A DNA stretch of 64,000 nucleotides from Sandaracinaceae bacterium (lineage in GTDB: Bacteria; Myxococcota_A; Polyangia; Polyangiales; Sandaracinaceae): positions 1 to 64,000 of the forward strand of contig JAVJQK010000031.1 of NCBI GenBank assembly GCA_040218145.1. The letters are read 5' to 3'. Numbering within the stretch: the first letter of the stretch is position 1; each line of letters starts with the position of its first letter. This document shows positions 1 to 64,000 of this stretch, piece after piece. The notes under the pieces were generated by a model. The model saw only the letters and a program-made list of their open reading frames with translations, was not told the DNA's origin and searched no databases. The translations under genes and the position numbers were made by a program.

Positions 1-45
1 AACGACGGTTTGCATCACACACGGAGGCGCCGGGGAGGGGGTGAC

Positions 46-390
46 ATGACCATCCCCTACGCAAGCACCGCACTCGACCTCATGATGAACCTCCTGCCGC
101 ACGTCCACGCGCTGGTGGTCGAGGTCCGGGTGCACGACAAGAACCTCGCCGACGAGCTGTTCCGCGCCGCCAAGTCGGTCGCGCTCAATCACTCGGAGGC
201 GGACGGAGTCCGGAAGGGACACCGGAAAGAGAGGATCGGCACCGCCGCCGGCTCTTGCGCCGAGGCGATCACCGCGGTGCGAATGGCGCGCGCATTCGGC
301 TTCTGCGACGGCCGAAAGGCCGACATCATCATCGACGGGCTGACCCGAGTCGCCCGGATGACGCATCGCAGGCTCTATCGAGTCGGATGA
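46..390 (+). CDS. four-helix-bundle (23S rRNA IVP-like) protein
   Basis: A 114-residue protein of the small four-helix-bundle family first described from intervening sequences of 23S rRNA genes; members also occur as free-standing genes of unknown role and, in another branch, as accessory proteins of diversity-generating retroelements. The family pattern is visible: an N-terminal helix with VHDKNLADELFRAAKS, then an SEADG / RKGHRKERIGTAAGSCAEA stretch like the family's N-x-AEG...R-F-x-x-A-x-GS-x-x-E motif. The ATG at 46 follows a G-rich GGAGGGGG Shine-Dalgarno-like run, so I prefer it to the upstream in-frame start at 10. It converges with a related gene across a satellite array. No rRNA or reverse transcriptase is nearby, so function is unknown. 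Confidence 0.75.
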   Translation: MTIPYASTALDLMMNLLPHVHALVVEVRVHDKNLADELFRAAKSVALNHSEADGVRKGHRKERIGTAAGSCAEAITAVRMARAFGFCDGRKADIIIDGLTRVARMTHRRLYRVG

Positions 391-513
391 GGGCCCCTGG
401 AGGGGGCTGCGGCCCTCTCCCATTCGATGTTCCCCCGCGTTGTTCGCCGTCCGCGCCGACGTCGACCTCGTCTCGAAAGATGTCGTCCTCGCCGCGGGCT
501 CCGACCACGGGGA

Positions 514-845
514 GCGGACTCGGAAGCGGCTGCGGACGCGGCGGCGGACGCGGCGGCGGACTCGGACGCGGCGGCGGACTCGGATGCGGCGGCGGACGGG
601 GTCGGCGGGCAGCGCCTCGAACCGCTCGCGCAGCGCGCCGAGCCAGGCCTGCCAGTCCTCGAGCGCCTCCTCGGACGCGGCGGAGGACTCGGAAACGGAC
701 TCGGAAGCGGATTCGGACTCGGATTCGGACTCGGAAGCGGACTCGGAAGCGGACTCGGAAGCGGACTCGGAAGCGGACTCGGAAGCGGCGGCGGACTCGG
801 AAGCGGCGGCGGACTCGGAAGCGGCGGCGGACTCGGAAGCGGCGG
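514..845. repeat. degenerate 12-bp satellite array 1
   Basis: Tandem, imperfect copies of a 12-bp unit close to GCGGACTCGGAA (variants GCGGATTCGGAC, GCGGCGGACTCG). The array is in two parts, about 514-595 and 676-845, separated by about 80 bp of non-repetitive sequence. All six frames are nearly open through it, giving spurious low-complexity translations (ADSE, SESA, FRVR, GLGS types). The stretch 391-1047 between the two four-helix-bundle genes otherwise holds no convincing gene. The same unit recurs at 1655-1830 and 26.2-27.1 kb. Confidence 0.9.
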
Positions 846-1047
846 GCGCCCCGTACTCGCCAGCGGCAGGAACACGAGCGCAGTGCTCGAACCAGGACTC
901 GCAGGCGCAGTGCCTCGAGGCCGCGGTCCGCTTCAGAGGTGGCCACCCAACCCCGGCTGCGGCCCACTGCGACGCCAGCCGCGCAGCCACGGGCCCGAAC
1001 CGGAACGCGGGCGACTCCGACCGAAGCCGGAGCCACCCGCCCCTCCC

Positions 1048-1374
1048 CTACCCGCGATGCATCAACTTCCACATCGTCGCGCGCGCCTTGTCCGCCCAGT
1101 CGGCCGGCCCTTCGACCGCCTCGTCGCTCACGTACCCCAGCGCCGCCGCGGAGAGCAGCCACACCCGGGTCTCGCCCGCCGACCCGTAGGCCGTACCGAA
1201 CCGCTCGCGCTCGTGCCCTCCGCCCCGCCGCTCGCCCTCGGCCAGGTTGCCGACCACGCTCGCCGCGCTGTCGCGCATCTGCCGAGCGAGGTTCTTGTCG
1301 TGCTTCGCGACCTCTTCCCAGATCGGCTTCATCGAGCGCAGCCAAACGATCGCTTCTTCGGTGATCCGGAGCAT
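1048..1374 (-). CDS. four-helix-bundle (23S rRNA IVP-like) protein
   Basis: A 108-residue member of the same small four-helix-bundle family as the gene at 46-390. It carries VAKHDKNLARQMRDSAASVVGNLAEG followed by RERFGTAYGSAGETRVWL, a good match to the family's N-x-AEG and R-F-x-x-A-x-GS-x-x-E signature. The ATG at 1374 has a GGAGGGG ribosome-binding site a few bases upstream, which decides against the longer frame starting at 1416. It reads toward satellite array 1, and its upstream side faces array 2. Function is unknown; the association with repeats resembles the family's history as insertions in rRNA genes, but that is only an analogy. Confidence 0.8.
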   Translation of the reverse strand: MLRITEEAIVWLRSMKPIWEEVAKHDKNLARQMRDSAASVVGNLAEGERRGGGHERERFGTAYGSAGETRVWLLSAAALGYVSDEAVEGPADWADKARATMWKLMHRG

Positions 1375-1654
1375 CTCGCCCCTCCGTCGGAGACAACCCG
1401 GATGTCGACCTGACACCCTTCGTCCTCACCCCGCCCGCCGCAGGACGCGGGTGGGCTAGTCAAGGACGAGGGCCCGAAGGGCCCGAAGCGTTGCCGTTGG
1501 CTGGGGCCGTAGGCCTCCTTTACTCGCCCGCCCGCGTCCGGCACCGTCGATGGCGGAGGACGAAGTGCCATTCACCTTGCGGTGACTCACGTTGCACAAC
1601 GGGCCGCGTGAGCAGACGAGAGTTCGCGACTCGGCCCGAACTTCGCGAGCGAAG

Positions 1655-1830
1655 TCGGCGGCGGACTCGACAGCGGACTCGACAGCGGATTCGGAAGCGG
1701 ATTCGGAAGCGGATTCGGAAGCGGACTCGGAACCGGGAGCGGCAGCGGACTCGGAAGCGGACTCGGCAGCGGACTCGGGCGCGGACTCGGAAGCGGACTC
1801 GGAAGCGGAGGCGGGCGCGGACGCGGAGGG
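1655..1830. repeat. degenerate 12-bp satellite array 2
   Basis: Imperfect tandem copies of GCGGACTCGGAA, GCGGATTCGGAA and GCGGACTCGACA, the same unit as array 1 and on the same strand. It lies in the gene-free stretch 1375-1906 between the second four-helix-bundle gene and the 3' end of the PHA synthase gene. Apart from the array I see no gene or clear terminator there. Confidence 0.88.
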
Positions 1831-1906
1831 CACCGGCAGGAGAGGAGCGGCACCCCCGCCGGCTCATGCGCTCACGGCGCGCGCCTTCGGCTTCAGTAGC
1901 CGACGA

Positions 1907-2968
1907 TCAATGGCTCACGGCGGCGCGGCGCTTCTCGCTCCGCGCCTGGCTGCCAACGGGCGCGGCGTCGCGGCTGGCCCAGAAGTCGCACATGAGCGGC
2001 CAGAGCTCCTTCTTCGCGGCGCTCGAGACCACCGCGCCCACGTGCCCGCCGGGCAGATGCAGGTGCTCGCGATCCTCGCTCGAGACGCGCTCGGTGAGCG
2101 CCGAGGCGCTCGCGTGCGGGACGATGTTGTCGTGCTCGAAGGTGATCGAGAGCACGGGGCAGGTGATGTCCTCGAGGTAGACGCGCCGGCCGCTGAGGGA
2201 CATCTCGCCGCGGATGAGGCGGTCCTCCCGGTAGAGCTCGCGGATGTAGGTCCGGTAGCACTCTCCCGGGAAGCTCACGTTGTCGTTGCCCCAGGTCTCT
2301 GTGGCGAAGAAGCCGTCCAGGAAGCGGTCGTCCCACGCCTTGTCGATGAGCTTCACCGCCTTCCAGAGGCTGAGCGTCGGGCGCAACATGTGGAAGCTCG
2401 CCTGCATGAGCGGCCACGGGACGTTGCCGAAGCCGTCCACGAGCGCGTCGACGTCGAAGCCGGGGCTGCGGACCCAGCGGCTCAGGAGGCCGTCGTCGTC
2501 GAAGCGGATCGGCGCCGCGAGCGCCATCAGCGAGGCGAGGCGCTCGGGGTGCGCCGCCGCGTGAACGGTCGCGAGCGTGCCGCCCATGCAGTAGCCGAGC
2601 ACGTGCGCCTTGCCGCGCGCGCCGAACGAGGACGCGACCCGGATCGCGCGGCCGACGTAGCGGTCGGCGATGTCGTCGAAGGTCAGGTAGCGGTCCTCGT
2701 CCGCCGGCGTGCCCCAGTCGATGCAGAAGACGTCGAAGCCCTGCCCGACCAGGTGCTCGACGAAGCTCTTGCCCGGCAGGAGATCGAGCACGTAGTGACG
2801 GTTGATCAGGCTCGGCACGAGCAGGACGGGCGTCTCGTGCACGACGGCCTCGCTCCGGTAGCGGAGCAGCTTCCACTTGTTCTCGCGGTGCACGACGTCG
2901 GCGGGGGTGCTGCCGACCGGAGGGCGACCGCGCGCGACGCGGCGGGCCAGGTTGAGAAAGCGATTCAC
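1907..2968 (-). CDS. phaC: class III-like poly(3-hydroxyalkanoate) synthase PhaC
   Basis: Polymerises (R)-3-hydroxyacyl-CoA into polyhydroxyalkanoate at the surface of storage granules. At 353 residues it has the length of class III PhaC, which works with PhaE, rather than the about 590 residues of class I. The alpha/beta-hydrolase fold is clear: FCIDWG near residue 81, the lipase-like box GYCMGG with nucleophile Cys127, catalytic Asp280 in FEHDNIVP and His309 in PGGHVG. It is the last gene of the minus-strand run, 10 bp downstream of an acyl-CoA synthetase gene that is itself one base from a PhaE/phasin-like gene. The family is secure; the subclass is inferred from length and the Cys box. 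Confidence 0.88.
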   Translation of the reverse strand: MNRFLNLARRVARGRPPVGSTPADVVHRENKWKLLRYRSEAVVHETPVLLVPSLINRHYVLDLLPGKSFVEHLVGQGFDVFCIDWGTPADEDRYLTFDDIADRYVGRAIRVASSFGARGKAHVLGYCMGGTLATVHAAAHPERLASLMALAAPIRFDDDGLLSRWVRSPGFDVDALVDGFGNVPWPLMQASFHMLRPTLSLWKAVKLIDKAWDDRFLDGFFATETWGNDNVSFPGECYRTYIRELYREDRLIRGEMSLSGRRVYLEDITCPVLSITFEHDNIVPHASASALTERVSSEDREHLHLPGGHVGAVVSSAAKKELWPLMCDFWASRDAAPVGSQARSEKRRAAVSH

Positions 2969-2978
2969 CGACTCGATC

Positions 2979-4700
2979 CTATCGCTGGGCGTAGAGGGAG
3001 GCGAGGCGCTCGCCGTAGCGCTGGATGATCTTCTTGCGCTTCGCCTTGAGCGTCGGCGTGAGCATCCCGTTCTCCACCGTGAGCGGCTCCTCGACGAGCA
3101 CGAACTTCTTGATCGTCTCGAACCGCGCGAGGTGCGCGTTGGCCGCGTCGATGCGCGCCTGTACGAGCGCGCGCGTCGCCTCCTCGCGTTCCTTCGGCGC
3201 GACGCCCTCGAGCGCCGCCGCGAGCGCGACGTCGTCGAGCCACACCGCCGCCGTGAGGTACTTCTCGCCGTCGCCGTAGACGATGAGGTGCGCGATCAGC
3301 GGATCGTCCTTGAAGCGGATCTCGATGTTCGCCGGCGCGATGTTCTTGCCGCCCGCCGTCACGAAGATGTCCTTCTTGCGGTCGACGATCTGGAGGAACC
3401 CGTCCTCGGTCCAGCGGCCGACGTCGCCCGTCTTCAGCCAGCCGTCGTCGGTGAACGCCTCCCTCGTCGCCTCGGCGTCCTCGTGGTAGCCGCCGAAGAT
3501 CGACGGGCCCCTCGCGAGGATCTCGCCGTCCTCCGCGAGCTTCAGCTCCACGCTCGGGAGCGGCTTGCCCACCGAGTCGAAGCGGAACGCGTCGGGGCGG
3601 TTGAGGGTGAGGGTCGGGCTCGCTTCGGTCAGGCCGTAGCCCTCGATGATGAGCCGGCCCGCGGCGTGGAACAGCTCCTTCACCTCGCGCTTGAGGCCCG
3701 CGCCGCCGCTCAGGCAGAAGCGCAGGTTGCCGCCCGTGATCGCGTCGAGCTTCACGCTGGTGTCTTCGGGCGCGCTCATCGATGTCGTCGCGAGCTTCTC
3801 CCACACGCTCGGCACGCTCATGAAGACCTGCGGCTTCACCTTCGGCAGATCCTCGAGCACGCGCTTCGGGTCCGAGAGGTAGCTCGTCCAGCCGAGCGTG
3901 TTGCCGAGCGACGCCTCGCCGAAGCCGAAGATGTGGCTGAAGGGGAGCCAGAGGAGATCGACGTCGCCCTCCTCGACCAGCGGCCCGTTGCACCGAAGCC
4001 AGTCCGATCCGTTGACGCCCACGTTGCGGTGCGTCAGCGGCACGCCCTTGGGCTGGCCGCTGGTGCCGCTCGTGTAGAGCATCACGCCGGGCTGATCGAG
4101 CTCCACCGCGTTCATGGTGCGCATGAAGGCCTCGGGCTCCTCGCGCCCTCGCGCCGCGCCCGCCGCCATCACGCGCGACCACGTCACGACGCGCGGCTCC
4201 ACCTCGTCGAGCGCCGGCGCGGGCTTGCCCTCGCGCCGAAGCTCCTCGAGCGCGGCGGACACGTCGAGCGTGTCGTCGAAGAGCACGACGCGCTTCACGC
4301 CGTCGAGGTCGGCCCAGGTCTCGAGCACGCGGCGCAGGAGCGGCGCGGTGTCGACGAAGAGCACGCGCACCCCGCCGTGGCGGACGACGTAGCCCGCCTG
4401 CTCGGCCGTGCTCGACGCGTAGATGGGCACCATGACGCCGCCCGCGGCCTGGACGCCGAGCGCGGCCGACATCCACTCCACGCGGTTGGGAGCGAAGATG
4501 GCCGCGCGGTCTCCCGGCGCGAGCTCGGTGCCGAGGAAGAGCGCGCAGCGCTCGATCTCCGACGCGTGCTCGGCGTAGGTGACGGGACGCCAGCCGTCGC
4601 CCGCCGGGACCATGTAGCGCGGCCGGGACGCTCGCTCCTCGAGGTGGTCGAAGATGGCCTTCGGCGCGATGCGCACGTCCAGATAGCGTGAGACATCCAT
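2979..4700 (-). CDS. long-chain acyl-CoA synthetase (AMP-forming)
   Basis: Activates a fatty acid or other carboxylic acid to its acyl-CoA with ATP by way of an acyl-adenylate. The 573-residue protein has the ANL-family landmarks: the P-loop YTSGTSGQPKG at residues 209-219, GYGLTEASP in the middle, then KTGDVGRW and DRKKDIF at the hinge, and a C-terminal lysine-rich end with LTPTLKAKRKK. It resembles the FadD15/AMP-dependent long-chain group. It sits between phaC and the PhaE/phasin-like gene with almost no spacing, so it is likely co-translated with them and may supply or recycle acyl-CoA for the polymer. Substrate chain length cannot be read from the sequence. Confidence 0.9.
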   Translation of the reverse strand: MDVSRYLDVRIAPKAIFDHLEERASRPRYMVPAGDGWRPVTYAEHASEIERCALFLGTELAPGDRAAIFAPNRVEWMSAALGVQAAGGVMVPIYASSTAEQAGYVVRHGGVRVLFVDTAPLLRRVLETWADLDGVKRVVLFDDTLDVSAALEELRREGKPAPALDEVEPRVVTWSRVMAAGAARGREEPEAFMRTMNAVELDQPGVMLYTSGTSGQPKGVPLTHRNVGVNGSDWLRCNGPLVEEGDVDLLWLPFSHIFGFGEASLGNTLGWTSYLSDPKRVLEDLPKVKPQVFMSVPSVWEKLATTSMSAPEDTSVKLDAITGGNLRFCLSGGAGLKREVKELFHAAGRLIIEGYGLTEASPTLTLNRPDAFRFDSVGKPLPSVELKLAEDGEILARGPSIFGGYHEDAEATREAFTDDGWLKTGDVGRWTEDGFLQIVDRKKDIFVTAGGKNIAPANIEIRFKDDPLIAHLIVYGDGEKYLTAAVWLDDVALAAALEGVAPKEREEATRALVQARIDAANAHLARFETIKKFVLVEEPLTVENGMLTPTLKAKRKKIIQRYGERLASLYAQR

Positions 4701-4701
4701 G

Positions 4702-5013
4702 TCAGGCCTCCCCGTCGGCGGGCAGCCGCGCTTCGAGATCGGACAGGCGCTCCTCGAGGTCCAGCAGCTTGCTGTGGATCTGGTTCAGCGCGTGGAGCGC
4801 CCGCTCCTGGTCGCGCTTGGTCGGCAGCCCCCAGCCGCCCCAGAACTGCGCGAGCGCCTGCTCTCCGGCCGCGCGCGCCTTCATCGCGCCGCTCAGGAGC
4901 CCGCCCGTCGGTCCGAGCAGGGTCGGGTTCTCGAGCGCCCGCTCCATGTACTCGGCCGTCGCGCTCTCCCACGCGAAGAAGCCCTTCTTCCACTGGTTCC
5001 ACATGTCGTTCAC
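4702..5013 (-). CDS. short PhaE/phasin-like protein
   Basis: A 103-residue helical protein beginning MNDMWNQWKKGFFAWE and ending in a heptad-like helix (LHALNQIHSKLLDLEERLSDLEARL). Tryptophan-rich amphipathic starts and coiled-coil ends are typical of phasins and of the class III synthase subunit PhaE, though PhaE is normally about 350 residues. The GTG start at 5013 forms a GTGA overlap with the stop of the upstream lipoprotein gene, so I prefer it to the longer frame from 5112. Its place directly before an acyl-CoA synthetase and phaC supports a granule or PhaC-partner role. Homology is by pattern only. Confidence 0.6.
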   Translation of the reverse strand: MNDMWNQWKKGFFAWESATAEYMERALENPTLLGPTGGLLSGAMKARAAGEQALAQFWGGWGLPTKRDQERALHALNQIHSKLLDLEERLSDLEARLPADGEA

Positions 5014-5852
5014 GGCAATCCCCTCGGCGTGATGCGCCGCAGCTCGGCGGCCTCGGTGAAAGGAGCGGTCGTCCCCGGCGCACCCTGTGCGCGCGCGACC
5101 TCTCCGAAACATTCGAACAGCCAGCTCGTCAGGCGACGGCTGGCCGTGGCGCCGGCCGCCGCCTCGACGGTGACCTGCGTGTCGACGCGCCAGGCCTGCC
5201 CGAAGCTCCAGTCCGGCAGGTCGAGTCGGCCCGCGCCGAGCACCTCGACCTCGTAGGTGTCGGTGCCGCGGTAGGCGAGCCCGAGCGCGGTCCCGACGCT
5301 GACCTCACCGACCACGGTGTACCGATCGCCCTGCGTGAGCGGGAAGCGATAGAGCGGCACGGGCGCGTCGTACGGGAGGAGCGTGCGGCCCGCGGGCGGG
5401 TCGGGCTCCGCGCTCGCCACGCCGTGCAGCCAGAGGCCTCGCTCGTCGAGGTGGTAGACGCCGAGCACCGTGCCTCGCAGATCCACCGGCGCGACGTAGT
5501 CGCCGCCCGGGAAGTCGTCGGCGAACCACTGGTCGGTCAGCGCCATCGGTCCGACGCCGACGACCCGGTCGTCCGCGAAGTCCGCGCCCAGGTCCCAGAC
5601 GCGCTGGCCGCTCGCGTCCACGACGCCGTCGAGGTCGACGCGGCGCGAGACGCCCTCCGGGTTGACGAGGTACGCGACCTCGCCGCCGATGAGCACCGGC
5701 ACCTCGCCCGCCTCGAGCACGCCGTCGAGGTTCGGCACGCAGGTGAAGCGCGGCTCCTCGCCGGGCGCGTAGGGCGTGGGCCCTGGGAAGGTGCGGTTCT
5801 CGCCACAGCCCGCCAGGAGACCGAGCAGGAGGAGCATGCGGAGCGCACTCAC
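5010..5852 (-). CDS. lipoprotein, paralogue family member A
   Basis: A predicted outer-membrane or periplasmic lipoprotein of 280 residues. The GTG start at 5852 overlaps the upstream stop as GTGA and gives a short signal peptide, SALRMLLLLGLLAGC, with lipobox LAGC. The mature protein is beta-rich. Its core (a D-G-x-R-x-WD-L block, then W-F-x-D-x-F-P-G-x-DYVA, LGVYHL, and a late FECFG) is shared with the lipoproteins at 8415-9389 and 10976-11950 in the same transcription unit. It lacks the Cys/Asp-Ala-Gly linker those two have. Function is unknown. Confidence 0.7.
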   Translation of the reverse strand: MSALRMLLLLGLLAGCGENRTFPGPTPYAPGEEPRFTCVPNLDGVLEAGEVPVLIGGEVAYLVNPEGVSRRVDLDGVVDASGQRVWDLGADFADDRVVGVGPMALTDQWFADDFPGGDYVAPVDLRGTVLGVYHLDERGLWLHGVASAEPDPPAGRTLLPYDAPVPLYRFPLTQGDRYTVVGEVSVGTALGLAYRGTDTYEVEVLGAGRLDLPDWSFGQAWRVDTQVTVEAAAGATASRRLTSWLFECFGEVARAQGAPGTTAPFTEAAELRRITPRGLP

Positions 5853-7417
5853 AGGGTCACCCACAGGCTCATGCGGAGCAGCTGGGCCGGCTGCGCGCTC
5901 AGCCCCGCTTGCACGTTGTCGAGCCCCGCGAAGGGGAAGAGCACGGCGTACGCCGCGACGATCGACCAGCCGTCGTCGTTCTCGTAGCTGAGGGTCGGGT
6001 CGAGCTCGACGCCGAGCAGGTTGTCGCCGCCCGGGGTGCTCGAGGACTCGAGCGCGAGGCTCAGGACGCCGGCGAGCGAGAGCTTGAGCCGGCCCGAGGG
6101 GTGATCCAGAACCGTCAGGCTAGCGTGCGCACGTACATACGCAGCGTCGGTGATGGTGCCGATGATCTCGCGGAAGAGGATGCGGTCGACCCGGTAGTTC
6201 GGGTGAAAGCGGAAGTTGTCGGTCCGCATGTCGAACGGGGCGACGACCTGCGCTCCGTCGAGGTCACCCGGCTGGCCTGGTCCCCGGGTCGCGCTCGGGA
6301 ACGCCCCGAACCCCGGCGCCGGGTCACCGCTCGCGGCGCCGAAGTCGAGCCCGAGGTCGAGCACGTCGGGCGCGACGTGGAAGCGCGACTCGAACGCGAA
6401 GCCCCACGCGAGCGAGTCGACCGGATCGCGGAGGAAGACGCCCGGGATGAGCGAGGCCTCCTCGAAGCGCCCGCCGATGATCGCGCCCTCGGCGCCGATC
6501 CGACCCCACGGGCCGTGCAGCCGAAGGTAGGCGTCGCCCGCGACGGCCTCGTAGCCGCGGCTGACGATCTGGCTGCGGCTGAGCGTGTAGTCGTCGGGCA
6601 CGGGCAGGTAGCTCGGGGACCAGTCGTTGTCCTGCCAGCGGTAGGACACGAAGGCGCCGTACTCGAGCGTGGTCAGCCCGGCGCGGGTGCGTCGGCGCAG
6701 GCTGATGTCGCTCGTGACGTTCAGGAGCGCGAAGGTGAGCGTGCGCGTGTCGTCGGTCGGGTCGACGTCGAGGAAGCGCACCCCGTCGGCGCGCGGCACG
6801 TTCGGGCCGATCGCGGTCAGGTCGAACGCGAAGGTCCAGATGTGGCCGAGGAGCGGGGTGGCGAAGAAGACGCGATCGGCCGCGTCGTCGGTGTCACAGG
6901 TCGGGCAGTCGCCGCCGTTCGACTGCATGCCGAGGCCCCAGTGGCTGCCGATGCGGCCGGCCGCGATGAGCCCGAGGGGCGTGATGACCTGCGCCCACGC
7001 GCGCTTGAGCACGAACGCCGAGCCGGGCGAGCGCTGCCGGCGCGAGTCCGCGGGCGGGCCGACGGGCAAGCTCCCGAACGAGAGGTTGTCGAGCACGTCG
7101 ATCCGCGCGTGCACGCTCACGGTCGAGTCGGGCACGTTGAACGCGAGGTCGGTGCGCAGCCGCATGTCGGCGTGGGTGAGCAGCTGGCCGAGCGGATCGG
7201 CCTGCGGCACCGGGAAGAGCGGGTCTCCGCTCGGCGTCGGGCCGCGGTCGAGATCCAGGTTGTGGAGCAGCTCGCCGCGCGCGCGGAAGAAGATGCGGTA
7301 GTCGACGAGGTCGGGGTCGCCCGGGTTGGGCACGCGCCGCACCACGGCCTGCGCCTCCGCCAGGCAGGGCGAGAGCGCGGCCACGACGAGGCACAGCGAG
7401 AGGAGCTTCTGCCTCAC
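5849..7417 (-). CDS. outer-membrane beta-barrel-type hypothetical protein
   Basis: A 522-residue exported protein with a typical signal peptide (RQKLLSLCLVVAALSPCLAEAQA). The mature part consists of alternating amphipathic strands rich in aromatic residues with short Asp/Gly turns, ending in a strand with LLRMSLWVTL, as expected for a large outer-membrane beta-barrel. It resembles uncharacterised myxobacterial exported proteins of about this size (possibly the TIGR04551 type, unverified). A CPTC pair occurs in one predicted loop. The GTG start at 7417 overlaps the upstream hydrolase stop (GTGA), implying translational coupling. It may be a porin or envelope channel. Confidence 0.6.
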   Translation of the reverse strand: MRQKLLSLCLVVAALSPCLAEAQAVVRRVPNPGDPDLVDYRIFFRARGELLHNLDLDRGPTPSGDPLFPVPQADPLGQLLTHADMRLRTDLAFNVPDSTVSVHARIDVLDNLSFGSLPVGPPADSRRQRSPGSAFVLKRAWAQVITPLGLIAAGRIGSHWGLGMQSNGGDCPTCDTDDAADRVFFATPLLGHIWTFAFDLTAIGPNVPRADGVRFLDVDPTDDTRTLTFALLNVTSDISLRRRTRAGLTTLEYGAFVSYRWQDNDWSPSYLPVPDDYTLSRSQIVSRGYEAVAGDAYLRLHGPWGRIGAEGAIIGGRFEEASLIPGVFLRDPVDSLAWGFAFESRFHVAPDVLDLGLDFGAASGDPAPGFGAFPSATRGPGQPGDLDGAQVVAPFDMRTDNFRFHPNYRVDRILFREIIGTITDAAYVRAHASLTVLDHPSGRLKLSLAGVLSLALESSSTPGGDNLLGVELDPTLSYENDDGWSIVAAYAVLFPFAGLDNVQAGLSAQPAQLLRMSLWVTL

Positions 7418-8418
7418 GGCGACGACTCCCCCATCTGGACGTCGTCGATCGTGGCGGGCGAGGCGTCCTCGTCCATCGCCGGGACCTCGGGCGGCGCCTC
7501 GACCACGGGCGCGCGGAGCGCGGGCGCGTCCTCCTCGCGCCCTGCTTCCAAGAAACGCAGCAGGTCGCGGAGCGACGGCCGCGCCGCCTCCACCATCGGG
7601 AAGTGGCCGCAGCGCGGGTAGACCCGCAGCTCCGCCTGCGGCAGCTCGTTCTGCAGCCGCTCGCCCCAGCTGACGCGCGAGACCAGATCCTCTCGCCCCC
7701 ACAGCAGCAGCACGGGCGCCTCGATCTCGCCGTAGCGCTCGTGCTCGAAGCGCATGCCGCGCACGGTGGCGAGGGCCGCGGCCTGGGTGCCGGGGCGCGC
7801 GATGGCCTCCTCGTACGCCGTGATCAGGGCTTGCGGGATGCGCTCCGGGTCGTAGTAGGCGAGCGCCGCGCGCTCGTCGAGGCGCTGGTCGTAGAAGGCG
7901 CCGAAGAGGACCTCGCCCATTCCGTCCGCGTCGGCCCACTCCGCGAAGGTGTTGCGCTGCCCGGGATAGACGAAGGCGTCGTAGAGGGCGATGCGGTCCA
8001 CGCGATTCGGCGCCTCGAGCGCGACCGCGAGCGCGACGGAGCTGCCATAGGAGTGGGCGACGATCGCGGCGTGCTCGACGCCCCGCGCGTCCATCAGCGC
8101 CATCACGAGCCGCGCCTGCGCCTGGACCGTGTAGTCGCCCTCGGGCCGGCCGCTCCAGCCGAAGCCCTTGAGGTCGAGCGCGAGCACGCGGTAGCCCGCC
8201 TCGACCAGGGCGGGGCGCACCGTGGTCCAGACGTCGAGGCTGCTCGCGAAGCCGTGCACGAGCACGATCGCCGGGCCCTGACCTTCGTCCACGAAGCGCA
8301 CCCGCGCGCCCTCGACCTCGGCGAAGGTCGCGTCGCGCGGCTCGCCCGGGAGCGCCCCGGCGTGGAAGCCCAGGCAGCCCGTCAGGGCCAACGACAGGAG
8401 CAGGGCGGCGCGGCTCAA
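7414..8418 (-). CDS. alpha/beta-hydrolase lipoprotein
   Basis: A 334-residue secreted alpha/beta-fold hydrolase anchored as a lipoprotein. The only reasonable start is a TTG at 8418 that overlaps the upstream stop as TTGA. It gives SRAALLLSLALTGC with lipobox LTGC. Catalytic residues are visible: oxyanion segment VHGF, nucleophile elbow AHSYGS with Ser123, Asp244 in WGREDLV and His272 in RCGHFPM. A Pro/Glu/Asp-rich tail follows residue 290. It is closest in pattern to esterase, epoxide hydrolase or dehalogenase-like enzymes; the substrate is not readable. It belongs to the lipoprotein/PHA run. Confidence 0.75.
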   Translation of the reverse strand: MSRAALLLSLALTGCLGFHAGALPGEPRDATFAEVEGARVRFVDEGQGPAIVLVHGFASSLDVWTTVRPALVEAGYRVLALDLKGFGWSGRPEGDYTVQAQARLVMALMDARGVEHAAIVAHSYGSSVALAVALEAPNRVDRIALYDAFVYPGQRNTFAEWADADGMGEVLFGAFYDQRLDERAALAYYDPERIPQALITAYEEAIARPGTQAAALATVRGMRFEHERYGEIEAPVLLLWGREDLVSRVSWGERLQNELPQAELRVYPRCGHFPMVEAARPSLRDLLRFLEAGREEDAPALRAPVVEAPPEVPAMDEDASPATIDDVQMGESSP

Positions 8419-9389
8419 CGGACCCTCCAGAGCTCCGCCGCCACGCTCGGCTCGGCGTCGGTGTCGTTGTCGCGCCCGAAGAGCTGCGCCACCGTCCCCT
8501 CGCACTCGGCGACGTAGGCGTGGCGCCGCGTGACGGTGACGAGCGCGCCGACGGTGCGGGTGATGCGCGTGTTCACCCGCAAGACGTCTCGCGTCCCCGC
8601 GGGCGTGCCGACCTGCCCGGACGCGTCGACCGTCATCGTCCAGCGCTCGGAGTAGAAGCTGCTCACCCCGCTGGCGAGGCCGGTCACGGTGGAGGTCTCG
8701 CTCCACGTCGCGTCCATCGCGAGCGGGAGCCGCCAGATCGGCATCGGCGGGTCGTACTCGAGCTCCGTGCGCGAGAAGCCGTCGCTCTCCGACACGATGC
8801 CGCGCAGCAGCACCGCGTCCGCGGTCACCTCGAACACGCCGAGGAGCGACTCGTCGCCGCTGAGGGGGAGCGAGTAGCTCGCGCCCGGGAACGCCTCGCC
8901 GTACCACTCCGCGCTCGGGTCGCGGCGCACGAAGGAGCGGTCGGCGTCGTCCGCGTAGGGCCCCTCGTAGTCCCAGATACGCGAACCGTCGGGCCGCTCC
9001 GCGCCGTGACTGTCCACGCTCGCGCCCTGGGCCACGCGGAAGGCGAGCGACACGCCGACCGGGAAGCTCAGCTCCTCGCGCGTGATCGTTCCGTCGTCGT
9101 CTCCGCAGCCCGGGGGGCCCGCGTCCGGCTCGACGTCGCCCGCGTCTTCCATCGCCCCGGCGTCCAGCTCGGGTCCCGCGTCCGCGACGCTCGCGTCCGA
9201 CGGGCCCGCGTCGTCGGCACCGCCGTCGGTGGCCTCACCGGGCTCACAGGTGCCGTCCGCGCGGCACACCCCGGACGCGCAGTCGGTCCCGAAGCGACAC
9301 GGCTCCACGCCCCCTTCGGCGCAGCCCGCGCCGAACACGAAGAGTGCGCCCGTCAGGAGCGCGCGCATGGCTCTGTTCCCGGTCGACAT
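8415..9389 (-). CDS. lipoprotein, paralogue family member B
   Basis: A 324-residue lipoprotein: signal peptide MRALLTGALFVFGAGC with lipobox GAGC, then a four-Cys segment (CRFGTDCASGVCRADGTC) and an Asp-Ala-Gly-rich linker typical of myxobacterial surface lipoproteins. The beta-rich domain from about residue 105 aligns with those at 5010 and 10976: IWDYEGPYADD, WYGEAFPGASYSLP, LLGVFEVT, RTELEYDPP and a late VAECEG. A GAGGG motif about 8 bases before the ATG at 9389 supports that start, though the in-frame ATG at 9368 is possible. Function unknown. Confidence 0.72.
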   Translation of the reverse strand: MSTGNRAMRALLTGALFVFGAGCAEGGVEPCRFGTDCASGVCRADGTCEPGEATDGGADDAGPSDASVADAGPELDAGAMEDAGDVEPDAGPPGCGDDDGTITREELSFPVGVSLAFRVAQGASVDSHGAERPDGSRIWDYEGPYADDADRSFVRRDPSAEWYGEAFPGASYSLPLSGDESLLGVFEVTADAVLLRGIVSESDGFSRTELEYDPPMPIWRLPLAMDATWSETSTVTGLASGVSSFYSERWTMTVDASGQVGTPAGTRDVLRVNTRITRTVGALVTVTRRHAYVAECEGTVAQLFGRDNDTDAEPSVAAELWRVR

Positions 9390-9398
9390 GGCGGGCCC

Positions 9399-10892
9399 TC
9401 AGCGAGCGCCCACCACGAGCGCGTTGCGCGCCCGGTAGCGGCGGAAGGCGGTGGCGGCGGTGAGCAGCGCGACGCTGACGAGCACGCCCTCGGTGGCGGT
9501 GGAGGCGGGGTTCACGAACTGACCGTACCCGTAGACCGACACGAGGTAGTGCGTGAAGTGCACCGCCGGGCCCAGCAGCGCCGCCGCGAACACGTCGCGG
9601 CTGTCGAGCTCCTCGACGAAGATGCCCGCCGCGACCGGGACGAGCGAGGCGCTCACGAGCCCGTAGATGCCGACCTGGGCGAAGATGCCCACGAGCTCCG
9701 GCGGATCGAGCGCCAGGCCCGCGCTGAGCACGCCCATGCCGACGAGGATCCAGCGGCTCGCCTTCAGCGCGACCGTCTGCCGCTCGTTCTCCGTCTTGCC
9801 CGCGAGCCAGCGGTCGCCGAGCTTGCCCAGGAACACGTCGTTGGCCGCGATGGTCGACGCGCCCACGAGCAGGCCGTCGAGCGTGCTCATGCCCGCCGCG
9901 AGCAGCGCCACGCTGATCAACACGCCGACCAGCGGCGAGAAGGCGCGCGTGAGGTAGATCGGCATCACCTCGTCCTGGCTCGCGATGTCCGGGAAGCGCA
10001 CGCGGGCGTAGAGCCCGGCCATCAACACCAGCGCGAAGATCACGCCCACCACCACCGCGACGATGAGGTAGCGGCGCAGGTCGCTCTCCTTCTTCAGGTA
10101 GAGGCTCTTGGTGAGGATGTGCGGCTGACACATCAGCCCGGCGCCGATCACGAAGCCGCACACGTAGACGTCCCACACGCTCCCGAAGAGCGAGCTCTCG
10201 GGGTTGACCGGCGCGACCAGGTTGGCGTCCTGCGCGGCGATGCGGTCGAAGAAGGCGCCGACGCCGTCCTCGAGCAGGTAGAAGCCGCTCGCGAAGATGG
10301 CGAGCGCGACCAGGATCATCAGCCCGCCCTGGAACGCGTTCGTGTAGACGTGCGCGTAGGTGCCGCCCATCAGGATGTAGCTGAAGACGAAGATGACGAT
10401 CAGCAGCACCGAGGCGACGTAGCCGAGCCCGAGCGTGTGCTGCATGACGAGCGCGGAGCCCTTGACGATGAGCACCACGAAGCTGATCGCGAGCACGAGG
10501 TTCAAGAGCGCGAAGTAGGTGCGCATGCCGGGGTGGCGGTAGCGGGCGCCGATCCAGTGGGGGAGCGTGAGCGCGGCCGTCTTCTCGCCCAGCTGGCGGA
10601 AGCCCTTGCTGAGCAGGACGAGCGCGACGATCACCCCGAGGTTGGCCGCGAGGCCGAGGTGCATCAGCGCGCTGACCCCATGCGCGAAGACGAAGCCCGG
10701 GTTGATCACGAAGGTCGCGGTCGAGGCGATCGCGGCGGCGAGCGTGATGCCGACCATGGTCGGGCCGAGATCCCGGTTGCCGAGCGCGAAGCCGGAGAAG
10801 GACGTCGTCTTCTTCATGCCGCGCAGGGCGAGCGCCGTCGTCAGGGCCACGTACAGGCCAAAGGCGCACCACGCCAACAGGTTGCGATCCAT
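9399..10892 (-). CDS. sodium:solute symporter (SSS family)
   Basis: An inner-membrane sodium-coupled transporter of 497 residues with roughly a dozen hydrophobic segments. It has the family features: LGNRDLGPTMVGITLAAAIAS in the first half and the signature GMSTLDGLLVGASTIAANDVF about residue 340. The ATG at 10892 is preceded by GGAGAGGAG, so the 59 extra residues of the longer frame are not used. SSS members carry proline, pantothenate, acetate, pyruvate or sugars, and nothing here fixes the substrate. Co-location with an acyl-CoA synthetase and PHA synthase suggests a monocarboxylate, as a guess. The downstream lipoprotein B gene starts 10 bp after its stop. Confidence 0.88.
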   Translation of the reverse strand: MDRNLLAWCAFGLYVALTTALALRGMKKTTSFSGFALGNRDLGPTMVGITLAAAIASTATFVINPGFVFAHGVSALMHLGLAANLGVIVALVLLSKGFRQLGEKTAALTLPHWIGARYRHPGMRTYFALLNLVLAISFVVLIVKGSALVMQHTLGLGYVASVLLIVIFVFSYILMGGTYAHVYTNAFQGGLMILVALAIFASGFYLLEDGVGAFFDRIAAQDANLVAPVNPESSLFGSVWDVYVCGFVIGAGLMCQPHILTKSLYLKKESDLRRYLIVAVVVGVIFALVLMAGLYARVRFPDIASQDEVMPIYLTRAFSPLVGVLISVALLAAGMSTLDGLLVGASTIAANDVFLGKLGDRWLAGKTENERQTVALKASRWILVGMGVLSAGLALDPPELVGIFAQVGIYGLVSASLVPVAAGIFVEELDSRDVFAAALLGPAVHFTHYLVSVYGYGQFVNPASTATEGVLVSVALLTAATAFRRYRARNALVVGAR

Positions 10893-10975
10893 CGATCCGC
10901 TCCTCTCCGGCGGACGCCCCCGCGCCCGCTTCGCTCTCGTGGACGCCTCCCTCCCGACGGGAGAGGGGCGCCGTT

Positions 10976-11950
10976 TCAGAAACCGAGCCGACGGATCTCC
11001 GCCGCCCGGTCGAACTCCACCTCGGTCTCGTCGTCTTCGCTGACGATGGTCGCGGCGGTGCCGAAGCACTCCACCGCGAACGAGAACTGCCGCACCGTCG
11101 TGCGCGAGAAGCCCACCGTGCGGGTGAGCGTGGTGCGCACCCGCAGCGCCTCGAGCGGCGCGAAGGGCGTGACCAGCTCGCCGCGCGCGTCGACCTCGCT
11201 CTGGTAGGTCTCGCCGAAGTTGGCCGCGAGCCCCTGCGCCACGCCGGTCACCCTCGCCTCGGTCGACCAGCGCGCGCCCAGCTCCAGCGGGAAGACGAGC
11301 ACCTTCACCGGCGGCTCGTAGGTCAGCTCCGTGCGACCCGCGCCTTCGGTGGGAGAGACCACGCCCATCAGCTCGAGCTGCGTCTCCGTGATCCGGAAGA
11401 CCCCGAGCAGGTCGGTCTCGTCGCCGAGCCGCGCCACGTAGTCCGCGCCCGGGTAGCGGTCCGAGAACCAGCGCCCGTCGAGCGGCTCGGTCACGACGTC
11501 GAGGTCGTGGTCGCCGGGCAGCATGGAGGAGAGGTCCCAGCGGCGGCGGCCGTCCCCGAGGTCCGCGCCCGCAGTGTCCACGCCCACGTCGCTCGCGGTG
11601 CGGTAGCGCGCCATCAGGCCGGGGCCGAAGGGCGCCTCGGCGCGGCTGATGACGCCGTCACCGTCCGGGCGGCACAGGCCCGTGCTCGCGTCCACGCCCG
11701 AGTCCAGGCGCCCCCCGTCGCGGGGCGGCGTGCCCCCATCGGGGAGGCGCGCGTCCTCGGGCATTTGCGGCGCCGCACAAATACCGTCCGGGAGACAGAC
11801 GCCGGAGGCGCAGTCGGCGTCGGTGACGCAGCGGCGCGCGGGCGTCGTGGGGTCGCAGCCCCAGAGCACGACGAACATCGCCAGCCCGCCGATGCGTGCC
11901 CGTCGTTCTGCCCGTCCTCGTGCCCGTAGAACCGTCATCCCGTCGCCCAT
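10976..11950 (-). CDS. lipoprotein, paralogue family member C
   Basis: A 324-residue lipoprotein and the promoter-proximal gene of the long minus-strand run. The signal region ARIGGLAMFVVLWGC ends in lipobox LWGC and is followed by a four-Cys segment (CVTDADCASGVCLPDGIC) and a Gly/Asp linker. Its domain matches members A and B: RRRWDLSS, WFSDRYPGADYVA, LLGVFRIT, RTELTYEPP and FAVECFG. Starts at 11950 (chosen) or 11938 are both possible. It is separated from the symporter gene by 83 bp, so the two may be transcribed separately. Function unknown. Confidence 0.72.
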   Translation of the reverse strand: MGDGMTVLRARGRAERRARIGGLAMFVVLWGCDPTTPARRCVTDADCASGVCLPDGICAAPQMPEDARLPDGGTPPRDGGRLDSGVDASTGLCRPDGDGVISRAEAPFGPGLMARYRTASDVGVDTAGADLGDGRRRWDLSSMLPGDHDLDVVTEPLDGRWFSDRYPGADYVARLGDETDLLGVFRITETQLELMGVVSPTEGAGRTELTYEPPVKVLVFPLELGARWSTEARVTGVAQGLAANFGETYQSEVDARGELVTPFAPLEALRVRTTLTRTVGFSRTTVRQFSFAVECFGTAATIVSEDDETEVEFDRAAEIRRLGF

Positions 11951-12134
11951 CCCCGCACCTGCACAAAGCAGGCGGACCGTTAGTTACAGCCTCGAAACAT
12001 CAGCGTCAAGCCGAATCTTGTGCAGAGCAGCATAGAAGTCCCCGAGAGACGCTCTACAGACTCCTGTGAGCACCCGTTTTCTCCATGATTTCAACTCCGG
12101 ACACGCGTGTTTGCTGCGGCGCAACATTTTCTCG

Positions 12135-12163
12135 TTGACAGCGCGGACGGCGCCGCTTAGCTT
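12135..12163 (+). promoter_or_regulatory. candidate sigma70-type promoter of the phasin-like gene
   Basis: A perfect -35 hexamer TTGACA at 12135-12140 is followed after 16-17 bp by TTAGCT/TAGCTT. The region is poorer in GC than its surroundings and lies 56 bp before the start at 12219. The -10 match is only moderate. Confidence 0.4.
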
Positions 12164-12218
12164 CCAGCGCATCGAGGGCAGACGAGACGAGCCGAACAGG
12201 CATTTCAGGAGAGTACCG

Positions 12219-12518
12219 ATGGCGACCAAGAAGACTTCGCAGGCGCAGCACGAGAGCAACGGCATGCCCTTCCCCGGCCTCCCCGGCATGGAGATGTTCC
12301 GCGGCATGATGCAGGCCCAGTCCGAGCGGTTCGAGAAGCTGTTCACGGACATCGAGCGACTCGAGCAGGAGCGCCATGAGCGGACGCTCTCCGCCCTCGA
12401 GGACATGACGCAGCTCATGAAGAGCACCCTGCACTACCAGCAGCAGCTCGGCGACCAGGTCCGCCGCGCGTCCCTCGAGGCGGCTCGGAAGAGCCTCGAG
12501 ATGACCACGAGCGTCTGA
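12219..12518 (+). CDS. small phasin-like coiled-coil protein
   Basis: A 99-residue protein: a low-complexity start with FPGLPGMEMFRGMM, then one long charged helix (SERFEKLFTDIERLEQ... to the end) suited to coiled-coil formation. Size, helix content and position directly before a PhaB-like reductase and PhaR fit a phasin or PHA-granule protein. The ATG at 12219 is preceded by AGGAGA with good spacing. I see no diagnostic phasin motif, so the name rests on composition and neighbours; it could be another granule- or membrane-associated coiled-coil protein. Confidence 0.6.
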   Translation: MATKKTSQAQHESNGMPFPGLPGMEMFRGMMQAQSERFEKLFTDIERLEQERHERTLSALEDMTQLMKSTLHYQQQLGDQVRRASLEAARKSLEMTTSV

Positions 12519-12580
12519 GCAGCGCCGCGGGCGCCCGGCATCCCCCGGGCGCCCAGCTCTCCATCCACAGGAGGATCGAC

Positions 12581-13330
12581 GTGAAGCTGAACGAGATGAA
12601 GGTGATCGTCACGGGCGCGGCCCGCGGCATGGGCGCGTACTTCGCGCAGCGCTTCCACGAGGCCGGCGCGCAGGTCGCGGCGGGCGACGTCGCCGAGGAC
12701 GCGCTGGCCGAGCTGCCGGAGGGCATCCACCGCCGCCGGCTCGACGTGTCGAACGAAGAAGACGTGATGTCCTTCGTGAAGTGGGCGCACGGCGAGATGG
12801 GCGGGCTCAATGGCCTCGTCAACAACGCTGGCATCATCCGCGATGGCCTCCTGGTGAAGAAGGACCGCAAGACCGGCGAGGTCAAGCGCATGCCGACCGC
12901 CGACTGGGACGCCGTGATCGGCGTGAACCTCACCGGCGCGGCCCTGATGGTCCGCGAGACGGTCGCGCAGATGCTCGAGGCCGAGGAGCGGCCCGGCGTC
13001 ATCGTCAACATCTCGAGCGTCAGCCGCCACGGCAACCGCGGCCAGTCCAACTACGTCGCGGCCAAGGCCGCCCTCGCCGCCAACACCGTCACCTGGGCCC
13101 GGGAGTTCGCTCGCTACGGCATCCGCGCCACCGCGGTCGCGCCCGGCATGATCGAGACCCCGATGACGAAGGGCATGCACCAGAAGGCGCGCGACGCGCT
13201 CGTGGCCGCCATCCCGGTCGGCCGCATCGGCGAGCCGGAGGACATCTGGCAGGCCGTCCGCTTCGCGGTCGAGTGCGAGTACTTCAACGGCCGCTGCCTC
13301 GACGTCGATGGCGGCCTGGTCATGACGTGA
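12581..13330 (+). CDS. SDR reductase, PhaB/FabG-like
   Basis: A 249-residue classical short-chain dehydrogenase/reductase, likely the NADPH acetoacetyl-CoA or 3-oxoacyl-ACP reductase that makes (R)-3-hydroxyacyl units. The dinucleotide motif TGAARGMG spans residues 11-18, NNAG 81-84, catalytic Ser145/146, Tyr158 and Lys162 (YVAAK). The start is GTG at 12581, behind a strong AGGAGG. A charged insertion about residues 93-104 (KKDRKTGEVKRM) is longer than in typical FabG. It lies between the phasin-like gene and phaR, and is followed by a terminator. Whether it serves PHA or fatty-acid synthesis is inferred from context. Confidence 0.85.
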   Translation: MKLNEMKVIVTGAARGMGAYFAQRFHEAGAQVAAGDVAEDALAELPEGIHRRRLDVSNEEDVMSFVKWAHGEMGGLNGLVNNAGIIRDGLLVKKDRKTGEVKRMPTADWDAVIGVNLTGAALMVRETVAQMLEAEERPGVIVNISSVSRHGNRGQSNYVAAKAALAANTVTWAREFARYGIRATAVAPGMIETPMTKGMHQKARDALVAAIPVGRIGEPEDIWQAVRFAVECEYFNGRCLDVDGGLVMT

Positions 13331-13337
13331 AGCCTAC

Positions 13338-13420
13338 GCCGCGGAGCGGGTCCCGGACCCATTTCCATCCCAACCCCGTCTGCCCGTCGGGGGGCCTGGG
13401 ATCCGCTCCGCGGCCTTTTT
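13338..13420 (+). terminator. rho-independent terminator after the PhaB-like gene
   Basis: A 12-bp perfect stem (GCCGCGGAGCGG at 13338 pairing with CCGCTCCGCGGC at 13403) encloses smaller hairpins (GGGTCC/GGACCC and CCCC/GGGG) and is followed by TTTTT at 13416-13420. It lies 8 bp after the reductase stop, so phaR probably has its own promoter or depends on read-through. Confidence 0.75.
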
Positions 13421-13454
13421 CTTCCGGGCGCAGCAGGGACACGGGCGAGACTGC

Positions 13455-14063
13455 ATGAAGCGCGCGGACGTGGTAACGAACCCCGTGGTCGTCAAGAAGT
13501 ACGGGAACCGTCGGCTCTACGACACGACGGAGAGCCGGTACATCACCCTGGAGGAGCTCGCCGAGCGCATACGGGGCGGCGACGAGGTGCAGGTCGTCGA
13601 CGCCAAGAGCGGCAAGGACCTCACCCAGCAGACGCTGGCCCACATCATCCTCGAGAGCCGGGGCGCGGCGAAGCTGCTGCCGGTGCCGCTGCTCCAGCAG
13701 CTCATCCGCATGGGAGACGACGCGCTGGCGGAGTTCTTCGGCATGTACGTCTCGAGCGCGCTCGAGCTCTACCTGCACGCCCGGAGCGGGGCGCAGGCGA
13801 TGATGCCCTACAACCCGTTCGCCCAGATCCCGGTGGCCGCGACGAACGCGTTCGCGCGCATGTTCGGCGGCTGGGGTGCGCCCCAGCAGCCCGCGCCTCA
13901 GCCGATGGCGCCGCCGCCGCGCCGGCCGCAGGCCGCGCCTCCCCCCGAGGACGACACCGCCGACCAGGTCGCGGCCCTCCGGAGGGAGCTCCAGGAGATC
14001 AAAGACGCCCTCCGCCCTCCCACCCGCGGAGAGGCGAAAGCGCACGAAGACGACGAGACTTGA
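13455..14063 (+). CDS. phaR: polyhydroxyalkanoate synthesis regulator PhaR
   Basis: A 202-residue PhaR/PhbF-type repressor, which in other bacteria binds PHA granules and DNA and represses phasin genes when polymer is absent. The N-terminal DNA-binding domain is diagnostic: VVKKYGNRRLYDTTESRYITLEEL at residues 12-36, followed by a QVVDAKSGKDLTQQTL segment and the PHB_acc helix region to about residue 110. A Pro/Gln-rich linker (140-165) and a short C-terminal coiled coil follow. The likely targets, the phasin-like gene at 12219 and the phaC run, are in this window. Confidence 0.92.
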   Translation: MKRADVVTNPVVVKKYGNRRLYDTTESRYITLEELAERIRGGDEVQVVDAKSGKDLTQQTLAHIILESRGAAKLLPVPLLQQLIRMGDDALAEFFGMYVSSALELYLHARSGAQAMMPYNPFAQIPVAATNAFARMFGGWGAPQQPAPQPMAPPPRRPQAAPPPEDDTADQVAALRRELQEIKDALRPPTRGEAKAHEDDET

Positions 14064-14114
14064 GCTACCCTCGGCTCCCCCCATGGGACCCCACGGCGTC
14101 AGCGGCGAGTACTC

Positions 14115-15053
14115 TTGAGCTACAAAGACTACTACCAGGTGCTCGGCATCGGGCGCGACGCCTCGGCCGAAGAGTTGCAGAAGGCGTACCGACGCCTCGC
14201 CAAGAAGTACCACCCGGACGTCAGCAAGGAGCCCGACGCCGAGGACCGCTTCAAGGAGCTCGGCGAGGCGTACGAGGTCCTCAAGGACCCCGAGAAGCGC
14301 CGGCTCTACGACAAGTGGGGACAGCACTGGAAGGCGATCAGCGAGGGTCGCCAGCCCCCGCCGGGCAGCCCCGGCTCCTCGGAGTTCCGGTTCGACTTCG
14401 GCGACTTCGACTTCGGCGGCGCGGGCGGCGGCGGCGGGAGCGGCGGCGCGGACTTCCGGAGCATCTTCGAGCAGGTCTTCGGTGGGCAGCGCCAGTCCCG
14501 TCCAGGACACCGCCGCCGCCCTCCCCCCCGCGGGCGGCCGAAGGACCACGAGACGACGTTGACCCTCTCGGTCAAGGCGGCCTACGACGGCGGTCCGCGC
14601 GACATCCAGTTCGTCGACGCGATGACGGGCGAGCCCAAGCGCCTGACGGTGAACGTGCCGGGCGGCGTCCGCTCCGGACAGCGCATCCGCCTCAGCGGCC
14701 AGGCGGGCGGAGGCGGCGACCTCTACCTCGTGGTCGAGATCGCGAACGGGGACCTCTTCCGCATCGAGGGCGACGACGTCACGACCCCGCTCAAGGTGAG
14801 CCCGTCGGAGGCCGTGCTGGGGGGTACCGCGCCCCTGACGACCCTGGATGGGAACGTCCGGGTCAAGATCCCCCCGGGATCGAGCACGGGACGGCGAATT
14901 CGGCTGCGAGGCCGCGGTTATCCGGGTAAAGGAGGGCGTCGGGGGGACCTCTTCGCGGAGATCCAGGTCGTCGTGCCGTCCGAGCCGACGGACGAAGAGA
15001 AGAAGCTCTACGCCCAGCTCGCCGAGGTCTCCCCGTTCGACCCTCGCGATTGA
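14115..15053 (+). CDS. DnaJ/CbpA-like co-chaperone
   Basis: A 312-residue J-domain protein of the CbpA type: J-domain at residues 4-68 with HPD at 33-35, a Gly/Phe-rich linker (about 85-130), and two C-terminal beta-barrel substrate-binding domains ([10 protein letters not shown], then [16 protein letters not shown]). The Cys-rich zinc domain of DnaJ is absent. It would stimulate DnaK ATPase. The start is TTG at 14115, the only codon giving the usual short YKDYY N-terminus. It follows phaR by 51 bp; J-proteins are known granule-associated proteins in other organisms, but a PHA role here is inference. Confidence 0.88.
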
Positions 15054-15088
15054 GGTAAGCTCCCCTCGACGGTGCAACAGGATCACCG

Positions 15089-17239
15089 ATGAACGATCCC
15101 CAGCGCAAACCCCCGGGCAAGCCCGACATCCCCACCCTGCGCCCGAAGGCGCTTCGTGGCGACGACCCCGATCTGCCCGCGCCGCCGCGGGTCCCGGGCC
15201 AGTCGGCCGACGAAGATCCGCGGACGCAGGCGCTCGATGTCGGGGACCTGGAGGAGCTGGACGCGCTCCTCGACGAGGCAGAACAGGACCTATCCGACGT
15301 GTCGAGCTTCGAGCAGAAGAGCGAGCCGAAAGAGGTCCTCCAGAGCGGCCGCCCGCCGGAGGAGCCGCCGCGCAAGCTCCCGACCATCGGCATGTTCGGG
15401 CCGTACCACATCGTGGGGCGCCTCGCGCTCGGCGGGATGGCCGAGATCCTGCTGGCGCGTGAGGAGAGCGAGGGCGCGGGGAGCCGCTACCTGGTGGTGA
15501 AGCGGATCCTGCCCGAGTACGAGAAGGATCAGGCCTTCGTCGAGATGTTCCTGGACGAGGCGCGGGTCATGATGCGCCTCCGCCACCCGAACGTGACCCA
15601 CGTCTACAAGTTCGGGAAAGAGGACGGCAACCACTTCATCGCCATGGAGTGGGTCAACGGCGCGTCGCTCGGCAAGCTCATCCGCCGCGCGCGCAAGACG
15701 GGCGGCGTGCCCGTGCCGGTCGCCTGCAAGATCGTGGGGAACGTGGCCGAGGCGCTCGACCACGCGCACGCGGCCCTCGGCGAGGACGACCGCCCGCTCG
15801 GGCTGGTCCACCGCGACGTCACGCCCGACAACATCATGATCAGCTACGACGGCGCGGTGAAGCTGCTCGACTTCGGCATCGCGAAGGCCGAGGCGCGCGC
15901 GCACAAGACGCAGGCCGGCGTGGTCAAGGGCAAGTTCGCCTACATGGCCCCCGAGCAGTGCCGGGCCAAGGACCTCGACCACCGGGTCGACATCTTCGCG
16001 CTCGGTGTGTGCCTCTACGAGTCGCTGACCGGCCGGCCGCTCTACCGGCGCGAGACCGAGTTCGAGACGATGGAGGCCATCGTGCGCGGCCCCGTCCCGA
16101 AGCTCGCCGACCGCCTCGAGAACCCGCCCCCGGAGCTCGAGGCGATCATCGCGAAGTGCCTCGCGAAGAAGCGCGAGGACCGCTTCCAGAGCGCCGGTGA
16201 GCTCCAGGAGGAGCTCAGCCGGTTCGTCGCGAAGAAGGCCGAGGTCGTCACCGCGCGCCGCATCAAGGAGCTGATGCAGAAGCTCTTCCGCGAAGAGCAG
16301 CGGCGCGGCCCGATGGTGGACACGACGCCCTTCGGCTCGTCGTTCCACTTCGGCTCGGACGTGGCGGCGATGAGCTTCAGCACGGGCGACGGGGACGCGC
16401 TCCCCGACATGCCCGTCCCGGACATGCCCGGCCTCGAGGCCACCGCCACGCCCGCCTACGAGGGCGCGCAGCTCGACGCGGCCCACCCGGGGCGTCCGCT
16501 CGGGCACGGGCCCGGCGCGGGCCTCGTGATCCCCGACCCGGTGGGCCCGGCGGGCGCGCACCCGCTGCAGCGGGATCAGCGGCCCGCCCCCACCGCGCCG
16601 CCCAACCAGGGTCGGCCCTACTCCACGGTCGGCACGCACTCGCACCCGCCGCAGAAGAAGAGCGCCAGCACGCTGGTGAGCGTGGCGATCGGCCTGGGCG
16701 TGCTCGCCGCGGCCGGCGTCGGGCTGTACTTCGCCCTGCCCCACCTGCTGCCGCCCGAGGAGACGACGGTGGAGGCGGGTCCGGCGGCCGAGCTGACCGG
16801 CACCCTGATCGTCAACAGCGAGCCCGAGGGGGCGGAGGTCTTCGTCGACGGCGAGAGCCGCGGGCCCACCCCCGCCACCGTCGTCGACCTGCCGACCGGC
16901 AGTCACGTCGTCCGGCTCGAGCTCGAGGGCTACCAGCCGAGCGAAGGCACGCAGGAGATCCGGGCGGACCAGACGCGGAGCATCACGCAGGTGATGGAGC
17001 CCGTGGCCGTCGACGAGGGCCCGGTCGCGACGGGCCGCCTCACGCTCACCAGCACGCCGCCCGCCACGGTCTTCCACGACGGCGAGGAGCTGGGCCGGAC
17101 CCCGCTGCGCAACGTCGTCCTCCCGGCCGGGCTGGTCGCGCTCGAGCTCGAGACCCCGGACGGCGAGCGGCACCGCAGCGGCGTCATGGTGCGCGCCAAC
17201 GACCACTCGTCGACGCACCTCGACCTGCAGCCCCGCTGA
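15089..17239 (+). CDS. transmembrane Ser/Thr protein kinase with PEGA domains
   Basis: A 716-residue Hanks-type kinase. An acidic, probably disordered N-terminal region of about 100 residues precedes the kinase domain: glycine loop LALGGMAE, ATP-anchoring Lys138, Glu157, catalytic loop HRD at 241-243, DFG 261-263 and APE 288-290. After a Pro-rich linker comes one membrane helix (LVSVAIGLGVLAAAGVGLYFAL) and two extracytoplasmic PEGA repeats (GTLIVNSEPEGAEVFVDGES..., GRLTLTSTPPATVFHDGEE...). Such kinases couple envelope signals to cytoplasmic phosphorylation; ligand and substrates are unknown. It converges with the HtrA gene, with 9 bp between the stops. Confidence 0.92.
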   Translation: MNDPQRKPPGKPDIPTLRPKALRGDDPDLPAPPRVPGQSADEDPRTQALDVGDLEELDALLDEAEQDLSDVSSFEQKSEPKEVLQSGRPPEEPPRKLPTIGMFGPYHIVGRLALGGMAEILLAREESEGAGSRYLVVKRILPEYEKDQAFVEMFLDEARVMMRLRHPNVTHVYKFGKEDGNHFIAMEWVNGASLGKLIRRARKTGGVPVPVACKIVGNVAEALDHAHAALGEDDRPLGLVHRDVTPDNIMISYDGAVKLLDFGIAKAEARAHKTQAGVVKGKFAYMAPEQCRAKDLDHRVDIFALGVCLYESLTGRPLYRRETEFETMEAIVRGPVPKLADRLENPPPELEAIIAKCLAKKREDRFQSAGELQEELSRFVAKKAEVVTARRIKELMQKLFREEQRRGPMVDTTPFGSSFHFGSDVAAMSFSTGDGDALPDMPVPDMPGLEATATPAYEGAQLDAAHPGRPLGHGPGAGLVIPDPVGPAGAHPLQRDQRPAPTAPPNQGRPYSTVGTHSHPPQKKSASTLVSVAIGLGVLAAAGVGLYFALPHLLPPEETTVEAGPAAELTGTLIVNSEPEGAEVFVDGESRGPTPATVVDLPTGSHVVRLELEGYQPSEGTQEIRADQTRSITQVMEPVAVDEGPVATGRLTLTSTPPATVFHDGEELGRTPLRNVVLPAGLVALELETPDGERHRSGVMVRANDHSSTHLDLQPR

Positions 17240-17248
17240 GCGTCGCGG

Positions 17249-18762
<1,514 letters not shown>

Positions 18763-18766
<4 letters not shown>

Positions 18767-19242
18767 CCGGCTCTCCGCTTCCCTTCCAGGCGACGCACGC
18801 CCGAGCGCGTCACGTCGTCGACCGGCTCCAGCGCGTCCTCGAGCTGATCGGCCCAGGCCCGCATGTAGCGGATGGCGTCACCCCGGTCGCGGTAGTCCAG
18901 GCGACGCTCCGAGAGCGGGAGCCGGCGCAGCACCGCCGGGTCGCGGAGGCGCTCCAGGTTCTCCACATCGGACAACTCGAGTCCGATCGAGAGCATCTCC
19001 TCGATGACGTGATCGATGGGGTAGCCGCTGGCGGGGCACCACTCGATGGCGTGGTCGCGCCAGTCGCCGGCCTTCTCCACCGCGATGCGGTGGATCTCGG
19101 CCCGGGACCGAGCGGTCACGGTCTGGGCCAAGTGCCCGCAATTACAGGCTCCCATGTGGGTCCAGCGGAAGCGGGAGCCCTGCTCCAGGCGAAGCGCCGT
19201 GGCGCGCAGGGCGTCGACGAGGGTTCGGGTGGGACGGGCCAT
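18763..19242 (-). CDS. conserved hypothetical protein
   Basis: A 159-residue soluble protein that I do not recognise. It has an early CNCGHL motif with a later [16 protein letters not shown], so a Cys-based metal site is possible, and a mostly helical, charged C-terminal half. The ATG at 19242 follows AAGGAG at good spacing. It is translationally coupled to the HtrA gene by an ATGA overlap and is divergent from topA across 186 bp, which must hold both promoters. Confidence 0.7.
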
Positions 19243-19428
19243 CGGGGGTGCGCTCCTTCGGGCACCAACCTAGTACCACAGCGCGCGGGCGGCCTCCCGG
19301 CCCTCGGGAGGAGGGGAGCGAATCGCCGCTTCACCCGGAGTCGACCGCCACGAGAACCTGTGTCAAGGTCCGCCCCCCCGATGGGTCGATTGACAAACCC
19401 GGGTGGGTGCCAACAGAAATCGGAGCCC

Positions 19429-22176
19429 GTGTCGAAGTCCCTCGTCATCGTCGAGTCCCCCGCCAAGGCCCGCACCATCGCCGGGTATCTGGGGAAAGAA
19501 TACGTGGTCGAGTCCTCCATCGGACACATCCGCGACCTGCCCAAGAAGAAGAGCGCGGTGCCCGAAGACCTACGCGCGCGCTTCGCGAAGGGAGACGAGC
19601 TGGGGGTGGACGTCGAGAACGACTTCACCCCCTACTACGTGGTCGACGCGGACAAGAAGCAGCAGATCGCGAAGCTCAAGAAGCTGCTCAAGGACGCCGA
19701 CCAGCTCTACCTCGCCACGGATGAAGACCGCGAAGGGGAGTCCATCGCCTGGCACCTCGCGGAGGTCCTCCGGCCGAAGGTCCCGGTCAAGCGCATGGTG
19801 TTCCACGAGATCACCAAGAAGGCGATCCAGGCCGCCATCGCGAACCCGCGCGAGATCGACCGTCGCCTCGTCGACGCGCAGGAGGCCCGCCGCATCCTCG
19901 ACCGGCTCTACGGCTACAACGTCTCGCCCGTCCTCTGGAAGAAGGTCACGAACAAGGGCGCCTCGGCCGGCCGCGTGCAGAGCGTGGCGACCCGCATCGT
20001 GGTCGAGCGCGAGCGCGCTCGGATGCGCTTCAACAAGGCGCAGTACTGGGACCTCGAGGCCCAGCTCGCGAAGTCGGACGGGGCGGAGCTGACGGCCAAG
20101 CTCGCCTCCATCGACGGCCAGCGCCTGGCGTCGGGCAAGGACTTCGGCGAGTCCGGCGCGGTCACCCGCAAGGACGTGGTCGTCCTCGACGAGGCCGCCG
20201 CGAAGGAGCTGGCCGGCCAGCTGAAGGGCGCGTCGTTCAACGTCAAGTCGGTCGAGCGCAAGCCCTACAAGCGGACGCCGGCGCCTCCGTTCATGACGTC
20301 GACCCTCCAGCAGGAGGCGTCCCGCAAGCTCCGCTTCGACGCGAAGCGCGCCATGCGCAACGCGCAGAGCCTCTACGAGTCCGGCTACATCACCTACATG
20401 CGGACGGACTCGACGACGCTGTCCGACGCGGCGATCACCGCGGCCCGCAAGCAGATCCAGGACCTCTACGGCGCCGACCACATGCCGGCCAAGCCGCGCT
20501 CCTACGCCAACAAGGTGAAGAACGCGCAGGAGGCCCACGAAGCGATCCGCCCCGCAGGCGACAGCTGGAAGACGCCCGAAGAGGTGGCCAAGGAGGTCGG
20601 CCGCGACGAGGCGCGCCTCTACGAGCTGATCTGGAAGCGCACCGTGGCCTCGCAGATGGAGGACGCGCGCGGCGAGACCCTCAGCGTGCGGATCGAGTCG
20701 CTGGTGGGACAGAAGAAGGTCGAGCTCGGTGTGAGCGGCCGGACCATCACCTTCCCCGGCTTCCTGCGCGCCTACGTCGAGGGCAGCGACGACCCCGAGG
20801 CGGAGCTCGAGAACAAGGAGAAGCACCTCCCGCCGCTGGCCGAGGGCGAGGCGCTCGAGGGCAAGCGCTTCGAGCCGCAGGGCCACGAGACGCAGCCGCC
20901 CGCGCGCTTCACCGAGGCGTCGCTGGTGCGCGCGCTCGAGGAGCTCGGCGTCGGCCGTCCCTCTACGTACGCGTCGATCATGGGCACCATCGTCGACCGC
21001 GGGTACGTCTGGAAGAAGGGCTCCGCGCTCATCCCCAGCTGGAAGGCCTTCGCGGTCATCCGCCTGCTCGAGCAGCACTTCCCGCAGCTCGTCGACTACG
21101 CCTTCACCGCGCGCATGGAGGACGAGCTCGACTCGATCGCCAGCGGCGAGGAAGACGTCGTGCCGTGGCTCAGCCGCTTCTACCTCGGCCCGTCCAACGA
21201 CCAGCAGCCGGCCAACGTCAACGGCGTCGCGATGGGCGTCGGCCTGCGCGAGCTCGTCTCGCCCGACCACCTCGAGGCGATCGACGCGCGCAAGGTCAGC
21301 AGCGTCGTGCTCGGCCAGGACGAAGCCGGCCAGGACATCTGCGTCCGGTACGGCAAGTGGGGCGCCTACCTCCAGCGCGGAGACGAGGGCGACCGCGCCA
21401 ACCTCGACGACACCATCCCGCCGGACGAGATGACGCTCGAGAAGGCGATCGAGCTGCTCGAGATGCCGAGCGACGAGCGCGAGCTCGGCAAGGACCCGGA
21501 GTCGGGCGAGATCGTGATCGCCAAGTCCGGCCGCTTCGGCCCCTACGTCCAGCTCGGCGCGACGCCGGAGGACCGCAAGGAGAAGCCGAAGACCGCCTCG
21601 CTCTTCAAGGCGATGTCCCTCGAGACCATCACCCTCGAGGAGGCGCTGAAGCTCCTCAGCCTCCCGCGGCAGGTCGGCAAGGGCGACGACGGCGAGCCCA
21701 TCGAGGCGCTCAACGGGCGCTACGGTCCGTACCTGAAGCACGGCAAGGAGACCCGCAGCCTCGAGAAGGAAGAGCAGATCTTCGAGGTCAGCCTCGAGGA
21801 GGCCAAGAAGATCCTCGCCCAGCCGAAGACCCGTGGCCGCCGCAGCGCCGCCAACGCCGAGCCGCTGAAGACGCTCGGTGAAGACCCCGTCAGCGGCAGC
21901 CCGATCCAGGTCAAGGAGGGTCGCTGGGGGCCCTACGTCACCGACGGCGAGACCAACGCCTCGCTCCGCAAGGGCGACTCGATTGAAGAGATCACGACCG
22001 AGCGCGCGGCCGACCTGCTCCAGATGCGCCGCGACCGGGGCCCGGTGAAGAAGAAGCGGGCCACCAAGAAGAAGACGACGAAAAAGACGTCGAAGAAGAA
22101 GGCCAAGAAGAAGACGTCGAAGAAGGCCAAGAAGAAGAAGGCCAAGAAGAAGACGTCGAAGAAAGCCGACGGTTGA
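19429..22176 (+). CDS. topA: DNA topoisomerase I with lysine-rich tail
   Basis: Type IA topoisomerase of 915 residues that relaxes negative supercoils. TOPRIM domain: VIVESPAKA with Glu9 and the acidic triad in ATDEDREGE (about 97-104); active-site Tyr323 in YITYMRTDST. The C-terminal part has Toprim_C-type repeats (GRFGPYVQLG, GRYGPYLKHG, GRWGPYVTDG) in place of E. coli-type zinc fingers, and ends in about 45 residues of KKK/KTSKK, a histone H1-like basic tail. The start is GTG at 19429, in the context CGGAG and giving the usual SKSLVIVESPAKA N-terminus; longer upstream reading is not needed. The next gene starts 3 bp after the stop. Confidence 0.95.
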   Translation: MSKSLVIVESPAKARTIAGYLGKEYVVESSIGHIRDLPKKKSAVPEDLRARFAKGDELGVDVENDFTPYYVVDADKKQQIAKLKKLLKDADQLYLATDEDREGESIAWHLAEVLRPKVPVKRMVFHEITKKAIQAAIANPREIDRRLVDAQEARRILDRLYGYNVSPVLWKKVTNKGASAGRVQSVATRIVVERERARMRFNKAQYWDLEAQLAKSDGAELTAKLASIDGQRLASGKDFGESGAVTRKDVVVLDEAAAKELAGQLKGASFNVKSVERKPYKRTPAPPFMTSTLQQEASRKLRFDAKRAMRNAQSLYESGYITYMRTDSTTLSDAAITAARKQIQDLYGADHMPAKPRSYANKVKNAQEAHEAIRPAGDSWKTPEEVAKEVGRDEARLYELIWKRTVASQMEDARGETLSVRIESLVGQKKVELGVSGRTITFPGFLRAYVEGSDDPEAELENKEKHLPPLAEGEALEGKRFEPQGHETQPPARFTEASLVRALEELGVGRPSTYASIMGTIVDRGYVWKKGSALIPSWKAFAVIRLLEQHFPQLVDYAFTARMEDELDSIASGEEDVVPWLSRFYLGPSNDQQPANVNGVAMGVGLRELVSPDHLEAIDARKVSSVVLGQDEAGQDICVRYGKWGAYLQRGDEGDRANLDDTIPPDEMTLEKAIELLEMPSDERELGKDPESGEIVIAKSGRFGPYVQLGATPEDRKEKPKTASLFKAMSLETITLEEALKLLSLPRQVGKGDDGEPIEALNGRYGPYLKHGKETRSLEKEEQIFEVSLEEAKKILAQPKTRGRRSAANAEPLKTLGEDPVSGSPIQVKEGRWGPYVTDGETNASLRKGDSIEEITTERAADLLQMRRDRGPVKKKRATKKKTTKKTSKKKAKKKTSKKAKKKKAKKKTSKKADG

Positions 22177-22179
22177 GCC

Positions 22180-22914
22180 GTGAGCGACGAGCCCGCACGC
22201 ACCGAGAGACTCCTCGAGCCGCTCCCGGCGGTTCGCGCAGCCATCGCGTACCTGTGCGCGGTGGAACATCACCTCTCCAAGGGCGCCGAGGAGGGCTCCG
22301 AGGTCCTGCCCGACCATGAGCGCACGCTCGCCCTCGACGCGATCGCGGCGTGCGAGAACGCCGTGGGCGTCCGGCTGACGGACGAGGTGCTGGCCCTCTT
22401 CGCGAGCGAATCGAGCGCGCTCGCGCGGCGCAAGCAGATGCAGCTCTCGCTGGTCGGGGCGCTGACCGAGCAGGCCCACGACGAGGGCCTTCGCAAGAAC
22501 CTCATCGCGATCGGGCGCGACGGCCACCTCTGGTACGCGCTCCCCAAGTCGCCGGACGACGAGGACCGACGCCGCATCTTCGTCTACGACGACCGCGACG
22601 GGTCGCACGCGCGCTGGGACCTGGTCCGGGTGCTGACCCAGGAGGCCGAGGCGCTCCTCGACGACGTGGAGCTCGACCAGTCGGTCGAGAACACGCTCAG
22701 CGGTGAGGGCAACGCGCAGCGCTTCGTGGTGCGGCTGGTCGACGTGTCCGACGGCGACGGCGCGGAGGAGACCACGCGCCGCGTCCGTCACGCGAAGTTC
22801 GGCCCGGGCACCGTGCTCCGCGAGATCCACGATGGGCCCGAGGCCAAGCTCGAGATCGCGTTCGACGGCGCGGGCACCAAGACCCTGCTCGCGCGGTTCG
22901 TCCAGGACGCTTGA
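22180..22914 (+). CDS. SUKH-like / Tudor-like fusion protein
   Basis: A 244-residue protein starting with GTG 3 bp after topA, hence probably co-translated. The central part (about residues 55-145: ACENAVGVRLTDEVLALFA ... LIAIGRDGHLWYAL ... IFVYDDRDG) follows the SMI1/KNR4 (SUKH) domain pattern. The last 45 residues (RRVRHAKFGPGTVLREIHDG..., KLEIAFDGAGTKTLLARF) look like the small Tudor-like domain at the C-terminus of PcrA/UvrD helicases, which contacts RNA polymerase. The combination behind topA suggests a role linked to transcription or supercoiling; this is inferred from motif resemblance. Confidence 0.6.
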   Translation: MSDEPARTERLLEPLPAVRAAIAYLCAVEHHLSKGAEEGSEVLPDHERTLALDAIAACENAVGVRLTDEVLALFASESSALARRKQMQLSLVGALTEQAHDEGLRKNLIAIGRDGHLWYALPKSPDDEDRRRIFVYDDRDGSHARWDLVRVLTQEAEALLDDVELDQSVENTLSGEGNAQRFVVRLVDVSDGDGAEETTRRVRHAKFGPGTVLREIHDGPEAKLEIAFDGAGTKTLLARFVQDA

Positions 22915-22949
22915 TCCGGCGAGGCGCCGACGCCCCGAACGTACGCCCG

Positions 22950-24314
22950 ATGGTACGATGGGGGGCTTTGTCCCGGCTCCCGCATCGTTGCGTCATCGCG
23001 CTGCTCGGCCTGTGCGTGGCGGCGTGCGACCCGCCGACGCCGTCGGTCGTGTTCGTGGATCTCCTGACCGATCTGGCGCCGGGCACCGAGGCCACGCACT
23101 TCCGGCTGGAGCTGACGCACGAGCGCGGCGAGGCGCCCTCGGTGCGCACGGTCCCCGTCTGCTTTCAGGCGGAGGGCTGCGACTACCTCACCGGGGTGAG
23201 GGTGGCCGACTTCGCGGACCTGGAGCGCGGCCGCTACACCCTCGTCGGAGAGGCGTACCGCGGCGAGACGCGCGTGCTCCGCCATCCGCTCGTCTTTCGA
23301 CTCGACGAGCCGCGGGTCGCCACGATGGTGCTCACCCGCAGCTGCACCGAGATCACCTGCGCGCCTGGAGAGGCGTGCACAGCCGGGCGATGCGAGCCCG
23401 AGGAGTGCTCCCCGGAGACGCCGGAGAGCTGCTTGTCGCTCGCGCAGTGTGAGTCCGCGGCCGACTGCCCGACCCCCAGCGAGTGCGCGCTCCCCGCCTG
23501 CGTGCTCGGAGCGTGCCTCGCGGCGCCCTCCGTCGACGTGTGCGCGCAGGACGAGCGCTGCGCCCCGGTGGAGGGCTGCGTGCCTGCCCCGGTGGGCCCC
23601 AACTGCGTCGACGATCTCGACGCGGACGTGGTCGCGCTCTACGGGTTCGACGACGTCGGTGGCGCCACCCTCACCGACGAAGTCGGCGCTCACCCCGGGA
23701 CGATCGCGATGCCCTCGGAGGCGCGCTGGATCCTCGGCCCCGAGGGCTGCGGCCCCGCGCTCTCCACCTCCAGCACCGCGGCCCGCATCGAGCTCCCGGA
23801 CGACCCCGCCTGGGACCTGACGGAAGGCTCCGTCGACTTCCACGTCTGGCACGACGGGCGCCAGAGCCACCGCGCGGTGTTCTCGCGCGACGCGAGCGAC
23901 CAGGAGCGGTCGGGCCACTTCACGGTGGCCCTCAGCAACACCGGTGTCCTCATCGTGAGAACGCAGACCACCACGTTCAACGAGACCCGCTGCTACGGCC
24001 CCGCCCTCGCGCCGGGGGAGTGGCACCACGTGGGCATCAACTTCGGCGGCGCGGTCGAGGTGTGGATCGACGGCGCCGTCTCCGCACAACGGAGCGACCA
24101 CGGAGGGGGCCACGCCAACTTTCGATGCGGCGAGGGTGAGGTGAGCTGGGCGCTCGCCGGCGAGGACGGTGAGAACGACAACCCCTGGCTCCTCCTCGCC
24201 GACCGCCACCTGGTCGAAGAGGAAGAGCCCGCCGATGGCATCTTGCCCTTCGAGGGCGGCGGCATCGACCGGCTGCGGATCAGCCGCGTGCGCCGCGACT
24301 TCTCGCGCCCCTGA
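22950..24314 (+). CDS. lipoprotein with LamG/concanavalin-like domain
   Basis: A 454-residue secreted lipoprotein. The ATG at 22950 gives a signal peptide ending CVIALLGLCVAAC (lipobox VAAC). A beta-rich N-terminal domain (to about 135) is followed by a cysteine-dense region (about 140-225) and a LamG-type jelly-roll domain (about 230-454) with VALYGFDD, PGTIAMPSEARW, GSVDFHVWH and GEWHHVGINFGGAVEVWIDG. Such domains bind carbohydrates or proteins at the cell surface. Reading into the preceding gene's stop (TTG at 22911) is possible but would extend the signal unusually. It converges with a tiny lipoprotein gene. Confidence 0.78.
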   Translation: MVRWGALSRLPHRCVIALLGLCVAACDPPTPSVVFVDLLTDLAPGTEATHFRLELTHERGEAPSVRTVPVCFQAEGCDYLTGVRVADFADLERGRYTLVGEAYRGETRVLRHPLVFRLDEPRVATMVLTRSCTEITCAPGEACTAGRCEPEECSPETPESCLSLAQCESAADCPTPSECALPACVLGACLAAPSVDVCAQDERCAPVEGCVPAPVGPNCVDDLDADVVALYGFDDVGGATLTDEVGAHPGTIAMPSEARWILGPEGCGPALSTSSTAARIELPDDPAWDLTEGSVDFHVWHDGRQSHRAVFSRDASDQERSGHFTVALSNTGVLIVRTQTTTFNETRCYGPALAPGEWHHVGINFGGAVEVWIDGAVSAQRSDHGGGHANFRCGEGEVSWALAGEDGENDNPWLLLADRHLVEEEEPADGILPFEGGGIDRLRISRVRRDFSRP

Positions 24315-24330
24315 GTCGCGCCACGGCCTC

Positions 24331-24525
24331 TCAGTGCTGCGGCATGCACGCGAGGCACGGCGGTGACTCGCACTCGCCGGCCCGCTCGGTGCAAACGCCG
24401 AGCGGTCCCTCGGGCGTGGTGCAGCGGTCCCCGATCCGGGCGCACGGCTCACTGGCCGCGGGCCGCGCGCCGCCCTCGGGGCAGCCCGTGAGGAGGAGCA
24501 CCAACAGCCACCATGGGCGCGTCAT
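24331..24525 (-). CDS. small cysteine-rich lipoprotein
   Basis: A 64-residue protein with a clear signal peptide, TRPWWLLVLLLTGC (lipobox LTGC), and a mature part of about 50 residues with six further cysteines (CARIGDRC..., GVC, GEC, CLAC), probably disulfide-bonded after export. It lies divergent to the epimerase gene (26 bp between the starts) and convergent with the LamG lipoprotein gene. The pattern of a short Cys-rich lipoprotein is common in myxobacteria; no function is known. Confidence 0.65.
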   Translation of the reverse strand: MTRPWWLLVLLLTGCPEGGARPAASEPCARIGDRCTTPEGPLGVCTERAGECESPPCLACMPQH

Positions 24526-24551
24526 CGTCGACGACCCTATCCTTCGACGCG

Positions 24552-25421
24552 ATGGGCACGCAACGCACGATCTTGATCGCCGGCTGCGGCTACGTCGGCT
24601 CAGCGCTCGCCCGCGAGCTCGTCGCGGAGGGCCACGTGGTCTACGGGCTCCGCCGCAACGTCGGCGCCCTGCCCGACGGGGTGCGCGGCGTCGCGGCCGA
24701 CCTCACCGACCGCGCGTCCCTGCGCGCGATCCCCTCGGACGTCGAGCAGCTGGTCTACGCGGCGAGCGCCAACGGCCGATCCGAGCAGGCCTATGAAGAC
24801 GCCTACGTGCGCGGCCTGGAGAACGTGCTCGACGCGCTCTCGGCCGCGCCGCTCGAGCGCGCGCTCTTCACGTCGAGCACCGCGGTCTACGGGCAAGACG
24901 ACGGCGAGTGGGTGGACGAACGCTCCCCGACCGAGCCGGCGCGCTTCACGGGCGAGGTCCTGCTCCGCGCCGAGCGACTCCTCGCGGACGCCGTCATCCA
25001 CGCTTGCTCACTCCGTCTCGCCGGCATCTACGGTCCGGGGCGAACGTGGCTCGTGCGGAGGGTCGCGTCCGGGGAGGTGACCGTCGAGCGCGAGGATCAC
25101 GCGGGCCACCCTCGCTACGGCAACCGGATCCATCGAGACGACTGCGCGGGCGCGCTGCACCACCTCCTCCATCTCGACGCGCCCGAGCCCGTCTATCTCG
25201 GCGTGGACGACGCCCCGGCCCCCCTCCGCGAAGTCTACGCGTACGTCGCGGAGCTCCTGGGCGTCGCCCCGCCAGTCCCCGGGGACGATGTCGGCAGCGG
25301 CCGAGGCGGCAACAAACGTTGCAGCAACGCACGACTGAAGGAGAGCGGCTACGCGCTGCGTGTGCCGAGCTATCGCGAGGGCTACCCCGAGATCGTGAGG
25401 GCCTTTCAGGAGGCGCCGTGA
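24552..25421 (+). CDS. NAD-dependent epimerase/dehydratase family protein
   Basis: A 289-residue extended/atypical SDR. The Rossmann motif is GCGYVGSALA near residue 11, followed by an alternating fold with ALFTSSTAVYG (about 106-116), RLAGIYGPGR and YLGVDD. It resembles the YeeZ/GalE-like group. A classical YxxxK pair is not obvious, so catalysis may be altered. I chose ATG 24552 because it puts the Rossmann strand at the N-terminus. Its stop overlaps the next gene's GTG (GTGA). The substrate is unknown. Confidence 0.8.
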   Translation: MGTQRTILIAGCGYVGSALARELVAEGHVVYGLRRNVGALPDGVRGVAADLTDRASLRAIPSDVEQLVYAASANGRSEQAYEDAYVRGLENVLDALSAAPLERALFTSSTAVYGQDDGEWVDERSPTEPARFTGEVLLRAERLLADAVIHACSLRLAGIYGPGRTWLVRRVASGEVTVEREDHAGHPRYGNRIHRDDCAGALHHLLHLDAPEPVYLGVDDAPAPLREVYAYVAELLGVAPPVPGDDVGSGRGGNKRCSNARLKESGYALRVPSYREGYPEIVRAFQEAP

Positions 25422-26029
25422 ACCGCTCCTACTTCTTCGTCCGCCACGGACGCGCCGTCTACCAGGAGCGCGGCTTTCGGCGGTCCGCGCATCCCCCCGA
25501 CACCGACTGGCCCCTCGCCCCCACCGGGCACGCCCAGGCACGCGCCGTGGTGTCGCCCCTGCTCCGGTTCGGCGTCACGCGCGTCGTCTCGAGCGATCTC
25601 GAGCGCGCCAAGCAGACCGCCTCCCCCCTCGCGTCGCTGGGCTCGCTGCCCTACGAGCACCGCTGGCCCGCGCTGAACGAGATCGCGCCGTGGAAGCTTC
25701 GCGATCCGGGCAAGCGCCGCCCCGAGTGGTGGCACGGCGTCCGGGTGGCGACCGCGATGCGGCGACACCTCCGCGGCCAGCCCGTCCACGGCGTTCGGCT
25801 GCCGCAGCTCGAGGCGCAGATGCGCGGCGTCCTCGCGGAGCTCGATCGACTCGACGAGCCACGCGTCGCGGTCGTCGGCCACGGCTACTGGATCCTCCTC
25901 TGCGCGATGCTCCTCCGCGGCCAGCCTCGGAAGCGCTGGGTCGACAACTGCTCCATCACCCGGATCGACGCCGACGGCCGCGGCGACTACCGCGTCGTCT
26001 CCTTCGCCCGCCCCTGCCACCGCGTCTGA
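25418..26029 (+). CDS. histidine phosphatase superfamily protein
   Basis: A 203-residue member of the phosphoglycerate-mutase-like histidine phosphatase superfamily. The phosphohistidine motif FVRHGRA occurs at residues 7-13, a second catalytic region VSSDLERAKQTA lies about 59-70 and the late VVGHGYW supplies the other His. The GTG start at 25418 overlaps the epimerase stop (GTGA). Members include phosphoserine phosphatases, SixA-like protein phosphatases and cofactor-dependent mutases; the subgroup cannot be told here. It is the last gene before the large repeat block. Confidence 0.85.
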   Translation: MNRSYFFVRHGRAVYQERGFRRSAHPPDTDWPLAPTGHAQARAVVSPLLRFGVTRVVSSDLERAKQTASPLASLGSLPYEHRWPALNEIAPWKLRDPGKRRPEWWHGVRVATAMRRHLRGQPVHGVRLPQLEAQMRGVLAELDRLDEPRVAVVGHGYWILLCAMLLRGQPRKRWVDNCSITRIDADGRGDYRVVSFARPCHRV

Positions 26030-26214
26030 CGCGCCCCGTCGCGCCGCACGGCGGCCCGGGCTCGAAGGCCGACCTCGGGAAAAGACGCACTCGGAGCCTG
26101 GTGTAGCGGTTCTCGACTTCACTCGGCTGCGCTCGGCGCCGCGGAGGCTCTCTCGTCCGCATCCAGATCCGCAGCGGGCTCCGACTTCGATCCGCTACGC
26201 GGGCGCTGCCGGCC

Positions 26215-26490
26215 CGCGTCCGAGTTCGAGGCCGAATCCGAATCCGAATCCGAATCCGAATCCGAGTCCGAATCCGAGTCCGAGTCCGAGTCCGAGTCCG
26301 AGTCCGCTTTCCGCGGCCGCTCCCGCTTCCGCCTCCGCGACCGCTGCCGCTTCCGCTGCCGCGTCCGAGGCCGAGTCCGAGGCCGCCTCCGCGACCGCTG
26401 CCGCTTCCGCGACCGCTGCCGCTGCCGCTCCCGAGTTTGCGACCGCTGGCGCTTCCGAGACCGAGCCACATCGGTGTCCGAGTCCGAGTC
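26215..26490. repeat. satellite array 3a, C-rich on the plus strand
   Basis: Tandem hexamer/dodecamer repeats: CCGAATCCGAAT and CCGAGTCCGAGT (about 26235-26310), then CCGCTTCCGCGACCGCTGCCG-like copies to about 26460, and a final CCGAGTCCGAGTC. The unit is the reverse complement of the one in arrays 1 and 2. The gene-free interval 26030-27392 consists almost wholly of arrays 3a, 3b and 3c. Confidence 0.9.
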
Positions 26491-26564
26491 CATCCACCTT
26501 GCGCGGTGCGGGAGGCGGGCCGTCTAGCCCAGCAGGCGAGCGGGGAGCCCGCGCCCCGGGGAAG

Positions 26565-27115
26565 CGGGCGCGGAGGCGGACTCGAAGGCGGGGGCGGGCG
26601 CGGAGGCGGACTCGGAGGCGGGCGCGGAGGCGGACTCGGAGGCGGACTCGGAGGCGGACTCGGAGGCGGCCGCGGAGGCGGCCGCGGAGGCCGTCGCGGA
26701 GGCGGACTCGGAGGCGGGCGCGGAGGCGGTCGCGGAGGCGGACTCGGAGGCGGACTCGGAGGCGGACTCGGAGGCGGGCGCGGAGGCGGACTCGGAGGCG
26801 GACTCGGAGGCGGCCGCGGAGGCGGACTCGGAGGCGGACTCGGACGCGGTCGCGGAGGCGGTCGCGGAGGCGGACTCGGAGGCGGTCGCGGAGGCGGACT
26901 CGGACGCGGTCGCGGAGGCGGTCGCGGAGGCGGTCGCGGAGGCGGTCGCAGAGGCGGACTCGGTCGCGGAGGCGGTCGGCGGAGGCGGGTCGCGGAGGCG
27001 GACTCGGAGGCGGACTCGGAGGCGGACTCGGAGGCGGTCGCGGAGGCGGACTCGGTCGGCGGAGGCGGTCCCGGAGGCGGACTCGGAGGCGGACTCGGAG
27101 GCGGAAGGGTCGCGG
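26565..27115. repeat. satellite array 3b, G-rich on the plus strand
   Basis: About 45 imperfect copies of a 12-bp unit, GGAGGCGGACTC with frequent variants GGAGGCGGTCGC and GGAGGCGGGCGC. The polarity is opposite to array 3a, with the switch in a short non-repetitive spacer at about 26490-26565. The many GG doublets could form two-tetrad quadruplexes on the plus strand. The long open frames here have only low-complexity translations. Confidence 0.92.
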
Positions 27116-27149
27116 ATGCGATCGCGGAAGAGGATGCAGCGGCGCGAGC

Positions 27150-27305
27150 GGCAGCGGGAGCGGGAGCGGGAGCGGGAGCGGGAGCGAGCGGGATCGGGAG
27201 CGGGAGCGGGAGCGGGATGGGTAGCGGGATCGGGAGCGGGAGCGGGAGCGGAAGCGGGATCGGGAGCGGGACCGCCAGCGGAGGCGGGACCGCCAGCGGT
27301 AGCGG
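27150..27305 (+). repeat. GGGAGC hexamer tract with G-quadruplex potential
   Basis: Array 3c: near-perfect tandem GGGAGC, with a few GGGATC and GGGACC variants, giving many runs of three G separated by three bases. This is a textbook intramolecular G-quadruplex pattern on the plus strand. It ends about 90 bp from the 3' end of the minus-strand lipoprotein gene at 27393. Confidence 0.85.
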
Positions 27306-27392
27306 CAGAATCGAAGCCGGGATCTCGAGATCAGCTTCGGGATCGAGCTCCGGCGCGAAGGTGGAACGACGCGCGCGACGGAGCGCCGGGCG

Positions 27393-28343
27393 TCACCTCG
27401 CCAGCAGCGAGCGCAGCAGCCCCTCCAGCCTCCTCGTCCTCTCCGCTCCACACCCTCCCCGGACCGCGGCCCAGAGCCTCCCCTCGCGCACCACCAGCTC
27501 CCCCTCGAGCTCCCGATCCGCCGCCTCCACCTCCAGGCTTCGCCCCCCCGCCGAGAAGCGGTGCACGCAGGCCGCCCCGTCTTCCTCCTCGCTCTCCCAC
27601 CGCCACTCGGGCCCGCACGCCGCCTGGACGTCGCTCGGGAGCAAGAGGAAGCCGTCACAGCCGAAGGTCTCGGGCAAGCGCGCCGGCGCGCCGGCCACGC
27701 GCCAGGCGATCACCTCGACGTCGCCCGGCGTGGCTCCCTCGATGGGCGGCGTCAGCTCCGTGCGCGCGTGCACCCTGCCGACCCCCGCGCAGTACGTCTC
27801 GTCCGTCACCCGCGTCGTCTCGGGCCCGAACAAGGTGCCCTCCGGGTGCACGCAGCGGCGCCGGACCTGGACGCAGTCGAGACCCGTGCCGCGTGCGTCG
27901 TCGCCGCGCACCGTGCCCTCGCAGCGAGCGCCCTGCGCGCCGTCGTAGGCCCAGCGCGCGCCCTGGCGGATCGGCGCGCGTAGGTAGGGCTCGATCAGCG
28001 TGCCGTCGGGGCGCGCGAGCCCGACGACCGCGTCGTCGACGCGATGGAACGCGGGCTGGGTGTCACCCTGGCCGAAGAGCACCGCGAGGCCCTCGGCCGT
28101 GCGCGCCGTCACCCCGCGGGTCCGAGCCACGCCCCCGACGCGCTCGCGCCAGCGATCTCCGACGACCGCAGGAAACAGCACAGGCGGCGCGACGGCAGGC
28201 GCGCGAGGCGCCGCCGCTTCGTCGTCGCCACAGCCCCCGAGCAGCAGCGCCAGCGCCAGCGCCCATCCGCACGTTCTCGACGAGTGACCTCGACCACGCG
28301 CGGTCCGCGGACTCGGGATCGGCTCTGGAACGAAGCGCGTCAC
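27393..28343 (-). CDS. lipoprotein, hypothetical
   Basis: A predicted lipoprotein of 316 residues. The hydrophobic segment CGWALALALLLGGC ends in lipobox LGGC at Cys38. The n-region before it is unusually long from the GTG at 28343, so the true start may be misjudged, but I see no nearer in-frame start. The mature protein begins with a short Ala/Pro linker and continues as a beta-rich domain (FPAVVGDRWRERV, GARWAYDG, CVQVRRRC) with several cysteine pairs, ending in an Arg/Leu helix. It starts only 26 bp from a divergent gene. Function unknown. Confidence 0.65.
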   Translation of the reverse strand: MTRFVPEPIPSPRTARGRGHSSRTCGWALALALLLGGCGDDEAAAPRAPAVAPPVLFPAVVGDRWRERVGGVARTRGVTARTAEGLAVLFGQGDTQPAFHRVDDAVVGLARPDGTLIEPYLRAPIRQGARWAYDGAQGARCEGTVRGDDARGTGLDCVQVRRRCVHPEGTLFGPETTRVTDETYCAGVGRVHARTELTPPIEGATPGDVEVIAWRVAGAPARLPETFGCDGFLLLPSDVQAACGPEWRWESEEEDGAACVHRFSAGGRSLEVEAADRELEGELVVREGRLWAAVRGGCGAERTRRLEGLLRSLLAR

Positions 28344-28369
28344 CGCCCGAACATGCGATAGTCCCGCGC

Positions 28370-29020
28370 GTGAGCAAGCGGTGGCGCATCGGGGTCGGGC
28401 TGATCATCGCGGGGCTGGTGATCGCGATCGGGTGGAGCTTCTCGCAGAGCCCTCCCGCCGACAGGGCCGCCGCGGGGCCTGCGCCGCCCTGCCCGTACGG
28501 CTTCGTGGACAGGCCGTCCGAGACCGCGCCCGTCCTTCAGCGGCTGCGCACGACCACCGACGGAGCCGCCGTCCTGGCCGCGCTCGGTCAGACCGAGGTC
28601 CGCTTCTGCTGGGGGGAGATCGCAAACCCCGTGGTCCAGGAAGGGAGGCTGCTCCTCATGAGCACGGCCGACGCGCCGCCGCAGCGCGCGGCCCGCGCCG
28701 CTCACCTGCTCCACCACGCGGCGCACGGGCTCCCCCTCCCCGATTCGATCGACGCGGACGCGGACTGCGGGGCGCTCGTGGCGCAGGCGCTCCGACGGGA
28801 GGCCGAAGCGTACGCGCTCGAGGTGCGGCTCCGCCGGAGGCTCGGGGCCGAGGACACGCGATACGAGTTCGAGCCCGTCTTCTTCGAGACCGATCCGGCG
28901 GACCAGGTCGCGCTCATCGAGGGCTACCTCCGCGCGCACCCGGACGGGGCCGAGAACCTCGAGCCGCTGGCGCGCGGCTACCGGGAGCGATGCGAGGCCG
29001 CCGTCGCCGAAGCGCGGTAA
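28370..29020 (+). CDS. membrane-anchored hypothetical protein
   Basis: A 216-residue protein with one N-terminal membrane helix (IGVGLIIAGLVIAIGWSF) and an extracytoplasmic domain with CPYGF, TEVRFCWGEI and HLLHHAAHGLPLPD. The LHHAAHG-type histidine cluster could bind metal, as in putative peptidase-like proteins, but a complete HExxH is absent. The start is GTG at 28370. It precedes the GH31 gene by 11 bp and probably shares its transcript. I do not recognise a family. Confidence 0.6.
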   Translation: MSKRWRIGVGLIIAGLVIAIGWSFSQSPPADRAAAGPAPPCPYGFVDRPSETAPVLQRLRTTTDGAAVLAALGQTEVRFCWGEIANPVVQEGRLLLMSTADAPPQRAARAAHLLHHAAHGLPLPDSIDADADCGALVAQALRREAEAYALEVRLRRRLGAEDTRYEFEPVFFETDPADQVALIEGYLRAHPDGAENLEPLARGYRERCEAAVAEAR

Positions 29021-29031
29021 GCTCAGGTCCG

Positions 29032-30870
29032 ATGACGCGCTCGCTCGCCCTCGTCCTGCTCGCCGCCCTCGCGGGCTGCGACGATCCCGAGGCGCCGGAC
29101 GGCGGCGTACCGCCCGACGCGCCCGCGCCTCCCGCTTGCACGTGGACGCCCCCCGCCGAGCCCGAGGACATCGCCGAGCCCGAGGCGTACACGCCGCGCT
29201 GGGCGTTCGAGCCCTGGATCAGCAAGGACATCAGCGATCGCGACGACAGCTACGCGTTCGTCGATGGCTTCATCGAGCGCGACATCCCCGTGGGCGTGCT
29301 CGTGATCGACTCTCCCTGGGACGTGCACTACACGACGTTCACGCCCAACCCCGAGCGCTACCCGATGTTCGAGCAGATGGTCGACGACATGCACGCGCGC
29401 GACGTCCGCGTGGTCATGTGGGTCACCCAGATGGTCAACCGCTCGAGCTTCGACGCCGAGATGGGCGGAGACGTCTACCGCGGGCTCTCGCCCAACTTCC
29501 GCGAGGGCTGCGAGTGCGGCTTCTTCGTGCAGGGTTGCAAGACCTACGCGTGGTGGAAGGGCATGGGGGCCGGCGTCGACTTCTTCGGCGCGGACGCGCG
29601 CGCCTGGTGGCACGCCCAGCAGGATCCGATGCTCGAGGCGGGCATCGACGGCTGGAAGCTGGACTTCGGCGAGAGCTACATGGAGGAGGACGAGTTGCTC
29701 CTCACCGCCGAGGGCATGGTGGCGCACCAGGACTACTCGGAGGCGTACTACAGGGACTTCCTCGCCTACGGTCGGCATCGCAACGGGCCCGACTTCGTGA
29801 CCATGGTGCGGCCCTGGGACGTCTCCTACGATCGGCGAGGCCGCTTCCACGCCCGCCCCGAGCACGCGCCCGTCGCCTGGGTCGGTGACAACCACCGCGA
29901 CTGGTCGGGGCTGATCGACGCGCTCGACCACATCTTCCGCTCCGCCGAGGCGGGCTACGTCGTGTTGGGCTCCGACATGGGCGGCTACCTCGATCGCGAC
30001 CAGGACGTCCTGACCCGCGAGATCCCCTTCGACCTCGAGGTCTTCCAGCGCTGGATCGGCGTCGGAGCCATGACGCCGTTCATGCAGCTCCACGGCCGAC
30101 AGAACCTCGCGCCCTGGACGGTGCCGGAGCGCGTCGACGAGACGGTGGAGCTCTACCGCTACTGGGCCACCCTCCACCACGAGATGGTCGGCTTCTGGTT
30201 CAGCCTCACGCAGGAGGCCTACGCGTCCGACTCCGTGATTCTGCATCCGCAGGGCGCCGAAGCCGACTGGGCCGACGACTGGCGCTACGTCATCGGCGAG
30301 CACTTCCTCGTCGCCCCGCTGCTCGCCGCGGGCGACACGCGCGACGTCGCGCTCCCGGCCGGCGCGCGCTGGTACGACTGGTGGGACCCGAGCGGCGACC
30401 CGCTCGACGGCGGCACGACCCTGACCGACTACGCGGTGCCCGAGCGCCGCCGCATCCCGCTCTTCGTGCGCGAGGGCGCCATCGTGCCCGTCGACGTCGA
30501 GAGCGAGACGACCGGCCTGGGCAACGCGGCGTCCGCCGACCACCTCACCGTGCTGGTCTGGCCGAGCGAGACGCCGAGCGAGCTCTCGCTGCACGAGACC
30601 GACGACGTGGTGACCGCGCTCGGCGCCGCGCGGGCCGCGGACGGCGGGATCACCGTGACCGCGTCCCGGGCGCGGCGAGGTCTGATCTTCCGGATCCGCG
30701 CCACGTCCGCGCCGTCCGCCGTCGCGGCGGGAGACGCGCTGAGCGCCCACGCCGACCGCGCCAGCTTCGACGCGGCGGCCTCGGGGTGGTTCTTCGACCC
30801 GGCCGCGCGCTGGCTCTGGGTGAAGGTGCCCGCGAGCGACGGCGTCGTGCGCGTTCAGACGACGCCGTGA
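29032..30870 (+). CDS. glycoside hydrolase family 31 lipoprotein
   Basis: A 612-residue secreted GH31 enzyme (alpha-glucosidase, alpha-xylosidase or sulfoquinovosidase class). The signal peptide ALVLLAALAGC gives a lipoprotein. The (beta/alpha)8 barrel starts almost at once: VGVLVIDSPWDVHYTTF, the nucleophile motif GWKLDFGES with Asp211, and the acid/base Asp286 in VGDNHRDW. The beta-sandwich after the barrel (VAPLLAAGDTRDVALPAG) is present, but the N-terminal beta-sandwich usual in GH31 is missing, leaving only about 45 linker residues. Its stop overlaps the sulfotransferase start (GTGA). Specificity is not readable. Confidence 0.85.
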   Translation: MTRSLALVLLAALAGCDDPEAPDGGVPPDAPAPPACTWTPPAEPEDIAEPEAYTPRWAFEPWISKDISDRDDSYAFVDGFIERDIPVGVLVIDSPWDVHYTTFTPNPERYPMFEQMVDDMHARDVRVVMWVTQMVNRSSFDAEMGGDVYRGLSPNFREGCECGFFVQGCKTYAWWKGMGAGVDFFGADARAWWHAQQDPMLEAGIDGWKLDFGESYMEEDELLLTAEGMVAHQDYSEAYYRDFLAYGRHRNGPDFVTMVRPWDVSYDRRGRFHARPEHAPVAWVGDNHRDWSGLIDALDHIFRSAEAGYVVLGSDMGGYLDRDQDVLTREIPFDLEVFQRWIGVGAMTPFMQLHGRQNLAPWTVPERVDETVELYRYWATLHHEMVGFWFSLTQEAYASDSVILHPQGAEADWADDWRYVIGEHFLVAPLLAAGDTRDVALPAGARWYDWWDPSGDPLDGGTTLTDYAVPERRRIPLFVREGAIVPVDVESETTGLGNAASADHLTVLVWPSETPSELSLHETDDVVTALGAARAADGGITVTASRARRGLIFRIRATSAPSAVAAGDALSAHADRASFDAAASGWFFDPAARWLWVKVPASDGVVRVQTTP

Positions 30871-31553
30871 TCGTCAGCCACCGACACCGCTTCATCTTCG
30901 TCAAGACCGTCAAGACGGCGAGCACCAGCGTGGAGATCGCGCTCTCCCGTCACTGCGGCCCCGACGACGTGATCACGCCGCTGAGCGAGCGGGACGAGGC
31001 GCTCCGCCGCGCGGAGGGGGGGCGCCCGCCGCAGAACCACCTGGTCCCGTGGTCGGAGTACGCGCCCGAAGACGTCGCGGAGCTCGCGACGCGCCGTCAC
31101 CCGAAGGCCGCGTTCTTCAACCACATCGGGGCCCGCGCCGCGCGCGAGCGACTCGGCGCCGAGGTCTGGGAGAGCTACCGGAAGCTCACGGTGGAGCGGA
31201 ACCCCTGGGACAAGGTGCTCTCCTACTTCCACTGGATCCAGGGCCACGACGCGGGCAGAGCGCTCGACGAGCTCATCGAGAGCGGGGACGCGTTCGCGTG
31301 CCGAGGCTGGCCGCTCTACACCGTCGACGACGTCGTCGCCGTCGACACGGTGATGCGCTTCGAGTCGCTCGAGGAGGAGCTCGGTGCCGCGTGCGCGGCG
31401 CTCGGGATCGACACGCTGGGCCGTCTGCCCCACGCGAAGTCACACTTCCGCCGCGATCGGCGGAGCTACCGCGAGGTGCTCACCGACGCGCAGCGCGACA
31501 CCATCGCGCGGGCCTGCGCGCCCGAGATCGCGCTGATGGGCTACCGCTGGTGA
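30867..31553 (+). CDS. sulfotransferase family protein
   Basis: A 228-residue PAPS-dependent sulfotransferase of the type 2 (carbohydrate) family. The 5'-phosphosulfate loop FVKTVKTASTSVE is at residues 11-23, and the 3'-phosphate-binding motif ERNPWDKVLSYF at 110-121. The GTG start at 30867 overlaps the GH31 stop, so the two are coupled: one enzyme would cut a glycan and the other sulfate one, possibly a surface polysaccharide. There is no signal peptide, as expected for a cytoplasmic enzyme. The acceptor is unknown. Confidence 0.8.
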   Translation: MIVSHRHRFIFVKTVKTASTSVEIALSRHCGPDDVITPLSERDEALRRAEGGRPPQNHLVPWSEYAPEDVAELATRRHPKAAFFNHIGARAARERLGAEVWESYRKLTVERNPWDKVLSYFHWIQGHDAGRALDELIESGDAFACRGWPLYTVDDVVAVDTVMRFESLEEELGAACAALGIDTLGRLPHAKSHFRRDRRSYREVLTDAQRDTIARACAPEIALMGYRW

Positions 31554-31559
31554 GCGCGG

Positions 31560-32024
31560 TCAGCCGCCGCCGAGGTCGGCGCGGATGGGGTACTCGCGGA
31601 GCAGGGACTCGTCGAGCTCCTCCGCCTCCTCCAGCTCCATGTCGCGCTCCAGCCGATCGAGGAAGCGCTGCATGCGGGGCACGAACGTCCACGCCCCCTC
31701 CGTCGAGAGGAGGGCGCGCAGGGAGCTGAGCGTCTCCCGCTGGGCGGCGTGCTCGGCGCTGAGCTTGCGCGCGCGCTCGGGGCCCCACGCGTCGATCGTC
31801 GCCAGCGTGGGCAGGAGGATCTGGTCTTCGAGCGCCAGATGCGCTTCGAGGGAATCCAGCAGCGCTCGCGTGGCGACGGCGAGCTGACTCTCGTCCGGCA
31901 GCTCCAGCCGCCCCGTGGGCGCGCCGAGGAGCGACCGGATCTCCGCGATGGACTTGCGCAGCTTGGCGTGGTCAGCGAGCACGCGCGCACGGACCTGGCT
32001 CGGAAGGGGGGGCTCCTGGCTCAT
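31560..32024 (-). CDS. hemerythrin-like (HHE) domain protein
   Basis: A 154-residue four-helix protein with hemerythrin-type ligands: His19 in LADHAKLR, His62 and Glu66 in EAHLALEDQ, and His92 in SAEHAAQ. Hemerythrins bind a di-iron centre that senses or carries oxygen or NO. The last helix (LERDMELEEAEEL) lacks the His usually found before the final carboxylate, so the metal site may be incomplete. It faces the N-formylglutamate amidohydrolase gene across 79 bp. Confidence 0.75.
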   Translation of the reverse strand: MSQEPPLPSQVRARVLADHAKLRKSIAEIRSLLGAPTGRLELPDESQLAVATRALLDSLEAHLALEDQILLPTLATIDAWGPERARKLSAEHAAQRETLSSLRALLSTEGAWTFVPRMQRFLDRLERDMELEEAEELDESLLREYPIRADLGGG

Positions 32025-32103
32025 GGTTCACCTCTCGAGGAGGACATGCGCGCGGGCGCGATGTCCGCGTTGAGACGGCTCACGCTGCGGTTATCCTGCC
32101 CTC

Positions 32104-32829
32104 GTGACAGCTTTGAAGATCGAGTCGGACGCGGTCGAGGTGCGGGCCGGGCGGAGCGACGCGAAGGTGCTCGTCACCTGCGAGCACGCGAGCCAGCGCA
32201 TGCCCGACGGCTGGGCCTGGCCCGAGCGCGATCGGCGCCTGGTCGACACGCACTGGGCCTACGACCTCGGCGCCGCGGACATGGCCCGCGACTTCGCGGC
32301 CGCGATGGGCGCGGCGGTCGTGCTCTCGCGCTACTCGCGGCTCCTGGTGGACCCCAACCGCCCCGAGGACTCCGATACGCTCTTCCGCACGCACGCCGAG
32401 GGCGAGACGGTGGAGCTCAACACGACGCACCTCCACGCGGAGGAGCGCGCGCGCCGCGTCCAGCGGCTGCTCCGGCCGTACCACGCGACGCTCGACGAGG
32501 AGGTCGCGGCCAGCCGCGCGCCCACCCTGGTTTCCATCCACACCTTCACGCCCGTCTACGAGGGTCAGCCGCGCACGCTCGAGGTCGGCGTGCTCTACGA
32601 CCGGGACGAGGCGCTCGCCGAGCGCGTCGCGCAGGTGCTCGTGAAGGCGGGCCTGAACGCCGCGCTCAACGAGCCCTACTCCGGCAAGGAGGGGCTGATG
32701 TACGCGGTGGATCGACACGCTCGCGCGCACGGCCGCCAGTCGATCGAGTTCGAGGTCCGACAGGACCTGGCCACCGACCCTGCCTTCCGACGCGACTTCG
32801 ACGCCCTGCTGCTCGAGATCTTCGGCTGA
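32104..32829 (+). CDS. N-formylglutamate amidohydrolase family protein
   Basis: A 241-residue member of the N-formylglutamate deformylase (FGase) family. Typical motifs are VTCEHAS (residues 24-30), TLVSIHTFTP in the middle, and DTHWAYDLGA. The family includes HutG of histidine degradation and several uncharacterised amidohydrolases. No hut gene is nearby, so a role outside histidine catabolism is likely. The start is GTG at 32104, at the N-terminus normal for the family. Confidence 0.85.
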   Translation: MTALKIESDAVEVRAGRSDAKVLVTCEHASQRMPDGWAWPERDRRLVDTHWAYDLGAADMARDFAAAMGAAVVLSRYSRLLVDPNRPEDSDTLFRTHAEGETVELNTTHLHAEERARRVQRLLRPYHATLDEEVAASRAPTLVSIHTFTPVYEGQPRTLEVGVLYDRDEALAERVAQVLVKAGLNAALNEPYSGKEGLMYAVDRHARAHGRQSIEFEVRQDLATDPAFRRDFDALLLEIFG

Positions 32830-32897
32830 GAGAAGGCGAGCGCGCCGCCCCCTCTCGAGGGCGACGCGCTCTGGATGGTGGATGAGATGGGTGGGTC

Positions 32898-34433
32898 TCA
32901 GGGCTCGCAAGCGCCGCTGACGCGACGCGCGACCTGGCTGAGGATGGCGTCGATCACCGCCGTGAAGTCGTCCTGACAGATAGACTGCACGACCGAGGGG
33001 CCCGCGTGGTCACGCGCGACCTCGACGAGCCGGGTGGGCGGGAACGCCAGGCCGCGCCCGGGCACGTCGCACGACGGCTGAAGCCGGTTGGGGTTCGCCG
33101 GGTCCACCTGCTCCTGCATGCGCGGGTCGGCGAGCATCGCGGCGTAGTCCGGGCTCGGGCTGACGAGATCCGTCGGGACGCCGGCGACGAGCGCGAAGAT
33201 CACGTCCCCGGGGTCGCTCCGCAGCGCGCGAAGGCCGTCGACGTAGCGGGTGATGGGGTGCAGGGCGCCCGCCTCGTGAGCGAAGCAGCGGAGGTTGAGA
33301 TCCGTGCTGCCGTAGGTCGGCGAGGAGGGGTCGAAGAGCTCGGGATCCGACGCCGAGCAGTCGTTCTCGTCCGTGAGCACGATGGTGGCGAGCACCGAGT
33401 CGGCGCGGAGGAAGCCCGCGTTGGCGCCGTCGGCGTGTCCGCGCGTGCCCGCGTGGAAGGTCAGCGGCGACGTGGAGGGCGTGATGGCCTTGAGCGTCGC
33501 GTCGAGCTGCTGCTCGAAGCCGCAGCCGCCCGTCCCGAGGACCGCCGTGCAGCGCACCTGGTCGACGAAGGCGGCGTCGCTCCCGGGCGGGTCACCCGCG
33601 CGCAGCTCCGCGTAGCTCGGGTACGAGGCGAGGCAGCCGGGCTCGGGCTGCCCGTCCGTGCTCAGCACGCCGTCGTCGCCGAAGTCGGACGCCGCGCAGG
33701 TCGGCACCGTGTAGCCGCCGGTCCCCATGTCCGAGCTGACCGAGCCGGCGCGCAGGCTGTTGAGGGCGGGGAAGTCCTGCACTCCGTCGCCGTCGAGATC
33801 TCCCGTCGCGAGCACCTCGGCCATGCGCGGGATCTGGCTCGCGAGCGAGGCCTGCTCCTCGGTCATGGAGTTCGAGTTGTCGACCATGAAGAGCACGTCG
33901 AGGTCACCGTTGGCGCGGCCGCAGCAGCTCCCCGTGCAGGCGGTGCCCACGAAGGCGCGGCTGAAGTGCGAGGTCTCGGTGAGGGCCTGGCCCGACTCGA
34001 CGCGGGTGGGCAGGGCGACGAAGGTCTCGCCCTCGCCGCGGGTCCAGAAGATGGACGCGGTGTCGGCGTCCCCCGCGAAGGGGAGCCGGACCTCGACCGG
34101 CGCGGCGAAGGTCGTGCCGGCCGGCTCGAAGCGATAGACGGGGGAGAACCCCGTGAAGCTGCCCGGGACCGCCTCGCTCGTGACGGTGACGGTGATCTCG
34201 ACGTCGGACTCGAGCGCCCCGGGGGGGATGACGAGGTCCAGGTCTCCGAGGGTCAGCGCGCCTCCCGAGGCGCCGACCGTGGCGCTGGCGCTCGCGCCCT
34301 CCGGGGGGACGGTGCTGGTCCCCGAGTCGCCCGTCTCTCGCGGGCCCGCGTCTCCCGTCGTGTGGTGCGTCGGCCCGCAAGCCATCGTGAGCAGCGCCAC
34401 CGCGACCCCCAACCTTCTACCGATTCCATGCAT
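32898..34433 (-). CDS. VWA-domain lipoprotein
   Basis: A 511-residue surface lipoprotein. The ATG at 34433 follows GAGGAGA at good spacing, which decides against the in-frame ATG at 34454. Signal peptide LGVAVALLTMAC (lipobox TMAC), a Thr/Gly linker, a ZU5-like beta domain (GGALTLGDLDLVIPPGAL..., VRLPFAGD), then a Cys-flanked von Willebrand A domain with the metal-site motif DVLFMVDNSNSM. Later cysteines (CSAS, CFAHE, CDVPG) suggest disulfides. Such myxobacterial proteins are thought to act in surface adhesion; the role here is unknown. Confidence 0.8.
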   Translation of the reverse strand: MHGIGRRLGVAVALLTMACGPTHHTTGDAGPRETGDSGTSTVPPEGASASATVGASGGALTLGDLDLVIPPGALESDVEITVTVTSEAVPGSFTGFSPVYRFEPAGTTFAAPVEVRLPFAGDADTASIFWTRGEGETFVALPTRVESGQALTETSHFSRAFVGTACTGSCCGRANGDLDVLFMVDNSNSMTEEQASLASQIPRMAEVLATGDLDGDGVQDFPALNSLRAGSVSSDMGTGGYTVPTCAASDFGDDGVLSTDGQPEPGCLASYPSYAELRAGDPPGSDAAFVDQVRCTAVLGTGGCGFEQQLDATLKAITPSTSPLTFHAGTRGHADGANAGFLRADSVLATIVLTDENDCSASDPELFDPSSPTYGSTDLNLRCFAHEAGALHPITRYVDGLRALRSDPGDVIFALVAGVPTDLVSPSPDYAAMLADPRMQEQVDPANPNRLQPSCDVPGRGLAFPPTRLVEVARDHAGPSVVQSICQDDFTAVIDAILSQVARRVSGACEP

Positions 34434-34514
34434 GAAGCGTCTCCTCGGGGACATCGCCCCGGCTGGATTCCGCTCATGGGTCGTCCGACGGGCGCCCGCT
34501 TTCCAACGCGGGGC

Positions 34515-35615
34515 TCAGGCGTCGACGAAGAGCGCGTCGGCCGGGGCGGCGAGGAAACGCGCGACCGGCTCGAAGACGTCCTGGTCGACGAAGCGGCCGA
34601 TCGCGAGGTCGCCGTGCCCGTAGTCGGCCGCGCAGCCCTGGTCGACGCCCACGACGCGCATCTGCTTGTCGACGTCCCCCGCGTCCGCGCCCCAGGCGTC
34701 GAACGCGAGCGCCACGGACTCGGGCGGCGCGAGGCGGTCGTCGGCGCCCGCCACGAACAGCACCGGCGTCGTCGCGCGGCGCAGCGACTCGGTGACCGGC
34801 GTGTCCTCGAACCGGACGTCGCCGCCGGCGTGAGACCACCGGAGGAGCTCCTTCGCGAGCCCGCTCGGGATGTTCACGAAGCCGTTCACCAGCGCCCGCG
34901 CGGGCAGCCCGGGCTCGATGTTGTCCACGTTGTAGATCCAGCGGTGGATGGGGGTGTGCAGCCACTCGGCCGCGAAGGCGAACATGCGCGACGCCAGCCG
35001 CAGGCGGAGGGTCGGCACGATCCAGTGAGGCACCCAGCGGGCCAGGCGAGCGATCGCCGCGAGCGGGGGTCGGACCCTCGCCGGCGAGCCGATCGTCACC
35101 GCGCGGCGCAAGACCGCCGGCAGGAGCGTCTGGCCGAGGCTCGCGTAGAGGAGGATGCCGCCCATCGAGAAGCCGACGTAGTCCAGGCGTTCGGCGCCCG
35201 TCCGGGTGAGCACCTCGCGGACCGCGAGCGGCAGGTCGTGGCGCGCCATCGCCTCGAAGCTCGCCGCGCGCTCCTGCGCCCACGGCAGATCCTCGCGCCC
35301 AGAGCGCAGGGTGAGCAGCCAGACGTCTCGCCCGTCGCGCGCCAGGTGGCGACCGAGCGAGAGGTCCTCCGTCATGTCGTTGTTGCGATGGTTCAGCGCC
35401 AGGCCGTGCACCAGGAGCACCGGGGGCGCCTCGTCGTCGGGGTGCTCACCGCGCGGGAGGCGCCGCAGCTCGATCGCGCTCCCGTCCTCGGTCGCGATGC
35501 GCTCCTCGAGCGCGTAGTCGAGCGACAGCGAGAAGCGCGCCACCCAGTAGCGGTAGTGCAGCCACGCGCCGACGACGAAGGCCAGGAGCAGCGCCACGAG
35601 CATGCCGATGATCAC
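34515..35615 (-). CDS. membrane-anchored alpha/beta-hydrolase
   Basis: A 366-residue hydrolase with an N-terminal membrane helix (MLVALLLAFVVGAWL) and an alpha/beta fold: LLVHGLALNHRNND about residues 67-80, nucleophile elbow GFSMGG with Ser150, FVAGADDRLAPP carrying the probable acid, and a late DYGHGDL with the His. The sequence layout (LVHGL...N, long helical lid) is reminiscent of PHA-synthase-like or lipase-like enzymes. The GTG start at 35615 overlaps the stop of the PtsP-like gene (GTGA). The substrate is unknown. Confidence 0.78.
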   Translation of the reverse strand: MIIGMLVALLLAFVVGAWLHYRYWVARFSLSLDYALEERIATEDGSAIELRRLPRGEHPDDEAPPVLLVHGLALNHRNNDMTEDLSLGRHLARDGRDVWLLTLRSGREDLPWAQERAASFEAMARHDLPLAVREVLTRTGAERLDYVGFSMGGILLYASLGQTLLPAVLRRAVTIGSPARVRPPLAAIARLARWVPHWIVPTLRLRLASRMFAFAAEWLHTPIHRWIYNVDNIEPGLPARALVNGFVNIPSGLAKELLRWSHAGGDVRFEDTPVTESLRRATTPVLFVAGADDRLAPPESVALAFDAWGADAGDVDKQMRVVGVDQGCAADYGHGDLAIGRFVDQDVFEPVARFLAAPADALFVDA

Positions 35616-36910
35616 GAGGTCCTCCGGAAGCGCGCGATGGTGGCCGCGCTCGGGTTGACGCGCACCTCGCCCGCGTCGGCGTCGACGAGGACGCGGTCAC
35701 CGACGCGCGCCCAGGCGAAGAGCCCGCCCACCTCGCTGACGACGGGGAGCTTGGCCGCGCGCGCGACGCGCACCCCGAGGCCGTCCTCGGCCAGCTTGCC
35801 GCTGCACGCCACCGCGGCGGCGCGGTGCGCGACCGCGTTGAGCACCAGCAGCGCGGGGAGTCGATCGGTGACGAGGAGCGCGGCGCCCTGAGACGGAATG
35901 CGCTCGTCGATCACGCGGGCCGCGACCTGCATGCAGAAGGTCTCCGCCTCGACGGAGCGCGCGGTCGAGGCCTCGTTCGGCGCGTTGCCCGCGTAGACGG
36001 CGCGCGCGTAGGCCCGCGCGACGTTGCGGAGCGCGACGGCCGGGTTGAGCTCCTTGTCGGCCTCCTCGGCCACCAGCGCGCGGAACCGCTGGTCGTCCCA
36101 GAGCAGGAAGAGCCCGGCGAGGGTCTCGCGCGCCTCCGGTGGCAGCTGCTCCGCCGCGCGCGTCAGCTCACGCGCCGTGGCCTCGAGCCCGTGCTCCAGG
36201 CGCAGGCGCCGCACCTCGACGTCGACGTCCTCCGCCATCCCGCGTGCGCGCGCGAGCGCAGCGAGACCCTCGAAGGTCGGCGAGGTCTCCACCCGCCCGA
36301 GCACCGCGCCCGGAGACAGACCGCGTCCGCCGAGCTGCGCCTTGCGGGGCGCGTCATCGGCGTCTCCCTCGCGGCGCGCGCGGGCGCGCTCGAGCGCGTA
36401 GGCGAAGCTGGTCGCGAGCGCGGTCGCGAGCACCACCTCGTCGCGGGTGAACGCGCGCCCGATCCGGCGCTGCAGGACGAGGACCGCCTCGGCGCGCCGC
36501 CCCACCAGGATCGGCAAGGCGAGGAAGATCGGGTACTGCTCCTCGCCGAGGCCGGGCACGGGCTTGAAGTGCTCGTCGTCGGCCGCGGTGGAGACGGTGA
36601 CCGGGCGCATGACCTCGGCCGCGAAGCCGGTGATGCCCTCCCCGACCGCCAGGCGCACCTGACCGATCGCCCCGCCAGGGAAGCCGACGTTCGCGCGCAT
36701 CACGAGCACCTGCGCGTCCGGCTCCTCTTCGCGCACGTAGATGGAGGCGACGGGCGCCTCGATGACGGCGGCGACCTCGCTGCACAGGACGCCGAGGACC
36801 TCGGCCAGCGGCCGGGGGCGCGCCGCCTCGTCGATCAGATCGAGGATGCGCTCGATGCGCGGGTCGTCGCGCTCGTGAACCCGGACCTCGACGTTGCGTT
36901 CCCCCGGCAC
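35612..36910 (-). CDS. truncated PtsP-like protein (GAF plus EI N-terminal domains)
   Basis: About 432 residues resembling the first two-thirds of PtsP, the nitrogen-PTS enzyme I. A GAF domain (about 25-175) is followed by an EI N-terminal-like region with LSPGAVLGRV and helical HPr-binding-like segments, then a swivelling phosphohistidine-type domain ending VGDRVLVDADAGEVRVNPS. The phosphorylatable His position is within NAVAHRAAA. The C-terminal PEP-binding barrel of enzyme I is absent, so autophosphorylation from PEP is not expected. It could be a regulatory remnant. The start is uncertain: GTG 36910 chosen, TTG 36958 possible. Confidence 0.7.
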   Translation of the reverse strand: MPGERNVEVRVHERDDPRIERILDLIDEAARPRPLAEVLGVLCSEVAAVIEAPVASIYVREEEPDAQVLVMRANVGFPGGAIGQVRLAVGEGITGFAAEVMRPVTVSTAADDEHFKPVPGLGEEQYPIFLALPILVGRRAEAVLVLQRRIGRAFTRDEVVLATALATSFAYALERARARREGDADDAPRKAQLGGRGLSPGAVLGRVETSPTFEGLAALARARGMAEDVDVEVRRLRLEHGLEATARELTRAAEQLPPEARETLAGLFLLWDDQRFRALVAEEADKELNPAVALRNVARAYARAVYAGNAPNEASTARSVEAETFCMQVAARVIDERIPSQGAALLVTDRLPALLVLNAVAHRAAAVACSGKLAEDGLGVRVARAAKLPVVSEVGGLFAWARVGDRVLVDADAGEVRVNPSAATIARFRRTS

Positions 36911-37007
36911 GGACCGAGTATACGTCGCGAGGAGGCCCGGCGCAGGCGTCGACGCCAACGTTCGCGGAGCGGAAACGAGGCCGAAACCGGGCCCCTGCGC
37001 GCCGCGC

Positions 37008-37826
37008 TCACTCCTCCGCGGGGAGCGTGGTGACGTCGAAGTCGTAGCTCCGCGCCCCGCTCGAGATCGTCACCGTGATGGTGTCTCCGTCGACCCGAGA
37101 GAAACCGAGCGAGAGCGTCTTCGACTCCGGCGTGGTGAGCGTGTAGGTGCCCGCCTGCGGCACCGGGTCGACCCAGCGCATCTCGACGCCGTCGATGCCC
37201 AGCGTCCAGGTCCCCGACTCGCCCTCCCACGCGCGCGTCCCGTCCACGCCGAAGCCCTCGAAGATGCCCCCCTCGAGAGAGCGCTGGAGGCGATCGCCGC
37301 TGCCCGTCGCGCTGCGCCCGTCGCTCAGCCGGGTCCAGGTCAGCTCGTGCACCACGTGCCGCGTCTCGTCGGCGAAGCTCCAGGTCACCATCGCGGTGCC
37401 GGTGACGGTGACGCGATCGTCGTTCAGGTCCTCCCACCGGTGCGAGACCACGACGTCGTCCATCTCGTTGCGCATGACGGTGATCGCGTGCACGCCGCCA
37501 TAGGTCTGTCCGCGATACGTGCAGCTCCCCGGGTTGGCGCCGTACTCGATGGAGAGGGTCGCGCCCTCCACCGTGATCGCCGCGCAGGGCAGCTGCGACT
37601 CGATGAAGCTCGACAGCTCCATCGCCGCGTCCTCCGCCGCCATGCCGATGGTGAAGCGCGTGCCGATCTCGACGCTCCCCGACGTGAGCGCCTCCGCCTC
37701 CGCCGCGAGCCCGGCCTCCTCGAGCGCGGCCGAGGCCTCCGCGCGCGTGAGCGCCTGGCAGCCGATCGCGCCCACCGAGAAGAGCCCCGCGACCAGCAAC
37801 ACACCCACCCAGCTCCGTCGCGTCAT
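37008..37826 (-). CDS. lipoprotein, hypothetical
   Basis: A 272-residue lipoprotein: signal peptide RRSWVGVLLVAGLFSVGAIGC (lipobox AIGC) followed by a helical Ala/Glu segment and a beta-rich domain with several Thr-rich strands. A GGAGGG five bases before the ATG at 37826 supports that start over the GTG at 37832. It is divergent from a TetR-type regulator gene across about 215 bp of relatively AT-rich sequence with palindromes, so it is a likely target of that regulator. Function unknown. Confidence 0.7.
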   Translation of the reverse strand: MTRRSWVGVLLVAGLFSVGAIGCQALTRAEASAALEEAGLAAEAEALTSGSVEIGTRFTIGMAAEDAAMELSSFIESQLPCAAITVEGATLSIEYGANPGSCTYRGQTYGGVHAITVMRNEMDDVVVSHRWEDLNDDRVTVTGTAMVTWSFADETRHVVHELTWTRLSDGRSATGSGDRLQRSLEGGIFEGFGVDGTRAWEGESGTWTLGIDGVEMRWVDPVPQAGTYTLTTPESKTLSLGFSRVDGDTITVTISSGARSYDFDVTTLPAEE

Positions 37827-37873
37827 CTCCACCCTCCGTGCAATAGCGATATCTCCATCACCGACGAAGTGAT

Positions 37874-37886
37874 AGATGAATCATCT
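37874..37886. promoter_or_regulatory. candidate operator palindrome
   Basis: Perfect 6-bp arms AGATGA and TCATCT around one central base, in the intergenic region between the lipoprotein gene (minus) and the TetR-type gene (plus). TetR regulators often bind such palindromes in their own divergent promoter region. No experimental support. Confidence 0.35.
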
Positions 37887-37941
37887 CGGCGCACGAATCA
37901 AGGGGTGCTCCCGCAAAATCACGCCTTTTCCCCGAAAACCC

Positions 37942-37971
37942 CTGAGGATACACCCATCAAAAGGTCCTCAG
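37942..37971. promoter_or_regulatory. candidate inverted repeat before the TetR-type gene
   Basis: Inverted repeat CTGAGGA (37942-37948) and TCCTCAG (37965-37971) with a 16-bp spacer, just upstream of a possible -10 element TAGTAT at 37979. It could be a regulator site or a weak hairpin. Confidence 0.3.
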
Positions 37972-38042
37972 ACGTGGCTAGTATTCAGGCCTTTCGAAGG
38001 GCCTGCTCCCCCGCCACGTGATACAGATGACGGCGAGGGAAC

Positions 38043-38669
38043 GTGACCGAGCAAGGTGGCAGAAAGCGACGCCGGAGCCGGGAGCAGACGCGGGACCGCA
38101 TGCTGGAAGCGGCGGTGGATCTCCTGCGCAGCGAGGGTCTTCCGTCGCTCACCACGGTGCGGGTGACGAAGGAGGCGGGCATCGTGCAGTCCGGCTTCTA
38201 CGCGCACTTCAAGAACCCCGAGCACCTCCAGCAGGAGCTCGCCGAGCGGGTCGGCCGCGAGCTCCGCGAGCACATCGCCACCTGGATGGCGGCGCTGCGC
38301 GCGAGCGAGCCCGGCGAGCCGGCGCTGAAGGCGAGCTACCTCGGCATCTTGCGGCTGTTCTCCGAGCAGAAGCCGCTCGTCGATCTCTTCCTCCGCTACC
38401 GGCGCAGCCCGTCCCCGCTCGGCATGGTGCTCGGGCACTTGCACACGCAGCTCCGCGCCGACTTCTTCCAGTACCTGCGAGAGCGGGCCGGTGAGCCCGA
38501 CGCCATCCGGCCCCACCTCGGCACCATCGGCGTGCACGCCGACACCCTCGTCGCCGCCCTGCTGGGCGTGGCGGAGGGGGTGGTCGACGGGCGCATCGGC
38601 GATCTCGACTCCGCCGCGACCGAGCTCGCCGCGTTGACGCACGAGCCGCTGCGCCGCTTGATGATGTAG
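38043..38669 (+). CDS. TetR/AcrR-family transcriptional regulator
   Basis: A 208-residue regulator with an N-terminal TetR helix-turn-helix (about residues 14-60: RDRMLEAAVDLLRSEGLPSLTTVRVTKEAGIVQSGFYAHFKNPEHL) and a helical ligand-binding domain. The start is GTG at 38043, with a GAGGGAA ribosome-binding site. The strongly basic first 12 residues may add DNA contacts. It probably controls itself and the divergent lipoprotein gene at 37008; its ligand is unknown. Confidence 0.88.
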   Translation: MTEQGGRKRRRSREQTRDRMLEAAVDLLRSEGLPSLTTVRVTKEAGIVQSGFYAHFKNPEHLQQELAERVGRELREHIATWMAALRASEPGEPALKASYLGILRLFSEQKPLVDLFLRYRRSPSPLGMVLGHLHTQLRADFFQYLRERAGEPDAIRPHLGTIGVHADTLVAALLGVAEGVVDGRIGDLDSAATELAALTHEPLRRLMM

Positions 38670-38672
38670 CGA

Positions 38673-38698
38673 GCTCTCAGCCCGGGCTCTCAGCCCGG
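38673..38698. repeat. 13-bp tandem duplication at a gene end
   Basis: Two exact adjacent copies of GCTCTCAGCCCGG between the TetR-type gene and the convergent universal stress protein gene. The second copy contains the TGA stop of the latter (38692-38690 on the minus strand), and the first copy provides the same stop a second time. Confidence 0.8.
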
Positions 38699-39625
38699 GT
38701 CGGCGTGCGTGCAGAGCACGGGCACGGGGCTGCGCCGAAGCGTCCGCTCGGCCGTGCTGCCGAGGAGCAGGTGGGCGAGGCCGGTCCGGCCGCGCGTGCC
38801 CATGACGATCATCGTGGCCTCGAGGCGCTCCGCCGCGAGCGGCACCGCGACGCTGGCTTCGCCTACGCCGACGACGACCTCGAGGTCTTCGCCGACGATC
38901 TCGCGGACCTCGGCCGAGAGGCGGTCATGCAGCTCGCGCACGGTCGCGCTGACGGCGGCCTCACCGAGCCTGAGCGGATCGTCGCTGTCCTCGAGCTGGT
39001 CGTGGTCCGGCGGAGCGCTGTGGAAGACGATGAGCTCGGCCTCACACGCGGTCCCCAGCTCGTGCGCGACTCGCACCGCTGCCTTCGACGCCTCGCTGAA
39101 GTCGACCGCGACCAGCCAACGCCCGTTGCGAACGTGGTGCGGGTGCTCCTCGTGACGCGCCGCCACGAGCACGGGCCACTCCGCGTGACGAACGATCCGG
39201 TCGGCGGTGGTGCCCAGGATGTGCTCCGTCAGCGCGCCGCGCTCGGCCACCCGCGGCCCACCCTCTCCGTGGGGACCGACCACGAGCAGCGACGCCTGCA
39301 GCCGCGCCCCCGCCTCCAGCACCTGCTCCCACGGGCGCCCCTCGAGCAGCTCCGCGTCGGCGTGAGGCCCGAAGCCCTCCGCCCTGACGCGCTCCTTCTC
39401 GAGGGCGGCGGCGCACGCCTCCACGCGCGTCTTGAGGCGCTCTCTGAGCACGCGCTCCGCCTCGTTCTGCGGCGGCGGCGCCTCGGGATCCGGGCCGGGG
39501 CCGGTCACGTGCACGATGTGGAGCCGACGGCCGGTCGCGGACGCCATCCGAGCGGCCAGCTCCACCGCCCTCCCCCCGGTCGCGCCCAGGTCCGTCGCAC
39601 ACAGAATCGGTCCTCGCTCGCTCAT
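38690..39625 (-). CDS. tandem-domain universal stress protein
   Basis: A 311-residue protein with two UspA folds. The first (residues 6-155) ends with a degenerate [10 protein letters not shown]...GTTADRIVR segment; the second (160-305) has the ATP-binding signature [21 protein letters not shown] tandem proteins bind nucleotides and promote survival in stress, stationary phase or low oxygen. The ATG at 39625 follows GAGGAGGGAG. It is divergent from another USP gene, with candidate sigma54 elements in the shared intergenic region. Confidence 0.9.
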
Positions 39626-39721
39626 GCAGGCTCCCTCCTCGTCGTGGGGCATACCAGAAATCGGGTCCTCGCCGCGCGGTCCCTCGCTCGCGGCCTCGAG
39701 ATGAGGACTGCGTGTCGGAGG

Positions 39722-39737
39722 TTCAGCATCCGTGCCA
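39722..39737 (-). promoter_or_regulatory. possible sigma54 promoter of the tandem USP gene
   Basis: On the minus strand: a perfect -24 block TGGCACG, then four bases and CTGAA in place of the -12 consensus TTGCA, so the invariant GC is not kept. The predicted transcript start is about 86 nt before the gene. The -24 half is strong and the -12 half is weak. Confidence 0.3.
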
Positions 39738-39750
39738 GTCTCCGTTCGCG

Positions 39751-39766
39751 TGGCCCGCTTCGTGCT
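39751..39766 (+). promoter_or_regulatory. candidate sigma54 promoter of the USP gene at 39864
   Basis: TGGCCCG, four bases, GTGCT: the invariant GG and GC are present at exact -24/-12 spacing and 10 of 12 consensus positions (TGGCACG-N4-TTGCW) match. It lies about 100 bp before the start codon and 14 bp from the divergent element at 39722-39737. Confidence 0.45.
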
Positions 39767-39863
39767 GAATCGGCCAACCGAGACTCAAACTCCCCCGGCA
39801 GGGGGAAATCGCCCCGCCAGCGGCGCACTCGATGCGCCGCGGCGCAAATCATTCGCCGAGGTG

Positions 39864-40316
39864 ATGATGGCCAGCCCGATCCGAACGATTCTATGCCCGG
39901 TCGACTTCTCTCCCGAAGCGGAGGAGGCCGTGCGATACGCGGTGTCGCTCGGGGAACGCATCGGCGCGTCCGAGGTGAAGCTCCTGCACGTGCATCAACC
40001 GGTCGCGCACATCTTCCCGGAGAGCGCGGTCGTGTTCGACTCCGAGGTCCTGTCGGACGCGCGGGGGCGCATGGCGCGTCAGCTCGAGGACCTCGCCAAG
40101 CGCTACGGGAGCCACGGCGTCGATCTCAGCACGCGGCTGGTGGACGGCATCCCGTACGCCGCCATCGTCGAGCACGCGCAGGAGATCGGGGCGGATCTCA
40201 TCGTGATGGGCACGCACGGCAGGACGGGCATCGCGCACTTCCTGCTCGGCTCCACCGCAGAGCGCGTGGTCCGCGCGTCGCGCATCCCGGTGTGCACGGT
40301 GCGCCTCCCCGAGTAG
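39864..40316 (+). CDS. universal stress protein
   Basis: A single-domain USP of about 150 residues. It begins IRTILCPVDFSPEAEEAVRYA and ends with the nucleotide-binding motif [22 protein letters not shown], so it should be the ATP-binding type. Adjacent ATG codons at 39864 and 39867 cannot be told apart; the longer frame back to 39732 has no family resemblance. It is divergently arranged with the tandem USP gene. Confidence 0.9.
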   Translation: MMASPIRTILCPVDFSPEAEEAVRYAVSLGERIGASEVKLLHVHQPVAHIFPESAVVFDSEVLSDARGRMARQLEDLAKRYGSHGVDLSTRLVDGIPYAAIVEHAQEIGADLIVMGTHGRTGIAHFLLGSTAERVVRASRIPVCTVRLPE

Positions 40317-40366
40317 AAGCGAGGGCCGTTTGCTCGTCCCCGCGCGGCGCTTACTTCCCTGGCGTC

Positions 40367-40609
40367 ATGACCCACGGAACCGGCTACAACACCCCGTCCT
40401 CGCACGAGATCTACGATCTCATGTACCACCGCCGCCGCCAGCTCGCCGCGCTGATGCTCAAGGCCGCGCGCGACGATGAGCTGCAGCGCGAGCTGGACTC
40501 GCTCGATCGAGACATCGCACGCGGCGTCGACGCGATCGAGTCGATGGAGGAGACGGAGCGGCTGCGCTTCGCGCGCACGCTCAAGAAGCGCATCGACCAG
40601 CACGAGTAG
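40367..40609 (+). CDS. small helical hypothetical protein
   Basis: An 80-residue protein with no membrane segment. After a short polar start (THGTGYNTPSSHEIYDLMYHRRR) it is one or two amphipathic helices rich in Glu, Arg and Leu, probably a coiled coil. It lies 50 bp after the USP gene in the same direction and may share its transcript. Coding is supported by third-position GC and a compact fit between neighbours; I do not recognise a family. Confidence 0.55.
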   Translation: MTHGTGYNTPSSHEIYDLMYHRRRQLAALMLKAARDDELQRELDSLDRDIARGVDAIESMEETERLRFARTLKKRIDQHE

Positions 40610-40651
40610 CCCTCCTTGCGCCCGGCCGCCGATGCGTCGTAGGTCGGGCGG

Positions 40652-41410
40652 ATGGAACACGGCAGAGGCATGGAGCCCTGGAAGGGCAAGGTCGCGCTCG
40701 TCACCGGCGCGTCGAGCGGCATCGGAGCGGCGACCGCGCGCAGGCTGAGCGCGGACGGCATGCGGGTCGCGCTCGCCGCCCGCCGCGAGGACAGGCTCGA
40801 CGCCCTCGCGGCCGACCTCCCGGGGGAGGCGCTCGCGCACGCGGTGGACCTCCGCGACACCGCCTCCATCGACGGGCTCTTCGACGCGATCCGCGCCCGC
40901 TGGGGCGGCGTCGACGTGCTCGTCAACAACGCGGGCCTCGGGCGGGACGCGCCGCTCACCAGCGGCGACACCGAGGCGTGGCGCGAGATGCTCGAGGTGA
41001 ACGTGCTCGCGCTCGCGGTGTGCACCCGCGAGGCGGTGAAGGACATGCGCGCCCGGGGCGACCGCGGCCACGTCGTGCACGTCAGCTCCATGGCCGCGCA
41101 CCGCGTTCCCCCGGGCAGCGGCGTCTACTCGGCGACCAAGTACGCGGTGCGCTCGCTGACGGAGGGCCTGCGCAAGGAGCTGCGGGAGCTGAAGAGCGCG
41201 ATCCGCGTCACCGCCATCAGCCCGGGCTTCGTCGAGACCGAGTTCGCGGCCGCCTATCACGGCAGCGAGGACGCGGCGCGAGAGACCTACGGGCGCTACC
41301 CCGTGCTCCAGCCGGACGACATCGCGGACGCGGTGGCCTGGGCCGTGGGCGCCCCGCCCCACATGCAGGTCCACGACGTGCTCATCCGCCCGACCGAGCA
41401 AACTAGCTAG
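40652..41410 (+). CDS. short-chain dehydrogenase/reductase
   Basis: A classical SDR of 252 residues (or 246 from the second ATG at 40670). It shows TGASSGIG near residue 18, NNAG about 90, a VSSMAAH Ser region and YSATK with the catalytic Tyr and Lys. It is nearest to the broad-specificity NADP-dependent oxidoreductases of the YdfG/serine-3-dehydrogenase group. It ends ...ACT AGC TAG, and these last codons coincide with one end of a small inverted-repeat element. The substrate is unknown. Confidence 0.88.
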   Translation: MEHGRGMEPWKGKVALVTGASSGIGAATARRLSADGMRVALAARREDRLDALAADLPGEALAHAVDLRDTASIDGLFDAIRARWGGVDVLVNNAGLGRDAPLTSGDTEAWREMLEVNVLALAVCTREAVKDMRARGDRGHVVHVSSMAAHRVPPGSGVYSATKYAVRSLTEGLRKELRELKSAIRVTAISPGFVETEFAAAYHGSEDAARETYGRYPVLQPDDIADAVAWAVGAPPHMQVHDVLIRPTEQTS

Positions 41411-41590
41411 CCCCGAATCAAGCGCTTCGCGCTTGCTCCGGGCCTAGCAATTCTAGTCAGGGGCTTTTCGCAAAAGCCCCTCGCTGCGGCGGCAAAGCCG
41501 CCTTCGCTTCACCCGAAAACGACGCGCCTGCGGCGCTTCTAGCCCCAAATACAGGCGCACTGTGGAACCAGGCGCCGGATTTGGAGCTAG
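41407..41590. mobile_element. MITE/REPIN-like inverted-repeat element
   Basis: A 184-bp element without coding capacity. Its ends are imperfect inverted copies: CTAGCCCCGAATCAAGCGC at 41407 and, on the other strand, CTAGCTCCAAATCCGGCGCC at 41590-41571. A third copy, CTAGCCCCAAATACAGGCGC, lies inside at 41539-41558. Between them are strong hairpins (AAGCG/CGCTT, the 41459-41481 hairpin, GGCGGC-AAA-GCCGCC). The stop codons of both convergent flanking genes (TAG at 41408-41410 and 41589-41587) fall inside the element ends. No target duplication or transposase is visible. Confidence 0.5.
41459..41481. terminator. bidirectional hairpin terminator
   Basis: Perfect 10-bp arms AGGGGCTTTT and AAAAGCCCCT around a CGC loop. 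In either direction the stem ends in an A/T-rich tract, as in bidirectional intrinsic terminators, though no long T-run follows. It lies between the convergent SDR and MscS genes inside the inverted-repeat element. Confidence 0.55.
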
Positions 41591-42450
41591 CTGGCGTCTC
41601 GGATCTTCTCGAAGCCGCTGATCAGGTGCAGGTCGCGCTGCGGGAACGGAATCTGGATCCCGTTGTCCCGGAAGGCGCGATCGATCGCGAAGCGCAGGTC
41701 GCTGCCCACTCGCGGGCGGGTCTGCGGGTCGCTCAGCCAGACGCAGAGCTCGAAGTCGAGCGAGCTGTCGCCGAAGTCCCGGAAGAGCGCGGCGGGCTCG
41801 GGGCTGTCGAGCACGCGCCCGTCGGCCTTGGCGACCTGCTCCAGCACGTCGCGCACCCGCTTGACGTCCGAGCCGTAGGCGACGCCGACCGAGACGCGCA
41901 GCCGGCTGACGCTCGTCGGGGCGCTGAGGTTGCGGACCTCGTCGCTGATGAGCTTGCTGTTGGGCACGATCACCGAGATCCCGTCCCGCGTGATGACGCG
42001 CGTCGCGCGCATCTCGATGGAGACGACCTGGCCCTCCGTGTCTCCGGCGAGCTCGACGAAGTCGCCCTTCTGGACCGGCCGCTCGATCAGCAGGATCAGC
42101 CCGCTGATGAAGTTCTGGGTGATGTTCTGGAGGCCGAAGCCGATGCCGACCGACACCACCGCGCCGAGCGCGGCCAGCGCGGTCATGTCGATCCCGACGT
42201 TGTCGAGCCCGAGCAGGATGCCGCCGACGATGATGACGTACTGGCCGATGCGACCCACCGCGTACGCCGCACCCTCGCTCGCGCCGTGGGTGCCGCGGGT
42301 CAACACGCGCTGCGCGAGTCTGCGCACGAGGGCGCCGACGATGGCCGCGAGGACGATCGTGACGAACAGCACGACCAGCGAGCCGGGCGTCACCCCGGTG
42401 TCGCCGAGGTGGAACAGCTCTCGATCGAGCTCGTGCCAGAGCCAGTCCAT
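41587..42450 (-). CDS. small-conductance mechanosensitive channel (MscS family)
   Basis: A 287-residue MscS-type channel: three membrane helices (about 25-42, 65-82 and the pore helix 90-122 with LGAVVSVGIGFGLQNITQNFISG), then the beta domain (ERPVQKGDFVEL, GQVVSIEMRATRVITRDG, IVPNSKLISDEVRN) and the C-terminal alpha/beta domain. It opens under membrane tension to release solutes in hypo-osmotic shock. The ATG at 42450 gives a family-typical N-terminus, though no good ribosome-binding site precedes it. The TPR gene upstream ends 40 bp before it. Confidence 0.92.
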   Translation of the reverse strand: MDWLWHELDRELFHLGDTGVTPGSLVVLFVTIVLAAIVGALVRRLAQRVLTRGTHGASEGAAYAVGRIGQYVIIVGGILLGLDNVGIDMTALAALGAVVSVGIGFGLQNITQNFISGLILLIERPVQKGDFVELAGDTEGQVVSIEMRATRVITRDGISVIVPNSKLISDEVRNLSAPTSVSRLRVSVGVAYGSDVKRVRDVLEQVAKADGRVLDSPEPAALFRDFGDSSLDFELCVWLSDPQTRPRVGSDLRFAIDRAFRDNGIQIPFPQRDLHLISGFEKIRDAS

Positions 42451-42490
42451 CGAGGGAGGATCGCTCTCCCCGCGCGGGCGGCCAAGAAAG

Positions 42491-43357
42491 CTACTCGGCG
42501 CCGAGGCCGATGAGGCGCTCCTCCGCGCGCGCCGCGGCGTCCGGATCGCGGTCGCGCACCCGCTCGAGATAGCGGCGGTAGGCGGCGATGGCGTCGTCGC
42601 TGCGGCCGAGCTGCTCGTAGCAGTAGGCGAGGTCGAAGATGGCGCCCGTCTCGTCGGTGGTCCGGCGCAGCCCGGCCTCGTAGTGCCGCGCCGCGTCTCC
42701 CCAGCGACGCATCCGGCGGAAGATGGTGGCCAGGTTGATGTTGAAGCTGGCGTTGTCCGGGTCGCGAGCCAGCGCGGACTGCAGCGCCTCGACCGCCTCC
42801 TGATCACGCCCGGCGCGACGGAGCGCCACCGCGAGGTTGTTCAGCAGGTCGGGGTCGTTCGGGATGTGCCGGAGCCCGCTGCGATAGGCGCGGATGGCCG
42901 CGTCGTGGCGCCCGAGCTGGCTCAGACACGCGCCGAGGTTGGCCCAGCCGGACACCTCGTCGTCGTCGAGCTGCGTGGCCCGCTCCAGCCGCGGCACCGC
43001 CTCCTCGCAGCGGCTCAGCCGCGCGAGCACCGAGCCCACCATGCGCTGGCCCGCCGCGTCGTTCGGCTCGATCTCGATGACCCGCTCGAAGTGCACGAGG
43101 GCCTCCAGCAGCCGCCCCGCCTGGCGGTGCAGCCCACCGATGGTGAAGTGCGCCGCGGCGTGATCGGGGCGGAGGCGCACCGCCTCCTCGGCCGCGCGCA
43201 GCGCCTCGGCGGGCCGGCCGGCCTGCTTGAGCCGGAGCGCGAGGTTGTACTGAGCCTGCGCCGCGTCCGGGCCCTGCGCGCGGATCCGCGGCGCGGGCAG
43301 GGTGAGGGCCACGCCGACCGCGAGGGCGGCGGTGAGAAGAATCCATCGGAACGACAT
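42491..43357 (-). CDS. exported TPR-repeat protein
   Basis: A 288-residue protein with a signal peptide (FRWILLTAALAVGVALTLPAPRIRAQ) and about six tetratricopeptide repeats from residue 33 on (AQYNLALRLKQAGRPAEALRAAEEAVRLRPD, AWANLGACLSQLG-type units). TPR arrays are protein-binding scaffolds; in the periplasm they often serve envelope assembly or secretion. The ATG at 43357 is preceded by GGGAGAA. It is divergent from the phosphoesterase gene and probably transcribed with mscS. Confidence 0.85.
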   Translation of the reverse strand: MSFRWILLTAALAVGVALTLPAPRIRAQGPDAAQAQYNLALRLKQAGRPAEALRAAEEAVRLRPDHAAAHFTIGGLHRQAGRLLEALVHFERVIEIEPNDAAGQRMVGSVLARLSRCEEAVPRLERATQLDDDEVSGWANLGACLSQLGRHDAAIRAYRSGLRHIPNDPDLLNNLAVALRRAGRDQEAVEALQSALARDPDNASFNINLATIFRRMRRWGDAARHYEAGLRRTTDETGAIFDLAYCYEQLGRSDDAIAAYRRYLERVRDRDPDAAARAEERLIGLGAE

Positions 43358-43480
43358 GCTGTTCTCCCGTCCCGACCTCTGACGCGGCCGAGACCTGGAC
43401 ATTCTGGCACGAGCCGCGTTCAACCGCGGCCCGACCCGCCGTTTCGTGCCACCGGTGGACCGAGACGATAGAGTGTGGCG

Positions 43481-44488
43481 ATGAGCGCACGCTGGCTGGC
43501 CGTTTGCTGCGCGCTCGCCCTGGGCTGTGGGCCCGAGGCGGCGCCGCGCGCCAACGCGGCCGCGCTCATCGGCGCCGAGGCGTCGTCCAAGGCCGGCGGC
43601 GAGGAGATCGTCCGGCCCCTCCGCGTCGCGGTCATCGGCGACCTGAACGGAGGCTACGGCGCGCGGACCTACGGCGACGCGGTGCACGCGGCGGTCGACC
43701 GGCTCGTCTCCATGTCCCCCGACCTGGTCCTCTCGACGGGCGACATGGTGGCCGGCCAGCGCCGCGGGCTCGACTACGAGGGCATGTGGGCCGGCTTCCA
43801 CGCCGCGGTCAGCGACCGGCTCGCCGAGTCCTCGATCCCCTTCGCCGTCTCTCCCGGCAACCACGACGCCTCCGGCTACGCCCGGTACGAGGGCGAGCGC
43901 GGCGTCTACGTCGAGCAGTGGGAGGCGCGCCGCCCCGACGTCGAGATGGTCGACGCGACGCACTACCCGCTTCGCTACAGCTTCCGGGTGGGCCCCGCGC
44001 TCTTCGTCGCGCTCGACGCCACCACGGTCGGCCCGCTGGACGCGGCGCAGATGGACTGGCTCGACGCGCAGCTCGCCGCGACCCGGGCGCCCGTCCGGGT
44101 GGTCTTCGGCCACGTGCCGCTCCACCCCTTCGCGATCGGCCGCGAGCGGGAGACGATCGGGGATCCGGCCCTCGAGCAGCTGCTCATCCGCCACGGGGTG
44201 GACATGTTCGTCAGCGGCCACCACCACGCCTACTACCCGGGCCGCCGCGGCGCGATGCGCTTCGTCTCCACCGCCTGCCTCGGCGGCGGGCCGCGGCCGC
44301 TCATCGGCGAGCACGAGCGCTCCGCCCGCAGCGTGCTGATGCTGGAGATCGACGGCCGGGGCGTGCGCACCGTCGAGGCCTACGCCGGCGAGCGCTTCGA
44401 CGAGCGCATCGACCGCGCGACCCTCCCCGAGCACATCGGCGTGCTCGACCGCGACGACCTGATGGCGCCGCGGCTCGTGCTGCGCTGA
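43481..44488 (+). CDS. calcineurin-like metallophosphoesterase lipoprotein
   Basis: A 335-residue exported phosphoesterase. The signal peptide WLAVCCALALGC makes it a lipoprotein (Cys16). The dimetal site is complete: GDLN at 53-56 (Asp54), GD at 87-88, GNHD 126-129, FGHVP with His211 and GHHH 246-249. It could act on phosphoesters, nucleotides or sugar phosphates in the periplasm. ATG 43481 gives the shorter signal peptide than GTG 43475. It converges with ccoG, with 4 bp between the stops. Confidence 0.85.
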   Translation: MSARWLAVCCALALGCGPEAAPRANAAALIGAEASSKAGGEEIVRPLRVAVIGDLNGGYGARTYGDAVHAAVDRLVSMSPDLVLSTGDMVAGQRRGLDYEGMWAGFHAAVSDRLAESSIPFAVSPGNHDASGYARYEGERGVYVEQWEARRPDVEMVDATHYPLRYSFRVGPALFVALDATTVGPLDAAQMDWLDAQLAATRAPVRVVFGHVPLHPFAIGRERETIGDPALEQLLIRHGVDMFVSGHHHAYYPGRRGAMRFVSTACLGGGPRPLIGEHERSARSVLMLEIDGRGVRTVEAYAGERFDERIDRATLPEHIGVLDRDDLMAPRLVLR

Positions 44489-44492
44489 CGCG

Positions 44493-45911
44493 TCAGCGAC
44501 GCGGCCCGAGGAGCGGAGCCTCCAGCAGCCGCTCTTCGCCTTCGCCCGGCACCTCGTCGACGCGACGGACCCGCACGCGCACCACCTGGCCCTGCTCGAA
44601 GCGCTCGCGCGGCACGTCGACGTAGATCGCGATCTCCCGGTCCGAGAGCGACGGGAGCGCGAGCGCGTCCGCGCTGAGCGTGACCTCGTGGCCGTCGACC
44701 GGGATCGCCTCGATCTCGAAGCGCGCCTCGTCGGGCCCCTTGTTGACCAGGTGGACCTGGAAGAGGTTTCGCACCGTCGCGTCCTCCGTCTGCGCGTTCA
44801 GGACGTGGTAGGGCGCGCCCCGCAGCCGCAGGAGGTTCGCCTCGAACGACACGTGGCTGCGGAAGGCGAAGAACGCCCCGACCGCCCACAGCGCCACGAC
44901 GCCGGCGTAGAGGAAGACGCGCGGGCGCAGCCACCGCCTCGGCCGGTGCTCGAGACCGTTGAGCGAGTCGTACCGGACCAGCCCCGTCGGCCGCTTCAGC
45001 TTGGTCATGATCTCGTCGCACGCGTCGATGCAGGCGGTGCACCCGATGCAGTCGAGCTGCAGGCCGTTGCGGATGTCGATCCCGGTCGGACAGACGACCA
45101 CGCAGCGACCGCAGTCGACGCAGTCTCCCGCGCTGGCGTCCTTGACCTTGCCGCGGGGCTCACCGCGGAGCGCGTCGTAGCCGACGACGAGGCTGTCCCG
45201 ATCCGTCATCACGGACTGGAGGCGCCCGTAGGGGCAGACGATCAGGCAGAGCTGCTCGCGGAACCACGCGAAGTTGCCGTAGAGGATCACGCTCGTCACC
45301 GCCATCCAGGTGAACGCGCCCGGATGCGCGGAGGGCGACGCGCCGATCATGGAGAGCATCGACGGCATCGAGACGAAGAAGCTCAGGAAGATGTGGCTCA
45401 CCCCGAGCGCGGCGACGGCGAAGAGCAGGTGCTTGAGCGCCTTGCGCCAGAGCTTGTCGATCGACATGGGAGCCGCGTTGCGACGGAGGCGCGCCTGCCG
45501 GTTGCCCTCCACGAGCCGCTCGATGCGCCGGAACACCCCCTCGAGGAAGACGGTCTGCGGACACGCCCAGCCGCACCAGACGCGACCGAGCACGGTGGTG
45601 GCGAAGAAGAGCGTCAGCCCCACCCCGCTCAAGAGGAAGAACACCAACCAGAAGTCTTGCGAGTTGTAGGTGCCTCCGAAGAGGTAGAAGCGCCGCGCCG
45701 CCACGTCGAGGTAGAGCGCGGGCTTGCCGCCGACCTGGACCCAGGGGAGCAGGGCCCAGATGGCGATCAGCGCCGCGAACACGACGTAGCGGAGCCGCAC
45801 GAAGCGGCCCTTGACGTCCGCGGGGTGGACGAAATTGCGGCGGCCGTCGCGCGCGATGGAGCTCGCGGGAGGATCCACCACCGGGAGGTGCACGCGGCCG
45901 TCGTGACTCAT
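44493..45911 (-). CDS. ccoG: cbb3 oxidase accessory ferredoxin-like protein CcoG
   Basis: A 472-residue membrane iron-sulfur protein needed for copper handling in cbb3 oxidase assembly (cupric reductase activity is reported for the family). It has several membrane helices, a CGWACPQTVFLEGVFRRIER segment, and two 4Fe-4S motifs (CVDCGRCVVVCPTG and CIGCTACIDACDE), followed by an IG-like periplasmic FixG domain. The ATG at 45911 follows GAGGAGA. It is the last gene of the ccoI-S-NO-Q-P-G unit. Confidence 0.93.
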   Translation of the reverse strand: MSHDGRVHLPVVDPPASSIARDGRRNFVHPADVKGRFVRLRYVVFAALIAIWALLPWVQVGGKPALYLDVAARRFYLFGGTYNSQDFWLVFFLLSGVGLTLFFATTVLGRVWCGWACPQTVFLEGVFRRIERLVEGNRQARLRRNAAPMSIDKLWRKALKHLLFAVAALGVSHIFLSFFVSMPSMLSMIGASPSAHPGAFTWMAVTSVILYGNFAWFREQLCLIVCPYGRLQSVMTDRDSLVVGYDALRGEPRGKVKDASAGDCVDCGRCVVVCPTGIDIRNGLQLDCIGCTACIDACDEIMTKLKRPTGLVRYDSLNGLEHRPRRWLRPRVFLYAGVVALWAVGAFFAFRSHVSFEANLLRLRGAPYHVLNAQTEDATVRNLFQVHLVNKGPDEARFEIEAIPVDGHEVTLSADALALPSLSDREIAIYVDVPRERFEQGQVVRVRVRRVDEVPGEGEERLLEAPLLGPRR

Positions 45912-45921
45912 CGATGTCTCC

Positions 45922-46599
45922 TCAGGCGCCCGGCGGCGCCTCGTCTCCGGTGACCGCGTGCTCGGACTCCCCCGGCGCCTCCTCGGGCGTCTCGGCTTCC
46001 CTCTCCTCGGGCGACGCGTTCGGATCGAAGGGCTCGCCCTCGGCCGGGCGCCCCCCCTGCACGTTGGTGTTCCGCACCGAGAGCAGGTAGGCGGTCACCG
46101 CCTGCACGCGCCGCTGGCCGAGCGCGGCGCCCCACTCCGGCATGCCGCTCGAGCCGGCGAGGCGCGCCCGGTCGGAAGAGATTCCGTCGAGGATCGACCC
46201 GTAGATCTGCAAGGGTCCCCCCCCGTGAAGCCAGGCGTCATCGGTGAGGTTGGGCCCGATCTGCCCCTGCCCCTCGGCGCCGTGGCAGGCGGCGCAGGTC
46301 GTCTGGAACGTCTCGCGCCCCTCCGCCACCGTCGCCGCGTCGCCCGCGAGCACCTGCAGCGTCTCCGCGTCGACCTCCCCGGCCGCCGCGCGCGCCGCCA
46401 TCGCCTCCGCGAAGAGCTCGGGCGTGGACGACGCCATCTCGAACTCCTCGTAGACGAACCAGTATCCGATCGCAAAGGCGATGGCGCCGTAGAAGGTCCA
46501 CAGCCACCACATCGGGAGCGCGTTGTCCGCCTCCTCGATGCCGTCGTAGACGTGGATGATCTCGCCCTGGATCTCGTCGGTCCGCTTGACGTCACCCAT
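45922..46599 (-). CDS. ccoP: cbb3 oxidase subunit CcoP, monohaem form
   Basis: The membrane-bound cytochrome c subunit that passes electrons to CcoN/O. It starts with the CcoP N-terminal domain (DEIQGEIIHVYDGIEEADNALPMWWLWTFYGAIAFAIGYW), then one cytochrome c domain with CAACH and the distal SSGMPEWGAAL. Usual CcoP has two haem-binding CXXCH motifs and about 300 residues; this one has 225 residues, one motif and an acidic tail. The ATG overlaps the ccoQ stop by 8 bases. Confidence 0.9.
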   Translation of the reverse strand: MGDVKRTDEIQGEIIHVYDGIEEADNALPMWWLWTFYGAIAFAIGYWFVYEEFEMASSTPELFAEAMAARAAAGEVDAETLQVLAGDAATVAEGRETFQTTCAACHGAEGQGQIGPNLTDDAWLHGGGPLQIYGSILDGISSDRARLAGSSGMPEWGAALGQRRVQAVTAYLLSVRNTNVQGGRPAEGEPFDPNASPEEREAETPEEAPGESEHAVTGDEAPPGA

Positions 46600-46780
46600 G
46601 GCGCGCCTCGCTCTCTCCTTCGAGGGGCAGGTTGGCCATCGCGTCGACGTGGGCGCGTTCGGCGCGGAGCACCCGCACCACCGCGAGCACGAAGACGGTA
46701 CAGAACAGCAACATCGCGATCAGCGGCCCCGCCAGCAGCGGGCTGTCGCTGAAGAAGTCGCGGGTCATCTCGCTCATCAT
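46592..46780 (-). CDS. ccoQ: cbb3 oxidase CcoQ-like small subunit
   Basis: A 62-residue protein with one membrane helix (LAGPLIAMLLFCTVFVLAVVRVLR) and a short charged tail, the form and position of CcoQ. Two adjacent ATG codons (46780 and 46777) overlap the ccoNO stop as ATGATG; the gene ends 8 bases inside ccoP. CcoQ stabilises the oxidase complex. Confidence 0.8.
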   Translation of the reverse strand: MMSEMTRDFFSDSPLLAGPLIAMLLFCTVFVLAVVRVLRAERAHVDAMANLPLEGESEARHG

Positions 46781-49164
46781 CGGGTCACCTCCTCGCGATC
46801 CTCCGGGATCTCGCTCACCTGCACCGGCGTCGGCCCCTCCTCCTCCGGCGCGCCTTCCCATTCGGACGTGTTCCGCCCGAGGCGCTCGAGGTACGAGATG
46901 AGCGCGACGAGCTGGCTCTCCTCGAGCGGCAGATCACCCCTCGCGCCGTTCGGCTCCACCTCCGGCGCCAGCTCCGACGCGATGAAGGCGGCCTGGGCGC
47001 GCGCGTCGGCCTCCCCGCCGAGCACGGCCGGGTTGTCGTAGGGCACGCCCAGCAACTGCATGACGCCGAGCTTCTGCTGCGTCTCGTCGAACGGGACGCG
47101 CGTGGCTCGCAGGTGTGGGTACGACGGCATGATCGAGCCCGGCGACGTCGAGCGGGGATCGATCATGTGCTCGTAGTGCCACACGGCGCCGCGGTTCTGG
47201 CTGCTCTCTCGCGCCAGGTCGGGGCCAGTGCGCTTGCTTCCCCACTGGAAGGGGTGGTCCCAGATGCTGTCGTCCATGGTGGAGACGCCGCCCGGATAGC
47301 GCGCCGCCTCCCACGTGAAGGGTCGGATCATCTGCGAGTGGCAGTTGTAACAACCCTCGCTGATGTACACGTCTCGACCGTGGAGCTCGAGCGCCGTGTA
47401 GGGCCGCATGGGCGTGTCCCGACGGTCCTGCTCGCCGATGATCACCGACGGCACGATCTCGGCGACGCCGCCGATGAGCACCGCGATGGTGGTGAACACG
47501 GTGAAGAGCAGCGCCTTGCCCTCGAGCACGCTGTGCCAGCCGGGACCGTCATCGCTGCCCACCTGGATGGCGATGGTGCCGAGGATCGTCACGAACACGG
47601 CCGCGGAGATGAGCAGGGTCGAGGCGAGCTCGTTCACGAAGGCGACGGCGCCGACGAGCACCGCGACGACGGTCACCAGCTTGACGGGGTTGCTGAGCAC
47701 GATCGCTCGCCAGTCGACCTCGTCCTCCTCCGGCTCGACCACCACCTCGACGGTCGTCTCGATGGGCTTGCGCCCGCGGATCGTCATCACGAGGTTGTAG
47801 GCGAGCATGAAGAAGCCAGTGAGGTAGACGGTGCCGCCCGTGAGGCGCGCCCAGTACATCGGGCGGATGGCGTCGAGCGTCTCGAGGAAGCTCGGGTAGA
47901 GCAGTCCGCCGTCGGGCGTCTCCGCGCGCCACATCAGCCCCTGCGTCACGCCGCTCACCCACATCGAGACGACATAGAGGAGGATGCCGAGGGTCCCGAG
48001 GTAGAAGTGCGCGTCGGCGAGCTTGCGGCTGTAGAGCTTGGTGCCGAAGAGCCGCGGCACCATCCAGTAGAACATCCCGGCGGCCATGAAGCCGTTCCAC
48101 CCGAGCGCCCCGCCGTGCACGTGGCCGATGATCCAGTCGGTGTAGTGGCCGAGCGAGCTGACCGAGCGGATCGAGAGGAGCGGCCCCTCGAAGGTGGCCA
48201 TGCCGTAGAAGGTCACGCCGGCCGCGAAGAACTTGAGGACCGGGTCCCTGCGCACGCGATCCCACGCGCCGCGGAGCGTCAACAGGCCGTTCAGCATGCC
48301 GCCCCAGCTCGGGGCCCAGAGCATGAGGCTGAAGACCATGCCCAGCGTCTGCGCCCACTCGGGCAGCGCCGTGTTGAGCAGGTGGTGCGGGCCGGCCCAG
48401 ATGTAGATGAAGACCAGGCCCCAGAAGTGGATGATCGAGAGCCGGTAGCTGAAGACCGGGCGGTCCGCGGCCTTCGGCAGGTAGTAGTACATGATGCCGA
48501 GGACGGGGGTGGTCAGGAAGAAGGCGACCGCGTTGTGGCCGTACCACCACTGCACGAGCGCGTCCTGCACGCCGCCGAACACCGAGTAGCTCGTGAACGA
48601 GAGCCCCGCCGGGATGGCGAGGTTGTTCACCACGTAGAGCACGGTGATGGTGACGATGGTCGCGATGTAGAACCAGATCGCGACGTAGAGGTGCTTCTCG
48701 TTGCGCTTCTTCAGGGTCCAGAAGAAGTTGATCGCGAAGATCACCCAGACGAGCGCGACCGCGATGTCGATCGGCCACTCGAGCTCCGCGTACTCCTTGG
48801 ACTGCGTGATGCCGAGCGGGAGGGTGATGGCGGCCGACAGGATGATCGCCTGCCAGCCCCAGAAGTGGATCTTGGCCAGCAGATCGCTCGCCACGCGCGT
48901 CTTCAGCAGGCGCTGCGTGGAGTGGTACATGCCGGCGAAGATCATGTTGCCGACGAACGCGAAGATGACGGCGTTGGTGTGGAGCGGGCGGAGGCGGCCG
49001 AAGGTGAAGTACGGCACGCCCCCGTCGGAGAGGTTGGCCGGCCAGAACGCGAGCTGGAGCGCCACCAGGGCGCCCACGCTCATGCCGACCAGCCCCCACA
49101 CGATCGACGCGCCGGTGAACCAGCGGGCGACCCAATCGTTGTAGGTGACGGAGCGAGTTTCCAC
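46777..49164 (-). CDS. ccoNO: cbb3 cytochrome c oxidase fused catalytic subunit CcoN-CcoO
   Basis: A 795-residue fusion of the catalytic haem-copper subunit CcoN and the monohaem cytochrome c subunit CcoO, normally two genes. The CcoN part has a dozen membrane helices with haem and copper ligands: His62 in LHTNAVIFAF, VQWWYGHNAVAFFL, the HH pair in AGPHHLL and IGHVHGGALGWNG. The CcoO part has its membrane anchor (about 530-580) and CYNCH at 605-609 followed by SQMIRPF. The start is GTG at 49164, two bases after the ccoS stop. It reduces oxygen with high affinity while pumping protons. Confidence 0.95.
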   Translation of the reverse strand: METRSVTYNDWVARWFTGASIVWGLVGMSVGALVALQLAFWPANLSDGGVPYFTFGRLRPLHTNAVIFAFVGNMIFAGMYHSTQRLLKTRVASDLLAKIHFWGWQAIILSAAITLPLGITQSKEYAELEWPIDIAVALVWVIFAINFFWTLKKRNEKHLYVAIWFYIATIVTITVLYVVNNLAIPAGLSFTSYSVFGGVQDALVQWWYGHNAVAFFLTTPVLGIMYYYLPKAADRPVFSYRLSIIHFWGLVFIYIWAGPHHLLNTALPEWAQTLGMVFSLMLWAPSWGGMLNGLLTLRGAWDRVRRDPVLKFFAAGVTFYGMATFEGPLLSIRSVSSLGHYTDWIIGHVHGGALGWNGFMAAGMFYWMVPRLFGTKLYSRKLADAHFYLGTLGILLYVVSMWVSGVTQGLMWRAETPDGGLLYPSFLETLDAIRPMYWARLTGGTVYLTGFFMLAYNLVMTIRGRKPIETTVEVVVEPEEDEVDWRAIVLSNPVKLVTVVAVLVGAVAFVNELASTLLISAAVFVTILGTIAIQVGSDDGPGWHSVLEGKALLFTVFTTIAVLIGGVAEIVPSVIIGEQDRRDTPMRPYTALELHGRDVYISEGCYNCHSQMIRPFTWEAARYPGGVSTMDDSIWDHPFQWGSKRTGPDLARESSQNRGAVWHYEHMIDPRSTSPGSIMPSYPHLRATRVPFDETQQKLGVMQLLGVPYDNPAVLGGEADARAQAAFIASELAPEVEPNGARGDLPLEESQLVALISYLERLGRNTSEWEGAPEEEGPTPVQVSEIPEDREEVTR

Positions 49165-49166
49165 GT

Positions 49167-49367
49167 CTATCGATCCTCGGGGAGGGAGGGGGGTTGGGAG
49201 GACGAGGCGGAGTCCTCGTCGGAGGGTTGGGGGTCGTCTCGAAGGGGGAGCAGCGCGAGCCGGTCGGCGTGCTCGTGGGAGCCGCGGCCGATCGACCACA
49301 CGAAGGCGAGGGCGCCCGCGCCGGCGAGCACGAGGCTCACGAAGAGCGTCAAGATCAGGACCTCCAT
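49167..49367 (-). CDS. ccoS: cbb3 oxidase maturation protein CcoS
   Basis: A 66-residue protein: one membrane helix (VLILTLFVSLVLAGAGALAFVWSI) followed by a short polar, Ser/Asp-rich tail, the typical CcoS form, required for inserting cofactors into CcoN. Its ATG at 49367 lies inside the end of ccoI (13-base overlap) and its stop is two bases before ccoNO, so it is translationally embedded in the operon. Confidence 0.88.
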   Translation of the reverse strand: MEVLILTLFVSLVLAGAGALAFVWSIGRGSHEHADRLALLPLRDDPQPSDEDSASSSQPPSLPEDR

Positions 49368-51718
49368 CGAGACCTCCCGGCGGGGGCGCGCATCGCGAGC
49401 GCCGCGCCCGCGAGGGTCACGACGGAGCTGATGGGCATGAGCACGGCGGCCACCCAGGGCTCGACGAGCCCCGCGTAGGCGAGCCCGACGGCGCCGAGGT
49501 TGTAGACGACGGCGAACGCGAGGCAGCCGCGCACGACCCGCGCGAGGCGCCGCGCCTCCAGCAGCAGCTCCCGCACCGGCGCGAGGCCCGCGGTGACGAA
49601 GTAGAAGTCGCTCCGCGCCGGCATGAAGGGCCGATCGATGGCGGGGGTGCCGCTCGCGAGCGCGACCTCGGCCGCGGGGCCGTCGTTGATTCCATCGCCG
49701 ACGAAGAGGGTCTCCTCGGGCGCGTGCGCGCGGAGCCACTCGGCCTTGTCGTCGGGGCGCTGGCCGCCGATCGCGCGCTCCTCGGGGAGGCCGAGCCGCG
49801 CCGCCATGGCGCGGGTCCGAGCCACGGAGTCGCCGCTGAGGATCCAGACCTCGAGCCCGTCGGCGAGGAGCGCGGCGACCTCGCGCTGCGCGTCCGGCCG
49901 GAGGGCCTCCTCCGTCTCCAACCAGACGATCGGGCGGCCGTCCCGCGCGAAGACCAGGTCGGCCTCGGGTCGGTGCTCTGGCGCCGCCCACTCCGGCGCG
50001 CCCAGACGGAAGCGGTGTCCGCCGCGCTGCGTCTGCATGCCGCACGAAGGCGCCTCGAGCGCGACGAGCGACGGATCGAAGGGCGCATCGAGCGCGTCGA
50101 GCACGGCGAGGCTCTTGGGGTGCGTGCTGCGCGCGGCGAGGCCGTGGAGCACCGCCCTCTCCTCGTCGTCGAGCGCGTCGAGCGCCGCGGCGTCCACGAG
50201 GCGCGGCTTGCCGGTCGTCAGCGTCCCGGTCTTGTCGAAGACCGCGCGCCGGACCCCGGGCAGGCGCCGCAGCAAGCCGGCGTCGCGCACGAAGAGCCCG
50301 CGGCGGCGGAGGTGACTCTGGGCGAGCTCCCACGCGAGCGGCGCCGCGATGCCGAACGCACACGGACAGGTCACCACCAGGACGGCGGTGGTCACGCGCA
50401 CGGCCTCGTCGAACGTCCCGTGCATCATCCAGAGCGCGAAGGCGCCGGCCGCGGCGGCGAGCACGCCGGCCACGTAGAGGCCCGCGATCCGACCGGTGAG
50501 GGGGCTCGACGCCTCGCGCTCCAGGGGCGCGCGGAGCAAGCCCGTCAGCGGAGAGCCCGCGAGATCGGTGACGCACGTCGCCTGGACACCGCCTCCCGAG
50601 GCGAGGAAGGCCCCGGCGGGCGCGATGGCGCCAGCCTCGAAGCGACGCGGCTCGCTCTCCCCGTCGATCCAGTCGAGCCGGAGCGAGGCGGCCGAGGCGA
50701 GCACCGCGTCGACGGGGACGAGGTCGCCCGCGGCGAGGAAGAGCGTGTCGCCCGGCGCCAGCTCCGTGCAGCGGACCAGCTTGGGCCCGTCCCGCTCCAG
50801 TCGGCGCGACCAGAGCCCGAGGGTGCCGTCGCTCTTCAACAGACGCGCTCGGTTCTGCGCGACCACGCGCTCCTGCAGCCAGCGACCGACCAGCATGAGC
50901 GCCACGAAGACCGCGACGGTGTCGAAGTAGCCGGGTTCGAGAGGGCCGTCGCCTCCACCGAAGAAGCTCCAGGTCGACCCCACCGTGGCCAGCCCGATCC
51001 CGACCGCGATCGGCAGATCGAGGTGCACCAGCCCGCGGCGGAGGCTCTGCCAGGCGGACTTGACGAAGACGCCGCCCCCGACCACCACGGTGGCGACGCC
51101 GAGGGCGAAGGCCAGCTCCCGCGCCACGTCGTGGAGGCGCCCCTCGGTCAGGCCGAAGTAGAGCGCGAGGCTGACCATCATGGCGTTCGCGGCGAGCGCC
51201 ACGCTGAGACCCATGCGGAGCGTGAGCGCGTCGCTCCGCGCGGAGCCCGCGAGCGCAGCCCCCTCCAACGCGGGACCGATGGCGTAGCCGACCGACCGGA
51301 CCGCGTCCGCCCACCGGCGGAGATCGAAGCTCGGCTCGACGGCCAGGCGGATCCGTCCCCGCGAGGGGTTCACCACGCAAGATTTGCCTCCGGGCTGACG
51401 GGCGAAGACGGCCTCGAGCAACCAGACGCAGGCGGCGCAGTGCACCCCCTGCACGTCGACCTCGAGCCGCGTGAGCCCGGCGGCCGCCTCGAGACGCGCC
51501 TCGAGCGGAGCCAGCCACGCCGACTCCGCCTGCTCGGGGGGCGCCGGCAAGCCGGGCGCCGCGCCGCGCAGGTCGTAGTATCGGCCGAGCCCTTCGGCCT
51601 CCAGGATCGCGTGCACGCGCGCGCACCCAGCGCAGCAGAACGCGCCCTCGATCCCGCCGAGGGGGTTCGCGCAATGCCGGCAGGTGCCGGCGTAGGAGTC
51701 GAGGGTGGCGGTGCGCAT
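49355..51718 (-). CDS. ccoI: copper-translocating P-type ATPase CcoI
   Basis: A 787-residue P1B-type ATPase that exports copper for the cbb3 binuclear centre. The N-terminus has the CcoI/FixI-type metal segment (CRHCANPL, FCCAGC), then a heavy-metal domain with GVHCAACVWLLE (Cys94, Cys97), eight membrane helices including the CPC motif in VVTCPCAFG, phosphorylation site DKTGTLTTGK and the hinge GDGINDGPA. It is the first gene of the operon, and a sigma54-type promoter sequence ends about 45 bp before its ATG. Confidence 0.94.
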   Translation of the reverse strand: MRTATLDSYAGTCRHCANPLGGIEGAFCCAGCARVHAILEAEGLGRYYDLRGAAPGLPAPPEQAESAWLAPLEARLEAAAGLTRLEVDVQGVHCAACVWLLEAVFARQPGGKSCVVNPSRGRIRLAVEPSFDLRRWADAVRSVGYAIGPALEGAALAGSARSDALTLRMGLSVALAANAMMVSLALYFGLTEGRLHDVARELAFALGVATVVVGGGVFVKSAWQSLRRGLVHLDLPIAVGIGLATVGSTWSFFGGGDGPLEPGYFDTVAVFVALMLVGRWLQERVVAQNRARLLKSDGTLGLWSRRLERDGPKLVRCTELAPGDTLFLAAGDLVPVDAVLASAASLRLDWIDGESEPRRFEAGAIAPAGAFLASGGGVQATCVTDLAGSPLTGLLRAPLEREASSPLTGRIAGLYVAGVLAAAAGAFALWMMHGTFDEAVRVTTAVLVVTCPCAFGIAAPLAWELAQSHLRRRGLFVRDAGLLRRLPGVRRAVFDKTGTLTTGKPRLVDAAALDALDDEERAVLHGLAARSTHPKSLAVLDALDAPFDPSLVALEAPSCGMQTQRGGHRFRLGAPEWAAPEHRPEADLVFARDGRPIVWLETEEALRPDAQREVAALLADGLEVWILSGDSVARTRAMAARLGLPEERAIGGQRPDDKAEWLRAHAPEETLFVGDGINDGPAAEVALASGTPAIDRPFMPARSDFYFVTAGLAPVRELLLEARRLARVVRGCLAFAVVYNLGAVGLAYAGLVEPWVAAVLMPISSVVTLAGAALAMRAPAGRSRWRS

Positions 51719-51763
51719 GTCCGGCGCGAGGGACCCCTGAATGGGTCTCGCGGCGCGGCGTCT

Positions 51764-51779
51764 TGCAGAGGGCGTACCA
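51764..51779 (-). promoter_or_regulatory. sigma54 (-24/-12) promoter of the cco operon
   Basis: Minus-strand sequence TGGTACG, four bases, CTGCA. It has the invariant GG and GC at exact spacing and differs from TGGCACG-N4-TTGCA at only two consensus positions. The expected transcript start is near 51752, giving a leader of about 35 nt before the ccoI ATG at 51718. Confidence 0.6.
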
Positions 51780-51879
51780 CCGCCGAGAGCTGGAACCGGG
51801 GAGGTCTGGACGGTGACATCGGCGCATCGACTGCGAGCTGACGCAGATCCTGCGTCTGCGCTTTCGCTTGAACATCACC

Positions 51880-51896
51880 GTGTGGGCGTGACACAC
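51880..51896. promoter_or_regulatory. candidate activator palindrome upstream of ccoI
   Basis: Inverted repeat GTGTG-N7-CACAC about 100 bp upstream of the sigma54-type promoter, a usual distance for an enhancer of an NtrC-type activator. The form also resembles sites of the CRP/FNR family, so the binding protein is open. Confidence 0.3.
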
Positions 51897-51903
51897 ATGT
51901 TTC

Positions 51904-52215
51904 GTGCGGTGGTTCCGACGTCTGCTTCGAAGTGAGGGATCTGCGCCCCCTTCCCCGGTCCTCCTGCGGGTGCAAGCCCCGGGCGGGAGCCCGGCGTCGG
52001 CCGTCGACGTGCGCGCACGCTGGCTCCCCTCCGGACGCACGACCGAGCGCAGCCACCGCACCGCGGACGGGCTCTGCGTGGTCTCCTGGATGGGCGACGA
52101 GGAGCGCGTCGAGCTGACCTTGCGCTCGGAGGTCGGCGGCGCGGCGCTCGAGCTTCACCGCGACCGGCCCGACGGTGGCCGCGTGCGCGACGTGGCGCTC
52201 GACGGCCCGCTCTGA
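51904..52215 (+). CDS. small hypothetical protein
   Basis: A possible 103-residue protein from GTG 51904. Codon positions look coding in the second half (VDVRARWLPSGRTTERS..., VELTLRSEVGGAALELHRD), which would be a small beta-rich domain. The start lacks a good ribosome-binding site and overlaps the ccoI regulatory region, so the N-terminus could lie further downstream. No recognisable family. Confidence 0.42.
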   Translation: MRWFRRLLRSEGSAPPSPVLLRVQAPGGSPASAVDVRARWLPSGRTTERSHRTADGLCVVSWMGDEERVELTLRSEVGGAALELHRDRPDGGRVRDVALDGPL

Positions 52216-52270
52216 GCTCGCCGGGCCGCGTGGCGAGGAGGCGTCGCGCGCGTACCTCGCGGTCGAGCCC

Positions 52271-53572
52271 ATGGACCTGATCGTCGGTCACGACAACACG
52301 GACTTCGACGCGCTCGCGGCCGCGGTGGCGGCGCAGCGGCTCCATCCCGGCGCCATCATCGGGTTCGGTCGGGTGCTCACCGGTCCGGTGCGCGACTTCT
52401 GGTCGCTGCACAAGGACCGCTTCCCGGCCGAGCGCGTGGACGCGCTGCCGCTGGACGAGGTCGTGCGCCTCGTGGTGGTGGACGTGCGAGACCGCCGGCG
52501 CCTGGCCCACGTGGAGCGGGTGCTCGAGCGGCGCGACGAGGGCGCGCGGGTGGAGGTCTTCGTCTACGACCACCACCCGGCGTGCGAGCACGACGTGGCA
52601 GGGGACGCGGAGATCGTCGAGCCGGTCGGCGCGGTCACCACGCTCCTCGTCGAGCGCCTGCGCGCCCAGGAGATCTCGATCGACCCGACGGAGGCGACCC
52701 TCTTCGCGCTCGGCATCTACACCGACACCAACGCGCTGACGCTGGGGAGCACGACCGCGCGCGACGCCCGGGCCGCGGCGTGGCTGCTCGAGCGCGGGGC
52801 GCAGCTCTCCGTCGTCAACCGCTACCTCCGGCCGCGCTTCAGCGACGCCCAGCGCGTCGCGCTCTCCGAGGTGCTCGCGCACACCGAGCTGCACGAGATC
52901 GGCGGTCTGCACGTCGGCGTCGCCGCGCTCGCCCTCGAGACGCGCGTGGAGGGGCTCGCGGACGTCACGAGCGAGGCCCGCCGACTCCTCGGGCACGCGG
53001 CGCTCTTCGCGGTCACGACGACCCCGCGCGGCAAGGTCGAGATCGTCGGGAGGGCTTCCCAGGGCGGCGTGGACGTGGGCGCGACGCTCCGGACGCTCGG
53101 CGGGGGCGGTCACCCCGGCGCGGGCAGCGCCAGGCTCAAGACCGGCGAGATCGGCGACGTGGTGGCGCGACTGCTCGCGGCGCTCCGCGAGCGACCGCCG
53201 CGCCCCGAGCGGGTGTCCGACGTGATGAGCAGCCCGGTCGAGACGGTGGGACCCGGGCTGACCCTGGCCGAGCTCGCCGAGATGCTCGAGCGACGTGGCG
53301 TCTCGGGCATGCCGGTCGTACGTGACGGCGCCCTGCTCGGGGTCGTGAGCCGACGCGATGTGTCGCGCGCGCGCGAGGGCGGCCGACTGGAGCTACCCGT
53401 GACGAGCCACATGAGCGGCAACCTCCGCACCGTGGGCCCCGACGCGCCGCTCGAAGAGGCGCTGGCCGCGATGACCGAAGCCGACGTCGGCCGCCTCCCC
53501 GTCCTTCGAGACGAGCGCCTCGTCGGCATCGTCAGTCGCACCGACGTGCTCCGCGCGCTCTACCCGGAGTGA
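52271..53572 (+). CDS. DHH phosphoesterase with paired CBS domains
   Basis: A 433-residue protein combining a DHH/DHHA1 phosphoesterase (GHDNTDFDALAAAVAA near residue 6, VVVDVRD at about 68-74, YDHH 99-102, GGGGHPGAGSA about 278) with two CBS domains (about 315-433: SDVMSSPVETV..., TSHMSGNLRTVG...). The same DHH-CBS unit forms the N-terminal half of some long tRNA nucleotidyltransferases, but the nucleotidyltransferase half is missing. CBS pairs bind adenine nucleotides, so activity may follow energy state. ATG 52271 fits the DHH N-terminus. Confidence 0.82.
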   Translation: MDLIVGHDNTDFDALAAAVAAQRLHPGAIIGFGRVLTGPVRDFWSLHKDRFPAERVDALPLDEVVRLVVVDVRDRRRLAHVERVLERRDEGARVEVFVYDHHPACEHDVAGDAEIVEPVGAVTTLLVERLRAQEISIDPTEATLFALGIYTDTNALTLGSTTARDARAAAWLLERGAQLSVVNRYLRPRFSDAQRVALSEVLAHTELHEIGGLHVGVAALALETRVEGLADVTSEARRLLGHAALFAVTTTPRGKVEIVGRASQGGVDVGATLRTLGGGGHPGAGSARLKTGEIGDVVARLLAALRERPPRPERVSDVMSSPVETVGPGLTLAELAEMLERRGVSGMPVVRDGALLGVVSRRDVSRAREGGRLELPVTSHMSGNLRTVGPDAPLEEALAAMTEADVGRLPVLRDERLVGIVSRTDVLRALYPE

Positions 53573-53588
53573 CGCGGGGACCAACCGC

Positions 53589-54032
53589 TCAGTGCACCGT
53601 CAGCACCGGGATCGGGCTGCGCTGCACCAGCTCCTGGGTCGTGCTCCCGAGCAGGAGCCGATCGACCGCGTTCTTCCCGGACGCGCCGACCACCAGCAGA
53701 TCGGCGTCGCGCTCGAGGGCGAGGTCGGTGAGCTGCTCGACCGTCTCCCCTCGCACGACCAGCGTGCGGACCGCCTGCGCATCGGGACCAAAGACGTCGT
53801 CGATCTGCGTGCGCAGCTCGCTCTTCAGCCAGTCGAGGCGCCGGCCGCGTTCGGACTCCGTCTCCCACTTCGCCGCGTCGTCGCGGAGCGTGGTGTGGAC
53901 GAAGGGATCGGTGTCGACGTGGACGACCATGACCGCCGCGTTGAGCCGGGCGTGCAGCAGCCGCGCCCACTCCAGGGCGCGGCGTGAGGGCGCGCTGAAG
54001 TCGGTCGCCACCAGGATCGATCGTGCCGGCAA
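53589..54032 (-). CDS. universal stress protein
   Basis: A 147-residue single-domain USP: SILVATDFSAPSRRALEWA at the start, and a nucleotide motif GASGKNAVDRLLLGSTTQELV near the end, which keeps the G-2x-G-like spacing in altered form. The start is TTG at 54032, preceded by GAGAGGG at fair spacing. It follows the USP gene at 54036 by 3 bp, so the pair forms one transcript. Confidence 0.85.
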   Translation of the reverse strand: MPARSILVATDFSAPSRRALEWARLLHARLNAAVMVVHVDTDPFVHTTLRDDAAKWETESERGRRLDWLKSELRTQIDDVFGPDAQAVRTLVVRGETVEQLTDLALERDADLLVVGASGKNAVDRLLLGSTTQELVQRSPIPVLTVH

Positions 54033-54035
54033 CGC

Positions 54036-54476
54036 TCAGCCCTCTCCCGAAGGAACCGTGATGACCGGCACCTTGCTGCTCCGGACGACGCGCTCCGCGA
54101 CGCTGCCCAGCAGGAGGTGCTTCAGCCCGGTGCGGCCGTGGGTGCCCATCACGACCAGGTCGGCGTCGAGCTCTTCCGTCATGCGCACGACCTCCTTGTA
54201 GGGGATCCCCTCGAGCAGGTGCGTCTCGAGCTTCACCCCCGACTTGCGCGACGCCAGCTCCTCGAGCGCCTTCTGGAGCTCCGCGGTGACCTTGGTCGTG
54301 AACTCGGGGCCGGCCATCATCGCCCCATCCGGGAGCGCATAGACGGGCAGCTGGTAGGCGTGAATCGCCTGCACATCAGCCCCGAACTTGGCGGCCAGCT
54401 CGATCGCATAGTCGAGCGCGTTCTCGGATGGCTCGGAAAAGTCCACCGGGACAAGGATCCGTCGAATCTCGGGCAT
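54036..54476 (-). CDS. universal stress protein
   Basis: A 146-residue ATP-binding-type USP: RRILVPVDFSEPSENALDYA and GTHGRTGLKHLLLGSVAERVVR. The ATG at 54476 follows GAGGAGAGA. It is divergent from the globin-type sensor kinase gene. Of the USP genes here it is closest in sequence to those at 39864 and 60601. Confidence 0.9.
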   Translation of the reverse strand: MPEIRRILVPVDFSEPSENALDYAIELAAKFGADVQAIHAYQLPVYALPDGAMMAGPEFTTKVTAELQKALEELASRKSGVKLETHLLEGIPYKEVVRMTEELDADLVVMGTHGRTGLKHLLLGSVAERVVRSSKVPVITVPSGEG

Positions 54477-54729
54477 CGAGTCTCTCCTCCGATCGCGCAG
54501 GCGCTGCGCCTCCGCGCAAGGTTTGCGTCAGTCTGCGCGCGACCCGGTCTTTAATCACCGTGCCTCGCGTCGAAACTCACCATGTTCAGTCACACACCCA
54601 CGAACAGTGCACGACTCGGACCAGGCATCGAGCAGCACTCGCGCGCTCCATGCACCGGATGCGCCTCTCTGCGGCCCCGTCCTGTACCAAGCTTCTAGGC
54701 GCGAGCCTTGCACGGGCAACCGATCGCGC

Positions 54730-55935
54730 ATGCCACCTCCCCCCAGCTCCGCGCCGCTGCGCCGCCTCGACGTGGCGCGCGCGTTCCCGCAAGCTCACTC
54801 CATGGGCGACCTCGCCCGACGCGACGCGCTGTTCGAGTACGTGGGCTTCGGAGACCGCGACGTGGTCGCGCTGACCTCTGCGGGCCCCGTGCTGCGCGAG
54901 GTCTTCGCCGATCTGGTGGAGGACTTCTGCGCGTCGCTCGCTAGCGACCCCGACGCCAGCGCCGTGCTCGGACCGGACGAGCGGCAGCGCTTTCGCCAGC
55001 GCCTCGAGCTGAGCGAGTGGCTCCACTCGCTCGTCGCCGGGCGCTACGACGAGACCTGGCTCGCGCGCGTCGAGAACGTCGGGCGCATGCACGTCCGCGT
55101 GCAGCTGCCGCAGCGATACATGCTCCTCGCCATGAGCCGCGTCCGCGCGGCGCTGCACTCCGCGCTGTGGAACGCGAGCCTGCCGCGGGAGGACGCGCGC
55201 GACGCGCACGTGGCGCTCGACAAGCTCTGCGACGTGGAGCTGGCGCTGATGCTCGACGCCTACCGCGAGCGCGACGTCTCGCGCGAGCGGCTGGCCGCGC
55301 TCGGTCAGCTCGCCGCGTCGATCGGCCACGAGCTGCGCACCCCGCTGGCGACGATCCGCACCTCCGCGTATCTGGCCCGGGAGGGAGAGGGGCTCGAGCA
55401 CCTCGACAAGATCGATCGGCAGGCCACGCTCGCCGAGAAGATCATCACGGACATCCTCGAGATGGTCCGCGACGCGCCGCCGGCGAGGGAGCCCATCGAT
55501 CTGCGCGCGCTCCTCGACGAGGCCTGCGTCGCCGCCCAGGGCGAGTGCACCGCGCTCGAGGTCGATCTCGCGGCCGCGGAGGTGCACGCCGACCGCGTGG
55601 CGCTGCGCCAGCTGCTCGTCAACTTGATCGACAACGCACAGCGCTCCGCGAGAGAGCACCACCCCGACGCGCGCGTGATGGTGAGCGCGCGCGCGGACGA
55701 CACGGACCTGGTGATCGAGGTTCGCGACGGCGGGCGCGGGTTCCCGCGACAGATCCTGGAGAAGCGGTTCGCGCCCCTCTCCTCCACGCGCCCCGACGGC
55801 ATCGGTCTGGGGCTCGCCCTGTGCGCGCGCATCGTCGAGCGCCACGGCGGAAGCTTGCACGCCGAGAACCCGCCCGAGGGCGGCGCGCTGGTCGTCGCGC
55901 GGATCGCCCAGGCGATCCAGGAAGGTCCCCGATGA
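54730..55935 (+). CDS. protoglobin-type globin-coupled sensor histidine kinase
   Basis: A 401-residue soluble sensor kinase. Residues about 30-180 form a protoglobin/globin-coupled-sensor domain with the expected proximal haem ligand His121 in VGRMHVRVQLPQRYML. The kinase core follows: HisKA with phospho-acceptor His200 (SIGHELRTPLATIR), N box NLIDNAQRS, and G boxes RDGGRGFP and GIGLGLAL. It should sense oxygen (or NO/CO) through haem. The start is uncertain (ATG 54730 or 54802). Its stop overlaps the next gene as ATGA, making a coupled signalling pair. Confidence 0.85.
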   Translation: MPPPPSSAPLRRLDVARAFPQAHSMGDLARRDALFEYVGFGDRDVVALTSAGPVLREVFADLVEDFCASLASDPDASAVLGPDERQRFRQRLELSEWLHSLVAGRYDETWLARVENVGRMHVRVQLPQRYMLLAMSRVRAALHSALWNASLPREDARDAHVALDKLCDVELALMLDAYRERDVSRERLAALGQLAASIGHELRTPLATIRTSAYLAREGEGLEHLDKIDRQATLAEKIITDILEMVRDAPPAREPIDLRALLDEACVAAQGECTALEVDLAAAEVHADRVALRQLLVNLIDNAQRSAREHHPDARVMVSARADDTDLVIEVRDGGRGFPRQILEKRFAPLSSTRPDGIGLGLALCARIVERHGGSLHAENPPEGGALVVARIAQAIQEGPR

Positions 55936-57428
55936 GCCGCATCCTCCTGGTCGAGGACGACCTCGACCTCGCCGAGAACGTGCATCAACTCCTCGGCCGA
56001 ATCGGGGAGGTCGAGGCGTGCACCGACGCGGACGCGGCGGCGGAGGCCGTGCGCTCCCGACGGTTCGACCTCGCGCTGATGGACGTGCGCCTCGCCTCGG
56101 ACCTGGAGCCGCGCACCGCGCTCGATCTCCTGCCGCTCGTGCGCGAGCACTCGCCCGACGCGGAGATCGTCCTGATGAGCGGCTACGCGACCCTCGACTC
56201 CGCGCTCGAGGCGGTGCGACAGGGCGTGTTCGCGTACGTGCCCAAGCCCTTCGATCCGCGCGGCCTGCTCGCCCTCGCGGAGCGCGCGCTCTCCCAGGTC
56301 GCGCTGCGTCGCGAGCGCAAGCAGCTGTCGAAGGAGCTGGGGCGCTCGGAGGCGCTCCACCGCGCGGTCTTCGACGCCGTCGACGAGCTCATCGTCGGCC
56401 TCGACAAGTCTCACCGGATCCAGCTCTGGAACCGCGCGGCCGCCGCGGCGACGGGATGGAGCCTCGAGGAGGCGCTCGATCAGAACGCGTGCGATCTGCT
56501 GCTCGACGCCAGCCAGCGCGGGCTGTTCGACCACGCGGTCGAGAGCGCGAGCCGCGGCGAAGGCACCGGGGCCTTCCGGGTGCTCATCAACACGCGGGCG
56601 GGCGAGCAGCGCGTCGTGCAGTGGACCGCCAGGCCCCTCAGCCCCGACGGAGCGCCCCCGAGGATGGTGGTCGTCGCCGGGACGGACGTGACCGAGCGCC
56701 TCGCGCTCGAGCGGCGCGCGGCCGACGCCGAGGCGATGGCCGCGATGGGGCGGCTCACGAGCGCGCTGGCGCACGAGATCCGCAACCCCATCAACGCCGC
56801 CAAGCTGCAGCTCGAGGTGCTCCGCCGGTCTGCGATGAAGCTCGAGAACGGGGCGGACGCCATCCAGCGACGCGTCGAGGTGATCGGCGGCGAGCTCTCG
56901 CGGCTCTCACATCTGCTCGACGACTTCATGGGCCTCGCCCGCCCCAAGCACCTCACCCTGCACGCGGTGGAGCTCGAGGACGTGGTGAACGGGGTCGCGC
57001 ACGTCCAGCGCCCCACAATCGAGTCCGCGGGGCTGTCCCTCGAGGTCGAGATCGGCGACGGGCTCTGCCCGAGCTACGCCGACGAGGGCAGACTCAAGCA
57101 AGCCATGATGCACCTCGTGACCAACGCCATCGACGCGCTGCAGGCGCGCGGCTCCGGCACCATCCGGCTCGCCGCGCTCCGCGACGGCCGGGTGCAAGAG
57201 CTCCGCGTCGAGGACGACGGCCCAGGGCTCGATCAGCCCGAGGACCAGGTGGTGGCGCCGTTCGTCACCACCAAGAAGACCGGCACCGGGCTCGGCCTCC
57301 CGTTCGCGAAGAAGATCACGGAGATGCACGGAGGGCAGCTGCTGCTGAGGCCGCGCGACGGCGGCGGGACCACGGTGCGCATCCGGCTGCCCGTCATCGA
57401 CGCGAACGGCGTCCCGGAGCCGGGGTGA
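55932..57428 (+). CDS. response-regulator / PAS / histidine-kinase hybrid
   Basis: A 498-residue phosphorelay protein with an N-terminal receiver (DD at 9-10, phosphorylation Asp51, Lys105 in PKPF), a PAS domain (about 140-250: LHRAVFDAVDELIVGLDKSHRIQLWN), and a HisKA/HATPase core with His281 (LAHEIRNPINAAKL) and DDGPGL / TGTGLGLPFAKKI. It can accept phosphate from the globin kinase encoded just upstream and pass a signal on, plausibly to the NtrC-type regulator at 58155. The ATG at 55932 overlaps the upstream stop (ATGA). Confidence 0.88.
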   Translation: MSRILLVEDDLDLAENVHQLLGRIGEVEACTDADAAAEAVRSRRFDLALMDVRLASDLEPRTALDLLPLVREHSPDAEIVLMSGYATLDSALEAVRQGVFAYVPKPFDPRGLLALAERALSQVALRRERKQLSKELGRSEALHRAVFDAVDELIVGLDKSHRIQLWNRAAAAATGWSLEEALDQNACDLLLDASQRGLFDHAVESASRGEGTGAFRVLINTRAGEQRVVQWTARPLSPDGAPPRMVVVAGTDVTERLALERRAADAEAMAAMGRLTSALAHEIRNPINAAKLQLEVLRRSAMKLENGADAIQRRVEVIGGELSRLSHLLDDFMGLARPKHLTLHAVELEDVVNGVAHVQRPTIESAGLSLEVEIGDGLCPSYADEGRLKQAMMHLVTNAIDALQARGSGTIRLAALRDGRVQELRVEDDGPGLDQPEDQVVAPFVTTKKTGTGLGLPFAKKITEMHGGQLLLRPRDGGGTTVRIRLPVIDANGVPEPG

Positions 57429-58126
57429 TCGCCGTCGCCGTGGTCGCGGGCGCCTCGGCGGGGCTCGCCTCGATCCCGCACTGCGCAGGCATGTGCGGGC
57501 CGCTGGCCGCGTTCGCCGGTCGCACGCGGCGCGACGCGGGGCTCTACCAGGCTGGACGCCTCGCCGCCTACGTGGCGCTCGGGACGGCCGCGGGGCTGGC
57601 CGGCGAAGGCGTGGAGCGGATCCTCCCCGCCGCGTGGGCCGGCGCCCTGGTCAGCTTCTCGCTCGCCGCGGCCTTGCTCGTCAGCGCGTGGCGCCTCTGG
57701 CGTCGAGACGGCGAGACGCTGGTCCAGCTCGGCACGAAGCCGCCCCGTGAGTCGTGGTCGCGGCGGCTGGCGGCGCGCGTCCCGTTCTCCACGGGACACC
57801 CGGGGCTGCTCGGGGCGCTCACCGGGCTGCTTCCTTGCGGGACGCTCTACGCGGCGCTGCTGCTCGCGGCGGGTACGGGAGACACCCGCGCCGGCGCGGT
57901 GACCATGTTCGCGTTCGGCGCCACGAGCGCCCTCGGCCTCGCGGTGGTCGGCGCGGTCGCGGCCAAGGTGCGTGGGCTGATGCGGCGCGGCGCCGAGCCG
58001 ACGTTCTTCGCGCGCGTCCTCGCGACCTGCCTGCTCGTGGGCGGCATCCTCCTCGCGATGCGGCCGATCTCCACCCTCGCCAGGCCTGACGCCGCGCCCT
58101 GTCACACCGAGGCGAACGCTCGCTGA
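57425..58126 (+). CDS. TauE/SafE (DsbD-like) membrane protein linked to cbb3 assembly
   Basis: A 233-residue inner-membrane protein of about six helices with the PHCAGMCGPLAAF motif (Cys20, Cys24) near the N-terminus and TGLLPCGTLY in the middle, as in the DsbD-like branch annotated as sulfite exporter TauE/SafE. In many bacteria this gene lies in cco clusters and is thought to take part in copper delivery or redox for cbb3 oxidase. The GTG start at 57425 overlaps the hybrid kinase stop (GTGA), tying it to the oxygen-sensing operon. Confidence 0.82.
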   Translation: MIAVAVVAGASAGLASIPHCAGMCGPLAAFAGRTRRDAGLYQAGRLAAYVALGTAAGLAGEGVERILPAAWAGALVSFSLAAALLVSAWRLWRRDGETLVQLGTKPPRESWSRRLAARVPFSTGHPGLLGALTGLLPCGTLYAALLLAAGTGDTRAGAVTMFAFGATSALGLAVVGAVAAKVRGLMRRGAEPTFFARVLATCLLVGGILLAMRPISTLARPDAAPCHTEANAR

Positions 58127-58154
58127 CCCCGCGCGCGTCCCTCCCGGGCGCCGC

Positions 58155-59573
<1,419 letters not shown>

Positions 59574-59586
59574 GACGGGCCTCCTT

Positions 59587-60414
59587 TCAGGCCACCGCCA
59601 CGTGCTCGCCCAAGGCCTGACGCAGCTTCTGCCGCGCCCGCAGCTCGATCTGCCGGACGCGCTCCCGCGAGAGCCCCATCCGGGTCCCGATGTTCGCCAG
59701 GGTCTCCTTGTCGTCGTGCAGGAGGCGCTTCTCGACGATCAGCCGCTCGCGCGCGTCGAGGTGCTCGAGGGCGGCGGCGACCGACTCCTCGTTGAGCCGG
59801 TGGAGCTCGTTCTTCGAGGCCTCCTCCTCGGGCGAGGCGCCGAACGAGGGGAGATCCACCACGTGCCCGTCGTCGCTCGGTCCGAGCGAGACGTCGCGGC
59901 CGCTGAGCGCCGCCTCCACCATCGCGACCTCCTCGGCCGTCACGTCGAGGGCCTTGGCCACCTGCTCGCGCGTCGGCGGCGCGCCGAGCTGCGCGGAGAG
60001 CTTGCGCTGCGTCTGGCGCAGCGAGCTGAGCAGCCGACGCCCGTTGCGCGTGGAAGGAGCGCCGACGATGCGCCGGTTGGCGATCGTGAAGCGGCGGATG
60101 AGCGCTCGGACCCACCACGCGGCGTAGGTGGAGAAGCGCGTCCCCTTGCTGCGGTCGAAGCGGCGCGCGGCCTCCACCAGGCCGAGGTTGCCCTCCGCCA
60201 CCAGATCCTCCAGGCCGATGCCGTGCCCCGTGTACTTCTGAGCCACGGAGAGAACCAGCCTCAGATGCGAGACCAGCAGCGCGTTCAGCGCGACCGGGTC
60301 GTCCGAGTCCTGGATGCGGCGCAGATAGTCTCGCTCGGTCTCTGCGTCGAGCATCGGCGCTTCTATCGCGGCGCGGCGAATCCGCCCGGCCATCCCATCG
60401 TATCGAGCTGCCAT
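59587..60414 (-). CDS. RpoH-like (sigma32-type) RNA polymerase sigma factor
   Basis: A 275-residue group 3 sigma factor: region 2 with GLEDLVAEGNLGLVEAARRFDRSKGTRFSTYAAWWVRALIRRF, an RpoH-box-like QTQRKL stretch, and region 4 ending GLSRERVRQIELRARQKLRQ. It would direct heat-shock or stress promoters. Myxobacteria carry several RpoH-like factors with developmental or stress roles. The ATG at 60414 follows GGAGG. It probably shares a transcript with the downstream NtrC-type regulator (13 bp apart). Confidence 0.9.
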   Translation of the reverse strand: MAARYDGMAGRIRRAAIEAPMLDAETERDYLRRIQDSDDPVALNALLVSHLRLVLSVAQKYTGHGIGLEDLVAEGNLGLVEAARRFDRSKGTRFSTYAAWWVRALIRRFTIANRRIVGAPSTRNGRRLLSSLRQTQRKLSAQLGAPPTREQVAKALDVTAEEVAMVEAALSGRDVSLGPSDDGHVVDLPSFGASPEEEASKNELHRLNEESVAAALEHLDARERLIVEKRLLHDDKETLANIGTRMGLSRERVRQIELRARQKLRQALGEHVAVA

Positions 60415-60600
60415 CTGTTGACCTCCGCCCGTCCTCCAGAGCAGTGGTCATGCCAGGCGTCCCGGCACTGAGATTCCTGGCATACGGCCTCGCGCTCGCG
60501 CATTCCGTGCGTCGAGGCGCGCGGGGACGCAGATTGTGCGCGTCGATTGTGCTGGCCTTCCGCTCGTGCGAGCGTAGGTGTCCCCAACGAGGAGCTATCG

Positions 60601-61062
60601 ATGGCTTTCGCGACGCACATCCTGATCCCCACCGACTTCTCGGACGCCTCCCACCTGGCGATCGACGCGGGCGGCATGCTCGCCACGCAGCTCGGCGCGA
60701 AGGTGACGCTGGTCCACGTGCACGACCCGGACGCGCTTCACCCTCCCGCCACCATCGGCTGGAGCCCGAAGCAGCAGACCGACCTCGAGGCGGAGATCAC
60801 CGGCGCGGTCGCGAAGGGGCTCGAGGACCTCCGCACCTCGCGGCTGAAGGCGAACGACGACGTGGACACGGTGGTCCTGCACGACCCCTCGGCGTCGCAG
60901 GCCATCTGCAAGTACGCGGAGCGGATCGGCGCCGACCTGATCGTGATCGCGACCCACGGGCGCACCGGCCTCAAGCACCTGCTGATCGGGAGCGTGGCCG
61001 AGCGCGTGGTCCGTCACGCGAAGATGCCCGTGCTGACGCTCCGCTCCACCGCCGAGGACTGA
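60601..61062 (+). CDS. universal stress protein
   Basis: A 153-residue ATP-binding USP with THILIPTDFSDASHLAIDA and ATHGRTGLKHLLIGSVAERVVRH. The ATG at 60601 is preceded by GAGGAG. It is divergent from the RpoH-like sigma-factor gene and convergent with the beta-propeller kinase gene, and is the fifth USP gene in the window. Confidence 0.9.
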   Translation: MAFATHILIPTDFSDASHLAIDAGGMLATQLGAKVTLVHVHDPDALHPPATIGWSPKQQTDLEAEITGAVAKGLEDLRTSRLKANDDVDTVVLHDPSASQAICKYAERIGADLIVIATHGRTGLKHLLIGSVAERVVRHAKMPVLTLRSTAED

Positions 61063-61071
61063 CCGCTCGGC

Positions 61072-63942
<2,871 letters not shown>

Positions 63943-64000
63943 CGAGGGCGAGTAGACCCGCGCGCCCTCTTCGGATCAAGCGCGCCAGCGGATGTCGTAG

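Follow-up and report, generated by a model that had tools for sequence, protein, structure and literature searches.

What switches on the cbb3 oxidase genes of this Sandaracinaceae bacterium? In the window (the whole stretch of DNA analysed, 64,000 nt), these genes follow a P-type ATPase gene, ccoI, and the original prediction placed a sigma54 -24/-12 promoter directly before it. The question is whether that promoter stands up in its genomic context and, if so, which activator would serve it.

The sigma54-type element before ccoI

The operon and its putative promoter region comprise the following features:

44493–45911, minus: ccoG (TIGR02745, 420 bits, over the cut-off)
45922–46599, minus: ccoP-like cytochrome c subunit (TIGR00782, 110 bits, below the cut-off)
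46777–49236, minus: ccoNO fusion, cbb3 oxidase subunits I/II (NF011053, 1129 bits, over the cut-off; the real start lies within the frame)
49167–49358, minus: ccoS (FixS, PF03597; Pfam match)
49355–51718, minus: ccoI-type P1B ATPase, 787 aa, opening the operon (assigned by its place in the cco cluster and by hits to heavy-metal P-type ATPase models that stay below the cut-offs)
51764–51779, minus: sigma54 -24/-12 element TGGTACG-CCCT-CTGCA of the ccoI operon (sequence read, matrix score and conserved placement in relatives)
52175–53572: DHH/CBS protein on the far side of the ccoI promoter

Reading of the minus strand from 51779 to 51764 confirmed TGGTACG-N4-CTGCA on the ccoI coding strand, with GG at 51778–51777 and GC at 51766–51765, 10 nt apart and thus at the exact spacing that had been claimed. 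The element departs from TGGCACG-N4-TTGCW at two positions (T for C and C for T), both outside GG and GC. With C51765 set as -12, the predicted +1 falls at 51753, giving a leader of 35 nt to the ATG at 51718, the length originally estimated.

As a string, the site is unremarkable. Scored with a hand-written sigma54 matrix, which was not trained on data here and assumes 70% G+C, it reaches 14.9 bits and ranks second among all window positions; the chance of an equal or higher score under this matrix is P = 4.0e-6 per position (exact calculation). Matches at least this good are expected by chance about 0.5 times per 64-kb window (both strands), about 88 times in the 22.1 M positions of both strands of a random genome this size, and 0.0007 times in the ~170 positions of the leader region on one strand. 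TGGYACGN4YTGCA occurs four times in the 11.06-Mb genome and its backward control eight times, that is, without excess. Given some 88 expected chance matches and no genome-wide excess, the string alone is weak evidence. It is the place of the site and the company it keeps that make the case, and the context is decisive. The genome does encode the sigma54 machinery, with one RpoN and 76 matches to PF00158, the weakest of them partial, amounting to dozens of sigma54 activators.

NmpR-like enhancers and the nmp locus

Upstream of the element are two sites resembling those of NmpR, an NtrC-like regulator of Myxococcus xanthus, and the window also contains genes for a similar regulator and its putative kinases:

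51822–51836, minus: proximal NmpR-like enhancer of ccoI, TCGCA-GTCGA-TGCGC (centred near -76; distance to the sigma54 17-mer, 49 nt)
51841–51855, minus: distal NmpR-like enhancer of ccoI, ACGCA-GGATC-TGCGT (centred near -95; distance to the sigma54 17-mer, 68 nt)
54495–54528, plus: pair of NmpR-like sites in tandem, the perfect GCGCAGGCGCTGCGC and, after a gap of 4 nt, GCGCAAGGTTTGCGT; flanked by a USP gene on the minus strand and by nmpU on the plus strand
54696–54712, plus: sigma54-like site TAGGCGCGAGCCTTGCA before nmpU (13.7 bits)
54730–55935, plus: NmpU-like protoglobin histidine kinase (PF11563, 86 bits, HisKA, HATPase; matches the AfGcHK globin, 5ohe)
55932–57428, plus: NmpS-like hybrid kinase (receiver, PAS, HisKA, HATPase; Pfam)
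58155–59573, minus: NmpR-like NtrC-family activator (receiver, sigma54 AAA+, Fis-type HTH; Pfam)
59587–60414, minus: RpoH-like sigma70-family factor, the first gene before nmpR (best NCBIfam model RpoH, at 217 bits under its cut-off of 323)
60440–60456, minus: sigma54-like site CTGGCATGACCACTGCT (at 17.1 bits the highest score of the window; the ATG of the sigma gene follows after about 26 bp)
60498–60541, minus: tandem NmpR-like sites with a 14-nt gap, upstream of the sigma/nmpR operon
Contig C114, 729–761: fourth tandem NmpR-like site (141 bp from its first site to the ATG of a CBS-like ORF)

The NmpR consensus is described as paired GCGCA-N5-TGCGC with sigma54 sites downstream, and the rule given for regulated promoters is two sites, each with an unaltered GCA-N5-TGC core and at least one deviating from GCGCA-N5-TGCGC by a single base at most (PMC11841059). 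The ccoI pair conforms to this rule, with two deviations in the distal site and one in the proximal site. The distal site lies inside a palindrome (51840–51856), and GACGCAN5TGCGTC is unique in the genome. Tandem sites are separated by 4 nt at ccoI, 4 nt at nmpU and 14 nt at the sigma/nmpR operon; the NmpR-bound gaps reported for M. xanthus are 14–15 nt, with 5 and 24 nt also bound (PMC11841059). Two features therefore count against NmpR control of ccoI—the deviations of its enhancers, and a 4-nt gap that is unlike M. xanthus and shorter than that of any NmpR-bound promoter in this published account. An inverted repeat, GTGTG-N7-CACAC, was also observed at 51880–51896, upstream of the ccoI enhancers.

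A strict tandem pattern (RCGCAN5TGCGY twice, gap 2–26) occurs at two places in the 11.06 Mb, 54495–54528 and 60498–60541 (backward control, one), and a looser pattern at four (backward control, two). The four are the ccoI, nmpU and sigma/nmpR leaders, all in this window, and a site on contig C114 that precedes a CBS-domain ORF, the CBS name being our own reading of the ORF. This genome-wide rarity is a direct observation, as are the promoter and enhancer sequences themselves. Each tandem pair has a sigma54-like site downstream (14.9, 13.7, 17.1 and 11.7 bits at ccoI, nmpU, sigma/nmpR and the CBS ORF, respectively), which on C114 is TGGGCTCGTCCCTTGCA, between the pair and the ORF. The nmpU leader from TAGGCGCGAGCCTTGCA would be only ~6 nt if the ATG at 54730 were used, so the real start may be further down. 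The NmpR regulon of M. xanthus likewise includes nmpU, the operon of NmpR itself (in which a CBS protein comes first), a USP and the cbb3 operon (PMC11841059), and the four tandem-site targets found here agree in kind with it as published.

The gene content can likewise be read directly, and corresponds to NmpU, NmpS and NmpR of M. xanthus as described (PMC11841059, PMC6211767): a protoglobin kinase with the haem histidine, a hybrid kinase near nmpU and a regulator of NmpR architecture. In M. xanthus, the gene for the two-receiver phosphosink NmpT lies between nmpU and nmpS (PMC11841059). Here, unlike in that published arrangement, nmpU and nmpS overlap at 55932–55935 with no nmpT in between, so that the phosphosink of the M. 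xanthus model may be a step that is missing here or that depends on a gene at another locus. A DsbD_2-type membrane protein (Pfam), possibly for cytochrome biogenesis, is encoded directly 3′ of nmpS (57429–58126, plus), and two USP-type genes lie on the minus strand between the DHH/CBS protein and nmpU. The NmpR-like protein contains the Walker A motif GESGTGKE and the sigma54-contact loop GSFTGA, the usual form of which is GAFTGA. Its gene is 6–8 kb from the ccoI enhancers; the cco and nmp genes together lie within ~16 kb, unlike in M. xanthus.

The putative sensor shares the protoglobin–histidine kinase architecture of AfGcHK, the NmpU homologue of Anaeromyxobacter sp. Fw109-5, and its globin domain matches that of AfGcHK (5ohe) at 65.6 bits. 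In the alignment, the haem ligand and proximal histidine of AfGcHK, His99, corresponds to H121, whereas the distal Tyr45 is replaced by Cys67 (codon 54928–54930, frame from 54730). Among relatives, with the copy of the window excluded, the distal position is Tyr in 21 of 22 and His in the remaining one. Tyr45 of AfGcHK is described as important for O2 recognition (PMC8697598), and PMC11841059 describes the targets of the Anaeromyxobacter system as unknown.

Conservation across the order

From a set of 56 genomes, 36 ccoI loci were taken (the window, L003–L031 and L102–L107), 35 of which, all in the same order, passed the 200-bit and length limits and supplied upstream regions of 250 bp each; genomes with weak or partial ccoI matches are outside this sample. 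The locus dropped at this step, L102, has a 16.0-bit site and no NmpR-like site. L076, L108 (match starts at residue 136) and L084 (32% identity) were also left out, and none of them has a site of at least 8 bits or an NmpR-like site. Other phyla, returned by a further scan, served as the outgroup, excluding L146 (match begins at base 2); this control is weak, as the matrix assumes 70% G+C and many outgroup ccoI genes may be operon-internal.

Sigma54 matches of at least 12 bits were present on the coding strand in 17 of the 35 regions but on the opposite strand in only 3; shuffled sequences gave 0.53 on average (maximum 3), and outgroup phyla 2 of 77. The conservation upstream of homologous ccoI genes that the original prediction had named as its test thus supports the sigma54 reading. 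The strict enhancer RCGCAN5TGCGY was likewise found in 17 of 35 (shuffles, 0.39, maximum 2; outgroup phyla, 0 of 77). The 17 regions span 15 genera and 6 families. Enhancer and promoter in a common geometry, defined as a promoter match of 8 bits or more preceded by the enhancer at 40–100 nt, occurred in 16 of 35 regions (shuffles, 0.03, maximum 1; outgroup phyla, 0 of 77) and in 8 of 35 on the other strand, a control inflated in part by the palindromy of the enhancer.

Enhancer and sigma54 positions were each found independently of the other. Measured from the centre of the enhancer to where the best sigma54 17-mer begins, the distances fall at 30, 32, 47–49, 59–60, 68–69, 77–79 and 89–91 nt, with 49 and 68 in the window. 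With one site counted per locus, the 10-bp phasing over 19 loci has a median R of 0.82 against a 99.9% null of 0.57, so that conserved, helically phased spacing in relatives is also directly established. The pattern is not universal: a sigma54 match of at least 12 bits is absent from 18 of the 35 regions, and some (L006, L007, L019, L023 and L030) lack an NmpR-like site and score no higher than 9 bits for sigma54. L015 and L025 have their enhancer-like sites downstream of the best sigma54 match. Upstream regions of nmpU in relatives show no sigma54 enrichment (5 of 23, compared with 4 of 23 reversed, at ≥10 bits), and two Myxococcales MAGs (L109 and L110) have no NmpR-like site and sigma54 scores of only 7.9 and 7.6 bits. 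In the phylum search, 13 of 150 genomes matched at E ≤ 1e-100; as all 13 belong to the same order, other classes were beyond its reach.

The RpoH-like gene was compared across 11 loci in which such a gene lies near nmp or cco genes (in L107, near ccoI and not nmpR). Its upstream region contains a sigma54 match of at least 10 bits in 10 of the 11 (reversed control, 1; shuffle mean, 0.5) and of at least 12 bits in 7 (reversed control, 1; shuffle mean, 0.13). In 10 of 11, an NmpR-like site is present no more than 400 bp upstream. On the basis of these upstream sigma54 and NmpR-like sites, the RpoH-like gene probably does head the nmpR operon in part of the order; in other relatives, nmpR occurs without a nearby RpoH-like gene.

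A candidate oxygen switch and its alternatives

We consider it very probable that the ccoI-ccoS-ccoNO-ccoP(-ccoG) operon has a sigma54 promoter activated by the NmpR-like regulator (58155–59573) acting on the two enhancers at about -95 and -76. The promoter could also be sigma54-dependent and served by another NtrC-type activator, such as the paralogue on contig C42 (ORF 4245–5906), which has a degenerate receiver, is 58% identical to the NmpR-like protein over residues 90–467 and has a very similar HTH (SRRTIQYRLKEW against SRRKIQYRLREW); the 55% class of NmpR-like gene, moreover, adjoins ccoI in L103, L105 and L106. We regard this as unlikely, because three of the four tandem enhancer sites lie before ccoI, nmpU and the sigma/nmpR operon, as would suit an nmp locus that regulates itself, whereas no nmpU or nmpS is evident next to the C42 gene, judging from a reading of the listed ORFs.

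Explanations that dispense with sigma54 fare considerably worse. The number of equal matches expected in a random genome, together with the lack of genome-wide excess, would allow the -24/-12 match to be a coincidence and ccoI to be driven by an unrecognised promoter of the sigma70-family or FNR/Crp type, but the placement is conserved with enhancers at phased distances in many genera, and we found no sigma70-type promoter at 51700–52200 (such scans cover high-G+C promoters poorly) and no FNR-type box near ccoI; a coincidence is therefore very improbable. We give even less credence to the idea that the palindromes form a terminator or serve only the divergent gene, with the sigma54 string incidental. 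A scan does flag the stem at 51842–51860 on the plus strand as terminator-like, but its T tail is weak and the motif recurs in tandem only at the nmp loci and the CBS gene. A plus-strand sigma54 promoter in the ccoI leader, directed towards the divergent gene, was rejected at a best score of 5.4 bits.

For activation by the NmpR-like regulator, we infer binding, the phosphorelay and its sign, transcription and oxygen as the signal by analogy with M. xanthus. With oxygen present, the globin kinase NmpU would phosphorylate the receiver of NmpS and keep NmpS off; when oxygen falls, NmpS would phosphorylate NmpR, which would then assemble on the enhancers and contact RNA polymerase–sigma54. Targets switched on in this way would be the high-affinity cbb3 oxidase, the nmp genes and the RpoH-like sigma factor. 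As in FixLJ/FixK and FNR control of cbb3 oxidases, low oxygen would switch the oxidase on through a haem- or iron-based sensor. Those routes end in FixK/FNR boxes and a sigma70-type polymerase, unlike the AAA+ activator and sigma54 here, where an FNR-type box is lacking near ccoI.

The original remark that a sigma54 promoter would be unusual for a terminal oxidase operon holds only in part, as NmpR/sigma54 control of the P-type ATPase/cbb3 operon mxan_5543–5538 of M. xanthus was published in 2025 on the evidence of EMSA, lacZ and hypoxia experiments (PMC11841059); a ccoI/cbb3 operon governed by NmpR through sigma54 already has a published precedent. By the published descriptions, both operons begin with the P-type ATPase gene, followed by the oxidase genes, and both have a sigma54 site with paired GCGCA-N5-TGCGC-type enhancers, and both systems combine an NtrC-like regulator with a globin kinase and a hybrid kinase. 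In the literature found, the name NmpRSTU is, by title, confined to M. xanthus. The newer details are the lack of NmpT between nmpU and nmpS, the cysteine in place of the distal haem tyrosine of NmpU and the RpoH-like gene heading the nmpR operon, which we list as a difference from M. xanthus as described; in PMC11841059, "sigma factor" appears only in a general sentence of the text, figures aside. It is conceivable, if doubtful, that NmpR and sigma54 turn on an RpoH-like factor cotranscribed with nmpR, so that hypoxia would reach a second, sigma70-family regulon in an order-wide two-step cascade, while the Cys-for-Tyr sensor of this organism would have altered gas or redox selectivity.

The NmpR/sigma54 reading of the ccoI promoter would carry a myxobacterial oxygen switch for cbb3 oxidase, known from experiment, over to another large genome and, through the conserved, helically phased sites, to a range of genera within a single order. 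The four tandem enhancers narrow an 11-Mb genome down to a few sites that can be tested exactly, and the RpoH-like sigma factor is a candidate second tier under the same control.
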